A stretch of 64,000 nucleotides of DNA, taken from contig CM035808.1 of assembly GCA_020466095.1 (NCBI GenBank), forward strand, positions 73,401,188 through 73,465,187. Reading direction: 5' to 3'. This DNA is from Chlorops oryzae. Its lineage: Eukaryota > Arthropoda > Insecta > Diptera > Chloropidae. Position numbers and translations under genes: made by a program. A model generated the notes under the pieces. That model saw nothing but the letters and a program-made list of their open reading frames with translations, did no database searches and was not told the origin of the DNA. This document shows, piece by piece, positions 1 to 64,000 of the stretch (positions within the stretch are counted from its first letter, which is position 1; each line of letters begins with the position of its first letter).

Positions 1-90
1 TCTTACAGGCTAATATTTCGAATGTACTTTTCTTACGAGCTAGTATTTCGAATTTACTTTTCTTACATGCTAATAACGCAAATATTCAAA
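1..90. repeat. 30-bp degenerate tandem repeats
   Basis: Three 30-base units beginning TCTTAC(A/G) and sharing GCTA(A/G)TATTTCGAAT. The third is diverged. The array may start before the window. The same block is at 4317-4406. It lies where the sequence beyond the integrase N-terminus of the minus-strand element would be, so it replaces the missing integrase core. Confidence 0.8.
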
Positions 91-168
91 ACGGGAATGC
101 ACTGACTTACATACTACTAATTTCGGAACTTACAACTAGGAGACTATATACATAGTGTTGTCGCACCG

Positions 169-312
169 CTTGTTGGCCGTATAACAGGCTTAATCGTCGC
201 ATCGCTTGTTGGCCGTATAACAGGCTTAGTCGTCGCATCGCTTGTTGGCCATACAACAGGCTTAATCGTCGCATCGCTGGTTGGCCGTATAATAGGCTTA
301 ATCGTCGCATCG
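169..312. repeat. 36-bp minisatellite, four units
   Basis: Four consecutive 36-base units start at 169, 205, 241 and 277. Each begins CT(T/G)GTTGGCC and ends TCGTCGCATCG. The unit is a multiple of three, so on the minus strand it reads as a 12-residue repeat in open frames. That openness follows from the period and is not evidence of a gene. It directly abuts the broken integrase. Confidence 0.95.
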
Positions 313-339
313 CTTGGTTTTTGACGCCGGTTATCGTTC

Positions 340-760
340 GCGTCACTTTTGGCCCATCTGTGAGGATGATTCCTCACACACTAAACCAGGCCAGGCCAAA
401 TATTTTATTATATTTTGTACCGTCTTCGCAATACCTCCGTGCAAGAAAGTTGGAGGGTCGTGTGCAGCGAGAATAACTCGGCGACAAAGTGGTTCCGGTA
501 CTTATAATTTCCAATCCTCGGACTCATCGCTGGCGCCCTTACAAAATTCCGTCTGCCAGTATATGAACTCATCCACCACTTTTAAATCTGGAAATGGGTT
601 TTTCTCAAGTGTAGTCCTCAACTTGGAATATTCTTCACTTTGGAAACATTCGGATGAAAGATCGATGGCTGGCCACAATTCAACCTCTAAAGCAATAATC
701 GTTTCTTCAGGCTCAAACACCCGCGATAGCGTGTCATCTACGATAATTTAGCTACCCTTT
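340..760 (-). pseudogene. Osvaldo/Ulysses-like integrase N-terminus and tether, decayed
   Basis: Minus strand. A 72-residue stretch at 720-502 (motifs DLSSECFQ, FIYWQTEF, ending EDWKL) matches the linker between RNase H and integrase in Osvaldo/Ulysses-type gypsy elements. Past a stop, a second frame shows the first half of the zinc-binding domain: AHDPPTFLHGGI followed by YLAWPGL. The second cysteine pair and the DDE core are absent; the frame runs into the 36-bp minisatellite. It cannot make an integrase. Family assignment is from recall of the linker and zinc-domain style. Confidence 0.7.
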
Positions 761-779
761 CGATGCGTTATTTTGACTT

Positions 780-2010
780 AATGCCCTTGGAGTTTCAACG
801 CCCATATTGCTAATCGACCGGATAACTCATTTTGCGTCATAAGCCATTTTAAACTAGCGCGGTGTGTAGTGACACAAAATTCCTATCCTTCCATGTACGG
901 TCTAAACTTCTTTATGGCTAATTCAATTGCCAAACAGTCAAGTTCCTTGACGGTATAATTTCGCTATGCATTGTTTAATTTGTGCGAGAAAAATACTTCT
1001 GGTCTTTCCACACCATCCTTGTCCAGTTCAGCTAAGACCCCTCTTACTCCGCAAATACTAGCGTCGCAATTTCCAATGAATAGCTTCTCGTAATCTGGAT
1101 GAATTAGAACGTGAGCGGTGGTTAATAACGATTTCAAATATCTGAGCATTTTCGTTCCATGAGATTTGCTTCTTTCTAGTCAATAGTTTCGTCAAAGGAA
1201 AGGTCGCAGACGAGTAATACCTCAAGAAACGTCTGTACCATCCTATCATACCCACAAATCTTCTAAGTTGACGCAAAGACTTTGGCACTGGATACTCCAC
1301 GCTTGGCTTTACTTTATCTTCATCGCCTGTCAATTCCCCTTGGCCGACTACAAATCCGAGATACTTTACTAGGTTCAGACAAAAGCTGCTTTTGGCCACA
1401 TTTATAGTAAGTTCAGCTTTGCGTAAGTTTAAGGCTTCTTCCAATAAGTGTGACACATGTTCGTCAAAGGTATCCGGCATCACCAGCAGATCATCCAAGT
1501 AAACAAAGACCCGGGATTTCAGCGTATATGGGATAACTATAGTTAAAGCTGTTTAAGGATGAGATGATTCTTCTAATTTAATTTGCGAAAAGGCATCATT
1601 CAAATCTATCTTTGAAATAAAATGAACGGCTGCAAAACGTAAGATAACATTATCTATATTTGCTTTGGGATACGAATCTCTTATAACCACCGAGTTCAAG
1701 ACGCGAGAATCCAATCAAAGTCAATTTTTATCTGGCTTAACTACCAGTACTACAGGTGGTGACCAGGCAGTGTGGGTGGCTTTTTCGACAACACCTTGAC
1801 TTAGCATGCGGTCAACTTCTGCACACATTTTTTTTTAGGCTGGCGAAATCGGATAAAACCTTCGTTTAAGGGGAGCGGCATCTCTGGTGTCAATTTTATG
1901 TTCGATGAAAGTCGTACAACCAAGTCCTTCTTTTTCGGATGAGAGAAAAAGCTGTTTGGCGGTTTTTTATCGTACAGTTTGATCGGGTTCTTCTGCTTCC
2001 AACGTCTCAC
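780..2010 (-). pseudogene. gypsy-type reverse transcriptase and RNase H, decayed
   Basis: Minus strand, read from 2010 down. The N-terminal RT segment (MRRWKQKNPIKLYDK) breaks at a T-run near 1832. In the next frame GVVEKATHTAWSPPVVL follows, then stops near 1730. The palm motif appears as VYLDDLLV near 1500, then YLGFVVG and RFVGMIGWYRRFL, which are typical Ty3/gypsy blocks. RNase H begins GNCDASICGVRGVL near 1077; after a frameshift near 970, NYTVKELDCLAIELAIKKF and SGRLAIWALKLQG continue it. At least three frame changes and several stops make it a pseudogene. RT and RNase H order is normal for gypsy. Confidence 0.88.
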
Positions 2011-2225
2011 TGGAATTGATTCAATGGTCGCTACCAGACAAAAGCTTTATTTCAAATGAGCAAAAAAAATCAAACCCAAAAATTTTATTTTCCTTTATTG
2101 ACTTGACGACCAAAAACTCAAAGGTCTTGGTTGTTGAAAGAAACCTCTACCCTTATATAACCAGACATGAAGTGGCGTTGTTCATCTGCCGTCCGCACGC
2201 AACCTTTAGTTTTTGATGAATACAT

Positions 2226-2345
2226 TTATTCTATTTCAATTTCAGCAGCCAGCGGTCCACCAATTACGCTTGTGGTAGCGCCACTGTCTAAAATGGCAAA
2301 ATATGTCTTACTAAACCTTTCGAGTTGAGCGAAAGCTCTAATATT
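2226..2345 (-). pseudogene. retroviral-type aspartic protease fragment
   Basis: Minus strand. The active-site motif FAILDSGATTSVIG is encoded near 2300-2260; DSGAT lies at 2274-2288. The frame ends at a TAA at 2226-2228, only about 20 residues later, so the flap and the rest of the fold are lost in this frame. It lies between the Gag zinc knuckles and the RT, where a gypsy protease belongs. Confidence 0.8.
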
Positions 2346-2578
2346 ATTATTTTTGTGGACGATGGGCGAAATGATACATTTCGTAAATTTCTTTACACGA
2401 TACCAATAGTCTCGTATCCGTCTCGTCGATCTGGGAATTGTTGGATTGCCATTTTCTTTGCTAAAAATTTGTTTTCTAATTTCATTATAATGCTTAAGCC
2501 TATCGTGATAAGGTCATTGCAGAGAGTGGACTAATCGTACCTCCTCCTTCCTCTCTGTTATTGGTTCTGAGACCTTGG

Positions 2579-3928
2579 TTATAATGATGGATGTCCGCTG
2601 TTTGGGCTGAGAACATACCTTAAACCGTTTTCCTGCTGTTTTGTGCACTTTGGGCAGCTCGGTTTATACATCTTATCCGGACCACATCCGTAGTAAAATA
2701 TCCTCTTAGGCTGGATACAGTCTTTGTAACCGTAACCTGCCACTTTGCAATTCCAACATATGATTTTTCCAGCTAGGGCGCAAACCTCGCCTTCGGTATC
2801 AGTAGCGGTTGTTACTTCAGAGACTTGTCGTCGTAGTTGATTTTTGGGATACGTATTTTGCACGTCTCTCATGAACGCTTCATGACGTCACATTTCGCGC
2901 TTCAGTGCTGCAATTGTGTGAATATCGAGGTCTAGGAGTTCATGTCGAATTTGCGGCTTTAGATTTCTACGCACTTTTTCTACCAGATCTCGTTTATTTA
3001 TCCTCGTTCGGAGCTTATCGTGTTGTGACACTCGAGTTATCTTTGAATTCCCGTCGTAAGGCTTCGCAAAACTTCAACCATTCTAAGGTCCATACATTTT
3101 GGTGGTATCTCCAAAACCATTGTCTTTCGAAAAAAATGTGTAAATGTGGAGACAGGCTGGTAAAATCCCAATTCAGAAAGTCCTCCGTTAAACTGGGGAT
3201 TTGGTATACAAATATATCAACCGCCATTTCATTCCTAGCGCCAGAAAACTTGACGCTCCAGTGTCTAATGATGTTGGCAGTGTGATCAGCCTATAATGTA
3301 ACTGCTGAACAGTTGAGGCGTCGACTCGCGGTGTCTAGGTTAAAGCTCCATTCACATGCTCGACCTGGAGAGCTCACTGCTCCACAGGCTCTACCTGCAC
3401 CGAATGACTTTGGTTATCGCTCACGGACGGCTCGTCATTGGAAATAAATTTGATTGGTACTCTCTCCGGATTGTGGTGGATTGTCCTGTTCATATTCCTT
3501 AACTGCGTGGCGAGTTCGATGGAAAGTTCATCTCTTAATGGAATAAGCGAAGAACTTATAACGTTCTGAATAGTCGCATTGCTAGTTTCATCCGATGCAC
3601 GGGTGTTGCATGCTTCTTGCTGCTCGGTGATTTAGATTGTACCCTTCGGTAAAGTTAGCGTTTGAGCCTGCGTATGAGCGCGGGTTACTGGACGAGTTTT
3701 TGGAATCGTTCCCCTTGAGGGTTGATTTGATTTAAATGATCGTATATCTTTAAGCTGGCTTGGCTCACGACATACTGAACACGCTTGGTTGGTGTCCAAC
3801 CACGAGGATACACACCGCTCATGAAATTCATGTCTGCAAGGCGTGCTGGACTTATTTTCGGTTATATGTATATAATCGCTGCATACCGCGCAAAACGGCA
3901 AGGATTCAGATTCAGTTACTCAAGGCAT
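2579..3928 (-). pseudogene. Gag of Osvaldo/Ulysses-like element with N-terminal RING-H2 finger
   Basis: Minus strand. The only upstream in-frame ATG is at 3926-3928, with a TGA as third codon. Then comes a clean RING-H2 finger: CAVC, 14 residues, C-x-H-x2-H-x2-C, 10 residues, CSVC, with the conserved Trp (CVSSWL). After a stop at 3632, other frames carry a capsid-like block at 3227-3015 (RQWFWRYHQNVWTLEW, FCEALRREF) and, at 2872-2579, a nucleocapsid: CWNCKVAGYGYKDC, a CCHC knuckle with Tyr for His, then a second cysteine cluster ending YKPSCPKC. That tail style is familiar from Osvaldo/Ulysses Gags. A RING on Gag could have given ubiquitin-ligase activity, but that is inference. Confidence 0.8.
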
Positions 3929-4096
3929 GGTTGACCATTAAGGAAACTAGCTAAAATATGAATTTGAGTTGGTGATACAAAAAAAGTTTCGTATATATAC
4001 TTGTTTTTTTTTTTTTTTACAAAAATTGTTTGTTTCTCTTCAGTGAAATCCACAGACTACGACTTGTTGGCAGCTCATTGACCGGAACCGTGTGAC

Positions 4097-4316
4097 CCTA
4101 TCGATATTTTCGTTCACCATATCGTTAGTGGGCAGTTACACGAACGGGTGTCTGCGTCAATACTCAGGGTACATACTTGTCCGCACTGAATGTGTTTGCG
4201 TTGCTCCACTTAACTTTCCAATAGACGTGTCCTACATTCTAATGGTCCCTATCCAATTGTAATTCATTCGCTTACATGCTAATTCGGCGTGAAACGATCA
4301 AACGATAATGAACTTG
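4097..4316. other. spacer completing the 4.3-kb unit
   Basis: 220 bases between the end of shared sequence in copy 1 and the start of copy 2. No open frame, TIR or LTR boundary is apparent. It ends in diverged versions of the 30-bp repeat. As the element is on the minus strand, this lies upstream of its Gag leader and could be LTR debris. Confidence 0.5.
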
Positions 4317-4406
4317 TCTTACAGGCTAATATTTCGAATGTACTTTTCTTACGAGCTAGTATTTCGAATTTACTTTTCTTACATGCTAATAACGCAAATA
4401 TTCAAA
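4317..4406. repeat. 30-bp degenerate tandem repeats, copy 2
   Basis: Same three 30-base units as at 1-90, inside the second large tandem copy. Upstream at 4269-4282 there is a looser TTACATGCTAATTCGG match, so the short array once extended further. Confidence 0.8.
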
Positions 4407-4484
4407 ACGGGAATGCACTGACTTACATACTACTAATTTCGGAACTTACAACTAGGAGACTATATACATAGTGTTGTCGCACCG

Positions 4485-4628
4485 CTTGTTGGCCGTATAA
4501 CAGGCTTAATCGTCGCATCGCTTGTTGGCCGTATAACAGGCTTAGTCGTCGCATCGCTTGTTGGCCATACAACAGGCTTAATCGTCGCATCGCTGGTTGG
4601 CCGTATAATAGGCTTAATCGTCGCATCG
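4485..4628. repeat. 36-bp minisatellite, four units, copy 2
   Basis: Identical four-unit array in the second tandem copy. Unit number and sequence match copy 1, which is notable because minisatellites usually change copy number fast. This supports a very recent large duplication or an assembly duplicate. Confidence 0.95.
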
Positions 4629-4655
4629 CTTGGTTTTTGACGCCGGTTATCGTTC

Positions 4656-5076
4656 GCGTCACTTTTGGCCCATCTGTGAGGATGATTCCTCACACACTAA
4701 ACCAGGCCAGGCCAAATATTTTATTATATTTTGTACCGTCTTCGCAATACCTCCGTGCAAGAAAGTTGGAGGGTCGTGTGCAGCGAGAATAACTCGGCGA
4801 CAAAGTGGTTCCGGTACTTATAATTTCCAATCCTTGGACTCATCGCTGGCGCCCTTACAAAATTCCGTCTGCCAGTATATGAACTCATCCACCACTTTTA
4901 AATCTGGAAATGGGTTTTTCTCAAGTGTAGTCCTCAACTTGGAATATTCTTCACTTTGGAAACATTCGGATGAAAGATCGATGGCTGGCCACAATTCAAC
5001 CTCTAAAGCAATAATCGTTTCTTCAGGCTCAAACACCCGCGATAGCGTGTCATCTACGATAATTTAGCTACCCTTT
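4656..5076 (-). pseudogene. integrase N-terminus and tether, copy 2
   Basis: Second-copy counterpart of 340-760, with the same stop and the same run into the 36-bp minisatellite. One substitution (Glu to Lys in the DESKDWKL end of the linker) separates the two. It gives no intact product. Confidence 0.7.
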
Positions 5077-5095
5077 CGATGCGTTATTTTGACTT

Positions 5096-6327
5096 AATGC
5101 CCTTGGAGTTTCAACGCCCATATTGCTAATCGACCGGATAACTCATTTTGCGTCATAAGCCATTTTAAACTAGCGCGGTGTGTAGTGACACAAAATTCCT
5201 ATCCTTCCATGTACGGTCTAAACTTCTTTATGGCTAATTCAATTGCCAAACAGTCAAGTTCCTTGACGGTATAATTTCGCTATGCATTGTTTAATTTGTG
5301 ACGAGAAAAATACTTCTGGTCTTTCCACACCATCCTTGTCCAGTTCAGCTAAGACCCCTCTTACTCCGCAAATACTAGCGTCGCAATTTCCAATGAATAG
5401 CTTCTCGTAATCTGGATGAATTAGAACGTGAGCGGTGGTTAATAACGATTTCAAATATCTGAGCATTTTCGTTCCATGAGATTTGCTTCTTTCTAGTCAA
5501 TAGTTTCGTCAAAGGAAAGGTCGCAGACGAGTAATACCTCAAGAAACGTCTGTACCATCCTATCATACCCACAAATCTTCTAAGTTGACGCAAAGACTTT
5601 GGCACTGGATACTCCACGCTTGGCTTTACTTTATCTTCATCGCCTGTCAATTCCCCTTGGCCGACTACAAATCCGAGATACTTTACTAGGTTCAGACAAA
5701 AGCTGCTTTTGGCCACATTTATAGTAAGTTCAGCTTTGCGTAAGTTTAAGGCTTCTTCCAATAAGTGTGACACATGTTCGTCAAAGGTATCCGGCATCAC
5801 CAGCAGATCATCCAAGTAAACAAAGACCCGGGATTTCAGCGTATATGGGATAACTATAGTTAAAGCTGTTTAAGGATGAGATGATTCTTCTAATTTAATT
5901 TGCGAAAAGGCATCATTCAAATCTATCTTTGAAATAAAATGAACGGCTGCAAAACGTAAGATAACATTATCTATATTTGCTTTGGGATACGAATCTCTTA
6001 TAACCACCGAGTTCAAGACGCGAGAATCCAATCAAAGTCAATTTTTATCTGGCTTAACTACCAGTACTACAGGTGGTGACCAGGCAGTGTGGGTGGCTTT
6101 TTCGACAACACCTTGACTTAGCATGCGGTCAACTTCTGCACACATTTTTTTTTAGGCTGGCGAAATCGGATAAAACCTTCGTTTAAGGGGAGCGGCATCT
6201 CTGGTGTCAATTTTATGTTCGATGAAAGTCGTACAACCAAGTCCTTCTTTTTCGGATGAGAGAAAAAGCTGTTTGGCGGTTTTTTATCGTACAGTTTGAT
6301 CGGGTTCTTCTGCTTCCAACGTCTCAC
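5096..6327 (-). pseudogene. gypsy-type RT and RNase H, copy 2
   Basis: Counterpart of 780-2010 with the same frameshift at the T-run and the same internal stops. The palm and RFVGMIGWYRR blocks are unchanged. A one-base insertion near 5301 alters the frame in RNase H and joins GNCDASICGVRG to a slightly longer frame than in copy 1. This is one of the few differences between copies. Confidence 0.88.
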
Positions 6328-6542
6328 TGGAATTGATTCAATGGTCGCTACCAGATAAAAGCTTTATTTCAAATGAGCAAAAAAAATCAAACCCAAAAAT
6401 TATATTTTCCTTTATTGACTTGACGACCAAAAACTCAAAGGTCTTGGTTGTTGAAAGAAACCTCTACCCTTATATAACCAGACATGAAGTGGCGTTGTTC
6501 ATCTGCCGTCCGCACGCAACCTTTAGTTTTTGATGAATACAT

Positions 6543-6662
6543 TTATTCTATTTCAATTTCAGCAGCCAGCGGTCCACCAATTACGCTTGTGGTAGCGCCA
6601 CTGTCTAAAATGGCAAAATATGTCTTACTAAACCTTTCGAGTTGAGCGAAAGCTCTAATATT
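6543..6662 (-). pseudogene. aspartic protease fragment, copy 2
   Basis: Counterpart of 2226-2345, with the same DSGAT motif and the same premature TAA. Confidence 0.78.
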
Positions 6663-6895
6663 ATTATTTTTGTGGACGATGGGCGAAATGATACATTTCG
6701 TAAATTTCTTTACACGATACCAATAGTCTCGTATCCGTCTCGTCGATCTGGGAATTGTTGGATTGCCATTTTCTTTGCTAAAAATTTGTTTTCTAATTTC
6801 ATTATAATGCTTAAGCCTATCGTGATAAGGTCATTGCAGAGAGTGGACTAATCGTACCTCCTCCTTCCTTTCTGTTATTGGTTCTGAGACCTTGG

Positions 6896-8245
6896 TTATA
6901 ATGATGGATGTCCGCTGTTTGGGCTGAGAACATACCTTAAACCGTTTTCCTGCTGTTTTGTGCACTTTGGGCAGCTCGGTTTATACATCTTATCCGGACC
7001 ACATCCGTAGTAAAATATCCTCTTAGGCTGGATACAGTCTTTGTAACCGTAACCTGCCACTTTGCAATTCCAACATATGATTTTTCCAGCTAGGGCGCAA
7101 ACCTCGCCTTCGGTATCAGTAGCGGTTGTTACTTCAGAGACTTGTCGTCGTAGTTGATTTTTGGGATACGTATTTTGCACGTCTCTCATGAACGCTTCAT
7201 GACGTCACATTTCGCGCTTCAGTGCTGCAATTGTGTGAATATCGAGGTCTAGGAGTTCATGTCGAATTTGCGGCTTTAGATTTCTACGCACTTTTTCTAC
7301 CAGATCTCGTTTATTTATCCTCGTTCGGAGCTTATCTTGTTGTGACACTCGAGTTGTCTTTGAATTCCCGTCGTAAGGCTTCGCAAAACTTCAACCATTC
7401 TAAGGTCCATACATTTTGGTGGTATCTCCAAAACCATTGTCTTTCGAAAAAAATGTGTAAATGTGGAGACAGGCTGGTAAAATCCCAATTCAGAAAGTCC
7501 TCCGTTAAACTGGGGATTTGGTATACAAATATATCAACCGCCATTTCATTCCTAGCGCCAGAAAACTTGACGCTCCAGTGTCTAATGATGTTGGCAGTGT
7601 GATCAGCCTATAATGTAACTGCTGAACAGTTGAGGCGTCGACTCGCGGTGTCTAGGTTAAAGCTCCATTCACATGCTCGACCTGGAGAGCTCACTGATCC
7701 ACAGGCTCTACCTGCACCGAATGACTTTGGTTATCGCTCACGGACGGCTCGTCATTGGAAATAAATTTGATTGGTACTCTCTCCGGATTGTGGTGGATTG
7801 TCCTGTTCATATTCCTTAACTGCGTGGCGAGTTCGATGGAAAGTTCATCTCTTAATGGAATAAGCGAAGAACTTATAACGTTCTGAATAGTCGCATTGCT
7901 AGTTTCATCCGATGCACGGGTGTTGCATGCTTCTTGCTGCTCGGTGATTTAGATTGTACCCTTCGGTAAAGTTAGCGTTTGAGCCTGCGTATGAGCGCGG
8001 GTTACTGGACGAGTTTTTGGAATCGTTCCCCTTGAGGGTTGATTTGATTTAAATGATCGTATATCTTTAAGCTGGCTTGGCTCACGACATACTGAACACG
8101 CTTGGTTGGTGTCCAACCACGAGGATACACACCGCTCATGAAATTCATGTCTGCAAGGCGTGCTGGACTTATTTTCGGTTATATGTATATAATCGCTGCA
8201 TACCGCGCAAAACGGCAATGATTCAGATTCAGTTACTCAAGGCAT
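6896..8245 (-). pseudogene. RING-H2 Gag, copy 2
   Basis: Counterpart of 2579-3928. The RING-H2 finger, the capsid-like WFWRYH block and the Tyr-for-His zinc knuckle are all unchanged, as is the TGA at codon 3. Differences near 7336 and 7355 lie in the Gag middle. Conservation of the RING between copies reflects recent duplication, not selection. Confidence 0.8.
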
Positions 8246-8414
8246 GGTTGACCATTAAGGAAACTAGCTAAAATATGAATTTGAGTTGGTGATACAAAAA
8301 AAGTTTCGTATATATACTTGTTTTTTTTTTTTTTTTACAAAAATTGTTTGTTTCTCTTCAGTGAAATCCACAGACTACGACTTGTTGGCAGCTCATTGAC
8401 CGGAATCGTGTGAC

Positions 8415-8733
8415 TTGTTCCTAAAAAAATTTTAAGCACAACTAAATTTTAAATGATGACTAATGACAAAGTCCCAGAGTATGAAGCGAGAAAATTGTCG
8501 ACAAAAAGCCAAAAAATTAGTTCTCATCTACAACCTACTTAAAAAAAAAAAAAAAAACAATTTATCCCTTACATAGAAAACATGTGGCATGGCTGTGTTA
8601 TCTGGATGGGTATTCATAACTGGATCAAACACCAATTCAACCTAGAATCATCAGCTCCATCAGAAACCAATGGCATCCTAAAAGAATAAGTTACTTTTTC
8701 TAAAAATTTGTTATACTTGATGGTTTGTATTTT
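8415..8733. other. no gene seen
   Basis: AT-rich sequence between the end of the tandem array and a TATACCC repeat, with an A-run near 8540. No open frame, RNA gene or repeat match elsewhere in the window was recognised. Confidence 0.5.
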
Positions 8734-9596
8734 TGTTATACCCGACACACTCTGAGTCGAGGGTATATTGCGTTTGTGTGGTTGTGTGAAACACCCAGAA
8801 CCAGCCGAGATAGACCATACAAAATATATATAGAAATGATAAGCGTCAACAGGAGATTCGATTTAGACATGTCCGTTTTTTTGTCTGTCTGTCTGTATAC
8901 AGTTATCTTTTCAAAAGAGTTGAGCTATTTTGACAAAATTAAGTGTGCCTACTCACGGCGACATTAGTAAGAATAAGTTCGAGAATGGACCCGATCGGAC
9001 TTTTTTTTAGGAGTACCTCCAGTACTAGGGTCTGTTACGAAAATCACAAAAACTGCTCTAAAATCGAAGTTTTTCAAGATATTTTAATGAAAGTTGATAT
9101 GTGCACATGTTTAAATACAAGTAATATGATTTATATTAATTTAAAAAGTGGGCGTGGCTGAAGGGCGTTTTTCGAAAATTGTCTTCAACACTTGAAAGTC
9201 AAATGGGACTTGAACGAAATTTGGCACGTATGCTTCCTTTGTAGCCATAAATAGCCTTCCAAAAACTTTTTTTGATCGGTCCATTATTAAGGGTACCTCC
9301 AGGACTAGGTTCTGCCACAAAAATCCCAAAACTGCCTCAAAATCGGACCTTTTCGAAATATTTCAATGAAATTTAGGATTTGAGCGTGTATCTTAGCCTC
9401 CGATTAAAATTCAAAAAAGTTGGAAAAGTGGGTTTAGCAAAGGGGCAGTTTTCATAAAGAAATTAAACAAAAGTCGGTATATGAGGCCCCTAATGGCCTT
9501 AAACATCTCTTGATATTAAAAACTATTTGAACATATGTGTCTGGGTCGGGTATTCTATTGTCAGGCTCGCCTGACTATAACTTCCTTCCTTGTTTT
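8734..9596 (+). mobile_element. TATACCC-bounded dispersed repeat (mini-me/DINE-like), long copy
   Basis: It begins TTATACCCGACAC with an early GAGGGTATA, carries a (GTCT)n tract near 8882, and ends GTCGGGTATTCTATTGTCAGG near 9560 then CTTCCTTCCTTG. The body holds repeated phrases such as GTACCTCCAGTACTAGGG and GGGCGTGGC. Related copies are at 26300-26400, 28440-28737, 30110-30700 and 57236-58035. GTCY tracts next to a TATACCC end are known from fly mini-me and DINE-type non-autonomous elements; naming is by resemblance. It encodes nothing evident. Confidence 0.7.
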
Positions 9597-9813
9597 TAGA
9601 CACGGTTCAAAATTGACAAATCCAAACAATAAACTTGAGCCTTAACGATAGTACTGCAATTAATTTGAGATAAGAGGAATTCTGCTGGGTCGCACAAAAG
9701 ACGTGAAATTTGTCCCACTGTAAGCGCGAAGCTCACGGCGTGACATTATCACAACAAAAATGTGTGCTCCATACATTGGTGTAAATATGTATATATATAT
9801 ATAAGTATTTCTT

Positions 9814-10060
9814 TTTCATAACCTTTTTTTTTTATTGAAATTACATATGTCTATATATAATTCGTTTTCATTTTATGCGAGCAAGTCAAAAGATAACGGT
9901 TTGCAATGGCGATAGCTACAAATTGCGAAGGACCAAAGAACTAAGTGCCACCTGGCTTAAAGTGCTAATATACCAAAGTATCCACAATGCACCTACATAT
10001 GCAAGTATATATGGCTAAGAAAATTTTCAAAATAATAAAACAAAAATCATAAGTTCAGAT
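9814..10060 (+). repeat. dispersed repeat A, copy 1
   Basis: About 245 bases shared with 16697-16935 in the same orientation at roughly 85% identity. Shared blocks include CGAGCAAGTCAAAAG, TTTGCAATGGCGATAGCTAC and GGACCAAAGAACT. There is no open frame. It sits next to the LTR-like repeat starting at 10064, so it may belong to the same element. Confidence 0.8.
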
Positions 10061-10063
10061 AGT

Positions 10064-11801
10064 TAGTCGGTTTTCGTATCAGACGATTCTATTCGCGGTC
10101 AAGGAGAAATTTATCAAGCTATCATACACTTCAAGTGAAAGGTCAGTCTTTCTAACATTAACTCACATGGCTTCGGCAATGAGCAGGCGCCTGTTGACGA
10201 GACAAGGTCGATGTAATATCGTAATGGAATACCTGTATAAGATCATGCCATTTAAAGATCTTGTTACGAGACTGGTTTGCCTCAACTGTGGGTCAGAGTG
10301 TGATTCCTTGAAATTTGCTTAGGAGTGCAGTTTCTTCACATACATACTGTAATTAAAATCAGGCGTGTGATTCATACACACTGCGCTTTTGATATTTTGT
10401 CATAATGCACGATCGTTTGTTTTGTTTATTGCACTCCGTCTCATATTTTCGTTTTGTTCCATGCAGGCATAGCTATGCAAGTTATCCTTTCCTACAGGAT
10501 AAGGATAACAAAATACAAAGAAGTGAGTCAATTTGCTCGCTTCTTTTCCTATTTAAAAAGACGAAGGTTTAAAGTTTGGACAATTTAATGTGCAGTCGCT
10601 CGTGCTTCGATTCGAATTGAATTTAACATTGCAATATAATTTTAAGCTAACTTATTTGTAAAAAGCTGACATCGTTGCTACCTGCATACGCTTATGCAAT
10701 CGGATACGTTGGCTGCTGGTAAGAATGTGCTGACTATTTATGCGATCGGGCACGTTGGGTGCCGCGTGAGCGTTTGTTTATGCCCGTGCCCCTAAAGGAA
10801 TGTGATAACTTGCATGGAAGCACGGCACTTGTGCCTTATGCCTTTGGCACATTGGCCGCTTATCAGTTCTTCTCGGTTTCAAATAAACAAAGTATGCATA
10901 CGATTGCTATGGGATTGCAGGCTTGTTGAAGTTTGATGCTTTTCACTTTTGCCGAATTAGATTCTCACGCTTTGCTATGTTGTGTATGCGTCACCATGTT
11001 AATCACCACAATCCTCGCGGCAAGGTATCCACACCTTTCACCATGCCGTTACCCAAAAATTCAGCTTTTGGACGTGCTGATCTGAATTCGTAAGGCGATA
11101 TTTTCGTGACCGGGTCCTTTGCCAAGCAATGCGCTCTCGACTACGATGTGATCCGATGGCACGACGCTGTCCACACAGACCGGTGTTGAGCTCGCAATTT
11201 TTTTTTTGTCGGAATTCCAAGCATAAACGTCCTTTTATTTATTACTCCGGCTGTGCTTCCACAGATATGGAAAAACAAAATGTCCGCCTTACCAAAACGT
11301 TCGTACGATGGTATTGCAAGTAAAATAATTGCATTCAAATTATAATTTTTTTTTCTTGTTAGCAATTTCCCCAATACCAGATGAGGTAGCTTCCCTTCAA
11401 CATATCCAAGATTCCGTTTAGATGGTAATATTCGATGGCGGATTGGTGAGGATGAAAATTTCCAAAATTTCCTTTTGGTCCGTTTCGCTTCCGTACGAGA
11501 AAATAATTTCTCACGCTTCCCTTTCGATGACGTTTAGCTATTTGTTTCCCTTTTTTCTTTTTATGAAATTGCAAAATTTATCGGTTTAGTGATCGCAAGT
11601 GCGGAGTGTCGAGTTTCTCCGAAGTACTTGGTATGGTTGTCTCCAAACCGTTAGTTTGGCTTGCGTTCATCAAACGAGCGCGATAAATTGGTGCAAAGTT
11701 CGGTTCGCTCGCCGCTGATTTCTTTTAAAATTATTCTGGGCGTGAAGAAATTTAATCGGTGCTATTGCTACACGGATGGGATTATCTAAGGAACTGCCAC
11801 A
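10064..11801 (-). repeat. long LTR-like repeat, copy 1
   Basis: Two blocks, 10064-10275 and 10985-11801, match 28751-28960 and 29236-30043. The stretch between differs. On the minus strand it would begin TGTGGC, just downstream of an integrase C-terminus that ends at 11857. That is where the 3' LTR of a Ulysses-type element should be, and such elements are known for long LTRs. I see no clear polypurine tract at the junction, and no recognisable protein. LTR status is inference; the repeat itself is certain. Confidence 0.6.
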
Positions 11802-11856
11802 AAACAGATGAAAGTGCAAAGTCTACTTTAAAATTGCAACTGAAAAAGCTTCTCCA

Positions 11857-12120
11857 TCACCCTATAGCCTTAAGGTGGCATATGCCTTTAGCTTTGGTCT
11901 TAAGGTCTTCTAGTTCATGAAAGACTGTTCCGACTTTTCGCATGACTTTCGACTTAATGCCTACTGGAGCAAGTTTCGCGTTAAAATAATCCACTAACTT
12001 ACTTTGTGCAAAGTTTCGTCTAGTGATCACTTCTCCAACTTCGAAAGTTCGTGGTCTGGCGCATAAGTTGTTTGTCTTGGAATTTTTTTCGTAAGCTGCC
12101 TTAATGTTATGCAATACGTG
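11857..12120 (-). pseudogene. integrase C-terminal domain, Osvaldo/Ulysses-like
   Basis: Minus strand, about 85 residues. Blocks RPRTFEVGEVITRRN, DYFNAKLAP and RKVGTVFHELED match the C-terminal integrase domain of Osvaldo/Ulysses-type gypsy elements. The frame ends at a natural-looking stop at 11857. Upstream it is cut at about 12120 by a plus-strand coding fragment of another family, so the catalytic part is gone. It fits with the LTR-like repeat below it as the 3' end of one element. Confidence 0.8.
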
Positions 12121-12732
12121 GTCTGATCTGGACGATTTGATCAGAGGTCTCGGCCTCTCTAAAAAAGCATCGGAGCTTCTAGCTTCTCGCTTAAAAGAAA
12201 GAAATCTTCTAACAACAAGTACAAATGTTTCAGTTTATCGGACAAGGGAAAAAAATTATTGCCTTTCTTTTCCGAAGAGGATGATTTTGTTTTTTGCAAT
12301 AATGTTTCTGGATTAATGGCTCAAATGGGATTACAAAACTATTCTTCAAAAAATTTGCGTTTAGTTATAGACTCAGCAAAACATAGTCTTAAATGTTTAC
12401 TCTTGCATAATGGAAACGAATTGGGTTCCTTGCCTATTGCACATTGGACTAAAGCCAGGGAAGAATATGCCACGATTGCCTCAGTTTTGGAGAAAATAAA
12501 CTATAAAGAACATAACTGGATCATATGTGTATATCTGAAAATGGTCAACTTACTCTTGGGTCTACAAAGTGGCTATACTCAATATCCATGTTTTATATGT
12601 TCATGGGACAGCAGGGCTAAATCTGAACATTGGACAAAAAAAGATTGGCAATTGAGAACGGCTTTAGTCCCGGGAAGTCGGAATGTGATAAATGCTCCAC
12701 TAGTGTCAAGAGACCGTATAATATTACGTTAA
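12120..12732 (+). pseudogene. fragment of a widespread repetitive protein of unknown function
   Basis: Two overlapping frames form one protein interrupted by a one-base indel in the A-run near 12250. The first carries DLDDLIRGLGLSKKASELL, the second FFSEEDDFVFCNNVSGLM, LRLVIDSAKHSLKCLLLHNG and GYTQYPCFICSWDSRA. I recognise these blocks from a multi-copy uncharacterised protein family in insects and cnidarians that looks transposon-derived; I cannot name its superfamily. The final stop overlaps the left end of the MITE at 12732. The C-terminal half is missing. Confidence 0.7.
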
Positions 12733-12958
12733 GGCCTTGTCACATAGAATACGGCGTGCGTCATTTGACGTATGGCGCATTGTTTTTCACTCAAAAACAG
12801 AATATTGAAAGGTCGTCACACGTCAAAAGTTGAAAATTGTTCAACTTTTGTAACTCGCGTTGAATAGTAATAGTTTTGTCACAGAGTTTTGATTTCGGTT
12901 AAAAAAAAGTGACATCAGCCGTCCTTTGACACACGAGGTATTCTATGTGACAAGGCCT
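12732..12958. mobile_element. 227-bp MITE, Harbinger-like, TTA target duplication
   Basis: The ends are perfect 21-bp inverted repeats beginning AGGCCTTGTCACATAG, and the similarity continues imperfectly to about 40 bp. Direct TTA triplets flank it at 12729-12731 and 12959-12961. A 3-bp TWA duplication is the mark of PIF/Harbinger elements. It is too short to encode a transposase. Family is inferred from TSD and TIR only. Confidence 0.85.
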
Positions 12959-12961
12959 TTA

Positions 12962-13427
12962 AAAAGAATTTTGGTCGAACTCGTTTGGAAAACATGTTAT
13001 GAAGACAAAAACAAACTCGCTGCCCAGTGGCGACGAAAACAAAACCAACCTACTGAAAAAAATTTGCCGAAGCAGCAGTACGTCATGGTCACGACGTTGG
13101 GCTATTGACTTCACTGAAATTTGCTGAAACTGATGAAGTTGTTTAAATGCTTTCTATAAATTTAATTTTGTCAATTTTTCATTTATTTGATTTCCAAATT
13201 TCTGTGATCTGGCACTTTTATTTTAAACCAATTTTGTATTGATAAACAAATTATTAGTATATAAGAAATCAATTTAATAAAGAATTTTTAGTGGCTTTCA
13301 CAATCAACAACTGTTAAGTCATTGCAAACGGAATTTCTTGATATAATATCAGAAATTTGTACAACGCAGACTGCAAGTTTTATTCAGGTCTAAACCAAAT
13401 CAAACACCAAACGCAGTTCTAAACATC
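12962..13427 (+). other. probable remnant of BEL 5' LTR
   Basis: AT-rich, with an AATAAA signal at 13275-13282 and a CA near 13425 just before a tRNA primer site. This is the expected tail of a 5' LTR. The LTR start was not found; it may be truncated near 13000-13130. No second copy is present in the window, so LTR limits cannot be set. Confidence 0.5.
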
Positions 13428-13444
13428 TGGTGACCCCGACGTGA
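13428..13444 (+). promoter_or_regulatory. primer binding site for tRNA-Trp
   Basis: TGGTGACCCCGACGTGA is a 17-base perfect complement of the 3' end of tRNA-Trp including CCA, as I recall that tRNA. It lies 33 bases before the Gag ATG and just after the probable LTR end. It would have primed minus-strand DNA synthesis. Confidence 0.85.
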
Positions 13445-13476
13445 TCCTCCAATCAACGAGACGAATAGCAAGGACG

Positions 13477-14731
13477 ATGGAGTCATTCACGGATTTGGTA
13501 AAATCGCAAAACAACGTTGGAGAAGCAATCCAACAAATCATACGAAACTTCAAAAAGGATGCAAAGGATCGAAAGACGGCTGCGTACTATCGGGAAAGAC
13601 TCGAAAGGTTAAACAACGCTTGGACAAAGTTTGAAGCGACCGATCTGCAGATTAGATCGTCAGTTGATGTAGACCGCAACCACTCTTATTTCGCTGAAGA
13701 TTATTTTGGAAAAATTGAAGAGTCAGCAAACGATTACCGCTCCATTTTTGAAGATGGCATGATAAACACTCCAGGACTACCCAATCCTGATGGAGAGGGT
13801 ACCTCAAAGCAGCCAGTGGCACCATCAGTCACAATCGAAAATAATCAACCTGACCCAACATTAAGAACAAACGCCGATAGCAACATCGGAGCAGTACGAA
13901 AGGTAGCGGCTTTAATGGAAGCACTCAACAGACAGTTGAAAGCCATTGAAAGCTACCAAGGACAAAAAACACGTCAATATGCTACCGGTAAAATTAACAC
14001 AATAAATGAAGCATGGAAAGCCCTGGAAACAACCAGTTTGTCCTTATGGGAGGTTCTGGATGATCCGGCTGATTCAGGGTTCGATTTGGGAAAGTACATT
14101 GATCTTGAAACACGGATACAACAAGCCCTTATCGAATTAGAACCGTATCGACACGAAGCAGTCCTGCCAGGAATGAGATCCTACATCGGACATACCATTG
14201 CCAAAAGTAAATCTTCCAAAATTTTCTGGAGATTATACCAAATGGCATCAGTTTCACGACTTATTTTGTCAAATCATCCATAATCAGCTCATTTCAAACG
14301 CTCTGAAGATGTGGTACTTGAAGTCGAATCTGGAAGGTGAAGCAGAAAGAATCATTTTACATCTGGCAGTGTCAAACAACAATTATGACACGGCATGGAA
14401 TTTATTAAAAAATCGGTATGAAAATAAGCGAGTGATAGCGCACAACTTGGAATATCGTTTGATAGACCAACCACAAACAGCATCAACATCAGCAGCAATG
14501 AAAGAATTACATGATACCACTCAGGAGTGTTTGCAGGCACTTAAAAATTTGGATCTCAACATAGGCGCATGGGATGCTTTGCTGATGCCAATTTTGAGCA
14601 GAAAATTGGACCGTCAAAACAGATTCATGAATGAAACATTTATTTCAAATCCAAGAGAAATTCAGAATTTAGACGGTTTTTTGCATGGTTCATTGCACAG
14701 GTCCGCTACGTTTAAGTGGTTCTTCTACTGA
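13477..14731 (+). pseudogene. BEL/Pao Gag, one frameshift, C-terminus lost
   Basis: ATG at 13477 starts MESFTDLVKSQ. The first 240 residues are helical and charged. A one-base frameshift near 14190 separates them from a second frame with KVNLPKFSGDYTKWHQF, MWYLKSNLEGEAERII and NYDTAWNLLKNRYENKR, which are classical blocks of the Pao retrotransposon Gag domain (DUF1759). The frame degrades after NLDGFLH near 14690, where zinc knuckles and protease should follow. Without those and without pol it is a 5' fragment. Orientation agrees with the primer site at 13428. Confidence 0.88.
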
Positions 14732-14759
14732 AATCCTACGGCTAAGAAGATACTGTAAA

Positions 14760-15756
14760 CTATATACAGGGCGATTCTCATTTTTCCTTTATATTACAGC
14801 ATCAGGGCAGAGTTCAATTTTTAATATGGGCTGAGGGACTTTCTGTCTATTTATTATATTAATAACATGGTTGACTTGGAAGCCCTTTTCTTCCAAGGCC
14901 TGCTTAATTTCAGATGGCTCTATATCTGATTCAAGGCCTTTTATTACAACAGAAATGCCTTTGCTGCTCTTTAGTTGGTAAGTATAAAAACTCTTTTTGC
15001 TGTCTTCTAAGTTTTTAGTGACAATTCTATAATTTCTTTCATTATAAATTTGGATTTTTGTCTCGTGAATATTCCCACGAGTTTATGGCACGATATGGAA
15101 GCTATCTTTGCCTATCAGGCGAATGAGGCTGGCAACGAGGCTATTAGAGGTCCGCTCACGCAAATAAATTGGAGGCGGTTTGAATTCTCTAGTAGGCTGA
15201 TTTTCGGATGAGTTATCACTCGATTTGTCAGCTAGTGGAGCAAAACGGTTACCCGATAACATATTAGTGGGGGTGGATGTGACTTCCGTTTTATTTAGTT
15301 TAGCCCTATTAGCGTGTTTTCCAGTTGGACTTCTTTTACGTTTAATAATATTAACGTAGCGATGCATGCCTATCAGCATCGCCTTCTGCTCGATTTGTTC
15401 TTTTAACTTATTGTTTGAGTTTAAAGATTCTTCGATAGCTGCGTTACCTGAGGTCGACGCGTTTGTTGTTGTTGTAGCGCTGGTAATGGGAGGTGCTGTA
15501 GGATCAGCTACATTTAAATTGCCTTTTTTATGAATTTTGGAACTGTTTCGCCGGTGGAATTGGAACGTTGCCTCTGAAAATGCCTTTTCAACATAGAAAA
15601 TTGGCTGTTAGCTGCAAACTGTTGAAAACTTTCGTTGTCGCGAAGGAATTGTTTGTTGGGTAGTTGTGAAACTTGATTTATAGCATCGTCTGTAGCTAAG
15701 AACCCATGGTTCGTGTCGACGCTATTTTTTGGCGGTGAACGAGATATTGGCATCAC
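14760..15756 (-). pseudogene. non-LTR retrotransposon ORF1 (Jockey-type, PRE_C2HC region)
   Basis: Minus strand. An ATG near 15753 (MPISRSPPKNSVDTNH) leads into a Gln/Ser/Asn-rich region. A one-base slip in the A-run near 15525 shifts the frame to KGNLNVADPTAPPITS and LKEQIEQKAMLIGMH. REFKPPPIYLRERTSN then precedes an in-frame TAA at 15083. In the same frame after it come NYRIVTKNLEDSKKSFYTYQ, LKSSKGISVVIKGLESDI and KQALEEKGFQVNHV. This is the order of Jockey-group ORF1 before its CCHC knuckles. The knuckles and ORF2 are missing, so it is a broken 5' part. Confidence 0.8.
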
Positions 15757-16055
15757 TTGATCCAGCTGACAGCTGAATCAGCTGCAGCAAACAGTTGTCT
15801 CTGTCTATAAAAGTGTTTTTGTAAACAAACAGGAATGAATGGATTTTGGAATATACTTAAGTTTGAGGAAAATTTGATTTTAATTCCTCAACTCACTGCC
15901 CAAAAGCAGGGAATCGGCTGGACAACAATACTCAGCCGTTCGCGAGGAAATACGACTTAACTTGTAGTTTTCTGTCTAATCGGATGTCGGAATTTAAAAG
16001 TTTACTGGAGCGCTTAAAACAACACAGCCGAACGCGACAACAGTGTTGCTTCTTT

Positions 16056-16390
16056 GTTTGCTTATTATAAAGTAAATAAAAATTTAGGATTTTCAAAACT
16101 CGTGTAATTCGAAGCTTGATTTTCAACTTAAATTAATGCCAGAGACCATAACCACGGAAAAGAACAAAATATCTGACGGACGGACGGACATTCCGTACGT
16201 ACAACGAGTGCTAGAAACAAGATCTTAAGGTGGAAATTGCCTCGTCCTTCACTACCCCCCAACCATCTTAAGACCAAAAGTAAGGCAATCCCATAACCCC
16301 GTTGTGGTTCCCTGCGGATTCACCTTTCACAAATTATTTGTCTCAACTAACTTTCCATATTCAACATACAAAAGTTTATTTAATCATGAA
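16056..16390 (-). repeat. 335-bp repeat, inverted partner of 25290-25622
   Basis: Near-identical reverse complement of 25290-25622. Sharp ends lie at TTATTATAAAGTAAAT and TTTATTTAATCATGAAA. It contains a short GGAC/GTCC tract near 16180. No terminal inverted repeat or poly(A) is visible. The two copies lie about 8.9 kb apart in opposite orientation, outside the Pao element. It may be a small non-autonomous element of unknown class. Confidence 0.85.
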
Positions 16391-16696
16391 AATAAATTCA
16401 AAAGAAATTAATAACGAGCATTTCTACCCGTCGCCTCACTTATGCTTATTAACAAAAATATTATAACTCAAATTAAATCTACATTCATAATACTTTTCTG
16501 AAATTCATTTCATTTATATATATATATTTGTTTTTTATTTTTCATTAACACTATCTAGTCTTGGTAGAGGAACTTTGAATATATAGAGGCATTGTGGCTT
16601 CGATTTCAGTGCACCATTGTAATTTTATTTCTTTTCTTTTAAATAAGTATATACGGTTTTTTTTGTTTCATTTTATTTCGGTGTAAATATTTATTT

Positions 16697-16935
16697 ACAT
16701 TTCTCTTTTCATTACCTTTTCATTTATTAAAATTACGTATTTCTTTCGTTTCCATTTTATACGAGCAAGTCAAAAGTGGGCGGTTTGCAATGGCGATAGC
16801 TACAATAAGCAAAGGACCAAAGAACTTAGTGCGACCTGGCTTAAAGTTCTAACATACCGAAGTATCCAAAATGCACCTACATAGCAAGTATATATGGCTA
16901 ACAAAACTTCGAAAAGAGTAAACAAAAATCATAAA
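16697..16935 (+). repeat. dispersed repeat A, copy 2
   Basis: Matches 9814-10060 in the same orientation, with several substitutions and small indels. It is not followed by the LTR-like repeat found after copy 1. Confidence 0.8.
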
Positions 16936-17177
16936 TCGTACAAAACCTTATTCTTGAGTGGTCGCGTTTTTCTGCAGCTCGTCAAAATTTAATTTCTTTT
17001 TAGTATTCATTTGTGGGGTATATTTCCAAAGTGCTCTGAATAATAAAATAAAAACAATTTTGCGCGCCTAGAACCGATTCTCGAAATATGCCTATATATA
17101 AAATAAAATTAATAACAAGAAAGAAATTTGAAAATAATAAGAGGTCTTTCTCGCTTGTCTGCTTTGATCTCGTGTAA

Positions 17178-18307
17178 TTGAGTATTTACGAATACTCTCC
17201 CGAACAAGTTCTGAGTCAAATCTCCAGCATTACTGAAGAAAGCAATTACAATTCGTCAGCAGTTGAGCCTCCCCCTTCGAATATAACAACAAGGTCAAAT
17301 CCTGCTGGCCTCCAACAAAAGGTAAACGACTCGTGTTATACGCAATCGCCTGCTCTTAAAACGAGCACTAGATCTAATACACTTGATCAACTTTCACTAC
17401 AATTGAAGCAGGTGGAGTTGCGCTTATCACAACAAATAAAAACAACTGAGTAAGCAATCAGCCGAGCAAAATTCCGTTGTGGTCGATTTCAAAGGAGAGT
17501 TTTACTGCACTCGAATGTGCTTTGAATAAGCAATCGGTTGACGAAAGCTTTGCTATTACTGAGCTCACAAATAAGATCGCTGCGCTAGAGAGCAAAGTGT
17601 TTGCTAAAATTGATGCTGTAATATATGCACTAGCAGCTGAACTTAACGCAAAAATCGAATCACAGCTTATCAAAACTCAACTTAGTCTAACGGCGAAAGT
17701 CGAGGGCGAAATCCACAAAGCATCGAAAACTCTTCGTTCTGAGATTGATTCCGAGCTCGCTCTTCTTCAGTCGGCTCTGCGAGGAGGCAGGGAACAGCAA
17801 CTTCCACCAGAATCAACAGCTGACATTATTAAGTTGAAAGAAGATTCCAATAAGCTAGTACTGCGTCAACAACACCGATATCTTGGGAGCTCTTGGGAGA
17901 AAAAACATCAAAAGCGTCTTTAACAAAATTTGTCTTTCTATTGACCTCCAGGTACCACAGATTAAAGACATTTTTCGTATCAAGTCTGTCGTCGTTGTAA
18001 AATTTTGCACACGCTACGATCGGAACCGTATTTTAAAAGCTTGGGCGATTTCCGTCGGGCTTCGAAGTCGGCAGTGTCTATGCGAATTGCTGGATTTGAC
18101 TGTGACAACTTCGTCTATATCCATGAAAGCTTGACTGCAGAAGCCAAAAAGCTAATGCAAGCCGAAATTAAACTAAAGCGAGAGAAAAAAATCTTTCATG
18201 CTTTCACTCTTCAAGCCGTCGTGCATGTTAGACTTCGAAGAGATGGTCACCCTGCAGCAATTCATATGGACTGCGATCTTACAAGAGTGCAGAATGGCGC
18301 TGTTTAA
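17178..18307 (+). pseudogene. CR1/Jockey-type ORF1 with coiled coil, four frame changes
   Basis: Four overlapping frames read in order. The first (17178-17453) is Ser/Thr-rich and opens at a TTG after a TAA, so the true start is not seen. The second (17477-17923) is a long heptad-rich coiled coil with many Ala, Leu, Lys and Glu. The third has FNKICLSIDLQVPQIKDIF. The fourth (18005-18307) has RIAGFDCDNFVYIHESLTAE, KLKREKKIFHAFTL and VHVRLRRDGHPAAIH. The C-terminal blocks match ORF1 of CR1-like elements. It continues as the endonuclease at 24430 once the Pao insertion is removed. Confidence 0.75.
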
Positions 18308-18468
18308 ACTCTCAAAATATACTTCGATCGTAAAATTCTCTTTAAAATTAACTCTTTTAATTGTCATATTTTTTTTGTACAGGTTAATGGGTTTTTAATA
18401 AATAGCTCAGTTTACTATTTTGCATGCCTTATAATTTGTCTCTCTTAATTCAAAATTCTTATGCTAAT

Positions 18469-18800
18469 TGTTGGCGTTGTGAAATTGGCCTAGCAGACTT
18501 CTCGAGCTTGCAACACTTGTTGATTTTGGACTTTCGTTTATTTTCAAATAATACTGTTGACAATGCTGTACTCTAAAAACTTAAATAGGAAAATAAAGAA
18601 TATTTAAATAGTTATTCTTGCGAATTAGGAAATACATACTTTTGGTCCGCTAGCCTCTTTTTGTTCAAATAAAGAAATACAAGTAGTAGTGACATAAAAT
18701 ATAAAGTAAAATAAGAGAAAACAGGTACTCGTACCCAAGCTACTGACTACTTATTTTTAACATGGCTGTGTTTACACTATGATCTGGCTGTGCTGTCAAC
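18469..18800 (-). repeat. Pao 3' LTR
   Basis: Matches 24038-24377 almost base for base. On the plus strand it starts TGTTGGCGTTGTG and ends CTGTCAAC. The first base on the minus strand is A rather than T beside the polypurine tract. AATAAAG-type signals occur inside. Confidence 0.95.
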
Positions 18801-18816
18801 TTTCCACCCCCCGGTA
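18801..18816 (-). promoter_or_regulatory. Pao polypurine tract
   Basis: Minus strand GGGGGGTGGAAAG lies immediately upstream of the 3' LTR and would prime plus-strand DNA. It comes right after the end of the coding region. Confidence 0.8.
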
Positions 18817-18836
18817 TTGCGCTCTTGTCGTAATAC

Positions 18837-21800
18837 CTAATCATCTTCCTTAGTGCAGCCTGATCCGGTGTCTATATCCAAGACTGCAATTTTGTTAGCT
18901 GGACGATGGTATATGCCATTTACAGTACGTACAGTCGCGCTTCTTACTTGGCCATCCTTCGCCTGTTTAGCGTCGATGACAACGCCTTTTGGCCATTGGT
19001 GACGCGGGAGATTAGGATCGACAATTTTTACGATATTTCCCTTCTCGATTGGGTTGACCTTTCCAAACCATTTTGTTCCTCTTGTCATCTGAGGTAAAAC
19101 TTCGGTTAGCCAACGCTTCCAGAACCGGTCAGCCAAGAATTGTACATGCTTCCACGTAGTTCTCACGTACTGATCGCTGTCATCGAACTTACCCACCGGC
19201 TTATGTCCGCTCGATTCACCAAGTAGCAGGTGGTTAGGAGTCAACGCTTCATGTTCCGCTGTTTCTAGCGACACATAAGTCAGTGGTCGGCTATTTATAA
19301 TGCCTTCAACTTCACGAAAAAGGCTTACGAGTTTCTCATCATTTAGCTTGGTGTCAGGTCTTACAATGTGATAGAGCGTTTCCTTAATAGAGCGCACCAT
19401 GCGCTCCCAAGCTCCGCCCATATGTGGGCTAGCCGGCGGAAGAAACTTCCACTTGAAGTGCGGTTCTATAAAAGTCTTCTCCAGTTCACCAAAGTCAATA
19501 TTGTTATATGCTGCCTTTAGCTCCTTTTCAGTCGCACGAAGGTTGGTACCGTTGTCACTATAAATGCATAAAGGTTGTCCCCGAAGATTTATAAAATTGC
19601 GAATGGCCATTATGCATGAGCTGGTCGACAAGCTGTATGCCACCTCCAGGTGTACGGCTCTGCACGAAAGGCAAGTCATAACAACTCCGTAACGTTTCTC
19701 TTGACGCCTGCCCACCGTCACCAGAAGGGGTCCAAAAAAATCAACCCCAACATATGAAAAAGGTCTGGTGAACGGGGAGATACGTTCCACGGGTAGCGAT
19801 GCCATTTCAGGTGGGTTCGGTTTCGCAGATCGCAGCTGGCAAGCGGAACAGTTGTTTCGTACGTTTCGAAGCAGTACACGTAGTCCAGGGATGTAGTATT
19901 GCTTGAATACTTCGTTAATGACAGTTTCGTGGAAAATATGCTTATATTTTCGATGATAAAAATCCACAATCAACTTCGTTATTGCATGATTCCTGGGCAA
20001 AATAATTGGATTCTTGGCGCAATCGTCAATTACAGTGCTCTTTTCAAGACGACTTCTCATTCTGACAACCGAGTCTTTATCTATAAATGGGCTCAGCTTT
20101 CGTAGGACGCTAGACTTGGGTAGAACGACGAACGGGTCGCGCGCAAGGGTACGAATTTCCATGGAGAACACCTCCTTTTGGGCTTTGATATACAAAAATT
20201 TGTAGCTCCATGCTATATCTTCCGGTCCAAGATGAGTTGCGGAGTCAGCATTAGATAAGAACACTTCATTGCTTCGACGCGATTTCGCAGTTTCTTTTAG
20301 TCTTCGAACGTATTTGTATACATAGGCCATACATCGCACCAATCGTTCCCATCTAGAAAATCTCGAAATATCTACTATCCCAGTGGATTCATCTGTATGC
20401 ACCGCAATATCTTCAATTTCCTCGGCGCCTATTCCTTCTGATTCTCTTATTAGCGGTGTCTTCTCTTGCCGCCCGATATTAGGTTTGGTCATGAATGCGG
20501 GTCCTTGAAACCACCGCGAATTTGGATCAAAATTAGGGCTGTTCCATTTGGTAGCTAGGTCAGCCACGTTCTCTTTTGAAGAAACGTAACACCATTCCTC
20601 TGCGCGAGATGATTCTTGTAGCTCCGCAATCCTCAGCGCAACAAATTGCTTAAATCGCCTAGGATCCATATTTAACCAATTCAATACAGTTCTGGAATCA
20701 GTCCAAAATGTCTTTGACGCTGTCTTTATATTATGCGCCTTGAGAATATTTTCCGCATATCGAACACCCAGTACCGCCGCCATCAGTTCCATTCTGGGGA
20801 TAGATATGGGACGTAGCGGAGCCACTTTTGATTTTGAGCCGATTAATGAAACCTCAATTAATAGCCAGTTTCTTATGTGGAAATTTGCACGCGCATGAAT
20901 GGCCTTTACTTGTTTTGCCAACTCTATACACTGCTCTTCAGTATCCACACTGTCCATCATATCGTCAACATAGTGAAATTTAATAATGGACTGTACTGCG
21001 CGAGGAAACTATTTCTCAAACTCCATGGCATTGGTGTTCTTTACGTATTGTGCTATGGATGGCGAGCAGCTGGCGCCGAAACTCATCACTTGCAACACAA
21101 AGACATCAGGCGGCCGGGACTGGTCACAATCTCGCCACATAAATCGCTGCGCTTGCTGATCGTCCGGATGGATGTGCACACGGTGAAACATCTCCGCTAT
21201 ATCACCACAAATTCCTATTTTGCCAATACGGAAATTATATAGTACTTCTAATAACAGGGGCACCAAATCTGGTCCCTTTTCTAGGTAGTCGTTCAGTGAA
21301 ACACCTTGTTCCTTCGCAGCTGCATCCCAAACAATACGTATCTTCTTGGGTTTATTCGGGTTTTGCACAACGAATATGGGTAAATACCACAGACGCTTAT
21401 CATTTTGTGACATTTCCTCCTGAGTAAGTTTTCTTATATAATTCTTTTCCTGCATCTCGGTAATACGCTGTGATACCTGATCCTTCAGATCGGCGTTTTG
21501 TAACAACTTTCGTTCAAAGCACTCTAATCTTCTGAATGCCATGCGCTCATTCTTAGGAAGTTGGATGTTCAAATCCTTCCATAGCAATTTTGCAGTAAAA
21601 TGATCACCTTCTCTGGTAATATTCCTCTCCAGAATCTTTAACTCATGTTGGTTAATGTCACGTTTCTTTGCTATGCCTTCATCATCCAATTTGAAGCTTT
21701 CCAGAACTAGCTTGTGCAGCGCAGAATCACACTCGCACACATGAAGATGTATCATCGCGTATGTGGGTGCATCGATTACTGCAGTCAATTTTCCGTACGC

Positions 21801-23864
21801 TGTCCAACCCAAACGAGTCTTTACTGCTGTCGGCTCATTCAATGCACCTTCTCTAAATTTTAGCGCCATTGAGGCGTTCTTATTGTCGATGCCGATGATC
21901 ATCTGAGGAACAACGTCCACATAGTCAGGTAATGGCAAACCCTTGAGATAAGGATATCTTTCACATATTTCGTTTTTTACCATCGTCTGCTTTGGTAAAT
22001 CAAGCCGTTTTACCGAACGCACGTTCCTCAATAGGACCTTATTAGTAGATCCATGTGGAGATACTCTGATATCAGTTTTAAAGGACTGCTGTTCTTTGCG
22101 GATTGTACCATCCGTCCAACGAAGACATAAATCTGATGCACATCCAGATATATTTAGCTCATTTAATACCTGTTCTTCAATTAGAGTTGGACCTGAGCCG
22201 TCGTCTAAAAAGGCATATATTTTCATTCTTTTCTGGTTGCCATATACTGTTATCGGGACTATTTTGAATAGTACATCTGATGTTTTTACCGCATGAAACC
22301 CAACAGTTTCGGCAGATTTTGATTCGGCAGATTCGCCTTCCTTGTGTTTTTTCGTGCAGCCATTTATTCCACACTCTCTTCGGTTACGACAGAATTTTTT
22401 ATCGTGTTTCATCAGACAGGATCGACACAAGTCCTTTTCTTTAATCGCCTTCCACTTGGCGTCATAATCCATAGCCTTCAGCTCTACACAATTAACCGCT
22501 TTATGTTCATTGTTGCAAATGTAACATTTTACGCTTTCTTTTTTCGTTGAGTCTTCGGCATTCTCTTGCTGGAAACCTACGCGCTGTGGCTTTCGTTTGT
22601 CATTATTTTCCACATCTATTATGTCGATCGTTACGCTGCTTGCCACCTCTGCGAGTTTGTATAACCAATTGCTGAACTCGGATAGGTCTGGGCATGCAAC
22701 CGAACATTTATGTTTACCCCAGTCTAACTTCAATTGTGCGGGTAACTTTTCAGTTAATTCGCTGATAAGCATTGGATTCATCATATGCTCCTGCAAGTTG
22801 GATGCCTGTATGGTGGCTACGAGGCCTCTCACCTCTAGCGCATAAGTAACGAGTGTGTCCAAACGATTGGAATTCACATTTGGCGACGCTCTAATTTTCG
22901 ATATTAACTTAAAGAGCACCTGTTCTGGTCGACCAAATGCCATTTTTAAGGTATTAATTATCTCTGGTACCAACTCTGGAATCAATAGCCGATTTCCCAC
23001 ATACTCCCTAGCTTTTCCCTTAAGGGCACGTTGAAGTCTCAAAAGGTTCTCGTCGTTTGAGAAACCACATAGTCTGGTCGAATTTTCATAGCTGCTTATA
23101 AAGAGCGGCCACTCTTCCGCACTGCCACTAAAAGGTGGCAGCTCTTTCGGGACCACCTGTCGTGCATTTAGTTGCCGTTGAGTAAGTTCATACAACGCAG
23201 AATTCTCAATGTTTAATTGCGTACGATTTTGCGCCGGAAAATATGATGTGTGTTGAGCCCTCATCGGCTGCTCCATGGCTACTGGAACACTATCGTTCCC
23301 AACTGAATCGTTGCATCCCAGATCATCATCAGAATCCGCACCATTACGCGCGCCCGTCTCCTCTACCCGTTCAACTGCATCAGGTCTCATTCCTGTTGAA
23401 CCGTACATTTTCAGTAGTGCATATTTCCTGTTTAAAAATTGCATTTTTAATTTTTCTTCTTCTTCAAGTTTCAACAGTTCAATATCTATGGAACGCATAG
23501 CGCCGTTACCTACAACCTTTTTGTTGGCGCTGATTACCTCATTTATTTCTTCAAAAGACTCGTTTTTATCAGAATTAATTGTAGCTTGCATTGGTGTTTT
23601 AAATTCTTTATAATGATCTATCTTACCACCCACTGCACCGTCACAACCTGAGCACATCCAATTTTTAACAATTTGATTTGCTTTTATTATGCACTCTGTG
23701 TGCGCATGTTGATCGCAGACATCACACGACGTAGTTTCCCCTTCTTTCTCTAGTTTGCAAATACTGCAATAACGCGCTGCGATAAATTCGCCTACTCCGC
23801 TTCGAGTTTTAACCATTTTTACTTCACCTTTATCAGCTTGATTTGTTTCGTCCGTACATATCAT
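18837..23864 (-). pseudogene. Pao Gag-Pol polyprotein with N-terminal PHD finger; one stop, one deletion
   Basis: One minus-strand frame with an ATG at 23864 (a second Met begins MVKTRSG). Residues about 30-80 form a C4HC3 PHD-type finger (CSIC, CDVC, H, C, CSGC). Then come a Pao Gag domain (LPPFSGSAEEWPLF), zinc knuckles (CYICNNEHKAVNC), a protease with DDGSG (YAFLDDGSGPTLIEE) and RT blocks (IRIVWDAA, MSFGASCSPSIAQY). A TAG at 21009-21011 interrupts the RT just before YVDD; the frame then continues to 18837. From IRNW it jumps to SKVAPLRPISIPRMEL, losing perhaps 200 residues of RT end and RNase H start. RNase H (FWTDSRTVLNWL), zinc domain, integrase D, D, E (VGVDFFGP, YSDNGTNL, GGAWERMV) and the DUF5641-like tail are intact. 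Confidence 0.93.
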
Positions 23865-24037
23865 GACCGTTGATTCATCACACCTTTAATCGCGTTCCGC
23901 TTGCGATGTTCTTCACTCCGTCCTTCCTGCCGGCAAAAGTTGTTTTTTTTTCCTCTCTCAAAGATGGCTTCCCAAGATGGCGTCCGTAACGGTTTCGGCT
24001 TTTCTCGAAGCAAATGCCATACAAAATTTTTAGAGAA
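23865..24037 (-). other. Pao leader between 5' LTR and Gag-Pol
   Basis: 173 bases. No TGG primer-binding motif directly follows the LTR; the first TGG on the minus strand is about 18 bases in. I could not assign a tRNA. An upstream frame here is not conserved with any family I know. Confidence 0.6.
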
Positions 24038-24377
24038 TGTTGGCGTTGTGAAATTGGCCTAGCAGACTTCTCGAGTAAAAGCTTGCAACACTTGTTGATT
24101 TTGGACTTTCGTTTATTTTCAAATAATACTGTTGACAATGCTGTACTCTAAAAACTTAAATAGGAAAATAAAGAATATTTAAATAGTTATTCTTGCGAAT
24201 AAGGAAATACATACTTTTGGTCCGCTAGCCTCTTCTTTGTTCAAATTAAGAAATACAAGTAGTAGTGACATAAAATATAAAGTAAAATAAGAGAAAACAG
24301 GTACTCGTACCCAAGCTACTGACTACTTATTTTTAACATGGCTGTGTTTACACTATGATCTGGCTGTGCTGTCAACA
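24038..24377 (-). repeat. Pao 5' LTR
   Basis: On the minus strand it runs TGTTGACAGC to CGCCAACA. Its outer flank is CTAAT on the plus strand. It has 6 extra bases (TAAAAG near 24076) relative to the 3' LTR. Confidence 0.95.
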
Positions 24378-24429
24378 CTAATGGTTGACTATTATTAGAA
24401 AAGCGTTAATAAAAACGACATGCTCCCCA

Positions 24430-25289
24430 AAAGCATTATGAGTATTTTTTATTGCGGTCTTAAATTAATTATTTTCAATACTTGCAGTCTAAATAGTGAA
24501 AAAATTTACTATATTATGAAGATATTTTGTGCATTACTGAAGCATGGTTCAGTACTGATCTCTTAGACGAAAATTTCCTTCTCTCCGGTTTTAATCCCTT
24601 TCGCAATGATTGAACAAATAAACGGGGTGAAAGCGTTGCAATATACTGCAAAGCGTTTCTGCGCGCCTGTGTTATGGATAAACTCCATAATGAGATTGTT
24701 GAATATCTTGACGTGAGTATTTGCAATAATAATTCGAAGCTCTTAATTAACTGTGTTGATAATCCGAGTCGACTAGACTCCTTGACTCTTTTTTTGCTAA
24801 ATCAAGAGACTCCTTTGTTGACTATCACAATGTTGTAGTTGGTGGCGACTTCAAAATTAATATTTTAAATGATTCTCCGAATACATTTTACTTTCTTGAG
24901 CATATAAGTCTTCCCGGTCTGCATGTTGTAAGTAATCAGTTCCCGACGTGATTCTCTCCAAACTCTGAGCAAAACTTGCTAGATATTTTTCTGGTATCTG
25001 ATTCGTAATTTTGCTTGAACTTCGGACAGTGTTCTTTTCTATCTGACAATGATTTAATCTGTGGTGAATTTAATTCAAACTTTCATCAGAATGCCAATAA
25101 AAAAATTATTAGTTTTCGCAATTATAAAGCAATAAACTACAAAGAGATGATTAAAGACCTTGCATCAATAAATTGGACAGACTGTTGGTATCTAAGGGAT
25201 GTCAATGATAAATTAGAGTTTTTGGTTGAACAGATCTCACAAGTGTTCGACGCTCACGTCCCCTTGCGTTCATTTGAAATTCCACACAT
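24430..25289 (+). pseudogene. CR1/Jockey-type ORF2 endonuclease, decayed
   Basis: Plus strand, several frames. ITEAWFSTDLLDENFLLSGF and FNPFRNDR are endonuclease blocks near 24540-24620. After frame changes, SDNDLICGEFNSNFHQN, ISFRNYKAINYKEMIKDL and LEFLVEQISQVFDAHVPLRS run to 25289, where the 333-bp repeat begins. The sequence resembles CR1-like elements of arthropods. With ORF1 at 17178-18307 it forms one element interrupted by the Pao insertion. Confidence 0.75.
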
Positions 25290-25622
25290 TTTATGATTAA
25301 ATAAACTTTTGTATGTTGAATATGGAAAGTTAGTTGAGACAAATAATTTGTGAAAGGTGAATCCGCAGGGAACCACAACGGGGTTATGGGATTGCCTTAC
25401 TTTTGGTCTTAAGATGGTTGGGGGGTAGTGAAGGACGAGGCAATTTCCACCTTAAGATCTTGTTTCAAGCACTCGTTGTACGTACGGAATGTCCGTCCGT
25501 CCGTCAGATATTTTGTTCTTTTCCGTGGTTATGGTCTCTGGCATTAATTTAAGTTGAAAATCAAGCTTCGAATTACACGAGTTTTAAAAATCCTAAATTT
25601 TTATTTACTTTATAATAAGCAA
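25290..25622 (+). repeat. 333-bp repeat inside the CR1-type element
   Basis: Reverse complement of 16056-16390. It replaces most of the reverse transcriptase: the endonuclease ends at its left edge and the RT C-terminus starts just after its right edge. It includes GTCCGTCCGTCCGTC near 25494. Confidence 0.85.
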
Positions 25623-25639
25623 GTAGGGTTTATTCTGCA

Positions 25640-26109
25640 CTTAGAATTCTGAGACAAACAGCAGGTTTCATGCCCTGTGCAACTAAGAAATATTTAGTTT
25701 AGCAATTGGTTTTGCCGGTTTTAACATATGGTGAATCAGTATACTCAAGACTCGATTCGGCTTCCATGCATAAGCTGCTAACTGCTATTAACTCTGCCGC
25801 TCGTTATGAGTTTAATATCCGAAAATACGACCACCTCAGTAATTGGAGAAAATTAATTCTTGGATGCACATTAGGCAATTACCTACAATTGAGAAACTGC
25901 TTATATCTCCACAAACTAATTCTTTCCAAAACTCCTCAATATCTTTATGAAAAGTTGGATTTTAGTAAATCCTAAATTAAATTATACCCAAATACAACTA
26001 CCTGAAATCAGAGCGCTGCCTTTTTGTTAATACTGCCCGCTTGTGGAATTCAATTCCAACTAGTATTAAAAGGCTGAAAGAGAGCAGAAAGTTTAGGGAT
26101 AGTTTATAA
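25640..26109 (+). pseudogene. CR1/Jockey-type RT C-terminus
   Basis: Reads RQTAGFMPCATKKYLV, a stop, then LVLPVLTYGESVYSRLDSAS, INSAARYEFNIRKYDHLS and YLHKLILSKTPQYLYEKL, which is the usual region after the RT thumb in CR1/Jockey-group elements. A further degraded stretch reaches about 26109. The polymerase core lies in the segment lost at the 333-bp repeat. Confidence 0.8.
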
Positions 26110-26299
26110 GAATACGTTTGTCATAGTCATCTATAAATATCCATAACCTTTCTGAAATCTTGAATTGTGAATTATGTAAAATCTAGAATCTAAGCATAAA
26201 TTTAAACCTACAGTTGATTTTCTCCTCTTCAATTGTACGCAAAAATATCTAATGTTATGTACAAATATCAACAAAGTTATAATAAAGTAACAATAATAA

Positions 26300-26400
26300 C
26301 AACAAGTAAGGATGTTTTAGTCAGACGAGCCTGACAATAAAATACCCGACACAAAAAAACATGTTTTAAAAATTTTTTGAACCACGCCCAAAAAACAGGA
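26300..26400 (-). mobile_element. TATACCC-type repeat, 3' end fragment
   Basis: AACAAGTAAGGATG, CAGACGAGCCTGACAATA and AATACCCGACAC are the reverse complement of the end at 9535-9596. Only about 100 bases are kept. Confidence 0.7.
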
Positions 26401-26424
26401 CTACTAGTAAGAATATTCAAGAAG

Positions 26425-26860
26425 TTGTAAGGGACCTTTCCAGGCCGGGGTATTAACTCAGCCGAGTCACCAAGGACAGTTTCCTTACACTTATTTATTT
26501 GAAAGGAAACCCACAAAAGATTTTCAGTTTATAACAATTTCAATTTTATTCTTAATTAATAAAACTATATTTACAGGCAAACTGGTCGACTTCTTTAGGG
26601 TCTTTGACCAGGATGGATTCAATCGGGAGAGTACGAAATATTCCTACCTAATTTATTAATGTCTAACTAACTAACTACTACTAAATTATTTTACACGGGG
26701 CCTAGCTACTGATCTGCGCGTAAAGAGCCTCTTTGCAATTAATTCGGTGCGTCAGCGAAACTGAACAGTGGTTTGACAGAGCGGAGCTCTATCCGTGAAA
26801 TTCTTGAAATCGACTCAAGGAGGCTCGTGCAGAGGGTATTAAATGCGGTTATGCAACTGA
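26425..26860. other. LTR-like non-coding stretch
   Basis: It starts GCCGGGGTATTAACTCAG, a phrase also met at 57131-57150 (GCCGGGGTATTACTCAG). Later it has CAATTAATTCGG, similar to TAATTAATTCTGG near 58157. Both loci also hold tandem arrays. I suspect two related long gypsy LTRs, but boundaries were not found. Confidence 0.4.
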
Positions 26861-27160
26861 TCTCGTGTAAAAGCGGCAAAAGCGACCGTGCGTCGGTATA
26901 TAGATCTTGGCTTGTATAACTGGTCTCGTGTAAACGCGACGAATCGACCGTGCGTCGGTAGGTAAATCTTGGCTTGTATAACTGGTCTCGTGTAAACGCG
27001 GCGAATCGACCGTGCGTCGGTAGGTAAATCTTGGCTTGTACAACTGGTCTCGTGTAAACGCGACGAATCGACCGTGCGTTGGTATATAGATTTTGGCTTG
27101 TACAACTGGTCTCGTGTAAACGCGACGAATCGACCGTGCGTTGGTATATAGATCTTGGCT
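26861..27160. repeat. 62-bp minisatellite, about five units
   Basis: Units start at 26861, 26924, 26986, 27048 and 27110; the first is 63 bp and the rest 62. Each begins TCTCGTGTAAA and contains ATCGACCGTGCGT. All three minus frames are open through it, because the array lacks stops, not because it encodes protein; the period is not a multiple of three. Confidence 0.95.
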
Positions 27161-27229
27161 TTAGAATTTTACTATGGTGATTAAATCCCTGTGGCGAACG
27201 AAAGTTGACCCCAATGGGTCCTCCGGGCA

Positions 27230-27697
27230 CACGTGAGCTTCAACTGCACGTGGTAACTACAAGAATAACCTGAATCGCACGCAAGTTTCAACTGTGCGTG
27301 GAAACGGGTATGAGATCCTGAATTGAATAGATATTTCCTCTGGGCGCACGTGAGTGTCAGCTGCACGTGGTAACTACTAGAATAACCTGGATCGCACGCA
27401 AGTTTCAACTGTGCGTGGAAACGGGTATGAGGTCCTGAATTTAATAGAGCTTTCCTTTGGGCACACGTGAGTTTCAACTGCACGTGGTAACTACTAGAAT
27501 AACCTGAATCGCACGCAAGTTTCAACTGTGCGTGGAAACGGGTATGAGGTCCTGAATTTAATAGATCTTTCCTCTGGGCACACGTGAGTTTCAACTGCAC
27601 GTGGTAACTACTAGAATAACCTGAATCGCACGCAAGTTTCAACTGTGCGTGGAAACGGGTATGAGGTCCTGAATTTAATAGATCTTTCCTCTGGGCA
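27230..27697. repeat. 117-bp minisatellite, four units, E-box rich
   Basis: Units start at 27230, 27347, 27464 and 27581 with exact 117-base spacing. Each has two CACGTG hexamers (CACACGTGAG and CTGCACGTGG; the second unit reads GCGCACGTGAG) and a GCACGCAAGTTTCAACTG block. The period is 39 codons, so a minus-strand frame (27726-27181) stays open with a 39-residue repeat. I treat that as a side effect of the period. Confidence 0.95.
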
Positions 27698-27732
27698 CAC
27701 GAAAGCACGTGAAATAATTCTTGCAAATTTGT

Positions 27733-28026
27733 TTAAGTTATCTCACCACTCTGACTTGTTGCTGACGTCGTCTCTCCGTTCCTCTTCCTGTTTCGTTTGG
27801 TTGGCTTCCTTATTTCTCTTTTTTTTCCCGTCTTGATGATTCGTGCTGCTTGCTTGGGGTTCCTCGTCGTGTTCCCCGCTACTCGTTTCCGTCTTGGTTC
27901 CAAACGTTGGGATCGGTCCGATCGTTTCGGCTGCTCAGGAACAAGTGAAGTCGGTCGTGACTTCGAATTCTTAGCAGAGCGCTTCGCTTCACTTTCCGTT
28001 GTGCTGCCACTCTTGGTCTTCTGCAT
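27733..28026 (-). CDS. basic low-complexity ORF, possible gypsy Gag N-terminus
   Basis: Minus strand, 97 codons from an ATG. It is rich in Lys, Arg, Ser and Thr, beginning MQKTKSGSTTESEAK with runs such as RKPTKRNRKRNGE. No domain is recognised. Several insect gypsy Gags open with a similar M-x-K-T-(K/R)-S-G start, so this may be the start of a Gag truncated by the minisatellites. It could equally be a chance frame. Confidence 0.3.
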   Translation of the reverse strand: MQKTKSGSTTESEAKRSAKNSKSRPTSLVPEQPKRSDRSQRLEPRRKRVAGNTTRNPKQAARIIKTGKKREIRKPTKRNRKRNGETTSATSQSGEIT

Positions 28027-28049
28027 AGTGAGTTCAGCTGTTCGACGTT

Positions 28050-28439
28050 AGTCACTCTTTACACGCAGTTACAAACATATTTCCCAAATTATGGGTTGTG
28101 AGATACTTAAACCTAGGACTTTTAAATGGTGGCAATCATTCTTAATACTATTCTAATTCGTACTCCTACTCATAACTGTTCCTTGTTTAGATGCTATCAT
28201 ATACAAAAGTCAATCTTACGTTTTTTCTTAAATCTACCAAATTATAATTTAAACCTACCATTCGATAACTTTTACCTACTTCTTATCGTTAGTGTTGTTC
28301 CTTCTATATACAATGTTACGGGGGAATCTGATCGCACCGTGACGTCATTTTAGCGTGTTCCAACGTACTAATATTTATTATAAGAGTGAATTAAAAAAAT
28401 ATAAAGAGAAATTTATAATAAAAAAAAGTAAACAATATC
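28050..28439. other. no gene seen
   Basis: AT-rich sequence, perhaps leader or LTR of the element whose putative Gag start is at 28026. No repeat match was found. Confidence 0.4.
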
Positions 28440-28737
28440 TACAGATATGATGGTCGGTGGATTTTGTGAGTCCTCACAAAGTTTAAGGCCATAAGAGGCC
28501 CTATATACCGACGCTCGTTAAATTTCTTTATGAAAACCGCCCCTTTTTCACGCCCACTTTTCCATTTTTATTCAGACAGACAAACAGACAGACGGACGGA
28601 CATGGCTAAATCGATTCTCCAGGTGACGCTGATCATTTCTATATATATTTTGTATGGTCTACTGGTTCTGGGTGTAACACACAACCACACAAACGCAATA
28701 TACCCTCGACACAGTGTGTGGCGGGTATAAAAATCAC
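28440..28737 (-). mobile_element. TATACCC-bounded repeat, short copy
   Basis: On the minus strand it starts TATACCCGCCACACACTG, then GAGGGTATATTGCG and CCATGTCCGTCCGTCTGTC. It is joined to the far end of the family (AAAGTGGGCGTG, AAGAAATTTAACGAG, GAGGCCC). It lacks the roughly 500-bp middle of the 8734-9596 copy. It abuts the LTR-like repeat at 28751. Confidence 0.75.
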
Positions 28738-28750
28738 GAATTCATGTATT

Positions 28751-30043
28751 TAGTAGGTTTTCGTATCAGACGATTCTATTCGCGATCAAAGAGAAGTTCA
28801 TCAAGCAATTACACACTTCAAGTGAAAGGGCAGTCTTTCTTATATTTACTTACATGGTTTTGATCGATGTAGCAGCAGCAATCAGCAGGCTACTGTTCAC
28901 GATGAAAGGTCGATGTAATGTCGTATTGAAATACCTGTATAAAATCATGCCATTTGAAGATCCCTTTGTCCACTTACACGTTAAGCAACCTGATTGTATT
29001 AATCATAATTAGTAAGTAAAATTCGAATGGACGGAATTGGCCATTCATTTAGGAAATTCAAACCAAAAAAATCAAAATTCCGTGATATCTTCACAAATGC
29101 ATACAGAAAAAAATTTAATCAAATGAAACCGTTACAAGGACTCCCGTTTCCAATTGCGTGAACAAAAAAATTATACTGTTTAACCGGTGCACTGCATGCC
29201 TGGACGTTTCTCGAATTCGAAATTGAGGCGGTCACGATGGTAATCACTATAATCCTCGCGGTAAGGCATCCACATATTTCAGCATGCCGTTACCCAAAAA
29301 GTCAGTTTTTGGACGTGCTGATCTGAATTCGTAAGGCGATATTTTCGTAAACGGGTCCTTTGCCAAGCAATGCGCTCTCGACTACGATGTGATCCGACGG
29401 CACGACGATGTCCACTCAGAACGGTGTTGAGCTCGCAAATGTTTTGGTCGGAATTCCAAGCATAAATGTCCTTTTATTTCCTTTTTCGGCTGTGCTTCCA
29501 CAGATATGGGAAAACAAAATGTCCGCCTTAGCAAAAAGTTCGTACGATGGTGTTTCAAGTAAAATTATTGGATTCAAATTACCTTTTTTTGTTTTCTGTA
29601 GCAATTTCCCCAATTCCAGCTTGAGGTAGCTTCTCTTTATTCAACATATCCAAGATTCCGTTTAGATGGTCATATGCGGTGGCGGATTGGTGAGGATGAA
29701 AATTTCCAAAACTTCCTTGTGGTCCGCTTCGCTTCCGTACGAGAAAAGAATTTCTCACGCTTCCCTTTCGATGACCTTTAGTTATATTTTTTTCTTTATT
29801 TCCTTCTTCTCACGTTGCAAAATTTATTGGTTTAGTGATCGCAAGTGCAGAGTATGGAATTACGCCGAAGTACTTCGTATGGCTGTCTCAACACGGTCAG
29901 TTTGGCTTGCTTTTATCAAACGAGTGCGATGAATTGGCGCAAAGGTCGATTTGCTCGCCGCTGGTTACTGTTAAAGTATTTTGGTCGTAAAAAAAAATTT
30001 ATCGGTGCTATGACTAGATGGTATTATCTGAAGGACCGCCACA
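28751..30043 (-). repeat. long LTR-like repeat, copy 2
   Basis: Matches 10064-10275 and 10985-11801 with about 90% identity in shared blocks; the 28961-29235 middle differs. Minus-strand frames at 29613-29416 are shared with copy 1 but broken in both, and I do not recognise a protein. A Transib element begins four bases after its right edge. Confidence 0.75.
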
Positions 30044-30109
30044 CTCCACACTGGGCCAGCGGACCCTATTTGGTGACCAAAATTCAATAACTTGTGAAGG
30101 AGTCAATCA

Positions 30110-30700
30110 ATTTAAATGAAAGTTTGACAATATAACTTTCGAGCAGTACTAAAGTAGTCAAAAAAATTTCAGCTCGATCGGACTATTTTTTTGGGTACCT
30201 CCAGTACTAGGGTCTGTTCCAAAATCATGAAAATAGCTCTAAAATCTGCATTTTTTAAGATATTTCGATGAAATTTGATATTTGAGCTTATTTTGAGGTC
30301 ATAAATGTTATTTCCAAAAATTAAAAAAGTGGGCGTGGCAAAAGGGCGGTTTTGGAAAAACGCCTCTTTCGCCTGCAACTCGAAAGGGAATTGGACGAAA
30401 GTCGGCATGTGAACTTCTTTCATATACATAAACATCCGCTACAAAAAAAGGCCTGATTGGACCATGCTTTCAGGTACCTAAAGTATTAGGGTCTGTTATA
30501 AAAATCATAGAAACTGCTCTGAAAGCTAAATTTTTTTACGTATTTTTCATGAAATTAGAAATTTGCGCTTATTTTAAGACCGTTATTTCAGACAATTGGA
30601 AAAGTGGGCGTGGCAAAAGGACTTTTCCAAAAAAGTTTCTATATTATATTTACACTATATACAATGTCCGACATCAGAAAATAAAAAATGCACTTATTTT
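30110..30700 (+). repeat. TATACCC-type repeat body without ends
   Basis: Shares GTACCTCCAGTACTAGGG, GTCTGTTCCAAAATCATG and GGGCGTGGCAAAAGGGCG with 8990-9480. At least two internal repeats of the phrase occur (30196 and 30473). It lies inside the left arm of the Transib element, so either the Transib captured it or it inserted there. Confidence 0.65.
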
Positions 30701-31087
30701 CCGAGTTAAAAAAAAAACAAATTTTGTGCCATTAGGGGGTTGAAGGGGGTGAATAGCGGAAAATTTAACGATGGGAAAAAATTTTTAAGGTCATTTTTGG
30801 ATTTAGCGCATCAAAAAACATAGGAATAGGTGGGTTTAGTTTCTGGAACATGACCATTTTTTTTTTTGTGTGCCTGTGTTATTTGGCGTAAGCCCTATTC
30901 AGAGTTAACCATCATTTCTGATGGCCTTTCCCCTATCCGCAACCTGGGGACCCGTCCGGTCGCCTGAACTCGGCCCCTGCGAAACCTTAGGTAGGTAGGT
31001 AGAAGTGGCAGCTGCTTGCTCACGTAGGCACAGTAGGTTGGCCCGTTGTGGTACCACAAGAATTGTCACGACACTTCCCTTACACAT

Positions 31088-34000
31088 CTAGTGGGGAAGC
31101 CAATTTGACTTCCTAATGAACCGAGCGATATCTTTGACTTTCAATTCGGACAGCTCGGTGAGACTGATGAAGAAGGAGTACCCAAGGAGAGACCGCCTTC
31201 TTCTTGCCAGGGCCGGGCATTGGCACATAAGGTGGAAGACAAATTCCTCCTCCTCTTCTGAGCGACAACTCCGGCAAAAGTCATTATTCGGCACACCTAG
31301 TCTTGCAGCGTGTCTGCCGAATAGGCAGTGACCGGTGAGTATTGCCACCGTCTGGTGGATGGAGACGCTGCTTAGACTTACTAGCTCTCTGGACCGTCTC
31401 CTGTTCAGAGACGGCCAGGTTTGTCTAGCAACCCAGCAGGAGTCTTCAGTAACCCATCGCTCGTTTGCTAGGATTAAGTACTTTTCTTTGATGAGAAGTT
31501 TTACTGTTGCCAGTGGAACTCCGATGTTGGAAAAGGAGACATCCGATAGCAATGTACCCATTTTAGCCAATTCGTCTGCCTCGCAATTTCCTTCAATGTC
31601 CCTGTGTCCCGGTACCCAAAGAAGGGATACCGAGGAATGTCCCGCTATCTCGTTAAGAGATTTCCGGCATTCGCGAACAAGCTTGGATGTGGATTCGACC
31701 CCATCCAGGGATTTGATGGCTGCCTGGCTGTCGGTGAAGATGTAAATATTCCTGCCAAATATTTCATTACACATGAGCAGCCAGGCGGCATGGTTGATTG
31801 CCATGACCTCTGCCTGAAAAACGCTGCAGTGGTCCGGTAGGCGGAGGGCAAGCTTAATGTTTAAGCTGCTGGAGTAAACAGCATATCCAACCCTAGCGTT
31901 GAGTTTGGAGCCGTCGGTATATATTTGAATTGAGTCCCCGCTGATATTGATACCATCGCACCACTCCTCCCTGCTTGGTACGAGTGTTTTAAACCTTCGT
32001 TCGAAGCAGAGCGAGGGGGTGCAGTAGTCGATATCAGTTGGGGTAGTGAAATCTTTTATCTGGATTTGAGAATGACCGATGTCGGTTCTTGGCCAGCGAC
32101 AGACAGTATTTAATCGCGCGGCGGCGATCTTCGCCTGTTGCTTTATTAGGAGTGATGTTGGAATCCAACATAGAAGCGTAAATAGTGCCTTCGTTGGAGT
32201 AGTCCTTAGCGCCCTTGTTATCAATAGAGCGGACTGTCTCCTGACTTTGTCCAGGGATAGCAGATAAGAATCTTTCTCTGCTACTGGCCACCAACAGGTT
32301 GAGCCGTATAGGAGAATAGGTTCCACTACTGCCTGGTAAATCCATAATATTGACTTGGGGGACAACCCCCATTTTGTACCTATTGCTCTCCTACAGCAGT
32401 ATAGGGCGCATAAAGCTTTCTTTGCTCTTTCCATGGTGTTCTCTTTCCATAGAAGTTTGCAGTCTAGTGTAAGCCCCAAGTATTTGACTTGGCTGCTTAG
32501 TCTTAAAGTAACCCCATTAAGTTTTGGTAGGTTAAAGGCAGGAATCTTGTATCTCCTTGTGAAGAGTACTAGTTCAGTTTTGCTGGGATTAATCCCCAGG
32601 CCACACTCTCCACTCCAGCGGCAGAGTGTCTTAAGATGCTGGGACATCAGATTTGATATGATGTCCAGATGTTTGCCAGAGACGGATATGACAATGTCGT
32701 CTGCATACGCTGTGACATCGCATCCGATGGAATCGAGTTCCATTAGCATAGAGTTTACGACTAGGTTCCAGAGAAGTGGGGAGAGGACTCCGCCTTGGGG
32801 CGTTCCTCTTACCACCTTCCTGCTAACCCGTGTATTTCCCAAATATGACGTAATCTTTCTATCGATTAACAGGCTGTTCACTAGGCTATTAATATTGTCA
32901 TCGACCCCTAAATGGGATAGTGCTGATACAATAGCTTGAGAGCAGACATTGTTGAAAGCCCCCTCTATATCAAGGAACGCGGCTAGCGTGTACTCCTTGT
33001 AATAGAGTGATTTTTCAATTTTTTGTGTCAAATTGTGTAGGGCTGTCTCAACCGACTTGCCTTTATTGTAGGCGTGTTGTGAGCCCGATAGTCTGTCAAT
33101 ACCAATGTTATCTTTAATAAAATGGGCCAGAATCCTCTCGAACGTTTTCAAAAGAAAGGAGGATAGGCTTATGGGACGGTAGTCCTTTGGTTTTGTGTGA
33201 CTTGCTTTTCCCGCCTTGGGGATGAAGACGACCCGATATTCCCGCCAGTTGGCCGGAATATAGGAGAGCCTCAAGCAAGCGTTATAAATCTCCGTAAGCC
33301 AAGGGATCGCCCACGCAAACGAGCGCTGCAGGTCAGCTGGTACGATTCCGTCCGGGCCGGGGGATTTATATGGTGCGAAGGAATTTATTGCCCATTGCAC
33401 CTGATTGGTTCTTACCTTCCATCTTAGGGAATGATAAGAGGTCTCAGGAGTGAGAAGAGATCCGTTATCGGTTTCTGAATAGCTTCCTGGAAAATGAGCG
33501 TCCAGAAGGATTTCCAGCGTTTCTGAGGGAGTGTAGGTCCAAGTCCCATCCTCCCTTTGAATTCCTCCTGGCTGCCTCGGCGAGGAGCTTAGGATTTTGC
33601 GTAGTCGGTTCGTTTCGGAGATACCTTCCATTCCGTCACAGAAGGACCTCCATGACGATCGCTTCGCTTTCCTTACTGCATATTTGAAGATGCGGAGGCT
33701 CTCCTTATAGGGTTGCCAATCCGATGATACTTTAGCTTCGTTGAAGCACTTCCTGCAATTTTTCCTTAGGTTTGCAATATCCGCATTCCACCAAGGAGGT
33801 TTAGATTTACCCCGAAATTTCGTTGGGTTGCATGCAAATTTAGCTGCGGCCGAGTAGGCCGTTGTGAAGGTGCTAACCGCTCCGTCCAAGCTTTGTATGT
33901 CTTGGATAGGTGGAGGCACCGTTTCAAGTGTGGCTTCTAAGAAGTTATGAAACTTCTCCCAATTAGTGTGTTTCCTATTTATAAACGTGGTTGGAGCTTT

Positions 34001-34662
34001 AAGGTCCAATCCCGCAATAAGAAAGGTAATGTATCTATGGTCCGACAGTGAGCAGTCTGTAGAGACCTTCCACTGCCGAACAAGCCTGGACGCCCTCTCA
34101 CTAATAAGTGTGAGGTCAATGACTTCGCATCGATTACTGGTCACAAATGTAGGTTGACGTTGACAAAAGTGAGCTTATTGCCTAGAATAAAATCAAGCAG
34201 TGACTCACCTCTTTCGTTTGTGTCGGTGCTGCCCCACACCTGGTGATGTGAGTTGGCATCCGCCCCTATGATGATGGGGATGTGCTTCCCATTTGCTTCC
34301 GTCGTTAGGGTCCTTACTAGGCTGCTGGGTGGGCTCGGCCCGTGATCGTGCGCCATGTAACTTGACGCTATCCACACTGGTGAGCCTCTTACACCGACCG
34401 CTATGCATGCGTTGTCGCTGTCGCAGAACCTGCTGAGGACGATACTGTTAATAGTGTTCTTAATTAGGATACATGCCCGTATTTTACCTGTATCAGGTGA
34501 TATCAGAGTATACCCTGAGAGGTTTAATCCACAAACCCGCTCCTGGTAGATCCAAGGTTCTTGGATTAAGCAAATGTCCTCCCCTGTTTCGTTCAGTCGG
34601 AGGAGTAGGGCTGCCGATGCTGCTTTGGAATGGTGAAGATTAATTTGCACCACCTTCACCAT
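31088..34662 (-). pseudogene. ORF2: endonuclease, reverse transcriptase, RNase H; one frameshift
   Basis: ATG at 34662 begins MVKVVQINLHHSKAAS, an APE-type endonuclease with ICLIQEPWIY and PIIIGADANSHHQVWGSTD. A one-base shift near 34150 moves to the frame that runs to 31088; SDHRYITF there completes the endonuclease. RT follows with SPGPDGIVPADLQ, FLDIEGAFNNV, RGTPQGGVLSPLLWN and the AYADD catalytic box. An RNase H domain then has YTDGS, a conserved Glu in FQAEVMAI, TDSQAA and GHRDIEGNCEADELAK. A CCHC-like zinc cluster (CRSCRSEEEEEFVFHLMC) closes it. RNase H after RT with this zinc tail fits the R1/LOA group. Confidence 0.93.
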
Positions 34663-36117
34663 CCTTGTGCAGGCAGATGACGGTCTGTTCCGGGTCCTCC
34701 TCCCCAGAAGACAGAGGGGCTTCTTCTTGCTCTGAAGTCAGAGCAAGGTCGAAGAAATCCCCAACTATTTCGGAGGTCGAGACCGTGCTACATCCGTCAT
34801 CGGAGTGTAGGACCGCCTCTTTCTCCGCCGGGTCCCCCGTCTTATCGGGTGGGCCCGTAGTTCCCTCCGCAGGTGCAGAGGGAGCAGGTACTGAGCCGCT
34901 TGCCGCGGTGCTCGCTTTGTCGCCCTTGTAGATGCGAAGGGTGGTCGACCCGAAGCCGTAGTTGACCACACACTTTCTCTCCTGCAATGGCGCAAGGGAC
35001 TCTTCATTTAACACGACGAGTACCTCACGCAAGCTTCCGCTGGGCTCTCCAACCTTCACCACCTTCCAATCGTGGGTTGGGAGGTCAAGATTGCTGAGCT
35101 TTAGCAGTTGGAAAATCTCCTCCGGCGACGATGGCTCCAGTGGAAGCCAAGCCTTCGATCTCGGACGGCTTGGAATTTGGTCCCTTGTAACCGCTTGAAG
35201 GTTAGCGCCGGGCCAGACCTCTCCCACTTCGGCGATGGCTAGCTTGTATAGATCCGCTGAGCGTTGATCCGCACATGCTATCAATTTCACGTGCCCTTGA
35301 TACCAACCTGCATCTCTGCAGACTGGTGAAGGGCCGGGGTGGGCAAGGACAACCTTGCTATAGACGCGCAGCAGCGCGAGTTCAACCAACTTCCAGTTAG
35401 CCGGAGAGATGGTTCCGTCGCTGTTGCTGGCGTCTATTATAGCCCATATGAGAGAGCTTTTCGCTATCTCATTATAGGGGCGGGCCGTATTCGGCTTGGA
35501 GGCTGTAAGCCTCGGTTTTTTACCAATCTGAGTGTTGGTAGAAGCGGAGGTGTCTGCCGACCTTTGTCGCTTTTGAGTTGCCCCTGTAGCAGGTGGCATA
35601 CTCTCCGGACGAGCATCGGCATTTTTCTTGGCCCATTCAATGGATGCCTTATCCGTTTCCGTTAAGGATTCCGGAGCAGAATGCTCAAATTTTGCTAGGA
35701 TCCGCAAGGCGGCCCTGCGGGTCCTGTACGCCCGTGTTGAGGCGTTCCGAGCTTTGTTGCCCGTGGAACTAGTGCCGGCCGCGTCCCCAGTCTGCGCAGG
35801 AGCCTGGGAGGAGTGGCATCAGTGCTAGGCTCATTTGCCTTTGCATTGGTGCTCCTTGAAGACGAGGCAGCGTCGCTACCCTTTACCGGTGCGGTGCGGG
35901 AAACAGCGCGTTGCCTCATGATTTGAGTGCGGACCATCCTACCCTTAGGGTGTGGAGGGCCCGATTTTTTAATGCCGCTGGGTGCAGCTTTCTGTTGTCC
36001 CCCTGATGGGTTGGACATATTTGGATTTATACCCATCCCGAGAGAGTTGGGTTTGAGTCCCCCTGAAGGGTTGGACTCGGAATTTGTTTTGTTTGTTTTT
36101 GTTTTTTGTGTGTCCAT
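34640..36117 (-). pseudogene. ORF1 of the R1/LOA-type element; one frameshift
   Basis: Minus strand. A Met at 36117 begins MDTQKTKTNKTNSES, then a Pro/Gly/Ser-rich basic segment. A one-base slip in the CCTCCC stretch near 35820 shifts to the frame that continues through RRAALRILAKFEHSAPESLT to 34640. The middle resembles a DUF4780-type domain (VKLIACADQRSADLYKLA, SRPRSKAWLPLEPSSPEEI) known from such ORF1 proteins. The tail is acidic. It overlaps the ORF2 start by 23 bases, suggesting coupled reinitiation. No CCHC knuckle is seen. Confidence 0.82.
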
Positions 36118-36733
36118 TCTATATGGGCCCCAACTCAAAGCCGCTATCTCCACTTGTTGTGTAGTCGCCTAAATGGTCCCATGGTTATCTATGCAAGCAG
36201 GGAGGCCATGCGAGGGTTGGCACACGCCCTTATGGGGTCGTGTGCTCAGAGCCAGACCAGCGCTAATTAGGACATAGTCAACTAAACCTACACCACCAAC
36301 TTAATGGCGACAAGCTTTGAACGTACTTTGAGACCTAGCCAGGGTTTGAGTGGGGCGGAAGATGGCTGAGGCATTGGCGCAAGAGCCATTTCAGTGGGAT
36401 TTCACTCCCCTTATTCAGGTCTTGCAATACCCCAGCCACCAGCTCCGTGGCGTCAAAACCAATCGTTGTTCCGGGTCGTGCCGTTTGATGCGTACCAGCT
36501 GCTGTAACAGTAGCTGAAACGCATCGGGGATTGTTTACAGTTTTCTCTGACATGAATTGATTCGTCTACATGCTCGACCATGGGGCCTTGTTCCCGAAAG
36601 TTGCCCTGATTACTTTTAGCTTCGGTGCTCCTCTACGACCTTACCGGTATGGGTGGCCCTGTCCGGCATCGCTCGGAGATTCATCACACGTACTGGGCCC
36701 CCTCACCACGACGAGGTAGTAATCGCGAGGAAA
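36118..36733 (-). other. 5' UTR of the R1/LOA-type element
   Basis: About 616 bases between the 13-bp duplication and ORF1, GC-richer than the surroundings. The minus-strand 5' end begins TTTCCTCGCGATTACTACC. Such UTRs hold an internal promoter; no motif was identified with confidence. Confidence 0.6.
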
Positions 36734-36762
36734 CTGCGAAACCTTACGATTCCTTACTTCCT

Positions 36763-38318
36763 TCATTCATCGGACTCCGAAAGGTCGTGTTCCAAAAAGT
36801 CGGCAAAACTATCGGTGACATCAAAGTTATCATCGTCTTGCAAATCGTCATCGACTGCAAAGTTGGGGGCTTGAGGGGTTTGGAGTAATTCTCCGATTTC
36901 CTTTGCGTAGCAATACCGCGTTTTATTTTTATAATTTCTTTTTAGGGCGATGTTGCATATTACAGGATCAGAGCTGTGGACTTGTACGAAATATTTAAGC
37001 AGGTTTCAAGCAATCTTATCCATGCATGCAAGGGGCTAAGGCCATACTGAAGAGCTGTTGGATCTGGTACAAAGCGTCCATTACTTACATTTGACAAGTC
37101 GTTGAACATTGATGGAGTGGCCTTACATATAGGACAGGTTTGCATTGACTTTGTATTTGTGATTATATTTAAAACTTTTCCGTCTATCAAAGTCAAAAAC
37201 GTTGCAAAATGAATGTGAATGACATGTTTTTCATCCAGAGCGATTGTTAGTGCATCTAGATTTGCTATCTCTTCTTCTACTGCTGCTTTCTGATTCAAAA
37301 CTAGTTCAGTTGATTCAGAGGCGAATTCTACGCAAAGTGGTCGGCAGGATTTAAGTGATTGGGAAGCTCCATTGTTCCATAGAATAATATTGTTTTCCCC
37401 TTGGTTGTACAAAAGCCGTAGTGGAACAACTGTTGTTACAAAAAGACTTCCATCCTTACTAGGAAGGTTATCTTTTTGGTTTTGGTATGGCTGATTATAG
37501 TTTGAAAGACCAGTGCAACCATCGAATCCCCAGGAAAACATCATCAAACACTCTAAACTAGATATTCTCTTACTTTGCATAAACTGCAAAATAACATCGG
37601 CCTGTAACTTTACAATTCTTCTCGTCGTATGACTAAAAAGAGATTGAAGTGAAACTTTCGCACATTTTTCGGTAATTGAAAACTCACTTTTCAGAGGACG
37701 GCAATTATCCTTAGCAAACCTGACATCATTTTAGGGTGGCCATATGTCTGCACCACAAGATTTCACCTCTAAGCGCATGACAGCTTTAGTCAGTGAATTT
37801 TCTAATAAAAATGCAAGCGCTTCTTCGGGAGTTTTTTTTATTATTGCCGGTGTCGTTTCAGTGTAAACTTTAAAAATTTTTTTGGGAAGTTCTGGACTTT
37901 CTATTATACTATTTAGCAATGAACAAAACTCTAAGTCGCCAGAACGTCGTGATGCAAACTGACAAGCCAACAAAATCCTTTTGGGATCATGTTCTAAGCT
38001 TGCACTAAATTTTGCAACTTCTCGACGCACTGAACGACTCGATTTTTGAGCAAAAGGCAGTGATGGTCGACCAGCAGACTTAAAGTAATGCTGCTGTCCA
38101 TTATCTTCAGAGAGATCGTCTATATAAATATAAAAGTCAGAGTCCAACCACTCACATTTCTCAAATCTGGTTTTATGCCCATATGCTTCTTTCAAACGTT
38201 TGTTGTGTTTGCATTTTAAAGTAGAAAGAGAGGTTTTTAAACGCTTCATATCATATTCTGATACGTCTTTAGGGCATTTGTTTATTCTGCTTAAAACTGC
38301 AGCAACATACGTTTTCAT
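36763..38318 (-). pseudogene. Transib transposase, internally deleted
   Basis: Minus strand from an ATG at 38318. The N-terminal part has AGRPSLPFAQKSSRSVRREV, like the GRP motif of Transib. An in-frame TAA at 37731-37733 interrupts it; the frame goes on through KRISSLECLMMFSWGFDG, where the Asp of FDG aligns with the first catalytic Asp of Transib and RAG1. Then FVTTVVPLRLLYN, SCRPLCVEF, LTLIDGKVLNIIT and CPICKATPS follow. Near 36975 the frame breaks and SSDPVICNIALKRNY with an acidic C-terminus (FADFLEHDLSESDE) follows, ending at 36763. Over 200 residues including the catalytic Glu are missing. Family recognition is from recalled motifs. Confidence 0.85.
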
Positions 38319-39069
38319 ATCATTTCCTGATGCTTAAATATCAACGACTTCTCTTTTAGTGAGCTTAAACATTTTTATAATTTTCGCAAACAACACACCT
38401 ATCAAATTAATAACAGCTTATACGAGTAATAAGCTGCAAAGTCAAAGCTAATTTAATGTGACATATATTCAACCGAAAATATTAACTATATGAGAATTAT
38501 ATGCATTCATAATAAAAATAACTTTAACGAAAGCATAAAGCATTAGCTGACCGCAAATTATACACCAACAGAAGAATAGGAACTCACATTACGCGTTAGC
38601 CCAAACTCACCACGCGAATTTTACAGTTTTTCTCCTTTGTCAAAACGACTTGAATGTTAATTTAACGGCTGAAAAGTTTAGTTTCCGGAACTTTGCGCAC
38701 CTCAGTTTTGTATAAAATTGTTTCAAAATTTTAATAAGTTTAACATTTATTTTGTACATAGTGGAATCTCGGGGAATCTGCTTCTCAAAGGCCCACAATT
38801 AAAAAATTTGGTCTTTTTTTCACTTTTCAGCCCCAAAATTTTTGTTAAACGTGACGCCAATGTTCTAAATTTTATTTTTTCTCAGTTTCGTGTGTATATT
38901 ATAATAAAAAAAGAAAAAAAAATTGGGTCAACAGCCCTTGTCCAAAAAATATTGATCTTTAATTGATGGAGGACCACGAAATTATTTTTACAGGTTTTCA
39001 AATTTAAATAGTCGCTACATTCTCAAAAGTTGTTGCATTTGTTTAATATTAAGGAAATAACCAGCTCTA
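38319..39069. other. Transib 5' region, non-coding
   Basis: AT-rich sequence between the transposase start and the palindromic MITE. GTTTAGTTTCCGGAAC near 38676 resembles GTTTAGTTTCTGGAAC near 30837 in the other arm. No gene is seen; upstream exons cannot be excluded. Confidence 0.5.
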
Positions 39070-39210
39070 TTATGATTGTCGACTACTGATAGAGAATCGA
39101 AAAAGTTCTATCGTCGACTAAAATTTTTCATTTTCTAGTATGTGGAAAATTGAAAATTTCAGTCGACGATAGAAATTTTTCGATTCTCTATCAGTAGTCG
39201 ACAATCATAA
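39070..39210. mobile_element. palindromic MITE with TA target duplication
   Basis: A 141-bp near-perfect palindrome. Both ends begin TTATGATTGTCGACTACTG, arms are about 60 bp with few mismatches, and the centre is near GTATGTGG. TA dinucleotides flank it, as for Tc1/mariner-type insertions. It sits near the right end of the Transib. The RNA would fold into one long hairpin. Confidence 0.88.
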
Positions 39211-39321
39211 TAGGGGTGAACATCTTCAAACATTTCTTAACATATTGGCGTACCCAGTTTTTTCATATCTAAGAAAGGACTTTTGGCCACGAAATAAGGT
39301 CCGCTGGCCCAGTGTGCACTC

Positions 39322-39648
39322 GCTTGAATTATCGCTACTGTTAGAAGCTACTGCGATTCAAGTTTAAGTTTCTTTGTTTGTTTGCGTTCTTGTTGCTTGC
39401 ACTCCAACCACTATGAGTCACTATGTATGCGTTTTTCAAGCAAAATATTTACTTCGTTCATTGTAATGTAAGCGAGTGCGTAAGGAGCTTTCGCTTGGCA
39501 TGCGTACGTTTGCAAGTACGTTCCTTGACTTTGAAGCTGAGCTTTAAAAATCACCAGCTTCTGAGATTGTATCGGTCTGTGTCTAGGGTGTTTCTTTTGG
39601 GTGGCATTAGTGGAAAAGAAAATAAGAAGAAAAACCTTTAAGCATAAG
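39322..39648. other. no gene seen
   Basis: Sequence between the Transib duplication and the LTR element. It might be the continuation of whatever the LTR-like repeat at 28751-30043 had inserted into. No coding or repeat match was found. Confidence 0.4.
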
Positions 39649-39652
39649 GTAA

Positions 39653-40489
39653 TGTTGTGAGTCGTCTTTACTCACAACCCTTCTGCATTGTGTTTTGAGC
39701 TGCTTCTACTCACAACCTTTTCACGTTGACTCTGATCGACAACAAAATAAACAAACGACCCTGAAGTGAAAGCCGACAAAACTGCAACTTCATGGTCAAG
39801 GTCGAAACAACAACAACCGACCAAGACAATTGCGAAGTCGAAGCCAATAACCGCAGCAAGTGATGAAACATGATCAGTCGCAAACGACAAACAGACGAAC
39901 GGCGAAGAGTGAGACCGACGACATGCGAGAACGACGGTCAGCGAGAACGACGATCAGCGAGAACGACGATCAAGAATAACAGCAACGTTTGCATTTTCGG
40001 AAACTTGCGGATATTGAACTAGAGCATAAAAGTGGGTCAACAATAATAAACAACAACAACAGCTAGAACTTCAGCAACGAGAGATTGCGAAATGATCGAT
40101 TTCGAAATAGGATTGCGACACAGCAAAGATGTTCCAGATTATGGAATGGCAGCGAGAAAGTGAAGACGAGACACTTTCTCCCTATATAAGCAAATGATCG
40201 ATATCTGGAAGAGGACTTGCATTTTAGTTTTCAAAGTCTCAATTCGAATCGGCTGTACTCATCAAGCGGCAACAGCGACTAGAAAGTGGACTTTAAGGGT
40301 TAGTTAGTATACTAGGAAGTAATTCGAGTGTAAGAAGGAGTTAAGCTTAGGAATAATTCATGTAAAAATAAAAGGACTATAAATTAATAAAAGAGATTTA
40401 TTGAATTTATTGTTTGTTTTGTTTTCTACATGAAAAAGGGATTCAGTTGTATCTTTCTTCCGGAAAATACACACGGAAACCCTTTAACA
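39653..40489 (+). repeat. 5' LTR of the Ulp1-bearing element
   Basis: TGTTGTGAGTCG to TTTAACA, 837 bp. It contains short GAGAACGACG(A/G)TCAGC tandem repeats near 39927-39970, a TATATAAG box at 40193 and AATAAA at 40367-40372. The order fits U3, R and U5. Confidence 0.95.
40193..40199 (+). promoter_or_regulatory. LTR TATA box
   Basis: CTATATAAGC in the 5' LTR, upstream of the AATAAA at 40367. It probably sets the transcript start about 30 bases downstream. The same box is in the 3' LTR near 47839. Confidence 0.65.
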
Positions 40490-40490
40490 T

Positions 40491-40504
40491 TGGCGCAGCC
40501 GGTA
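40491..40504 (+). promoter_or_regulatory. primer binding site, tRNA-Ser-like
   Basis: TGGCGCAGCCGGTA starts one base after the LTR end. It differs by one base from the TGGCGCAGTCGGTA site used with tRNA-Ser by the 17.6/297 group of gypsy elements. This suggests the mobilising helper belongs to that broad group. Confidence 0.75.
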
Positions 40505-40788
40505 TTCAACTACTTTAGTTGGATGCGAATTTACGTTTTAAAAAATTTCAGAAAAATTACTCAAGCAGTTTGCATAGCTTGGGATTGTAAAGAGAGCTCA
40601 GCCAAAACGGAACTGATTTTCAGTTTTAAACGTGATGCGTCACTACCGGAGAAGTTGAAGCTCGATTTAAACAAAACCAACTTTGAAAGCATTTTGAGTA
40701 TTTTAGTAAAAGTAATATAAAGTCACAACAATAATCTTTGAAATTAGACGAAGAAAAATAAGTCCTTTAATTTAATTACATAAAAAAG

Positions 40789-40824
<36 letters not shown>

Positions 40825-41175
40825 TTTTTAAAGAAACAAAAGTAAGAAGAAGCAGAATCGGACATCAAAATACAAGCAGAGAACTTTGGAGCAGAACATA
40901 TACAAAATGGTGAGTACAATTTGGAACAATATATAGTGCAAAGAGTCCTTGTTGCCAAAATTTTGAATTAATACCCTAAATAAAATAGAATTAAGACATT
41001 GACTTAAGTACAGAGAAATTAAAGTACGGCATGTCGATTTTTGCTTAAGTGTTGAATTACTGAGTGTTGTTTTTGCGTTTCTTTTTGAATTGTTTGTGCA
41101 GTTGGTTTAGATGCAAAGATAAAATTTTGTTGCAATGAAAAAGGAACGGAGGCAATTCGCGTGTAATTGATTCAT
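40505..41175 (+). other. leader of the Ulp1-bearing element
   Basis: Non-coding, with a long A-run at 40787-40820. ATGGTGAGT at 40906 is a good match to a splice donor; a donor at this place could make a subgenomic mRNA for the Ulp1-like ORF. No acceptor could be fixed. Confidence 0.45.
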
Positions 41176-43347
41176 ATGGAGGAAGAATTAGATAAACTGA
41201 GACAAACAATTAAACAATCAGAAACCGATACTGCCGTAGTGTTGGAGGCAGCGAGAGATTTACTAAAAGAAGCAGATTTAGGGCGAGAGGTTTCTCAGCT
41301 AATTAAAGATCAAATAGTGTTAGGCCAATTTTCGAAACTTGGGGAGGCATCCTTTCTTATAGACAAAGTAAGACGTCCATTGAGTGAGCAGAGCGAGACA
41401 AATAAGAAAAAAATCCAACAGTTAGAAGAAACAATAAACTGCCTAAAAAAGGACCGAAAAAGATTAAAAAACCAAATTGACGCGAGCAGGTTATTAATTG
41501 AGGAGTCTGATAAGAAAAACGAGGATCTTAAAAAAGAATTAAGCAAAGCAGCAGGGGAAAAGCTAGCAGACCAGGTTGAGAGAGACAAGGAAACCCTAAG
41601 AGAGCGAGAGGAAGAAATAAGGTGGCTGAAAGAAGAAATAGAAAACTTCAAAAAAGAATTTAGAAAAACACAGAGTCCAAACCCCAGCAGCAACAAAACG
41701 AGTCCAAAACCGCCTCCACCTCCCCCTCCACCACCGTCAACAAGTTCCCCAGGACACAAAAATAAAGAAAATAGTCCAATTAATAACGAGAAAGTAAATA
41801 TTGAGCATACAGATAGTCCAAAAATACTTCTTCAAAATAATCCAACTATTTTAAGACTGATTCCACCCCCCACGAAAAAGACTATTTCAACAGGGGTAAA
41901 CACCGAAAATATATCGAGTAGGGAAACAAATAATCAAACACCAATAGTTCCTACAGTAACAGTCACAATGGCAATTCCACCTCCAGCAGATGAATTAATG
42001 AAGAAAATAGTTAGTTTAGTGCCTTGTTTTTCTGGCGAAAATAAGTTGGAACTAAAATCAGAAGTAGCTAAGTTCGTAACAGGACTGGAACTTCTTAAGA
42101 GCATTTCACAAAATATAGCTCCTAGCGAACTGATAAAATGCGTAAAACAACGACTATCAGGGGAGGCTTTTATAAAATCGAATGAATTAATTTTCAGGAG
42201 CATAGATGAGCTGGGGAATTTCATTAAAAAACAATACCTAAAACAGAGAAGTTTAGAAATCATAAGGTTAGAATTAGAAAGAGCGAAAGAACAGGCAAAT
42301 GAAAAGGCGTCAGCATTTGGGAGAAGGATAGGAGCCTTACTAAAGGAGGCTGAGGAATGGATACGAAGCTCATGGAACGATTCTGAGGCAGTATCCGCTC
42401 TTAGCGAGTACCAAAAAATGGCAAAAAATAAGTTCGTGTTCGGAGTAAAAGACCCGTATATGCAAATCAGGCTAGAAAGCCACAGGGACAAGCCTCTCTC
42501 ATTCTTAATACAGTTAGCAGAAGAATCGGAGGACCTTCAGGCAGAAAATAGAAGACTGTATTCAAGCCAATCCATAAACCAAATAGCGGCTAACCTTCAA
42601 ACAATTACATGTTCTTTTTGCAATATCGAAGGTCATACCCGAGATATTTGCCAGCTCAGGAGAAATACTCCTTATTGCAACATTTGCTTCGAATATGGGC
42701 ATGAGCAAAAAGCAAATTGCGGACGAAAGAATATAGGGCCCAGAATTGACCCCGTGACCTGTACATATTGTAACAAGAGAGGTCATTTAGAACACAATTG
42801 TTTCAGTCGACTAAAAAACCTTTTCTGCAACATATGCAAAACTCATGGCCACGAGGCCAATAAATTTTGTAAACCAGTCTTGAACGTTCAGCGAAACCAG
42901 CAGCTTGGTACAGTAAATATTGACAGGGAATACGGAAAAGGGAATTATAACCCAGCACAAAACTATAATCGAGCGCAAAATTTTAACAATATGAACTATA
43001 ATAATGACTTTAGAACACAAAGTTATAATAAACCCCAAAATTTCAACAATAATAATCCTTTGGAACCCCAGGATAATAGTCAAATTCAAAATTTCAACCC
43101 TTTTAGAACACAAAACAACAATCAATCCTCAAATTATAACAGCAATAGGAATTATAACACGCCTGTTAGGGTGCAGAATTCGAATAATGAAACTAGTGAA
43201 AGTAGTGCAAATAATAGTCATCCAAAAGGTATGCAATGTTTTAAATGCGCAAATTTCGGACATATAGCAAGATATTGTAATAGTGCACCCCAGGAAATGA
43301 GTAGTCAGGGAAACTTCATGAGGCCCGTTAGACCGGGATGCCTTTAG
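41176..43347 (+). CDS. Gag with coiled coil and five zinc knuckles
   Basis: An ATG at 41176 follows an in-frame TAA nine bases earlier, so the start is certain. The protein is 723 residues. About residues 1-160 are a charged coiled coil. A Pro-run linker follows near 180, then a Ser/Asn/Thr-rich stretch. A capsid-like helical domain spans about 275-460 (VPCFSGENKLELKSEVAKFV). Five CCHC knuckles follow: CSFCNIEGHTRDIC, CNICFEYGHEQKANC, CTYCNKRGHLEHNC, CNICKTHGHEANKFC and, after an Asn-rich tract, CFKCANFGHIARYC. Five knuckles is unusually many. The frame is intact, consistent with recent activity and with Gag acting on its own RNA. Confidence 0.9.
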   Translation: MEEELDKLRQTIKQSETDTAVVLEAARDLLKEADLGREVSQLIKDQIVLGQFSKLGEASFLIDKVRRPLSEQSETNKKKIQQLEETINCLKKDRKRLKNQIDASRLLIEESDKKNEDLKKELSKAAGEKLADQVERDKETLREREEEIRWLKEEIENFKKEFRKTQSPNPSSNKTSPKPPPPPPPPPSTSSPGHKNKENSPINNEKVNIEHTDSPKILLQNNPTILRLIPPPTKKTISTGVNTENISSRETNNQTPIVPTVTVTMAIPPPADELMKKIVSLVPCFSGENKLELKSEVAKFVTGLELLKSISQNIAPSELIKCVKQRLSGEAFIKSNELIFRSIDELGNFIKKQYLKQRSLEIIRLELERAKEQANEKASAFGRRIGALLKEAEEWIRSSWNDSEAVSALSEYQKMAKNKFVFGVKDPYMQIRLESHRDKPLSFLIQLAEESEDLQAENRRLYSSQSINQIAANLQTITCSFCNIEGHTRDICQLRRNTPYCNICFEYGHEQKANCGRKNIGPRIDPVTCTYCNKRGHLEHNCFSRLKNLFCNICKTHGHEANKFCKPVLNVQRNQQLGTVNIDREYGKGNYNPAQNYNRAQNFNNMNYNNDFRTQSYNKPQNFNNNNPLEPQDNSQIQNFNPFRTQNNNQSSNYNSNRNYNTPVRVQNSNNETSESSANNSHPKGMQCFKCANFGHIARYCNSAPQEMSSQGNFMRPVRPGCL

Positions 43348-45140
43348 TCAGAGCAAAGTTCAAAGGCCAAATTTAGAGAATGATTTAAAGGAAAAAGAAG
43401 AAGAAATTAATGAAAAATATAAACCACTAGAAAGGAGCAAGGACGAGTTACAAGAAATAGATATAAGTAAAATTTTTTTTTGAGGAGTTGAAGAAAAAGG
43501 ATCTCGAAATAAAGATAAAAAGGATAGATAGCGAAAAGGAAAAATTAAAAAAGAATAAGAAATCCAAAAAGGTTCATTTCGCCGACGATATAGAAAATAA
43601 CTCACAAGAAAGCAATTGCAAGAATAGTTTTGAAAAACAATTAAGCAAAGAGGGGTTAAGGGTCAATAATATCACAAAGGATATCTCCTTCTACAGCGAT
43701 GATAGTCAAGATGTTTTACTACCAATTCTTGGTTCCACCAAAAGCAAGAGGATTTGTACTGCAGAAACAGGAACGGTCCAAGCTTAGGATACAAGGGTAG
43801 GAGCAGTTTGTGAAAAATCGTTATCGGAAGAGGCAGTGGTGCAGAAAAGGGAGCTCACGTTAAAAAGTAAAGAAGAAAAAGTTTTGAAGGGATTTTGTGG
43901 AACTTTAAAAAAGGAAAAGGAAGAACAGATATGTAAAATTGAAATTCTAGATGCGTTTATAGAATTTCCTTGTAAGCAAGCTAGAGTAGGAAAGGTAAAT
44001 TTGTTAATAGATACGGGATCCGATACAAGTCTAATTAAGCAGGAAGCGCTGGCAGAAAACATTAAATTAAATAAACTAGAAACAAGTAGGTTAGTAGGGG
44101 CGTTTGGGGGTACCATAACAAGCACAGGGACAACACAAATAGCGCATGCACACTACCCAGAATTAAAATTCAAATTTCAGGTGCTACCGGAGGATAGCAA
44201 CATTCCTGGGGATGGTATTTTGGGAAGAGATGAGCTATGGTCAAAATCAGTGATAGATGGCATAAACAAGGAGATCTCATTTTTTAATCTTGATAGACAG
44301 ATTGCATCACTGCCACTCATAGTTTTCAATTCTAGCGAAAAGATTTGTATTGCAGAGACAGTCACGATCAAAGCTAGGGAAGCAAAAATGGTGGCCGTAT
44401 GCGCAAAGGGGTTGTCAGGAGAAATAGTGGTTCACAAGAAAGAAATAACGCCTAATGTGTTCGGTAAATATATCTCTTTCTACAACAATGAAAGGCAAGT
44501 TGCATCACTACCATATCTGGTTTCCAATTTTAGCGATAGGATTTGTATTGCAGAGACAGTCACGGTCCAAGCTAAGGAAGCAAGAGTTGTAGCAATTTGT
44601 GCCGAAAAAATGTTAGGAGAGGTAGGAGTACATAAGGAGGAATTTATGCCAGGTCTAATAAGAAAATCGCCTAAGATTAGTGATAGAAAAGGAGTTGTTC
44701 TCATTTCGAACATCAGTGAGGTTGAAGTAAATAGAGAATCAGATAGTGAAGAATATTATAAACTCGACGAGGAAGTCGATAGAAATCGTATTGGTAGTTT
44801 AATGAACAAGAAAGATGATGTTTTATTTATAGAAGAAAATTCAAAGGAAAATTTAAAAGGCAACGCACTGAGTAGGCAACAGAATTCCGCAATAGAGGTA
44901 CCACGTTTGTCCTGGGAGGGAAATCAAGAAAGAGTTATTAGAGAAGTATTCAAGAAGTTCTTTAATACAGTAAAAGCGACCTATATTAGTTTTGTTAAAA
45001 CAGTTTTTCTCATACAAAAAAATTTAGAATGGAAAGGCGTGAACCGCCACATAAAGTCATATATGAGCGATGGTGAAATTTCAGTTTTTAAAACGAATCC
45101 CTTAGACAAAATATTCGCATACAATTTTAAAGTGGCTTAA
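43348..45140 (+). pseudogene. protease region: retroviral aspartic protease with repeated linker; two lesions
   Basis: After the Gag stop another frame continues (VQRPNLENDLKEKEEE). It shifts at the run of nine T near 43471 into the frame that reaches 45140, with one TAG at 43785-43787. The aspartic protease has LLIDTGSDTSLI near 44010 and ILGRDEL near 44220. A segment of about 65 residues, recognisable by ISFY, SLP, ICIAETVT and EARVVAIC, occurs three times: once before the protease (diverged) and twice after it. In gypsy elements the linker after the protease leads into RT, but here the frame ends without any RT block. A TAG or frameshift could be programmed or a defect. Confidence 0.8.
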
Positions 45141-45538
45141 AGATTTTTTGAATGTAAAATAGCAATTGAAAAACACAGATTTCATCACGTAAGGTGAGGT
45201 CTAACCGTTTTTAAACTTAATTATTTGAAATTAAAAGCATTGATAAGCAGAAAATAAAATCAAAAGAATTGAGCAATCAAATTAGTCAATGCATAAGCTC
45301 ATTGAAGCAACGCATTATGACAATTAAAACCAAACCGAAAGACGAAAGGTAAAAAATTAAAAGCATAATAGGACTCTTTCACATTAACCCATTTATATAT
45401 TTTATCTTTAAAGGTACACCAAGGCAGCAAAAAACAAAAAAAAAAAAAAAAAAATAGTAAGTATACAAATAACGAGCATATTTCAACCAAATAACAAACT
45501 TTAATAAAAAAAAAAAAAATAAAAAAAAAAAAATAAAA

Positions 45539-46300
45539 ATGGCTAACGTTCAAATATGCTCGTATAAAATAGGAAAACGGTCCATTCCAATAAAAATACA
45601 GGAGTACGATACACTGATTAACAACCAGTGGTTGACGGACATCCACAGCAACATATTTTTAAATTGGTTGCTCAACAAGCACGAATCAGTGAAAAATAAA
45701 GTAAACATTTTTAACTCTTTTGCTTACGAAGGCATAAAAGCGGCAGCAGAAGCCGACAAGCTCACAGCCGAAATTAGGCTTAAAAATATAGTGAAGAATG
45801 TTGATGTGGAGAATTTAGAAAATTGGGTATTTCCTATATGCGAAAAAACCCACTGGATGCTAATAATTATCAGAAAAAAACAATTATACATCTTAGATTC
45901 ACTAAAGCCCCATAGAACAGCAGAAATAAAGAAAAATATTACAAATTTTTTTAGAATAATAACGGGCACAACTGAACTAGCAATTCACTACCCCGCATGC
46001 CCTCAACAACAAAACCATGTTGATTGTGGAATATTTTTGTTGAGGTTCGCGGAACAATTTTTAATCACTTTGGAACATGAAAGAGAATATGAACCAAACG
46101 AAACGATGTTGGATAAGAACAAATTTAAATTAACTCGAGATTTTTTAGCAAAACAAATAAAAAATTGGGAATTAAAAGAAAAAGCACTATCAGAGAAAAT
46201 CACACAAGAAGAGTTCAGACATTTGTCAAAAATTGCAAAAAGCTTGTGGAAGGGAAAAGATAAAAAGAGGGTAATAAAAAAGCAAGTTAAATTGAATTGA
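45539..46300 (+). CDS. Ulp1/SENP-like cysteine protease (C48 type) in an LTR element
   Basis: ATG at 45539 in good context (AAAATGGC), 253 residues, intact. The C48-type pattern is complete: WLTDIHSNIFLNWLL near 31-46, His105 in KTHWMLIII, Asp120 in LYILDSLK, Gln157 in CPQQQNHVDC as oxyanion Gln, and Cys163 in VDCGIFLLRFAEQF. Cys minus Gln spacing of six residues matches SENP proteases. The C-terminus is Lys-rich. There is no signal peptide or membrane segment, so it is not an envelope. It occupies the position of env in gypsy elements. A role in deSUMOylation, deubiquitination or Gag processing is inference. An adenain-like protease is the alternative, but the motif spacing fits Ulp1 better. 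Confidence 0.85.
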   Translation: MANVQICSYKIGKRSIPIKIQEYDTLINNQWLTDIHSNIFLNWLLNKHESVKNKVNIFNSFAYEGIKAAAEADKLTAEIRLKNIVKNVDVENLENWVFPICEKTHWMLIIIRKKQLYILDSLKPHRTAEIKKNITNFFRIITGTTELAIHYPACPQQQNHVDCGIFLLRFAEQFLITLEHEREYEPNETMLDKNKFKLTRDFLAKQIKNWELKEKALSEKITQEEFRHLSKIAKSLWKGKDKKRVIKKQVKLN

Positions 46301-47280
46301 AAACTTTTTAAAATAACAACAAATAAGAAACAAAAAAACCGCTTCGAAATCTGCCAATAAGAACGAAAATAAGTTATTAATATGTCCACTATATATTTTA
46401 ATTAGTTCTCTAATATTGATACTAGCAAGCATTTTTACGTAAAATATAAATTACGATTCTATTGTAAACAAGAAAGAACATGTTCAATTTTTAAAATTTA
46501 GCAGTAATACAAGGTGGCGGGAAATACTGATTGTAAGGAAGCAAAAATATTATTAAAAAGGATATACAATATGAATAAAGCTAAGACTAGTAAATATTCT
46601 TACTGAAACATAAAAATTAAAACAAAAAGACCAAAATTGTAAAATAAAAAGAGAAAACGAAAAAATATATATTTAGCAATAAGAAAGGTGTCGGAAAATA
46701 ATTATACAAAGTTCCATTAGCGTTTATTTAAGTACGATATAAGATAAATTTAAATAATTGTAAGACTTTAGCAATAATGGAAAACTCTAAGTCGCATCAA
46801 CGAAAAGGAACCTCAGCACCACGAAGAAACAGCAGAATTCGAAACCGATCATGCACCACAACACAATACGCAACAGCAACCGTTTAAATCACCTCACTGT
46901 TCCACTCAACAGCACCAGCAGCAAGTGCACAAGTATAAAACGCACAACAACAATGAACGCAGTGACATCAAGTATCAAATTCATCTTTAAAACATATTCA
47001 GTGCCCAAGCCTATAAGGCATCTTAAATCATCGCATAGAGGGGGAGGGGGCAATCATGTAGTTGCCCAGCCCCAACACAACGAATGACTTAACAACAGCA
47101 GCAGTTTATCAAATCATTTCTGGTCTATTGGTGTTATCTATCTACACTGCACCACAAAAATTTTCAATATCAGAACACCAACGCCGAAGCCGTATGAACA
47201 ATTACCTTGGGAAAAACAAAAGCTCACCAAAACGATCTTATGTACATCTGAGAATGGCTACGTCACGAGGTTCGTGACTT
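46301..47280 (+). other. 3' non-coding region of the Ulp1-bearing element
   Basis: AT-rich, then from about 46779 a Gln/His/Ser/Thr-rich stretch with short frames and stops (for example 46851-47087). It may be the worn tail of a lost gene. No RT, integrase or envelope motif is visible. Confidence 0.55.
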
Positions 47281-47298
47281 CAAGGAAGGGGGGAGGGA
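47281..47298 (+). promoter_or_regulatory. polypurine tract
   Basis: AAGGAAGGGGGGAGGGA directly before the 3' LTR. It is intact and longer than usual, supporting recent reverse transcription. Confidence 0.9.
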
Positions 47299-48135
47299 TG
47301 TTGTGAGTCGTCTTTACTCACAACCCTTCTGCATTGTGTTTTGAGCTGCTTCTACTCACAACCTTTTCACGTTGACTCTGATCGACAACAAAATAAACAA
47401 ACGACCCTGAAGTGAAAGCCGACAAAACTGCAACTTCATGGTCAAGGTCGAAACAACAACAACCGACCAAGACAATTGCGAAGTCGAAGCCAATAACCGC
47501 AGCAAGTGATGAAACATGATCAGTCGCAAACGACAAACAGACGAACGGCGAAGAGTGAGACCGACGACATGCGAGAACGACGGTCAGCGAGAACGACGAT
47601 CAGCGAGAACGACGATCAAGAATAACAGCAACGTTTGCATTTTCGGAAACTTGCGGATATTGAACTAGAGCATAAAAGTGGGTCAACAATAATAAACAAC
47701 AACAACAGCTAGAACTTCAGCAACGAGAGATTGCGAAATGATCGATTTCGAAATAGGATTGCGACACAGCAAAGATGTTCCAGATTATGGAATGGCAGCG
47801 AGAAAGTGAAGACGAGACACTTTCTCCCTATATAAGCAAATGATCGATATCTGGAAGAGGACTTGCATTTTAGTTTTCAAAGTCTCAATTCGAATCGGCT
47901 GTACTCATCAAGCGGCAACAGCGACTAGAATGTGGACTTTAAGGGTTAGTTAGTATACTAGGAAGTAATTCGAGTGTAAGAAGGAGTTAAGCTTAGGAAT
48001 AATTCATGTAAAAATAAAAGGACTATAAATTAATAAAAGAGATTTATTGAATTTATTGTTTGTTTTGTTTTCTACATGAAAAAGGGATTCAGTTGTATCT
48101 TTCTTCCGGAAAATACACACGGAAACCCTTTAACA
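47299..48135 (+). repeat. 3' LTR of the Ulp1-bearing element
   Basis: Offset 7646 from the 5' LTR, same 837-bp length, one substitution noticed. It is followed by the GTAA target duplication. Confidence 0.95.
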
Positions 48136-48404
48136 GTAAATGGGAATGAAGAACTTAATGACGGATCAACAAGGCAAAAACCAAGCGCTTGGAAATCGAA
48201 TTTTAATTTTAAAAATAATAAATACTTCGTTTGAGAGCTGGTGGCGTCAATCCTCTAATCCCAGGATTAGCAGCTGCACTCCGACTTCTTTTGCGGGCTA
48301 CTTCAGAACCAATCTGACTATTAACTTTATTTATTTTAATTAATCTACGCGACCGCACGAAAAAACATGGATTAAAACCGAAAACGCGTTGTCTTTTTTT
48401 GGTC
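48136..48404. other. no gene seen
   Basis: Flank of the LTR element, with a broken frame at 48140-48343 that I do not recognise. Confidence 0.4.
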
Positions 48405-48725
48405 GTGGCCGCTGCGCAGCCGAGCCTTTAATGCACGGTGAAAGAATGCTGCTAACATAAACCTATATTTTACCTCAGCGCTAGCTCCTGAAAATGCTCT
48501 CCCCGGCTGAGACGAAGAGTGAGTGAGTAAATAGAGTCTTCGATCGCAACCGCTACAACACCCCCCGCCGTTCAGCATTCAATTGTTAAAGTAAAAGAAA
48601 TTCATGAGTTGAACTATTTTACAAAAAACAAAGAAAATTCAAATTTAGATGAATCGTTAAAACAGAAAAATAAATCAAAAAAATAATATTAAATGAAACA
48701 ACAAAAGTCAAAGAAAATATTAGCA
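48405..48725 (+). repeat. BEL-associated repeat, copy 1 (possible LTR)
   Basis: Matches 51527-51840 in the same orientation, with roughly 80-85% identity. Shared blocks include GCGATCGCAACCGCTACAAC-like sequence, TAAAAGAAATTC and GAGTTGAACTATTT. It flanks the BEL Gag at 49817-51156, as LTRs would, but no primer site follows and 1.1 kb separates it from Gag. Confidence 0.6.
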
Positions 48726-49816
48726 TTAACATTTGAGAATCCTGCCAGAAGCCCGGAAGCAGCTCCGGTGGACCATTCGGTGCAGAGAGTTCGTCCACGC
48801 GTATCAAGTGCCACGACTTTCAGCCGTTGTCCTGCTGGATTCTCAAGGGCATCAAATCTTAGTTCCAGAACACGTTAAGCGTATGCATTGAAATGGACAG
48901 ACTCTGTCTCTCACTGACTTAATACTTCGAATTGGCAGCGTGCCCGTTTTAGAGTCGGTGTGATCGGTGGTTTTTTTGTGCAAGGCAAATAGAGTGAAAA
49001 GAACAACATAGTGACCTAGCGACTCGCAATATTATTGTCGTTCCCCGTTCCCTTCAGGTGTGAACGATGAGAGGGAGTCGGCCGGTCAGCGAATTGTTTT
49101 TTTCTTTTTCGGTTCGCTGAAAGTCTTTGCGAATCAGTTTTTTTTTCTTTGCTCCATATATCAAGCGCCCTTGGTGTTGATGCGAGGGGATTAATATACG
49201 TATATGCATCGTGAAAAACATACAGTCATACTAACGTCATAGGTCAGTTTCGCCATGGTGTGTCGAAATTTGCTCCCATTCTCTTTAGCAATAGCGAACG
49301 CACATCGAACATCAAACGCCGAACATATACCGATCGAACGTGCAGTCTCGAGACTAGAGCAATAAGAGCAAAGCGTATCTTTAAGAATCTGGAGATATAA
49401 CACCACATCAACGTATGCTGTGATGCTGGCGGTCTGCTGATAGCCTGTGCATGCAACTTGTGTGATTGAAATTAAAAAGACTTTATTAAGATTTTTAACG
49501 AAAATATAAATTATTTCAACTTGTATTTTATTGCGATTTTATTGAATTCTATATAACTCTTTAATTGATTTTGGGGTTGCAGGAAGCTTACGGGGTGTTG
49601 CGAAAGTGAAAGGCCATAACTTCTTCGCTATGAAAGGCATTGAGCGAAATCTTTGTTCCACCTCGACTCTCCCGGAGCCGATCAGATAACTTCGATTGGG
49701 AAAAGTGAATTCTTAATTTGCAAGTGCGCTACGACCAGCAGTTGTCGCCGCTATACAATTCAACGAGAGTAAGACCCATTGTTGCAATCTCGATTTCCCA
49801 ATAGTTTTCTGCGATC
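48726..49816 (+). other. upstream region of BEL fragment, non-coding
   Basis: Mixed sequence with GGTCAGCGAATTG and pyrimidine runs. No open frame is recognised. It could be leader or LTR of the BEL fragment. Confidence 0.4.
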
Positions 49817-51156
49817 ATGATGGCGTCCAATTGGAATTTTAACTTTCAGCTAGAGAATCCCAATTGTGTGTGTCTTTATGCGGCTGATAGTGGTCCAGGG
49901 ACTTCGACGGAGTCCCTGCTGGAGGTCGTTGCGGAGGACATCAAGACCGCTTGGCAACGCATCAACGATGCCTGCAGTGAAGCTTGTGAAAGAGGTGAAT
50001 GGAGTGATGGAGTCATCGTACGTGCTCGGATCGCTTTGAACGAAGGTCAAAAACTCCAAGTTATAGCCCGGGCTGAACTCAGCAATATGCTATCGAAAAA
50101 AACATGCCCCAACGCAATCATGTTCTTCACATCAAGAGCTTACGGCCTGTACACAAATTAATGCTGTTGTCAGACGCCGCTGTGAAGCTCTTGAGTGCCA
50201 TTCGAAATTCAAATAATTTAAAACTCCAACTGCAGCCATTAAACAGCTTCTTCAAAAAACGAGTCCCTTACTCAAGATCGAACTACGGAACAGTATATCT
50301 TATGCAGCGGCAACCATCCTGTACGTTTATGTGATAAATTTCGCCAGTTGTCGGTCGACGAACTTGTTCAAGGTGTTTCGCAACATAAGCGATGTCTTAA
50401 CTGTCTTTCGGCCGGTCATATAAAGGTACAGTGCATTAGTACCTTTCGCTGCGGGAAGTGCCAACAACGACACCATACCTTGTTGCATTTTCCAAATGCA
50501 ACTGCAACACCGGATGGCCAAGTTTCTTCACCCCCATTGACATCTCCCTCGGAGATGGGCCCGGCACCGACGAGCCAACCGACGCATGTTTTTGCGCGAC
50601 CGAAGCCTTCGACTTTCGTGAGATTCCTTTTCACGTTCCTGGTACATGCACACGTCTCAGACAGCACGAGATCTATGCCGTTCTACTTCCAAACCTCACA
50701 TTTCGGGCTCCAGCCAAATTGGATTTAAATCAGGGTCCTAGTCACATTTCAGCGCTTAAGTTCACCGATCCGCATTTAATGAATCCTAGCCGAATCGGCG
50801 CGATCATCGGCTTCTATATTCTGTCTACGTCGTTATCCCTTGGAGTCAAAATTAATGTTGATGGCAGCTTTCTTGCACCAACTTGTGTATTCGGATGGCT
50901 TTTGAGAGGGCCTTTTGCCAACAAAACCATCGAATCTTTTACGACGTACGTCTCCTCGCGAGGCAATCATGAGTTACTTCACGAGTTGCTCAAATCAATC
51001 CGGAAACAAGAAGAGTTGCGCAATTATCCACCCGCTAACACGGTGGATCTCTGCGGCGAAGAAGTTCATCACCAAACGACGTATCGCATCCTAGAATCTG
51101 TCAATCACCAGCAACTCCACGACCTGCAAAAGGCCATTTCTGGACAAGAGTGGTGA
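49817..51156 (+). pseudogene. BEL/Pao Gag-protease fragment with frameshifts
   Basis: The first frame (49817-50161) has alpha-helical Gag-like sequence. Degraded sequence follows to about 50300. The next frame has DELVQGVSQHKRCLNCLSAG, IKVQC and FRCGKCQQRHHTLLHF, the standard zinc-knuckle block of BEL/Pao. The third frame (50458-51156) carries the protease-to-RT linker, with ISALKFTDPHLMNPSRIGAI and APTCVFGWLLRGPFANK, also typical of BEL. The catalytic DSGS-type motif is not seen. RT and integrase are absent. It is an old copy. Confidence 0.82.
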
Positions 51157-51526
51157 ATCATGTTCCCAAGCCATTTGATCCAGGAGCAGGGCTTACCGCT
51201 GTCATCAGGGGAGCGAAGGTGCCACTGACGCAACCTTCACTTTCTGGTACGTTCCGCGTATCATCATCAGAGCGTCACCGCTTACCGTCGCTTCTAAAAT
51301 TTTCGCAACACCCTCCCTCGCTCTTCTTTTTTCCCCCTTGCCCATCTGCGGCGCAAGGTCGCCCCTGCCCCGACCAAGCGATGGGAACCAGCATACCCGC
51401 ACGGCAGCCTAAAGAATCCTTGTCCATGAGATACTGCAAGAAGTCCGCATCTGCCTGCTGAACCGGAAAAGATAAGCAGAAAATATTTATTGCGTAGCGC
51501 AAGAAGGGCAGTATTTACGTTTTTGC
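51157..51526. other. no gene seen
   Basis: GC-richer stretch between the BEL fragment and the second flanking repeat. All six frames have short open stretches; none is recognisable. Confidence 0.4.
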
Positions 51527-51840
51527 CATGACCGCTGTGCAGCCGAGGCTTTAATGGACAGCGAAAGTATCGTCCTAACAAGAACCTTTATTTTGCTATA
51601 GCGATAGCTCCTCATATAGCTTTCCCCGGTGAGAAGGAGAGAAAGTGAGTTAGCAGAGTTGTTGATCACAACCGCTACAACGCGCTTCGCCGTTCCGCAT
51701 TCAATAGTTAAAATAAAAGAAATTCGTGAGTTGAACTATTTAAGAAAAACAAAGAAAATAAAAATTTTCATGAGCCGTTAAAAAAACCAAAAAATTATTT
51801 TAAGTTAAACAACAAAAATCAAAGAAAAAAAACAGCGCTA
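51527..51840 (+). repeat. BEL-associated repeat, copy 2 (possible LTR)
   Basis: Same orientation as 48405-48725. Divergence is high, so if these are LTRs the insertion is old. Confidence 0.6.
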
Positions 51841-52479
51841 GGAATTTGAAATCGCGTCGCGCAACCGCAGGTTAACAAAAGTTAAAAATCAACCGGACTT
51901 CCCTCACATCTTCATCGTCAAGATCAGGAAAGTCAGCCCTTAATTGTCCTTGACATTAACACACGAGTTCGCGCGACCGTTGAAAAAAAACAAGTAAGTA
52001 CTGAAAGACTGGTGTTGCCAATCAAGCCCTGCGGGAAAAATTGCGAGCAGCTAAGCTTGAAGTGTTACCCCTTTTTCCGTTTTTTCGCCACTGGCGGGAT
52101 TTGGTTCCGTAGCGACAGCGGGAAAAAACGGACATACTGTCTGCCTTGCGCTACGCAACTCACAACTTACTAAGTGATGACGTTGAGCCCGGCACGCAGC
52201 TAAGAACGCTCCTCGGGCCTCCACGCACCACTCGTGGACAAATCGCCTAACTTCCCATGACAAAGGAATTCGATTGGAGCTTCAGGAATCCGGTGTCTTC
52301 GTGCAAACTCCCCAAACTTCTCTCGAGCATCCAATGGTGTGTCTGCGAGGAGGTGCTCCAGTGGTCCGGAAGCGTGGCGGCGATGACTGCCGACGTGGTG
52401 GTAAACGATGGCAGCGCCGTGATGGTGGCAAATATCGGCAGCGTGATGATGACGGCAAGCGGTGGCGCGATGGGGATGG
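51841..52479. other. unassigned stretch before copia element
   Basis: Includes a run rich in GGCG, GATG and GCG triplets near 52370-52475, giving Arg/Gly/Asp-rich or His-rich frames by composition. I could not tie it to a family. Confidence 0.4.
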
Positions 52480-52659
52480 TGTTGTGAATGAAAAGCCAAT
52501 TCGCTTTATTATAACTATGCCTTTATGTCAAATATGACATTAACCATACTAGACACTTGTATTGTAGCTAACTTTATAAACTTCCTCCTTCTAATTTTGT
52601 AAGACATGTCTGGTTTCTTTCTTTAACCTTCCTCAGGATTTCACAATCTGATAAAAGGT
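52480..52659 (+). repeat. copia 5' LTR
   Basis: TGTTGTGAATGAAA, TTATAACTATGCCTTTATG, then TAAACTTCCTCCTTCTA, matching 55070-55232 at about 85%. The end is set by the primer site at 52660. Confidence 0.75.
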
Positions 52660-52672
52660 AATGGGCTTCACA
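52660..52672 (+). promoter_or_regulatory. possible copia primer site (initiator tRNA-Met interior)
   Basis: GGTAATGGGCTTC resembles GGTTATGGGCCC, the half-tRNA initiator-Met site of fly copia. The position right after the LTR fits; the match is imperfect. Confidence 0.5.
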
Positions 52673-52817
52673 CGTCTGAATTTTTGGGAATTCACAAAAA
52701 AAGACTAGGTAAAAGCAACCGTATCGAAAGTTGCGTATGCCAATTGCGATACTCATCAATCTAAACGGATATAAAAAGGTTTTTTTTTTGACCACGACGT
52801 CGAACACATTGTCGTTT

Positions 52818-53520
52818 CCTTTCGAAAAACTTCGCGGGCGGGAGAATTTCGATGTCTGGAGACGAAATGCACATTCTTACTTAGTAATCAAAGGCCTCTG
52901 GAAAATGGTCTTGGAAGGTCTGAGTGAGGGATCAACAGAGAAACAGAAAGATGCAGATGAGCGGGCTTTAGTTGAAAAAACGCTCATGATTGAATCGACA
53001 AATTTTGCCCACACGAAAAGTGGATCTGCTGAAACAACTTGTCCAACTTAAACTGTCGGACTGCGAATCCATGTCTGATTACGTAAACAGGATGCTCATG
53101 AAATCACTGAAAGTTCAAGAAGCTGGTTTGAATGCCGATGACTAACTTAAGGCATCACTTATGTTGGTAGGGCTACCGGATGAATTTCAATCACTAGTGT
53201 TTGCTGCTGAAAATGCGAACAAAGATGTGACTGTCAAGAATTTGTTATTTCAAGATTCTTAATTCGACAACCAGAGAAATACAAGTGCATTATATTTAAC
53301 AAAGAAACCAACGAAAAGTATAAGATGTCATACCTGCAAAGAACTTGGGCATATTAGCCGTTCGTGTCCCAAAAAGAAAAAATCGGACAAGTCAAAATCG
53401 GACAAGCCTGTAAAAAATAAACCAAACACACTGTATGCGGCATTATTGGTGAATGAAAATCAATCAGCTGATTGGGTAATTAATTTATGAGCGACTACGC
53501 ATTTAACAAATAACACTAGT
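52818..53520 (+). pseudogene. copia Gag and protease start, decayed
   Basis: Gag blocks FEKLRGRENFDVWRRNAHSY and LVIKGLWKMVLEGL open it; after frame changes come SDYVNRMLMKSLKVQEAGLN and LMLVGLPDEFQSLVFAAEN. One CCHC knuckle, CHTCKELGHISRSC, precedes a Lys-rich stretch. The protease WVxDSGATxHL motif survives only as DWVINL, a stop, and ATTHLTNN near 53475-53520. Copia Gag is normally one knuckle, as here. Confidence 0.85.
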
Positions 53521-54089
53521 TTACAGAATTTAAGACTTTCGAGGGAGCAGGGAAGAAATGATGGTTATTAAATTAAACTGGGTTCGCTGATCACGAAAAT
53601 GGCATCCGTTTTTTTTTTAATAGTTTTTGAGATATGCGCAAAAAACGTGTTTTTTTGGATACTTTACGAGATTTCGCCGAATAACTCCAAAACGGCTCGC
53701 CTAATTAAAATGAAATTTTATGAATATGAAGCAGAAAATTGCCCTTTGCAACGATATAGCATTTGGTACAATGGTTGTCTTAGTTTTTGATATATAAGCA
53801 TAAGCATGAACTTGCAAAAAGTGGACTTTTTTGGGTTTTTTATAATTTTCAAAATTTCATTTTAACTTTTAAGTTCCAAAAAAATTTAAAAAATTTTTTT
53901 GATAAGTAAAAATGATAAACATATATTTCTTTCAAATCTGTTTAAAAAGAGAGAAGTTATAATGGATTTTCCACAATTAGTTAGTACTTAAAAGCAGTAC
54001 ATTGTAACAAATGATATATCGCTGCAAAGGGGAAAATTTTCTGGAACTAACCAGGTAATTGACTCAAAACATGTCTGTACTAATGCATC
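53521..54089. other. stretch replacing copia integrase
   Basis: T-rich non-coding sequence between the copia protease and RT. It contains no integrase motif and matches nothing else in the window. It could be an insertion or an eroded segment. Confidence 0.4.
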
Positions 54090-54905
54090 TTTGCTACGTT
54101 TAGAAATAGAAAATAAGTACTGTGGTGAAGTAGAAGATTCGAATACCGATGACACCCATTCGGAATTTCATAGTGCTAATTCAGAGGAAGACGAAAGTCG
54201 TGGGTTATCAACTACAAATTCAACGAGTGAATCTTCGTCAAATGAGGTCAAAACTGATGTACAAACAGCAGACAATACAAATTATTCAGAAGATCAATCA
54301 TTGATCATTCTGATTTCACATATGTTCCAGATGTGGAGGTATCTGCTGCCGAAGAATTACGCAAGGCGGATCGTTTGCGCACACGTTACAATCTCTTTGC
54401 AGCTGGTGTGTCCACCGACGATCCAACTTCCTTCCAAGAGGCTTTGTAAAGTCCTGATTCACACTTGTGGAAAGCTGCAATACAGGAGGAGCTGGAGTCA
54501 ATAAAGATTAACAAAACAAGGTGCTTGGTTGAGCTGCCATCTGGAAGGAAACCAATTAGCTCAAAATGGGTTTTAAAATCAAGCGCGACAGCGATGGTGA
54601 TGTAACATGGAACAACGCGCGACTTGTTATAAAAGGGGTTTCGACAACGTAAAGGAATTGATTACGACGAAATTATCTCACCTGTTGCTCGTTATACATC
54701 AATTCGGTTACTGATGACTTTATCTGCAAAATATGATCCGACCATTTATCAGATGGATTCTGTAACAGCGTACCTCAACGGCAACTTAAAGGAAGATATA
54801 TGCATGCTACAGCCAGAAGGTAATGATGATGAATCTGTGAGAGTATGTATGCTACACAAGGCATTATATGGTCTGAATGAAGCGAGCAGAGCGCTATACC
54901 CTTTG
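54090..54905 (+). pseudogene. copia reverse transcriptase, N-terminal half
   Basis: An acidic Ser/Thr/Asp-rich lead is followed by RKADRLRTRYNLFAAG and, in shifted frames, LWKAAIQEELESIKINK, LVELPSGRKPISSKWVLK and GIDYDEIISPVARYTSIRL. LSAKYDPTIYQMDSVTAYLN and ICMLQPEG complete the first RT blocks. LHKALYGLNEASRALY marks where the copia RT palm continues. The YVDD box and RNase H are gone. At least three frame changes and two stops occur. Confidence 0.88.
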
Positions 54906-55069
54906 GAACTAATAACGCTTACTCTTCACGCACAAAGCGTATTTAAATAAAAGAAAAATTCGTTCGTGAGACATTTGACAAGCGCATAATTCAACTGAGC
55001 TATATATTCTGAAATAAGATGAGTTTATTATGAAAATTATATTGCAACGAAAATTGTTTTCAAGGAGAT

Positions 55070-55232
55070 TGTTGTGAATGAAATTCACCAATTCACCTAA
55101 TTATAACTATGCCTTTATGCCAAATATGATTTAAACCATACTCTACACTTTTGTTGTAGCTAACTTAATAAACTTCCTCCTTCTAGTTTGGTAAGACGTG
55201 TCTAATTTCTTTATTTAACCTTCCTCAGGACA
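55070..55232 (+). repeat. copia 3' LTR, right end truncated
   Basis: Second copy of the 52480 LTR. Similarity ends at CCTCAGGA near 55230, next to the stop codon of the minus-strand Pao pol. Confidence 0.75.
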
Positions 55233-55242
55233 TGGGCGGCTT

Positions 55243-57115
55243 GTCATAAAGATTCTGTTAAGTCGGTCGGCAGGACGCAGAATTTAGTTAAAGGTCGGAT
55301 CATCATACCGAACTGAGTTTTGACCTCGACTACACGCACAATATGATCATTTCCGGGATAAAGTGCGATTAAAAGACCTTTTTTCTATTCAAATGGGGGT
55401 TCTGTTCATCCATTGTTACCACGAAGTCAACAACCTTGAGGTTCGGCTGCGAGGCCTTCCACTTCTCTCGCTTGTGCAGGCTCAATAGTAATTTAATTTT
55501 CCATCGTCGGGCGAATGAATGATTTAAAATTTTCACCTGTTTCCTGCGAGTCATAAGGAGTAGGTTTGATTTCGAGTCGTTCTGCCACGCTGTCAGCGGA
55601 GGAAGTGACGAGGTGTTAAGGCGAGGAGGTCTTCTGCATCCCCTGACATGGTTGTCAACGGACGTGAGTTGAGGACTCCTTCCACCCGTGCGAGATGTGT
55701 TGTGAATTCTTCAAATGAGAATTTATTAGTGCCAGCTGTATTGACGAAATGGGTCTTGAAACTCTTCACCACCGCTTCCCAGAGCCCGCCCGTATGCAGA
55801 ACATGAGGCGAAATCAAATGCCATTTGTAACCTTGAACCGAATTGTGTTGACGAACTTTTGTAGAGGCGTTGGATAGAAAGTCTTCAAATTCAACCTCTA
55901 GGGCATTCTTTGCGCCGACAAAGTTGCGACCATTATAAGAAAATACTCATGAAGGAAAGCCGCAGCGTCCGACAAAAAGCTCGAACGTGGCCCAGATGTC
56001 CGCTGTTGAGAGTTACGAAAACAACTCCAGGTCGATGGCCTTGCTGGCAAAACAAACGAACACAAATACGTATTCCTTCCAAAACGGAGTGGTTCGTAAG
56101 GTGGAGGTCTTGGTTTCGAAGGGGCCCGCAAAGTCGACGCCGGTATGAGTTTACGGTAGTAAAATAGTTGAGCGTTCAGTAGGCAGAGTTGCGATCTGTT
56201 GTGTTCTCATCCGGTGGGCATGAATAGTGCACGCGTGGCAGCGCTTGATGCAGCTTTTAATTTTACGCTTAAGTTTCGTAACGTAAATATTTTGTCGCAC
56301 CGTCCGGAACATAAGTGGACTTTTCGCATGTAACAAAGATCGATGAATGAAATCCAAAAAAAAAGGCGACAAAATATTGGGGGGGCCGGCAAGATGATCG
56401 GGTGTTTTTCGACGGGGGTGAGGCCGGCATTGACCAACCATATATAAACCCACAGCCCACCGCCGTCGACCACGGGGCTAAGACTAAGCATTGGACCCTT
56501 CTTAGGGGCGGGATGTTGATTACTTAGCTATTCATTGGAGCGAATGGAGTCTTCTGCTGAGGCCAATTCATAACAGGATCCTTTAGCGACTATGGTCCAT
56601 TCCACCACAGTTGATTCGCTTGCAGGTCCTGTGCCGAGGATCCTGTAGTACACGAATCACCAAGATTGTCCTTTGATGGTGCCAGGGCAGACGGCCAGTG
56701 TTGGTGAGAAAACAAAGGCGATACTCGGTTGGCCACGTAAGTCTTCCAGAAATGAGGTGGTCGTTTGAGCCAGGCTATCACGATTAAGGCATCGGTCCAT
56801 AGGAAGGTGTCATTCTCGTGAATTCGCAGCGGCTCGTCAATGGATTTTTACCAGTTTAGATAACAACACCGCGGCACACAATTCGAGGCGTGGCAGGCTC
56901 ACCACCTGTAAAGCCTTTGACCTTTGACTTAACGGTCAGCAGAAGAGTGTAAGCGGTTTCGAGTGTTTCAATTCAAAGATATGTGGCAGCGCAGTATGCT
57001 CGTTCCGACGCGTCACACCATTCGTACACTTGAATGCTCGCTGCAGGCTCATACTGAAGCCACCGTTGAAAGATGAAAGGCAGATCTTCTAAGAAGGCAT
57101 TCTATTTGGCTAGTG
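55243..57115 (-). pseudogene. Pao pol: RNase H and integrase, decayed
   Basis: Minus strand, read from 57115 down in several frames. RNase H has EWCDASERAYCAATYL near 57020 and IAWLKRPPHFWKTYVANRVS with DNLGDSCTTG near 56770-56650. The integrase zinc domain has IHRSLLHAKSPLMF, TVRQNIYVTKL and CHACTIH near 56400-56240. The DDE core is worn; an SPHVLHTGGLWEAVVKSFK block at 55815 and LNSRPLTTMSGDAEDLLALT give the integrase end. RPLTKFCVLPTDLTESL and TGA near 55243 match the usual Pao pol terminus. Frame changes and a stretch of poor match near 55900-56150 disable it. Confidence 0.82.
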
Positions 57116-57235
57116 CGTCTTGTAATGGGTTTTTTTCTCAGCCGGGGTATTACTCAGTCTTACCAGGGTGCGTTACAAGACAAGAAATTTCTCCAATGTG
57201 TTGAGTTTGTATTCTATGTAATTTTATTCCTCTTT

Positions 57236-58035
57236 TTATACCCAGCGTAAGCGGGGTATATTAGTTTTGTGCGAATCTTGTAACAGGGAGAACTAAGCTC
57301 CGGAGATAAAGACATATATATAAAAAAATGATCAGGATCAAAAACTGAATCGATTTAGACAGCTCCGTCTGTCCGTCCGTCCGTCTGTCCGTCCGTCTGT
57401 CCGTCCGTCCGTGGTCGGATCTCCTCCGAAACGGCTGAACCAATCAAGTCAAAATTTGGCACACAGGTATATCGCGATCCGAGTATGATCCTATGTAAAA
57501 ATGGGAGACATCCGCCCACTGCCACGCCCACAAATGAATATAATGTGTTTTCAGTAAAATGCTTGTAACTTGCGAACCACTCAACACATTCCATTGATAT
57601 TTGGTGTACTGGTAAACTACGAAAAGGGACATATTCTGAAAAAAAAATGGCCGCCCCTCTCCGTGAGCCACGCCCACAAATAAGCTCACAAATAAGGGCT
57701 TATCGTAACTTGTGAAGTAAAAGGCATAGAAGCTTCAAATTCGCAACATAGGTTGACCAAGGCGAATGAAAGGTCTAGGAAAAAAATTTATATGGCCCGC
57801 CCACTGCCACGCCCACTAATGGATATTTTTCGTAACTTCCGAATTAATAGGCGTAGACGCTTCAAATTCGCAACATAGGTTGACCAAGGCGAATGAAAGG
57901 TGTAGGGAAATAATTTATGTGGCCCTCCCACTGCCACGCCCATAAATAGAGAAGCAAAACATAGTGCGCTCATAACGTCGGGACGCTGGGTATTTCAAAA
58001 TCGGGCTTGACCGACTTTGGCTTTCTTACTTGTTT
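57236..58035 (+). mobile_element. TATACCC-bounded repeat, second subfamily
   Basis: Starts TTTATACCCAGCGTAAGCGG and GGGTATATTAG. A long (GTCY)n tract lies at 57367-57411. It contains two near-copies of a ~115-bp module with TTCGCAACATAGGTTGACCA (57744 and 57868). It ends GGGTATTTCAAAATCGGGC then CTTACTTG. It differs from the 8734 family in its ends, so it is a separate subfamily. No coding capacity. Confidence 0.72.
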
Positions 58036-58336
58036 TTTTCTACTCTTTCATTTAATATTTCTTACAAGGGTTTCTTACGTCTGACTTACGGTGAAATATG
58101 TCGGCGGCACTCAATCGGGGTCCCTGGATCGATGTATGCGTTCCTCTCGTAATTAATTCTGGCCGAGTGGTTGCGTCCCATCGGGGTCCTTGGTGGTTGC
58201 TGCCGTACCGTAGTGAATTCGACGCTCTTGAATTGCCGTTTGTGGTTCGTTTCTAGTCCTACGTCAACAGGTCAGGGGAACTAGGGATATAAGTTTTGGG
58301 ATATACTACTGCCAATACTACAGTACTACTGACAAT

Positions 58337-59107
58337 GCTACAGCTGTTTAATTTCAAGTATAAATCATTGAAATTAAAAGCGCAGAGACAATCTGGTATT
58401 CAGGCATTTCTCACTGAATTCAATTGTGAAAAACGTGGTGGTGACAGGGTTAAAGCTGTTTAATTTCAAGTATAAATCATTGAAATTAAAAGCGCCGAGA
58501 CAATCTGGTATTCAGGTATTTATCACTGAATCCAATTGTGGAAAACGTGGTGGTGACAGGGTTAAAGCTGTTTCATTTCAAGTATAAATCATTGAAATTT
58601 ACAAGCGCAGAGACAATCTGGTATTCAGGTATTTATCACTGAATCCAATTGTGAAAAAACGTGGTGGTGACAGGGTTAAAGCTGTTTAATTTCAAGTATA
58701 AATGATTGAAATTTAAAAGCGCAGAGACAATCTGGTATTCAGGTATTTATCACTGAATCCAATTGTGAAAAAACGTGGTGGTGACAGGGTTAAAGCTGTT
58801 TAATTTCAAGTATAAATCATTGAAATTTAAAAGCGCAGAGACAATCTGGTATTCAGGTATTTATCACTGAATCCAATTGTGAAAAAACGTGGTGGTGACA
58901 GGGTAAAAGCTGTTTAATTTTAAGTATAAATCATTGAAATTAAAAGCGCAGAGACAATCTGGTACTCAGGTATTTATCACTGAATCCAATTGTGAAAAAC
59001 GTGGTGGTGACAGGGTTAACGCTGTTTAATTTTAAGTATGGATCACTCAAATTAAAAGCGCAGAGACAATCTGGCATTCAGGTATTTATCACTGAATCCA
59101 ATTGTGG
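58337..59107. repeat. ~113-bp satellite, about seven units
   Basis: Units recur every 112-114 bases, with GTTAAAGCTG-type starts at 58449, 58561, 58675, 58789, 58903 and 59015, plus one earlier partial unit. Each carries TTTCAAGTATAAATCATTGA, GCGCAGAGACAATCTGG and GTGGTGGTGACAGGG. Units differ by small indels and substitutions. No coding potential. Confidence 0.95.
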
Positions 59108-59377
59108 GAATAAAGGAGAATTCAAAAGACTTACTTGAATTAAATTCGCTATTACTGAGTCCACTCCGATGTACTTGGCGATGCTGGCACGGCGCGAGTT
59201 GAACACAAACTGCCTTTTCCTTCGCGATGCAGCACCTTTTATAGTTAGTCGGCGGCGCTTGTGTTAGTGGATTTTGTATAGCTAAAAGAGGTTCAAACTG
59301 GTTCCTTGCTTGTGTTGGTGCCTTTCGCATAGTCGAAAGCAGTTCGAACTGGTTTATTGCTGCGTGTGATTGTTGCC

Positions 59378-59505
59378 GAATGCAAAACTGCTCGGGAATC
59401 TTATTGCTTGCGTGTGTTTGGTGCCGTGTGCAAAACGGCTCGGGGATCATATTGCTTGCGTGTGTTTGGTGCCGTGTGCAAAACGGCGCGGGGATCATGT
59501 ATGTT
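59378..59505. repeat. 48-bp minisatellite, about 2.7 units
   Basis: Units start at 59378, 59426 and 59474 with TGCAAAAC(T/G)GC(T/G)CGGG and TTGCTTGCGTGTGTTTGG. The period is 16 codons, so frames stay open on both strands through it (59357-59653 plus, 59639-59052 minus). I do not call these genes. Confidence 0.9.
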
Positions 59506-60039
59506 TGGATGGTGTGTATCCTTGAAGCCATTGAAGCTGGTTTTTTGCCGATTGCCGGTATGTATGTTTTGTTGCGGTGGATACGTAAAGCTGCTGAAAT
59601 TGGTTTCTTTGTACGTATGTTTTGATGCTGAACGTCCATCGACTTATAATTAGGGTGGAGATATTTTCTCCCCTTAATTTAATGCATATATATTTTCCTT
59701 TTGTTCATTTATTATATATATATATATATTTTTTGTTTTGTTTTTTTTTTTTTGTTTGTTTTTTTTTCGAATTTAATAACAGCAATAATACTAATTTGGC
59801 TTTCTGCTCTTGGTGATAATAATACAAATAATAGTAATAATATTGTTCTTTTCTTTTCTTTGTTTTTTTTTTCTTGATTAATAAAAATACAAAAATATAA
59901 TATAAAAATAATAATGAGAAATGTTCGTTTGGAAAAAATCCGGCTAAGGGTGAAAAGGTTTTATTAAATGGTATGGTACAGTTGAATTAAATGTACGAGG
60001 ATAATATTTTTGTGGTACTCAAAATGTTACCTCGTTACA

Positions 60040-60058
60040 TCCCCTCCTTTCCTCGGGG
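60040..60058 (-). promoter_or_regulatory. gypsy polypurine tract
   Basis: Minus strand GAGGAAAGGAGGGGA immediately before TGTAACGAGG. It supports the LTR boundary at 60039. Confidence 0.75.
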
Positions 60059-60099
60059 AACCTTTTCGAAGGTGCCCTTTCCTTGTTTTGACAACCCGA

Positions 60100-60684
60100 A
60101 TTTTTAAGTGGTGCCTTCAAGGACTCGGAGACAGCGCATTCTTCGCCCGTGCCGTTTCCACTTCCGGCTCATATCTTCCAGGATAGTCTGGACAGTGCTT
60201 CTGGGATCCTGGGGTGACTCCATTTCCGACACGTCGGTGTCGAGCGCTAGGATGTCTTCCGGATGGGCGGCGGCTTGTGGTGTTGGCTAATATTTCGGGG
60301 CGGTTGTGATCAGCCTTGATAGAGTTGCTACCCTTTGGCACCCGGGGGTGTGTTGATTTTCGGAGATCCTCGGTGCTGGAGGGCTGTGTTTAGGTAGAGG
60401 AGCTTTGGTTGGTGTTTCGGTGGCTTCTTCGTCTGCACTCGACTCGGAGTCCTCGACCAATACCCGGCACCGCTCCCGGTAGGACAACCCCTGTAGGGGA
60501 TCGGATTTCTGCTTCCCTTTCTTGGACTTCTTTGGTGGTGAAACGGTGAGCCAGTACATCGTAGTCCCCGGGGCTTTTTTTCGAATCGAGGATGGTGGGG
60601 AATAAACTTTCCCTTACGTCTAGTCGCAGCTTCTCTTTTAAGATTTTCCAGGTATTGTAGCCTGGTCCGGGCAAATTTTTCCAT
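60100..60684 (-). pseudogene. 3' region of gypsy pol or third ORF, decayed
   Basis: Three overlapping minus frames. One has LTVSPPKKSKKGKQKSDPLQ and RVLVEDSESSADEEATETPT, then HPEDILALDTDVSEMESPQD and VQTILEDMSRKWKRHGRRMR in the same or nearby frame. Basic and Pro/Ser/Glu-rich, with no domain I can name. It lies between integrase and the 3' LTR, so it could be a C-terminal extension of Pol or an eroded extra ORF. Confidence 0.5.
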
Positions 60685-60775
60685 CTTCGTAGGTTACTGT
60701 TAGGATTAAAAGAAATATGGCTTATACGATTTGGTCGGTCAACTATCTAGGATAGGTTAATAAGTCGTGGTGGTC

Positions 60776-61457
60776 CTAGTCGTCGTTGCTGGGTCCGTGG
60801 TGGACGTAAGGTTTGAGTTGGCTTATGTGAGCCGCCTTTGCCTGGCCGTTCACTTTATATCGGATTATGATTGGTGAATCAAAACCCAGTACCGTATATT
60901 GCCCCTCGTACTTTGGAGCTAGCTTTGCGGCAAAGCTATTTTCTGCCTTGGACAAAAAGTGCGTCTTCACCAGCATCAGGTCTCCCAAGTGTGGTCTCCA
61001 TTCTCTGCGTCGTAGATTATAATGCCGGCTTTGTTCTTGACTGGACTTGATTTTGGCGTACCAAGTTTAATATTTCGTGAAGCCGATTGGTTTTCTGCGC
61101 GACGGTCATCTGTTCTCCGAGTAGGTCCGGGTTCTTTTCGTCATATAATTGTTTGGGGAGTCGTGGTTCACGGCCTTGGGTCAGGAATGCGGGACTTTAC
61201 CCTGTGCTCTCACTTATGCTGGTATTGATTGCTAGTGTTAGTTCTGGAATGAGCTCGTCCCAGTGTTTGTGGTTCTTTCCTGTGTATTGGACCAGCATTG
61301 TCCTTATGGTGCGATTTGCCCACTCCGTGGGATTTTCCTGCGGTGTGTAGGGTGCTGTCCTCTGGCGTGTTACTCCTAGTTGTGGGAGGAAATTTGTGAA
61401 TTTTCCTGCTCGTGAACTGCGTGCCGTTGTGCGTTACTAGCGTCGTAGGGACACCAT
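60776..61457 (-). pseudogene. gypsy integrase, C-terminal half, frameshifted
   Basis: Minus strand. It begins YGVPTTLVTHNGTQFTS next to the LOA insertion; the second catalytic Asp of DNG has become His. After a one-base shift, PQENPTEWANRTIRTML retains the catalytic Glu, then NHKHWDELIPELTLAINTS and YSPAFLTQGREPRLP follow. The C-terminal domain (60988-60776) has MLVKTHFLSKAENSFAAKLA, YEGQYTVLGFDSP and AAHISQLKPYVHHG. The first Asp and zinc domain are cut away. It cannot be active. Confidence 0.88.
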
Positions 61458-64000
61458 AGGTAGGTAGGTAGGTTGCAGTGGCAGCTGTTGCTCACGTAGG
61501 CACTGTAGGTAGACCCATTGTGATACCACAAGAATGACACGACTTACCCCTTGGTATTTAGTGAGGAAGCCAATTAGACCTCCGAATGAACCGAGCGATG
61601 TCTCCGACTCTGATTTCAGAGAGCCCGGTGAGGCTGGTGAAGAAGGAGTACCCTAATGAGGATAATCTACTTCTAGACAGGGCCGGGCATTGACACATGA
61701 GGTGAAGGATAGATTCTTCCTCCTCCTCTGAGCGGCAGCTTCGGCAAAAATCATTGCATGGAACACCAAGTCTTGTTGCATGTCTGCCGAAAAGGCAGTG
61801 ACCGGTGATTATTGAAACCGTTTGGTAAATGGAGATGCTGCTTAATCCTACTAGTTCCCTGGAACGTCTCTTATTCAAAGACGGCCAGATTTGTCTAGTA
61901 ACCCTGCAGGAGTCTTCTGCAACCCAGCGTTCGTTCGCCAGGTTGAGATACCTTTGTTTTATAGTCAGTTTCACTGTTGCCAGTGGAACCCCTATATTGG
62001 AAAAGGAGACATCTGAAAGCAATGTACCCATCTTAGCAAGTTCATCTGCCTCGCAATTTCCTTCTATGTCCCTGTGTCCCGGTACCCAGAAGATCGATAC
62101 CGTTGAATGTTCCGCTATCTCGTTAAGAGATATCCGGCATTCATGGACAAGCTTGGATGTGGATTCGACCGCATCGAAGGACTTGACAGCCGCCTGGCTG
62201 TCAGTGAAAATGTAAATATTCCTGCCAAATATTTCATTACACTTGAGCCACTTGGCGGCACGGTTAATGGCCATGACCTCTGCTTGAAAAACACTGCAGT
62301 GATCTGGCAGGCGAAGGGCTAGCTTAAGGTTTAAGCTGCTGGAATAAATACCGCATCCTACCCTTGAATCGAGTTTGGAGCCGTCGGTATATATTTGAAT
62401 AGAATTCCGACTGATACTTATGCCTTCGCACCACTCCGCCCTGCTCGGTACGCAAGTAGTGTACCTGCAATCGAAGCAGAGCGAGGGGGTGCGGTAGTCG
62501 ACATCTGTCGGGATTAGGAAGTCCTTTGTAAGGATTTGGGAGTGCCCAACATCAGTCCTCGTCCAACAACTGATCGCGTTCAGTCGCACAGCTGCGATCT
62601 TTGCCTGTTGTTTGATCAGAAGTGATGTTGGGACCCAACACAGGAGTGTGTATAGTGCCTTGGTAGGTGTGGTCCTTAGCGCCCTTGTTATTAATAGAGC
62701 GGACTGTCTCCTGACCTTGTCCAGATCTCTCAGATAGGAAGATTTCTCAGTAACTAGCCACCAAAAGGTTGAGCCATAGAGAAGAATAGGTTGAACTACT
62801 GCTTGGTATAGCCACAGTAGAGACTTGGGGGTTAGACCCCATTTTGCACCTATTGCTCTTTTACAGCAGTATAGGGCGCATAGTGCTTTTTTCGCTCTCT
62901 CCCTGGTATTCTCTTTCCATAGAAGCTTAGAGTCAAGTAAAAGCCCCAAGTACTTGACTTGGTTGCTTAATCGTAGAGTAACCCCATTGAGTTTTGGTAG
63001 GTTAAACGATGGGATCTTGTACCTCCTTGTGAAGAGCACAAGTTCAGTTTTGCTGGTTTGCTGGCTTTCGAAAGTTTTCAGGAGAAAGGATGATAGGCTT
63101 ATGGGACGGAAGTCCTTTGGTTTTGTGTGGCTTGCTTTGCCCGCCTTGGGGATAAAGATTACCCGGTACTCCCGCCATTTGACTGGAATATAGGAGAATC
63201 TCAAGCAAGCATTAAAAATCTCTGTAAGCCATGGAATTGCCCACACTGACGAGCGTTGCAGGTCAGCGGGGACTATACCGTCTGGGCCAGGAGATTTGAA
63301 TGGGGCGAAGGATTTAATTGCCCAATTTATTTGATTATGTCTTATCCTCCGTGGGGAGTGATAAGAGGGTGTGAAGATGAGAGGAGGTCCTCTATCGGAA
63401 CCTGAGTAGCTTCCTGGGAAGTGAGTGTCGAGGAGAACTTCCAGTGTTTCCGCTGGGGTATCGGTCCAATATCCGTTATCCCTTTGAACGCATCCTGGGT
63501 ACCTCGGTGAGGAGCTGAGGATTTTGCGAAGACGATTCGTTTCAGAGATTCCTTCTATGTTATCACAGAAAGCTCTCCATGACGCTCGTTTCGCTTTCCT
63601 TACAGCATATTTGAAGTTACGGAGGCTCTCCTTGTAGGGTTGCCATTCCGATGTTAATTTCGCTTCGTTGAAGTGTTTTCTACAATTCTTCCTTAGGGTC
63701 GCAATATCTGCATTCCACCAAGGAGGTTTAGGCTTACCCCGAAATTTCGTTGGGTTACATGCAAATTTTGCTGCAGCCTCGTAGGCCGCTGTGAAGGTTC
63801 TAACTGCACTATCTAAGCTTCTAATGCTCTGGATAGGTGCAGGAGCCCTTTCCAGTTTTAGTTCTAGGAAGGAATTAAACTTCTCCCAGTCCGTGTTCCT
63901 CCTATTCTCGTACCTTGTAGTAGCTTTCAAGTCTAAGCCTGCAACTACAAAGGTGATGTATCTATGGTCCGACAGAGAGCAGTCCGAGGACACTTTCCAC
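61458..64000 (-). mobile_element. R1/LOA-type element, copy 2, runs off the window
   Basis: Minus strand, same family as 30990-36733 at about 80-85% identity. The 3' end is a CTAC repeat near 61458-61473, beside the gypsy integrase into which it inserted. The 5' part lies beyond the window, so the target duplication cannot be checked. Confidence 0.9.
61558..63993 (-). pseudogene. ORF2 of R1/LOA-type copy 2, RT core deleted
   Basis: An 811-codon open frame entering from the window edge. It has SDHRYITFVVAGLDLKA (endonuclease end) and the RT fingers (SPGPDGIVPADLQ, KAGKASHTKPKDFRPISLSS). At FLLKTFESQQ it jumps to SKTELVLFTRRYK. Compared with copy 1 about 200 residues are missing, including FLDIEGAFNNV, RGTPQGGVLSPLLW and AYADD, the entire catalytic palm. 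RNase H (YTDGSKLDSRVGCGIYSS, TDSQAAVKSF, GHRDIEGNCEADELAK) and the zinc tail are intact. The deletion keeps the frame, so a long RT-dead protein remains open. Confidence 0.92.

Follow-up and report, generated by a model that had tools for sequence, protein, structure and literature searches.

Why should an LTR retrotransposon without reverse transcriptase (RT) or integrase carry an intact gene for a protease of the Ulp1/SENP type? The question is raised by an element at positions 39653-48135 of the window, by which is meant the whole stretch of 64,000 nucleotides analysed here. The original prediction saw in it a young LTR element, and this it genuinely is: its two LTRs differ by one mismatch, GTAA duplications border it on both sides, and all the hallmarks of an LTR retrotransposon (near-identical LTRs, target-site duplication, primer site, polypurine tract) were found. 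Its layout is as follows.

39649..39652, no strand: 5′ target-site duplication GTAA
39653..40489, + strand: 5′ LTR, 837 bp, one mismatch against the 3′ LTR
40491..40504, + strand: primer-binding-site-like sequence TGGCGCAGCCGGTA, 3′ of the 5′ LTR
40907..40918, + strand: ATG followed at once by GTGAGT, candidate splice donor for a subgenomic RNA; exact motif also found elsewhere
41176..43347, + strand: gag, 723 aa, open, with five CCHC-like knuckles
43683..44650, + strand: 179-nt module present around the protease in three diverged copies (43683-43861, 44274-44452, 44472-44650)
43788..45140, + strand: aspartic protease frame with repeated modules (RVP, 1.2e-5), separated from gag in the window copy
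44464..45350, + strand: segment of the short family; long copies match only its module repeat (76-82%)
45391..45413, + strand: candidate acceptor for splicing, 5′ of the Ulp gene; exact motif also found elsewhere
45539..46300, + strand: Ulp1/SENP-like cysteine protease (Peptidase C48), 253 aa, intact, with profile and PDB matches and catalytic residues
46301..47298, + strand: 3′ non-coding stretch, with the polypurine tract at its end (47282-47298)
47299..48135, + strand: 3′ LTR, 837 bp
48136..48139, no strand: 3′ target-site duplication GTAA

The primer for TGGCGCAGCCGGTA is presumably tRNA-Ser. The absence of RT, RNase H and integrase was correctly called: none has a Pfam match above the cut-off in the element's frames scanned, and the RT, integrase-phosphatase and env pieces of a long relative described below have no DNA match within the window. 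Within the protease frame, a hint of an H2C2 integrase (E 0.18 and 0.085) lies below the cut-off and was discarded as chance. Lacking RT, RNase H, integrase and env, the window copy is not an autonomous insect endogenous retrovirus (Errantivirus-like). Nor is it a Ulp1-carrying DNA transposon such as Ginger1 or a MULE, for it has LTRs and gag, and the frames scanned gave no match to a transposase. Scanning the window for tRNAs and Rfam families produced no matches. The predicted coding content of Gag, aspartic protease and Ulp stands in part: Gag and Ulp are intact and an RVP domain is present, but a frame change and an in-frame stop sever the protease frame from gag, so that only Gag and Ulp are intact among the element's genes. 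Five other short copies keep the pro part as an open frame of 596-617 aa.

Of the 16 other loci in which this part of the 5′ UTR is present, 15 have the exact candidate donor motif, and the candidate acceptor is likewise exact in 15 of 16 other loci with its region (two of these acceptor loci, L046 and L047, overlap at one site). A spliced RNA starting at the 5′ UTR ATG does not read the Ulp frame from this acceptor, and translation would then need to begin at the ATG at 45539. Expression of the Ulp from a spliced RNA is a guess drawn from these motifs.

The 253-residue protein belongs to the Ulp1/SENP peptidase family (Peptidase C48), as had been proposed. It matches PF02902 at 3.4e-14 (Pfam, 53.6 bits against a curated cut-off of 20.7), and all seven aligned Ulps match this profile at E <= 0.001. 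A sequence search of the PDB with the window Ulp finds SENP2 (3.8e-9), and a search with the Ulp profile has SENP7 (4e-18) and SENP2 (6e-16) as its best matches, with SENP1 also among the best and nothing but Ulp/SENP chains at E <= 1e-3. Chains named as NEDD8 proteases are absent from the sequence matches, to E 1 in the PDB search and to E 0.001 in the profile search. The window Ulp carries the predicted H105, D120, Q157 and C163; H105, D120, C163, W31, W106 and D34 are identical in 7/7 aligned Ulps, while Q157 is kept in 6/7 and is Glu in L053. W31 and W106 we take to be the Gly-Gly tunnel positions. Given how often stops occur in the non-coding parts of the element, the chance of an open frame of 253 codons is about 4e-8. 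Compared with SENP1/2/7 and yeast Ulp1, the protein shares the catalytic domain and the His-Asp-Gln-Cys pattern; unlike them, it is retroelement-encoded, has 253 aa and is without a long N-terminus.

A single-sequence fold model of the Ulp reached a mean pLDDT of 41.7, too low to rely on. With this low-confidence model, the Foldseek matches at E <= 0.001, 28 in number, are without exception SENP, Ulp1-like or NEDD8-protease chains, followed at weaker E by ubiquitin-type enzymes and, at about 4e-3 and weaker, by poxvirus core proteases. NEDD8 and ubiquitin proteases have the same fold, which counts against an assignment to SUMO. Protein database searches with the Ulp, the Gag and the seven-Ulp alignment, together with a viral-contig scan, returned no relatives; these collections may hold little insect sequence and are silent on how widely the gene is spread.

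Where, then, does such a gene come from? A relative with matching LTRs, for which the original prediction had called, was found in the same genome: a longer element with LTRs 97.97 and 98.2% identical to those in the window and the gene order gag-pro-RT-RNaseH-integrase-tyrosine phosphatase-env-Ulp. The long copy C3:86852519-86869938 holds gag, RT, RNase H, integrase and an F-type env between matching LTRs, the make-up of an insect endogenous retrovirus (Errantivirus-like). Its Ulp is intact; its gag and pol frames are broken, its integrase-phosphatase end is duplicated, and a piggyBac-like insertion (identified by eye) separates env from Ulp. The Pfam E-values for RT (1.2e-35), integrase core (1.2e-16) and phosphatase (6.3e-76) come from a copy just upstream, whose RT piece is 99.9% the same DNA as that of the long element; Env of the long element itself matches Baculo_F at 3.5e-6.

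The same arrangement recurs across the genome, in counts that are lower bounds since they cover the best 150 of 827 candidates for Ulp, 84 of 1471 for Env, 150 of 524 for the phosphatase (152 matches, 150 used) and 114 of 6352 for RT. Downstream of 49 of the 84 scored Env matches lies their own same-strand Ulp match (one pair sharing a neighbour's Ulp was left out), at 292-821 bp in 48 of the 49, with 0/84 and 0/84 in the two controls. At least 36 distinct elements have phosphatase-env-Ulp (19 of them stop-free over the matched stretches), at least 27 RT matches have RT, phosphatase, Env and Ulp (13 without stops), and one open frame spans RT and phosphatase at at least 22 loci. Among the best 150 of 827 scored Ulp matches, 116 are diverged (39-55% identity) and 73 of them have no stop; this set leaves out C621 and C204, frameshifted window-family copies that fall below 60% identity. 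The Ulp gene thus belongs to full-length retrovirus-like relatives, and in many of them it sits directly after env. Eight loci have RT, phosphatase and Ulp with 485-1082 bp before the Ulp, too short for env, and the Ulp has no stop at seven of them, so the gene is not simply tied to env. No Ulp from the best 150 of 827 accompanies 62 of the 114 scored RT matches.

The short elements form a family of their own. The genome holds 38 further scored LTR matches with 96-98% identity to the 5′ LTR, and an exact 4-bp target-site duplication flanks 11/12 other paired-LTR copies. In agreement with the proposed non-autonomous element with a C48 gene, the 12 other uninterrupted short copies fetched all carry the Ulp region, and RT is absent from every one. 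The Ulp frame is intact in 3/14 short copies examined and lost in 11/14; a one-base insertion near its start is common to 7/14. Some of these seven are very young (0 or 1 LTR substitutions), so a short copy can do without an Ulp of its own, and a requirement for it in cis was rejected for the short family. Of 75 changes within the window family, 25 are synonymous against 16.0 expected (P = 0.007). That the short form arose from the long one by simple deletion was rejected because 887 bp lie between the breakpoints; in long copies RT-integrase-phosphatase-env occupy the place of segment 44464..45350. Reshuffling likely produced the window family as a non-autonomous derivative in which the 3′ Ulp gene was retained, and the window element was likely reverse transcribed and inserted by enzymes from longer relatives.

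In related elements the median identity is 89% for RT, 60% for Env, 50% for the phosphatase and 45% for the Ulp. Being the lowest, the Ulp behaves like a fast-evolving accessory gene, although the RT query covers the conserved RT-RNase H core, so that some of the difference in speed from whole accessory proteins is to be expected. Between families, the Ulp has dN of 0.38-0.55 and dS from 1.8 to saturated; its frames are open and its catalytic residues invariant among proteins that are 42-51% identical. Since dN lies well below dS, this comparison of sequences indicates purifying selection on the Ulp across families.

Set beside known systems, the long relatives resemble insect endogenous retroviruses of the Errantivirus group of Metaviridae (gypsy, ZAM, 17.6) in their LTRs, 4-bp target duplications, gag and RT-RNaseH-integrase, and in an Env that is related to the F protein of baculoviruses and has both a furin-like site and a C-terminal hydrophobic stretch. 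They differ in the tyrosine phosphatase at the Pol C-terminus and the C48 gene after env, neither of which, to our knowledge, is known from that group; among the matches listed in the open-licence literature, neither a C48 protease nor a tyrosine phosphatase was found in an LTR element. Other mobile elements do carry C48-type proteases. Ulp1 domains occur in Ginger1 and Mutator-like DNA transposons, and C48 proteins in Crypton transposons and Polintons (PMC2836005, PMC3212892, PMC10175614); all of these are DNA transposons, whereas the protease discussed here has a gene of its own in an LTR element that moves by reverse transcription. In the nematode non-LTR retrotransposons NeSL and Utopia it is an N-terminal domain (PMC4640811) and not a separate 3′ gene of LTR elements with env. 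Accessory sORF1 and sORF2 add functions beyond gag-pol to LTR elements of the MDG1 group; sORF2 is a small transmembrane fusogen-like protein encoded upstream of gag and no enzyme (PMC11952523). Captured tyrosine phosphatase genes also occur in baculoviruses, where they are described as most likely of lepidopteran origin (PMC5704228), and in bracoviruses; these are DNA viruses with a free-standing gene, not one in the Pol frame of a retroelement.

What could the Ulp do? The reading that we favour, at a probability of roughly 0.6, is that it is a Ulp1/SENP-family accessory gene directly after env that likely strips SUMO from host silencing proteins, the window element likely being a short derivative. 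Encoded after env of retrovirus-like elements and expressed from spliced RNA, the enzyme would remove SUMO from host proteins of piRNA and heterochromatin silencing, for instance in the SUMO-dependent Panx pathway of Drosophila. The short element, with LTRs, gag, a protease remnant and Ulp and without RT, RNase H, integrase, the fused phosphatase and env, would be mobilised by its longer relatives. PMC13195609 reports that Drosophila Panx needs SUMO for its transcriptional silencing activity and that endogenous deSUMOylases cut a SUMO-Panx fusion. In Drosophila cells this modification is required for the piRNA pathway to silence transposons at the level of transcription. Counting against this reading, PMC8585004 reports that Ulp1 tethered at nuclear pores restricts Ty1 transcription in yeast, so that deSUMOylation can also repress retroelements.

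Several other explanations bear on the same evidence. A deubiquitinase or NEDD8 protease that stabilises element proteins or blunts an immune signal would agree with the NEDD8-protease chains among the 28 fold matches of the low-confidence model and the ubiquitin-type ones at weaker E; it is unlikely, since SENP7, SENP2 and SENP1 are the best profile matches and no NEDD8-protease-named chain is listed in the sequence searches, to E 1 in one and to E 0.001 in the other. Related cysteine proteases of adenoviruses and poxviruses mature virion proteins. The Ulp might likewise mature the element's own Gag, Pol or Env, being element-encoded, rapidly diverging and, in the same model, similar to poxvirus core proteases; this is rather unlikely, as the usual maturation enzyme, a retroviral aspartic protease, is present in the same elements and the PDB sequence matches at E <= 1e-3 are confined to Ulp/SENP chains.

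A passenger gene, captured once, no longer useful and decaying along with its elements, would account for the frames lost in short copies; the invariant catalytic residues in open, diverged frames, the excess of dS over dN and the retention of the Ulp in elements without room for env make it very improbable. Least credible is that a non-autonomous element gained the Ulp in place of RT and integrase, by a one-off or family-specific capture. The 12 short copies with the Ulp region and no RT would fit it, and the original prediction had placed the Ulp instead of RT and integrase, allowing for a one-off chimera should copies with the same LTRs hold those enzymes in its place. The long element corrects both points, for it unites RT, integrase, phosphatase, Env and Ulp, and in diverged relatives, too, the Ulp lies 3′ of env.

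Building on the favoured role as a SUMO protease, a wider scheme can be put forward more tentatively, as possible and somewhat short of probable: an insect retrovirus lineage may have assembled a two-enzyme counter-defence from captured host genes, with a SUMO protease after env acting against SUMO-dependent piRNA and heterochromatin silencing and a tyrosine phosphatase that enters the new cell as part of the Pol polyprotein. Like genes in an arms race, the two would change much more quickly than RT, and short satellites would spread with or without their own Ulp. A Ulp of a retrovirus lineage with a conserved active site and a quickly diverging remainder would be a direct candidate for a viral antagonist of SUMO-dependent piRNA silencing in insects. 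Lying in the Pol frame, the phosphatase would give a retrovirus a second enzyme of host signalling, and together the two would broaden the gene set of insect retroviruses.

Sequence comparison indicates that the Ulp1/SENP-like gene (Ulp) of the short LTR element in the window is an accessory gene in many related elements. The features on which the argument turns are these (C3 is the contig that holds a longer relative with the same LTRs; L numbers are fetched loci of the same genome):

Window 39653-48135: LTR element, LTRs of 837 bp each with one differing site
Directly 3' of the 5' LTR: primer-binding-site-like sequence, with a purine tract 5' of the 3' LTR
Window 41176-43347: gag, open frame
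Window 45539-46300: Ulp, 253 residues
Window 47034-47056: second purine tract, then TGTAGTTGCCC, within the 3' non-coding stretch of the element
C3:86852519-86869938: long relative, LTRs 98% identical to those of the window (L045, L051, L048)
L045:322-1989 (C3:86848122-86849789): tyrosine phosphatase joined to Pol at its integrase end, WPD and HCxxGxxRTG intact, with many further genome loci

The youth of the element, as originally predicted, is borne out by its LTRs, the GTAA on both flanks, the primer-site-like sequence and the purine tract; the second tract with TGTAGTTGCCC resembles a relic of another LTR junction. The predicted coding content stands in part: gag and Ulp are open and the aspartic protease domain is recognisable (Pfam), but in this copy a change of reading frame plus an in-frame stop codon divide the protease frame from gag. 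Ulp matches Peptidase C48 (Pfam, 3.4e-14), which upholds its assignment, and its top PDB match is SENP2 (3.8e-9). Reverse transcriptase (RT), RNase H and integrase, expected to be missing, gave no Pfam match above cut-off in the scanned frames, and the window DNA does not match the RT, integrase-phosphatase or env pieces of the long relative. A candidate splice donor in the 5' UTR and a candidate acceptor before Ulp, through which Ulp may be expressed, are each exact in 15 of the 16 other loci holding them (L046 and L047 have one acceptor site in common).

Elsewhere in the window, an inverted repeat with 74-nt arms (39062-39218) lies immediately upstream of the LTR element. On the minus strand, an element at 18505-24376 ends in repeats that are ~99% identical and holds two open frames side by side (958 and 723 aa), the first with DUF1759, which we take to suggest BEL/Pao; around it, 8.9 kb apart, stand inverted arms of 334 nt (16058-16391 and 25289-25622, 99% complementary). 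A tandem duplication of period ~4316 bp fills 1-7602, with near-identical frames in both copies and an RT fragment slightly below cut-off (1.2e-6). Tandem repeats occupy 26880-27803 (periods 62 and 117 bp) and 58330-59110 (112-114 bp).

When the genome (442 Mb, 1044 contigs) was searched with the LTR, all of the best 40 of 375 candidates, those that were scored, were 96-100% identical. Twelve of the 20 regions fetched hold uninterrupted short copies with paired LTRs (L031-L041, L049), every one laid out as LTR-UTR-gag-pro-Ulp-3' non-coding-LTR. Exact 4-bp target duplications flank 11 of them. Between the two LTRs, nine copies show 0-3 substitutions and the other three 8, 12 and 24 (gap columns uncounted). 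The Ulp region is carried throughout, but only three of 14 copies compared (these 12, the window's and the long one in L048) have an intact Ulp frame, namely those of L048, L040 and the window. Seven of the 11 broken copies have in common a single inserted base close to the frame start, and the other four are broken otherwise; since some copies with this insertion are very young (L037 has 0 LTR substitutions), mobility of the short elements does not depend on a Ulp of their own. Five other short copies (L031, L033, L037, L040 and L041) keep an open pro part of 596-617 aa where that of the window copy is broken. Other short copies, L042/L043 and L046/L047, are split by foreign elements; at L047:1148-7647 a BEL-like element, named by eye, sits within a window-family Ulp copy. 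Beside a copy with window-type LTRs, L046:3534-4988 joins a divergent LTR (70%) and UTR (72-74%) to gag at 94%, an arrangement that suggests a related family or a recombinant.

The idea that Ulp stands in place of RT and integrase did not survive the search for a relative with matching LTRs. Between its LTRs the long relative has gag, protease, RT, integrase, tyrosine phosphatase, an F-type envelope protein (Env), a piggyBac-like insertion (identified by eye) and an intact Ulp, followed by the same 3' non-coding stretch as in the window element; neither its gag nor its pol frame is intact, and its integrase-phosphatase end is repeated. Its phosphatase (Pfam, 6.8e-72) has WPD and HCSAGINRTG motifs and is closest in the PDB to receptor-type phosphatases, and its Env matches Baculovirus F (3.5e-6, 26.3 bits, cut-off 24.1), with a furin-like RKRR and two hydrophobic stretches, one N-terminal and one from about residue 451. 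Directly upstream, a partial second copy (L044, L045) matches RT (1.2e-35), RNase H (1.9e-36), H2C2 (2.5e-19), integrase core (1.2e-16) and phosphatase (6.3e-76). We infer that the short form originated in the long one, which it leaves at 44464 and rejoins at 45351. Plain deletion is ruled out by the 887 bp between these breakpoints: long copies match only a module repeat there (76-82%), while the interrupted short copy L046/L047 holds most of the segment at 95-97%, and the short form was therefore reshuffled.

Beyond the window family, the best 150 of 827 Ulp candidates comprise 32 matches at 69-100%, all of the window family and some in pieces, and 118 at 39-55%; two of the latter are frameshifted window-family copies, and 73 of the remaining 116 are stop-free. 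Among the best 84 of 1471 Env candidates, 49 have their own same-strand Ulp downstream within the 6-kb search radius, and one more shares its neighbour's (50 in all), against 0/84 upstream and 0/84 on the opposite strand. The distance is 292-821 bp in 48 of the 49 and 3229 bp, across the piggyBac-like insertion described above, in the other; the remaining 34 Env matches have no downstream Ulp among the 150 scored. Among 150 listed phosphatase matches, Env follows within 3 kb in 58 (0 in both controls) and Ulp within 8 kb in 66 (1 and 2 in the controls), and 28 lie in open frames of at least 1000 aa. At no fewer than 22 loci the open frames given for RT and phosphatase have the same length (1035-1677 aa), which places the phosphatase at the C-terminus of Pol. 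The order phosphatase-env-Ulp recurs in at least 36 distinct elements, 19 of them stop-free across the matched stretches. A more diverged gypsy-like element (L050, minus strand, 1212-6167) also has RT (1e-16) and tyrosine phosphatase (4e-35).

Starting from RT (best 114 of 6352 candidates), phosphatase follows within 4 kb in 64 cases, Env within 7 kb in 46 and Ulp within 10 kb in 52; upstream controls gave 0, 0 and 1, and the opposite strand 0 for phosphatase and Ulp. At least 27 RT matches have all four genes, 13 being stop-free in every matched stretch. Sixty-two lack Ulp among the 150 scored Ulp matches. For the 22 RT matches at 84-85% identity, neither phosphatase nor Ulp appears among the scored matches; they are possibly a sister group without either. 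Twelve have phosphatase and Ulp with no Env among the 84 scored; in eight of these the phosphatase-Ulp gap (485-1082 bp) is too short for env, and seven of the eight Ulps are stop-free, so Ulp can outlast env.

Seven Ulps (window, L048 and five at 42-51% identity), aligned over their length, all retain H105, D120, C163, W31, D34 and W106 (window numbering), with the oxyanion Gln in six and Glu in one. Between families dN is 0.38-0.55 and dS runs from 1.8 to saturation. Within the window family, synonymous changes exceed expectation in Ulp (25 of 75 against 16.0, P = 0.007) and in gag (52 out of 172, 38.4 expected, P = 0.0055, L046 excluded), with all-pairs dN/dS of 0.376 (14 copies) and 0.54 (17 copies). 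In 49 diverged elements with both RT and Ulp, median identity is 89% for RT (reference L044) and 45% for Ulp (reference window), and, where present, 60% for Env (31 elements) and 50% for phosphatase (36; both against L048). The accessory genes evolve far faster than the polymerase core, which fits a host-facing role; RT cores, however, always evolve slowly, and relaxed constraint or exchange of genes could enlarge the contrast.

C48-type proteases are known in Ginger1 and Mutator-like transposons (PMC2836005), Cryptons (PMC3212892), Polintons (PMC10175614) and NeSL and Utopia non-LTR elements (PMC4640811), and phosphatases captured by baculoviruses and bracoviruses are also on record (PMC5704228). 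No LTR element with a C48 or tyrosine phosphatase gene was found among the open-licence papers listed; subscription papers or Repbase may hold an earlier entry.

Family and active site make SUMO removal the most likely activity of Ulp. Its most likely use would be to act against SUMO-dependent silencing. Repression of transcription by Panx in Drosophila cells requires its SUMO, and a SUMO-Panx fusion is cleaved there by endogenous enzymes (PMC13195609). In yeast, Ty1 is restricted by Ulp1 tethered at nuclear pores (PMC8585004), which speaks against a simple story.
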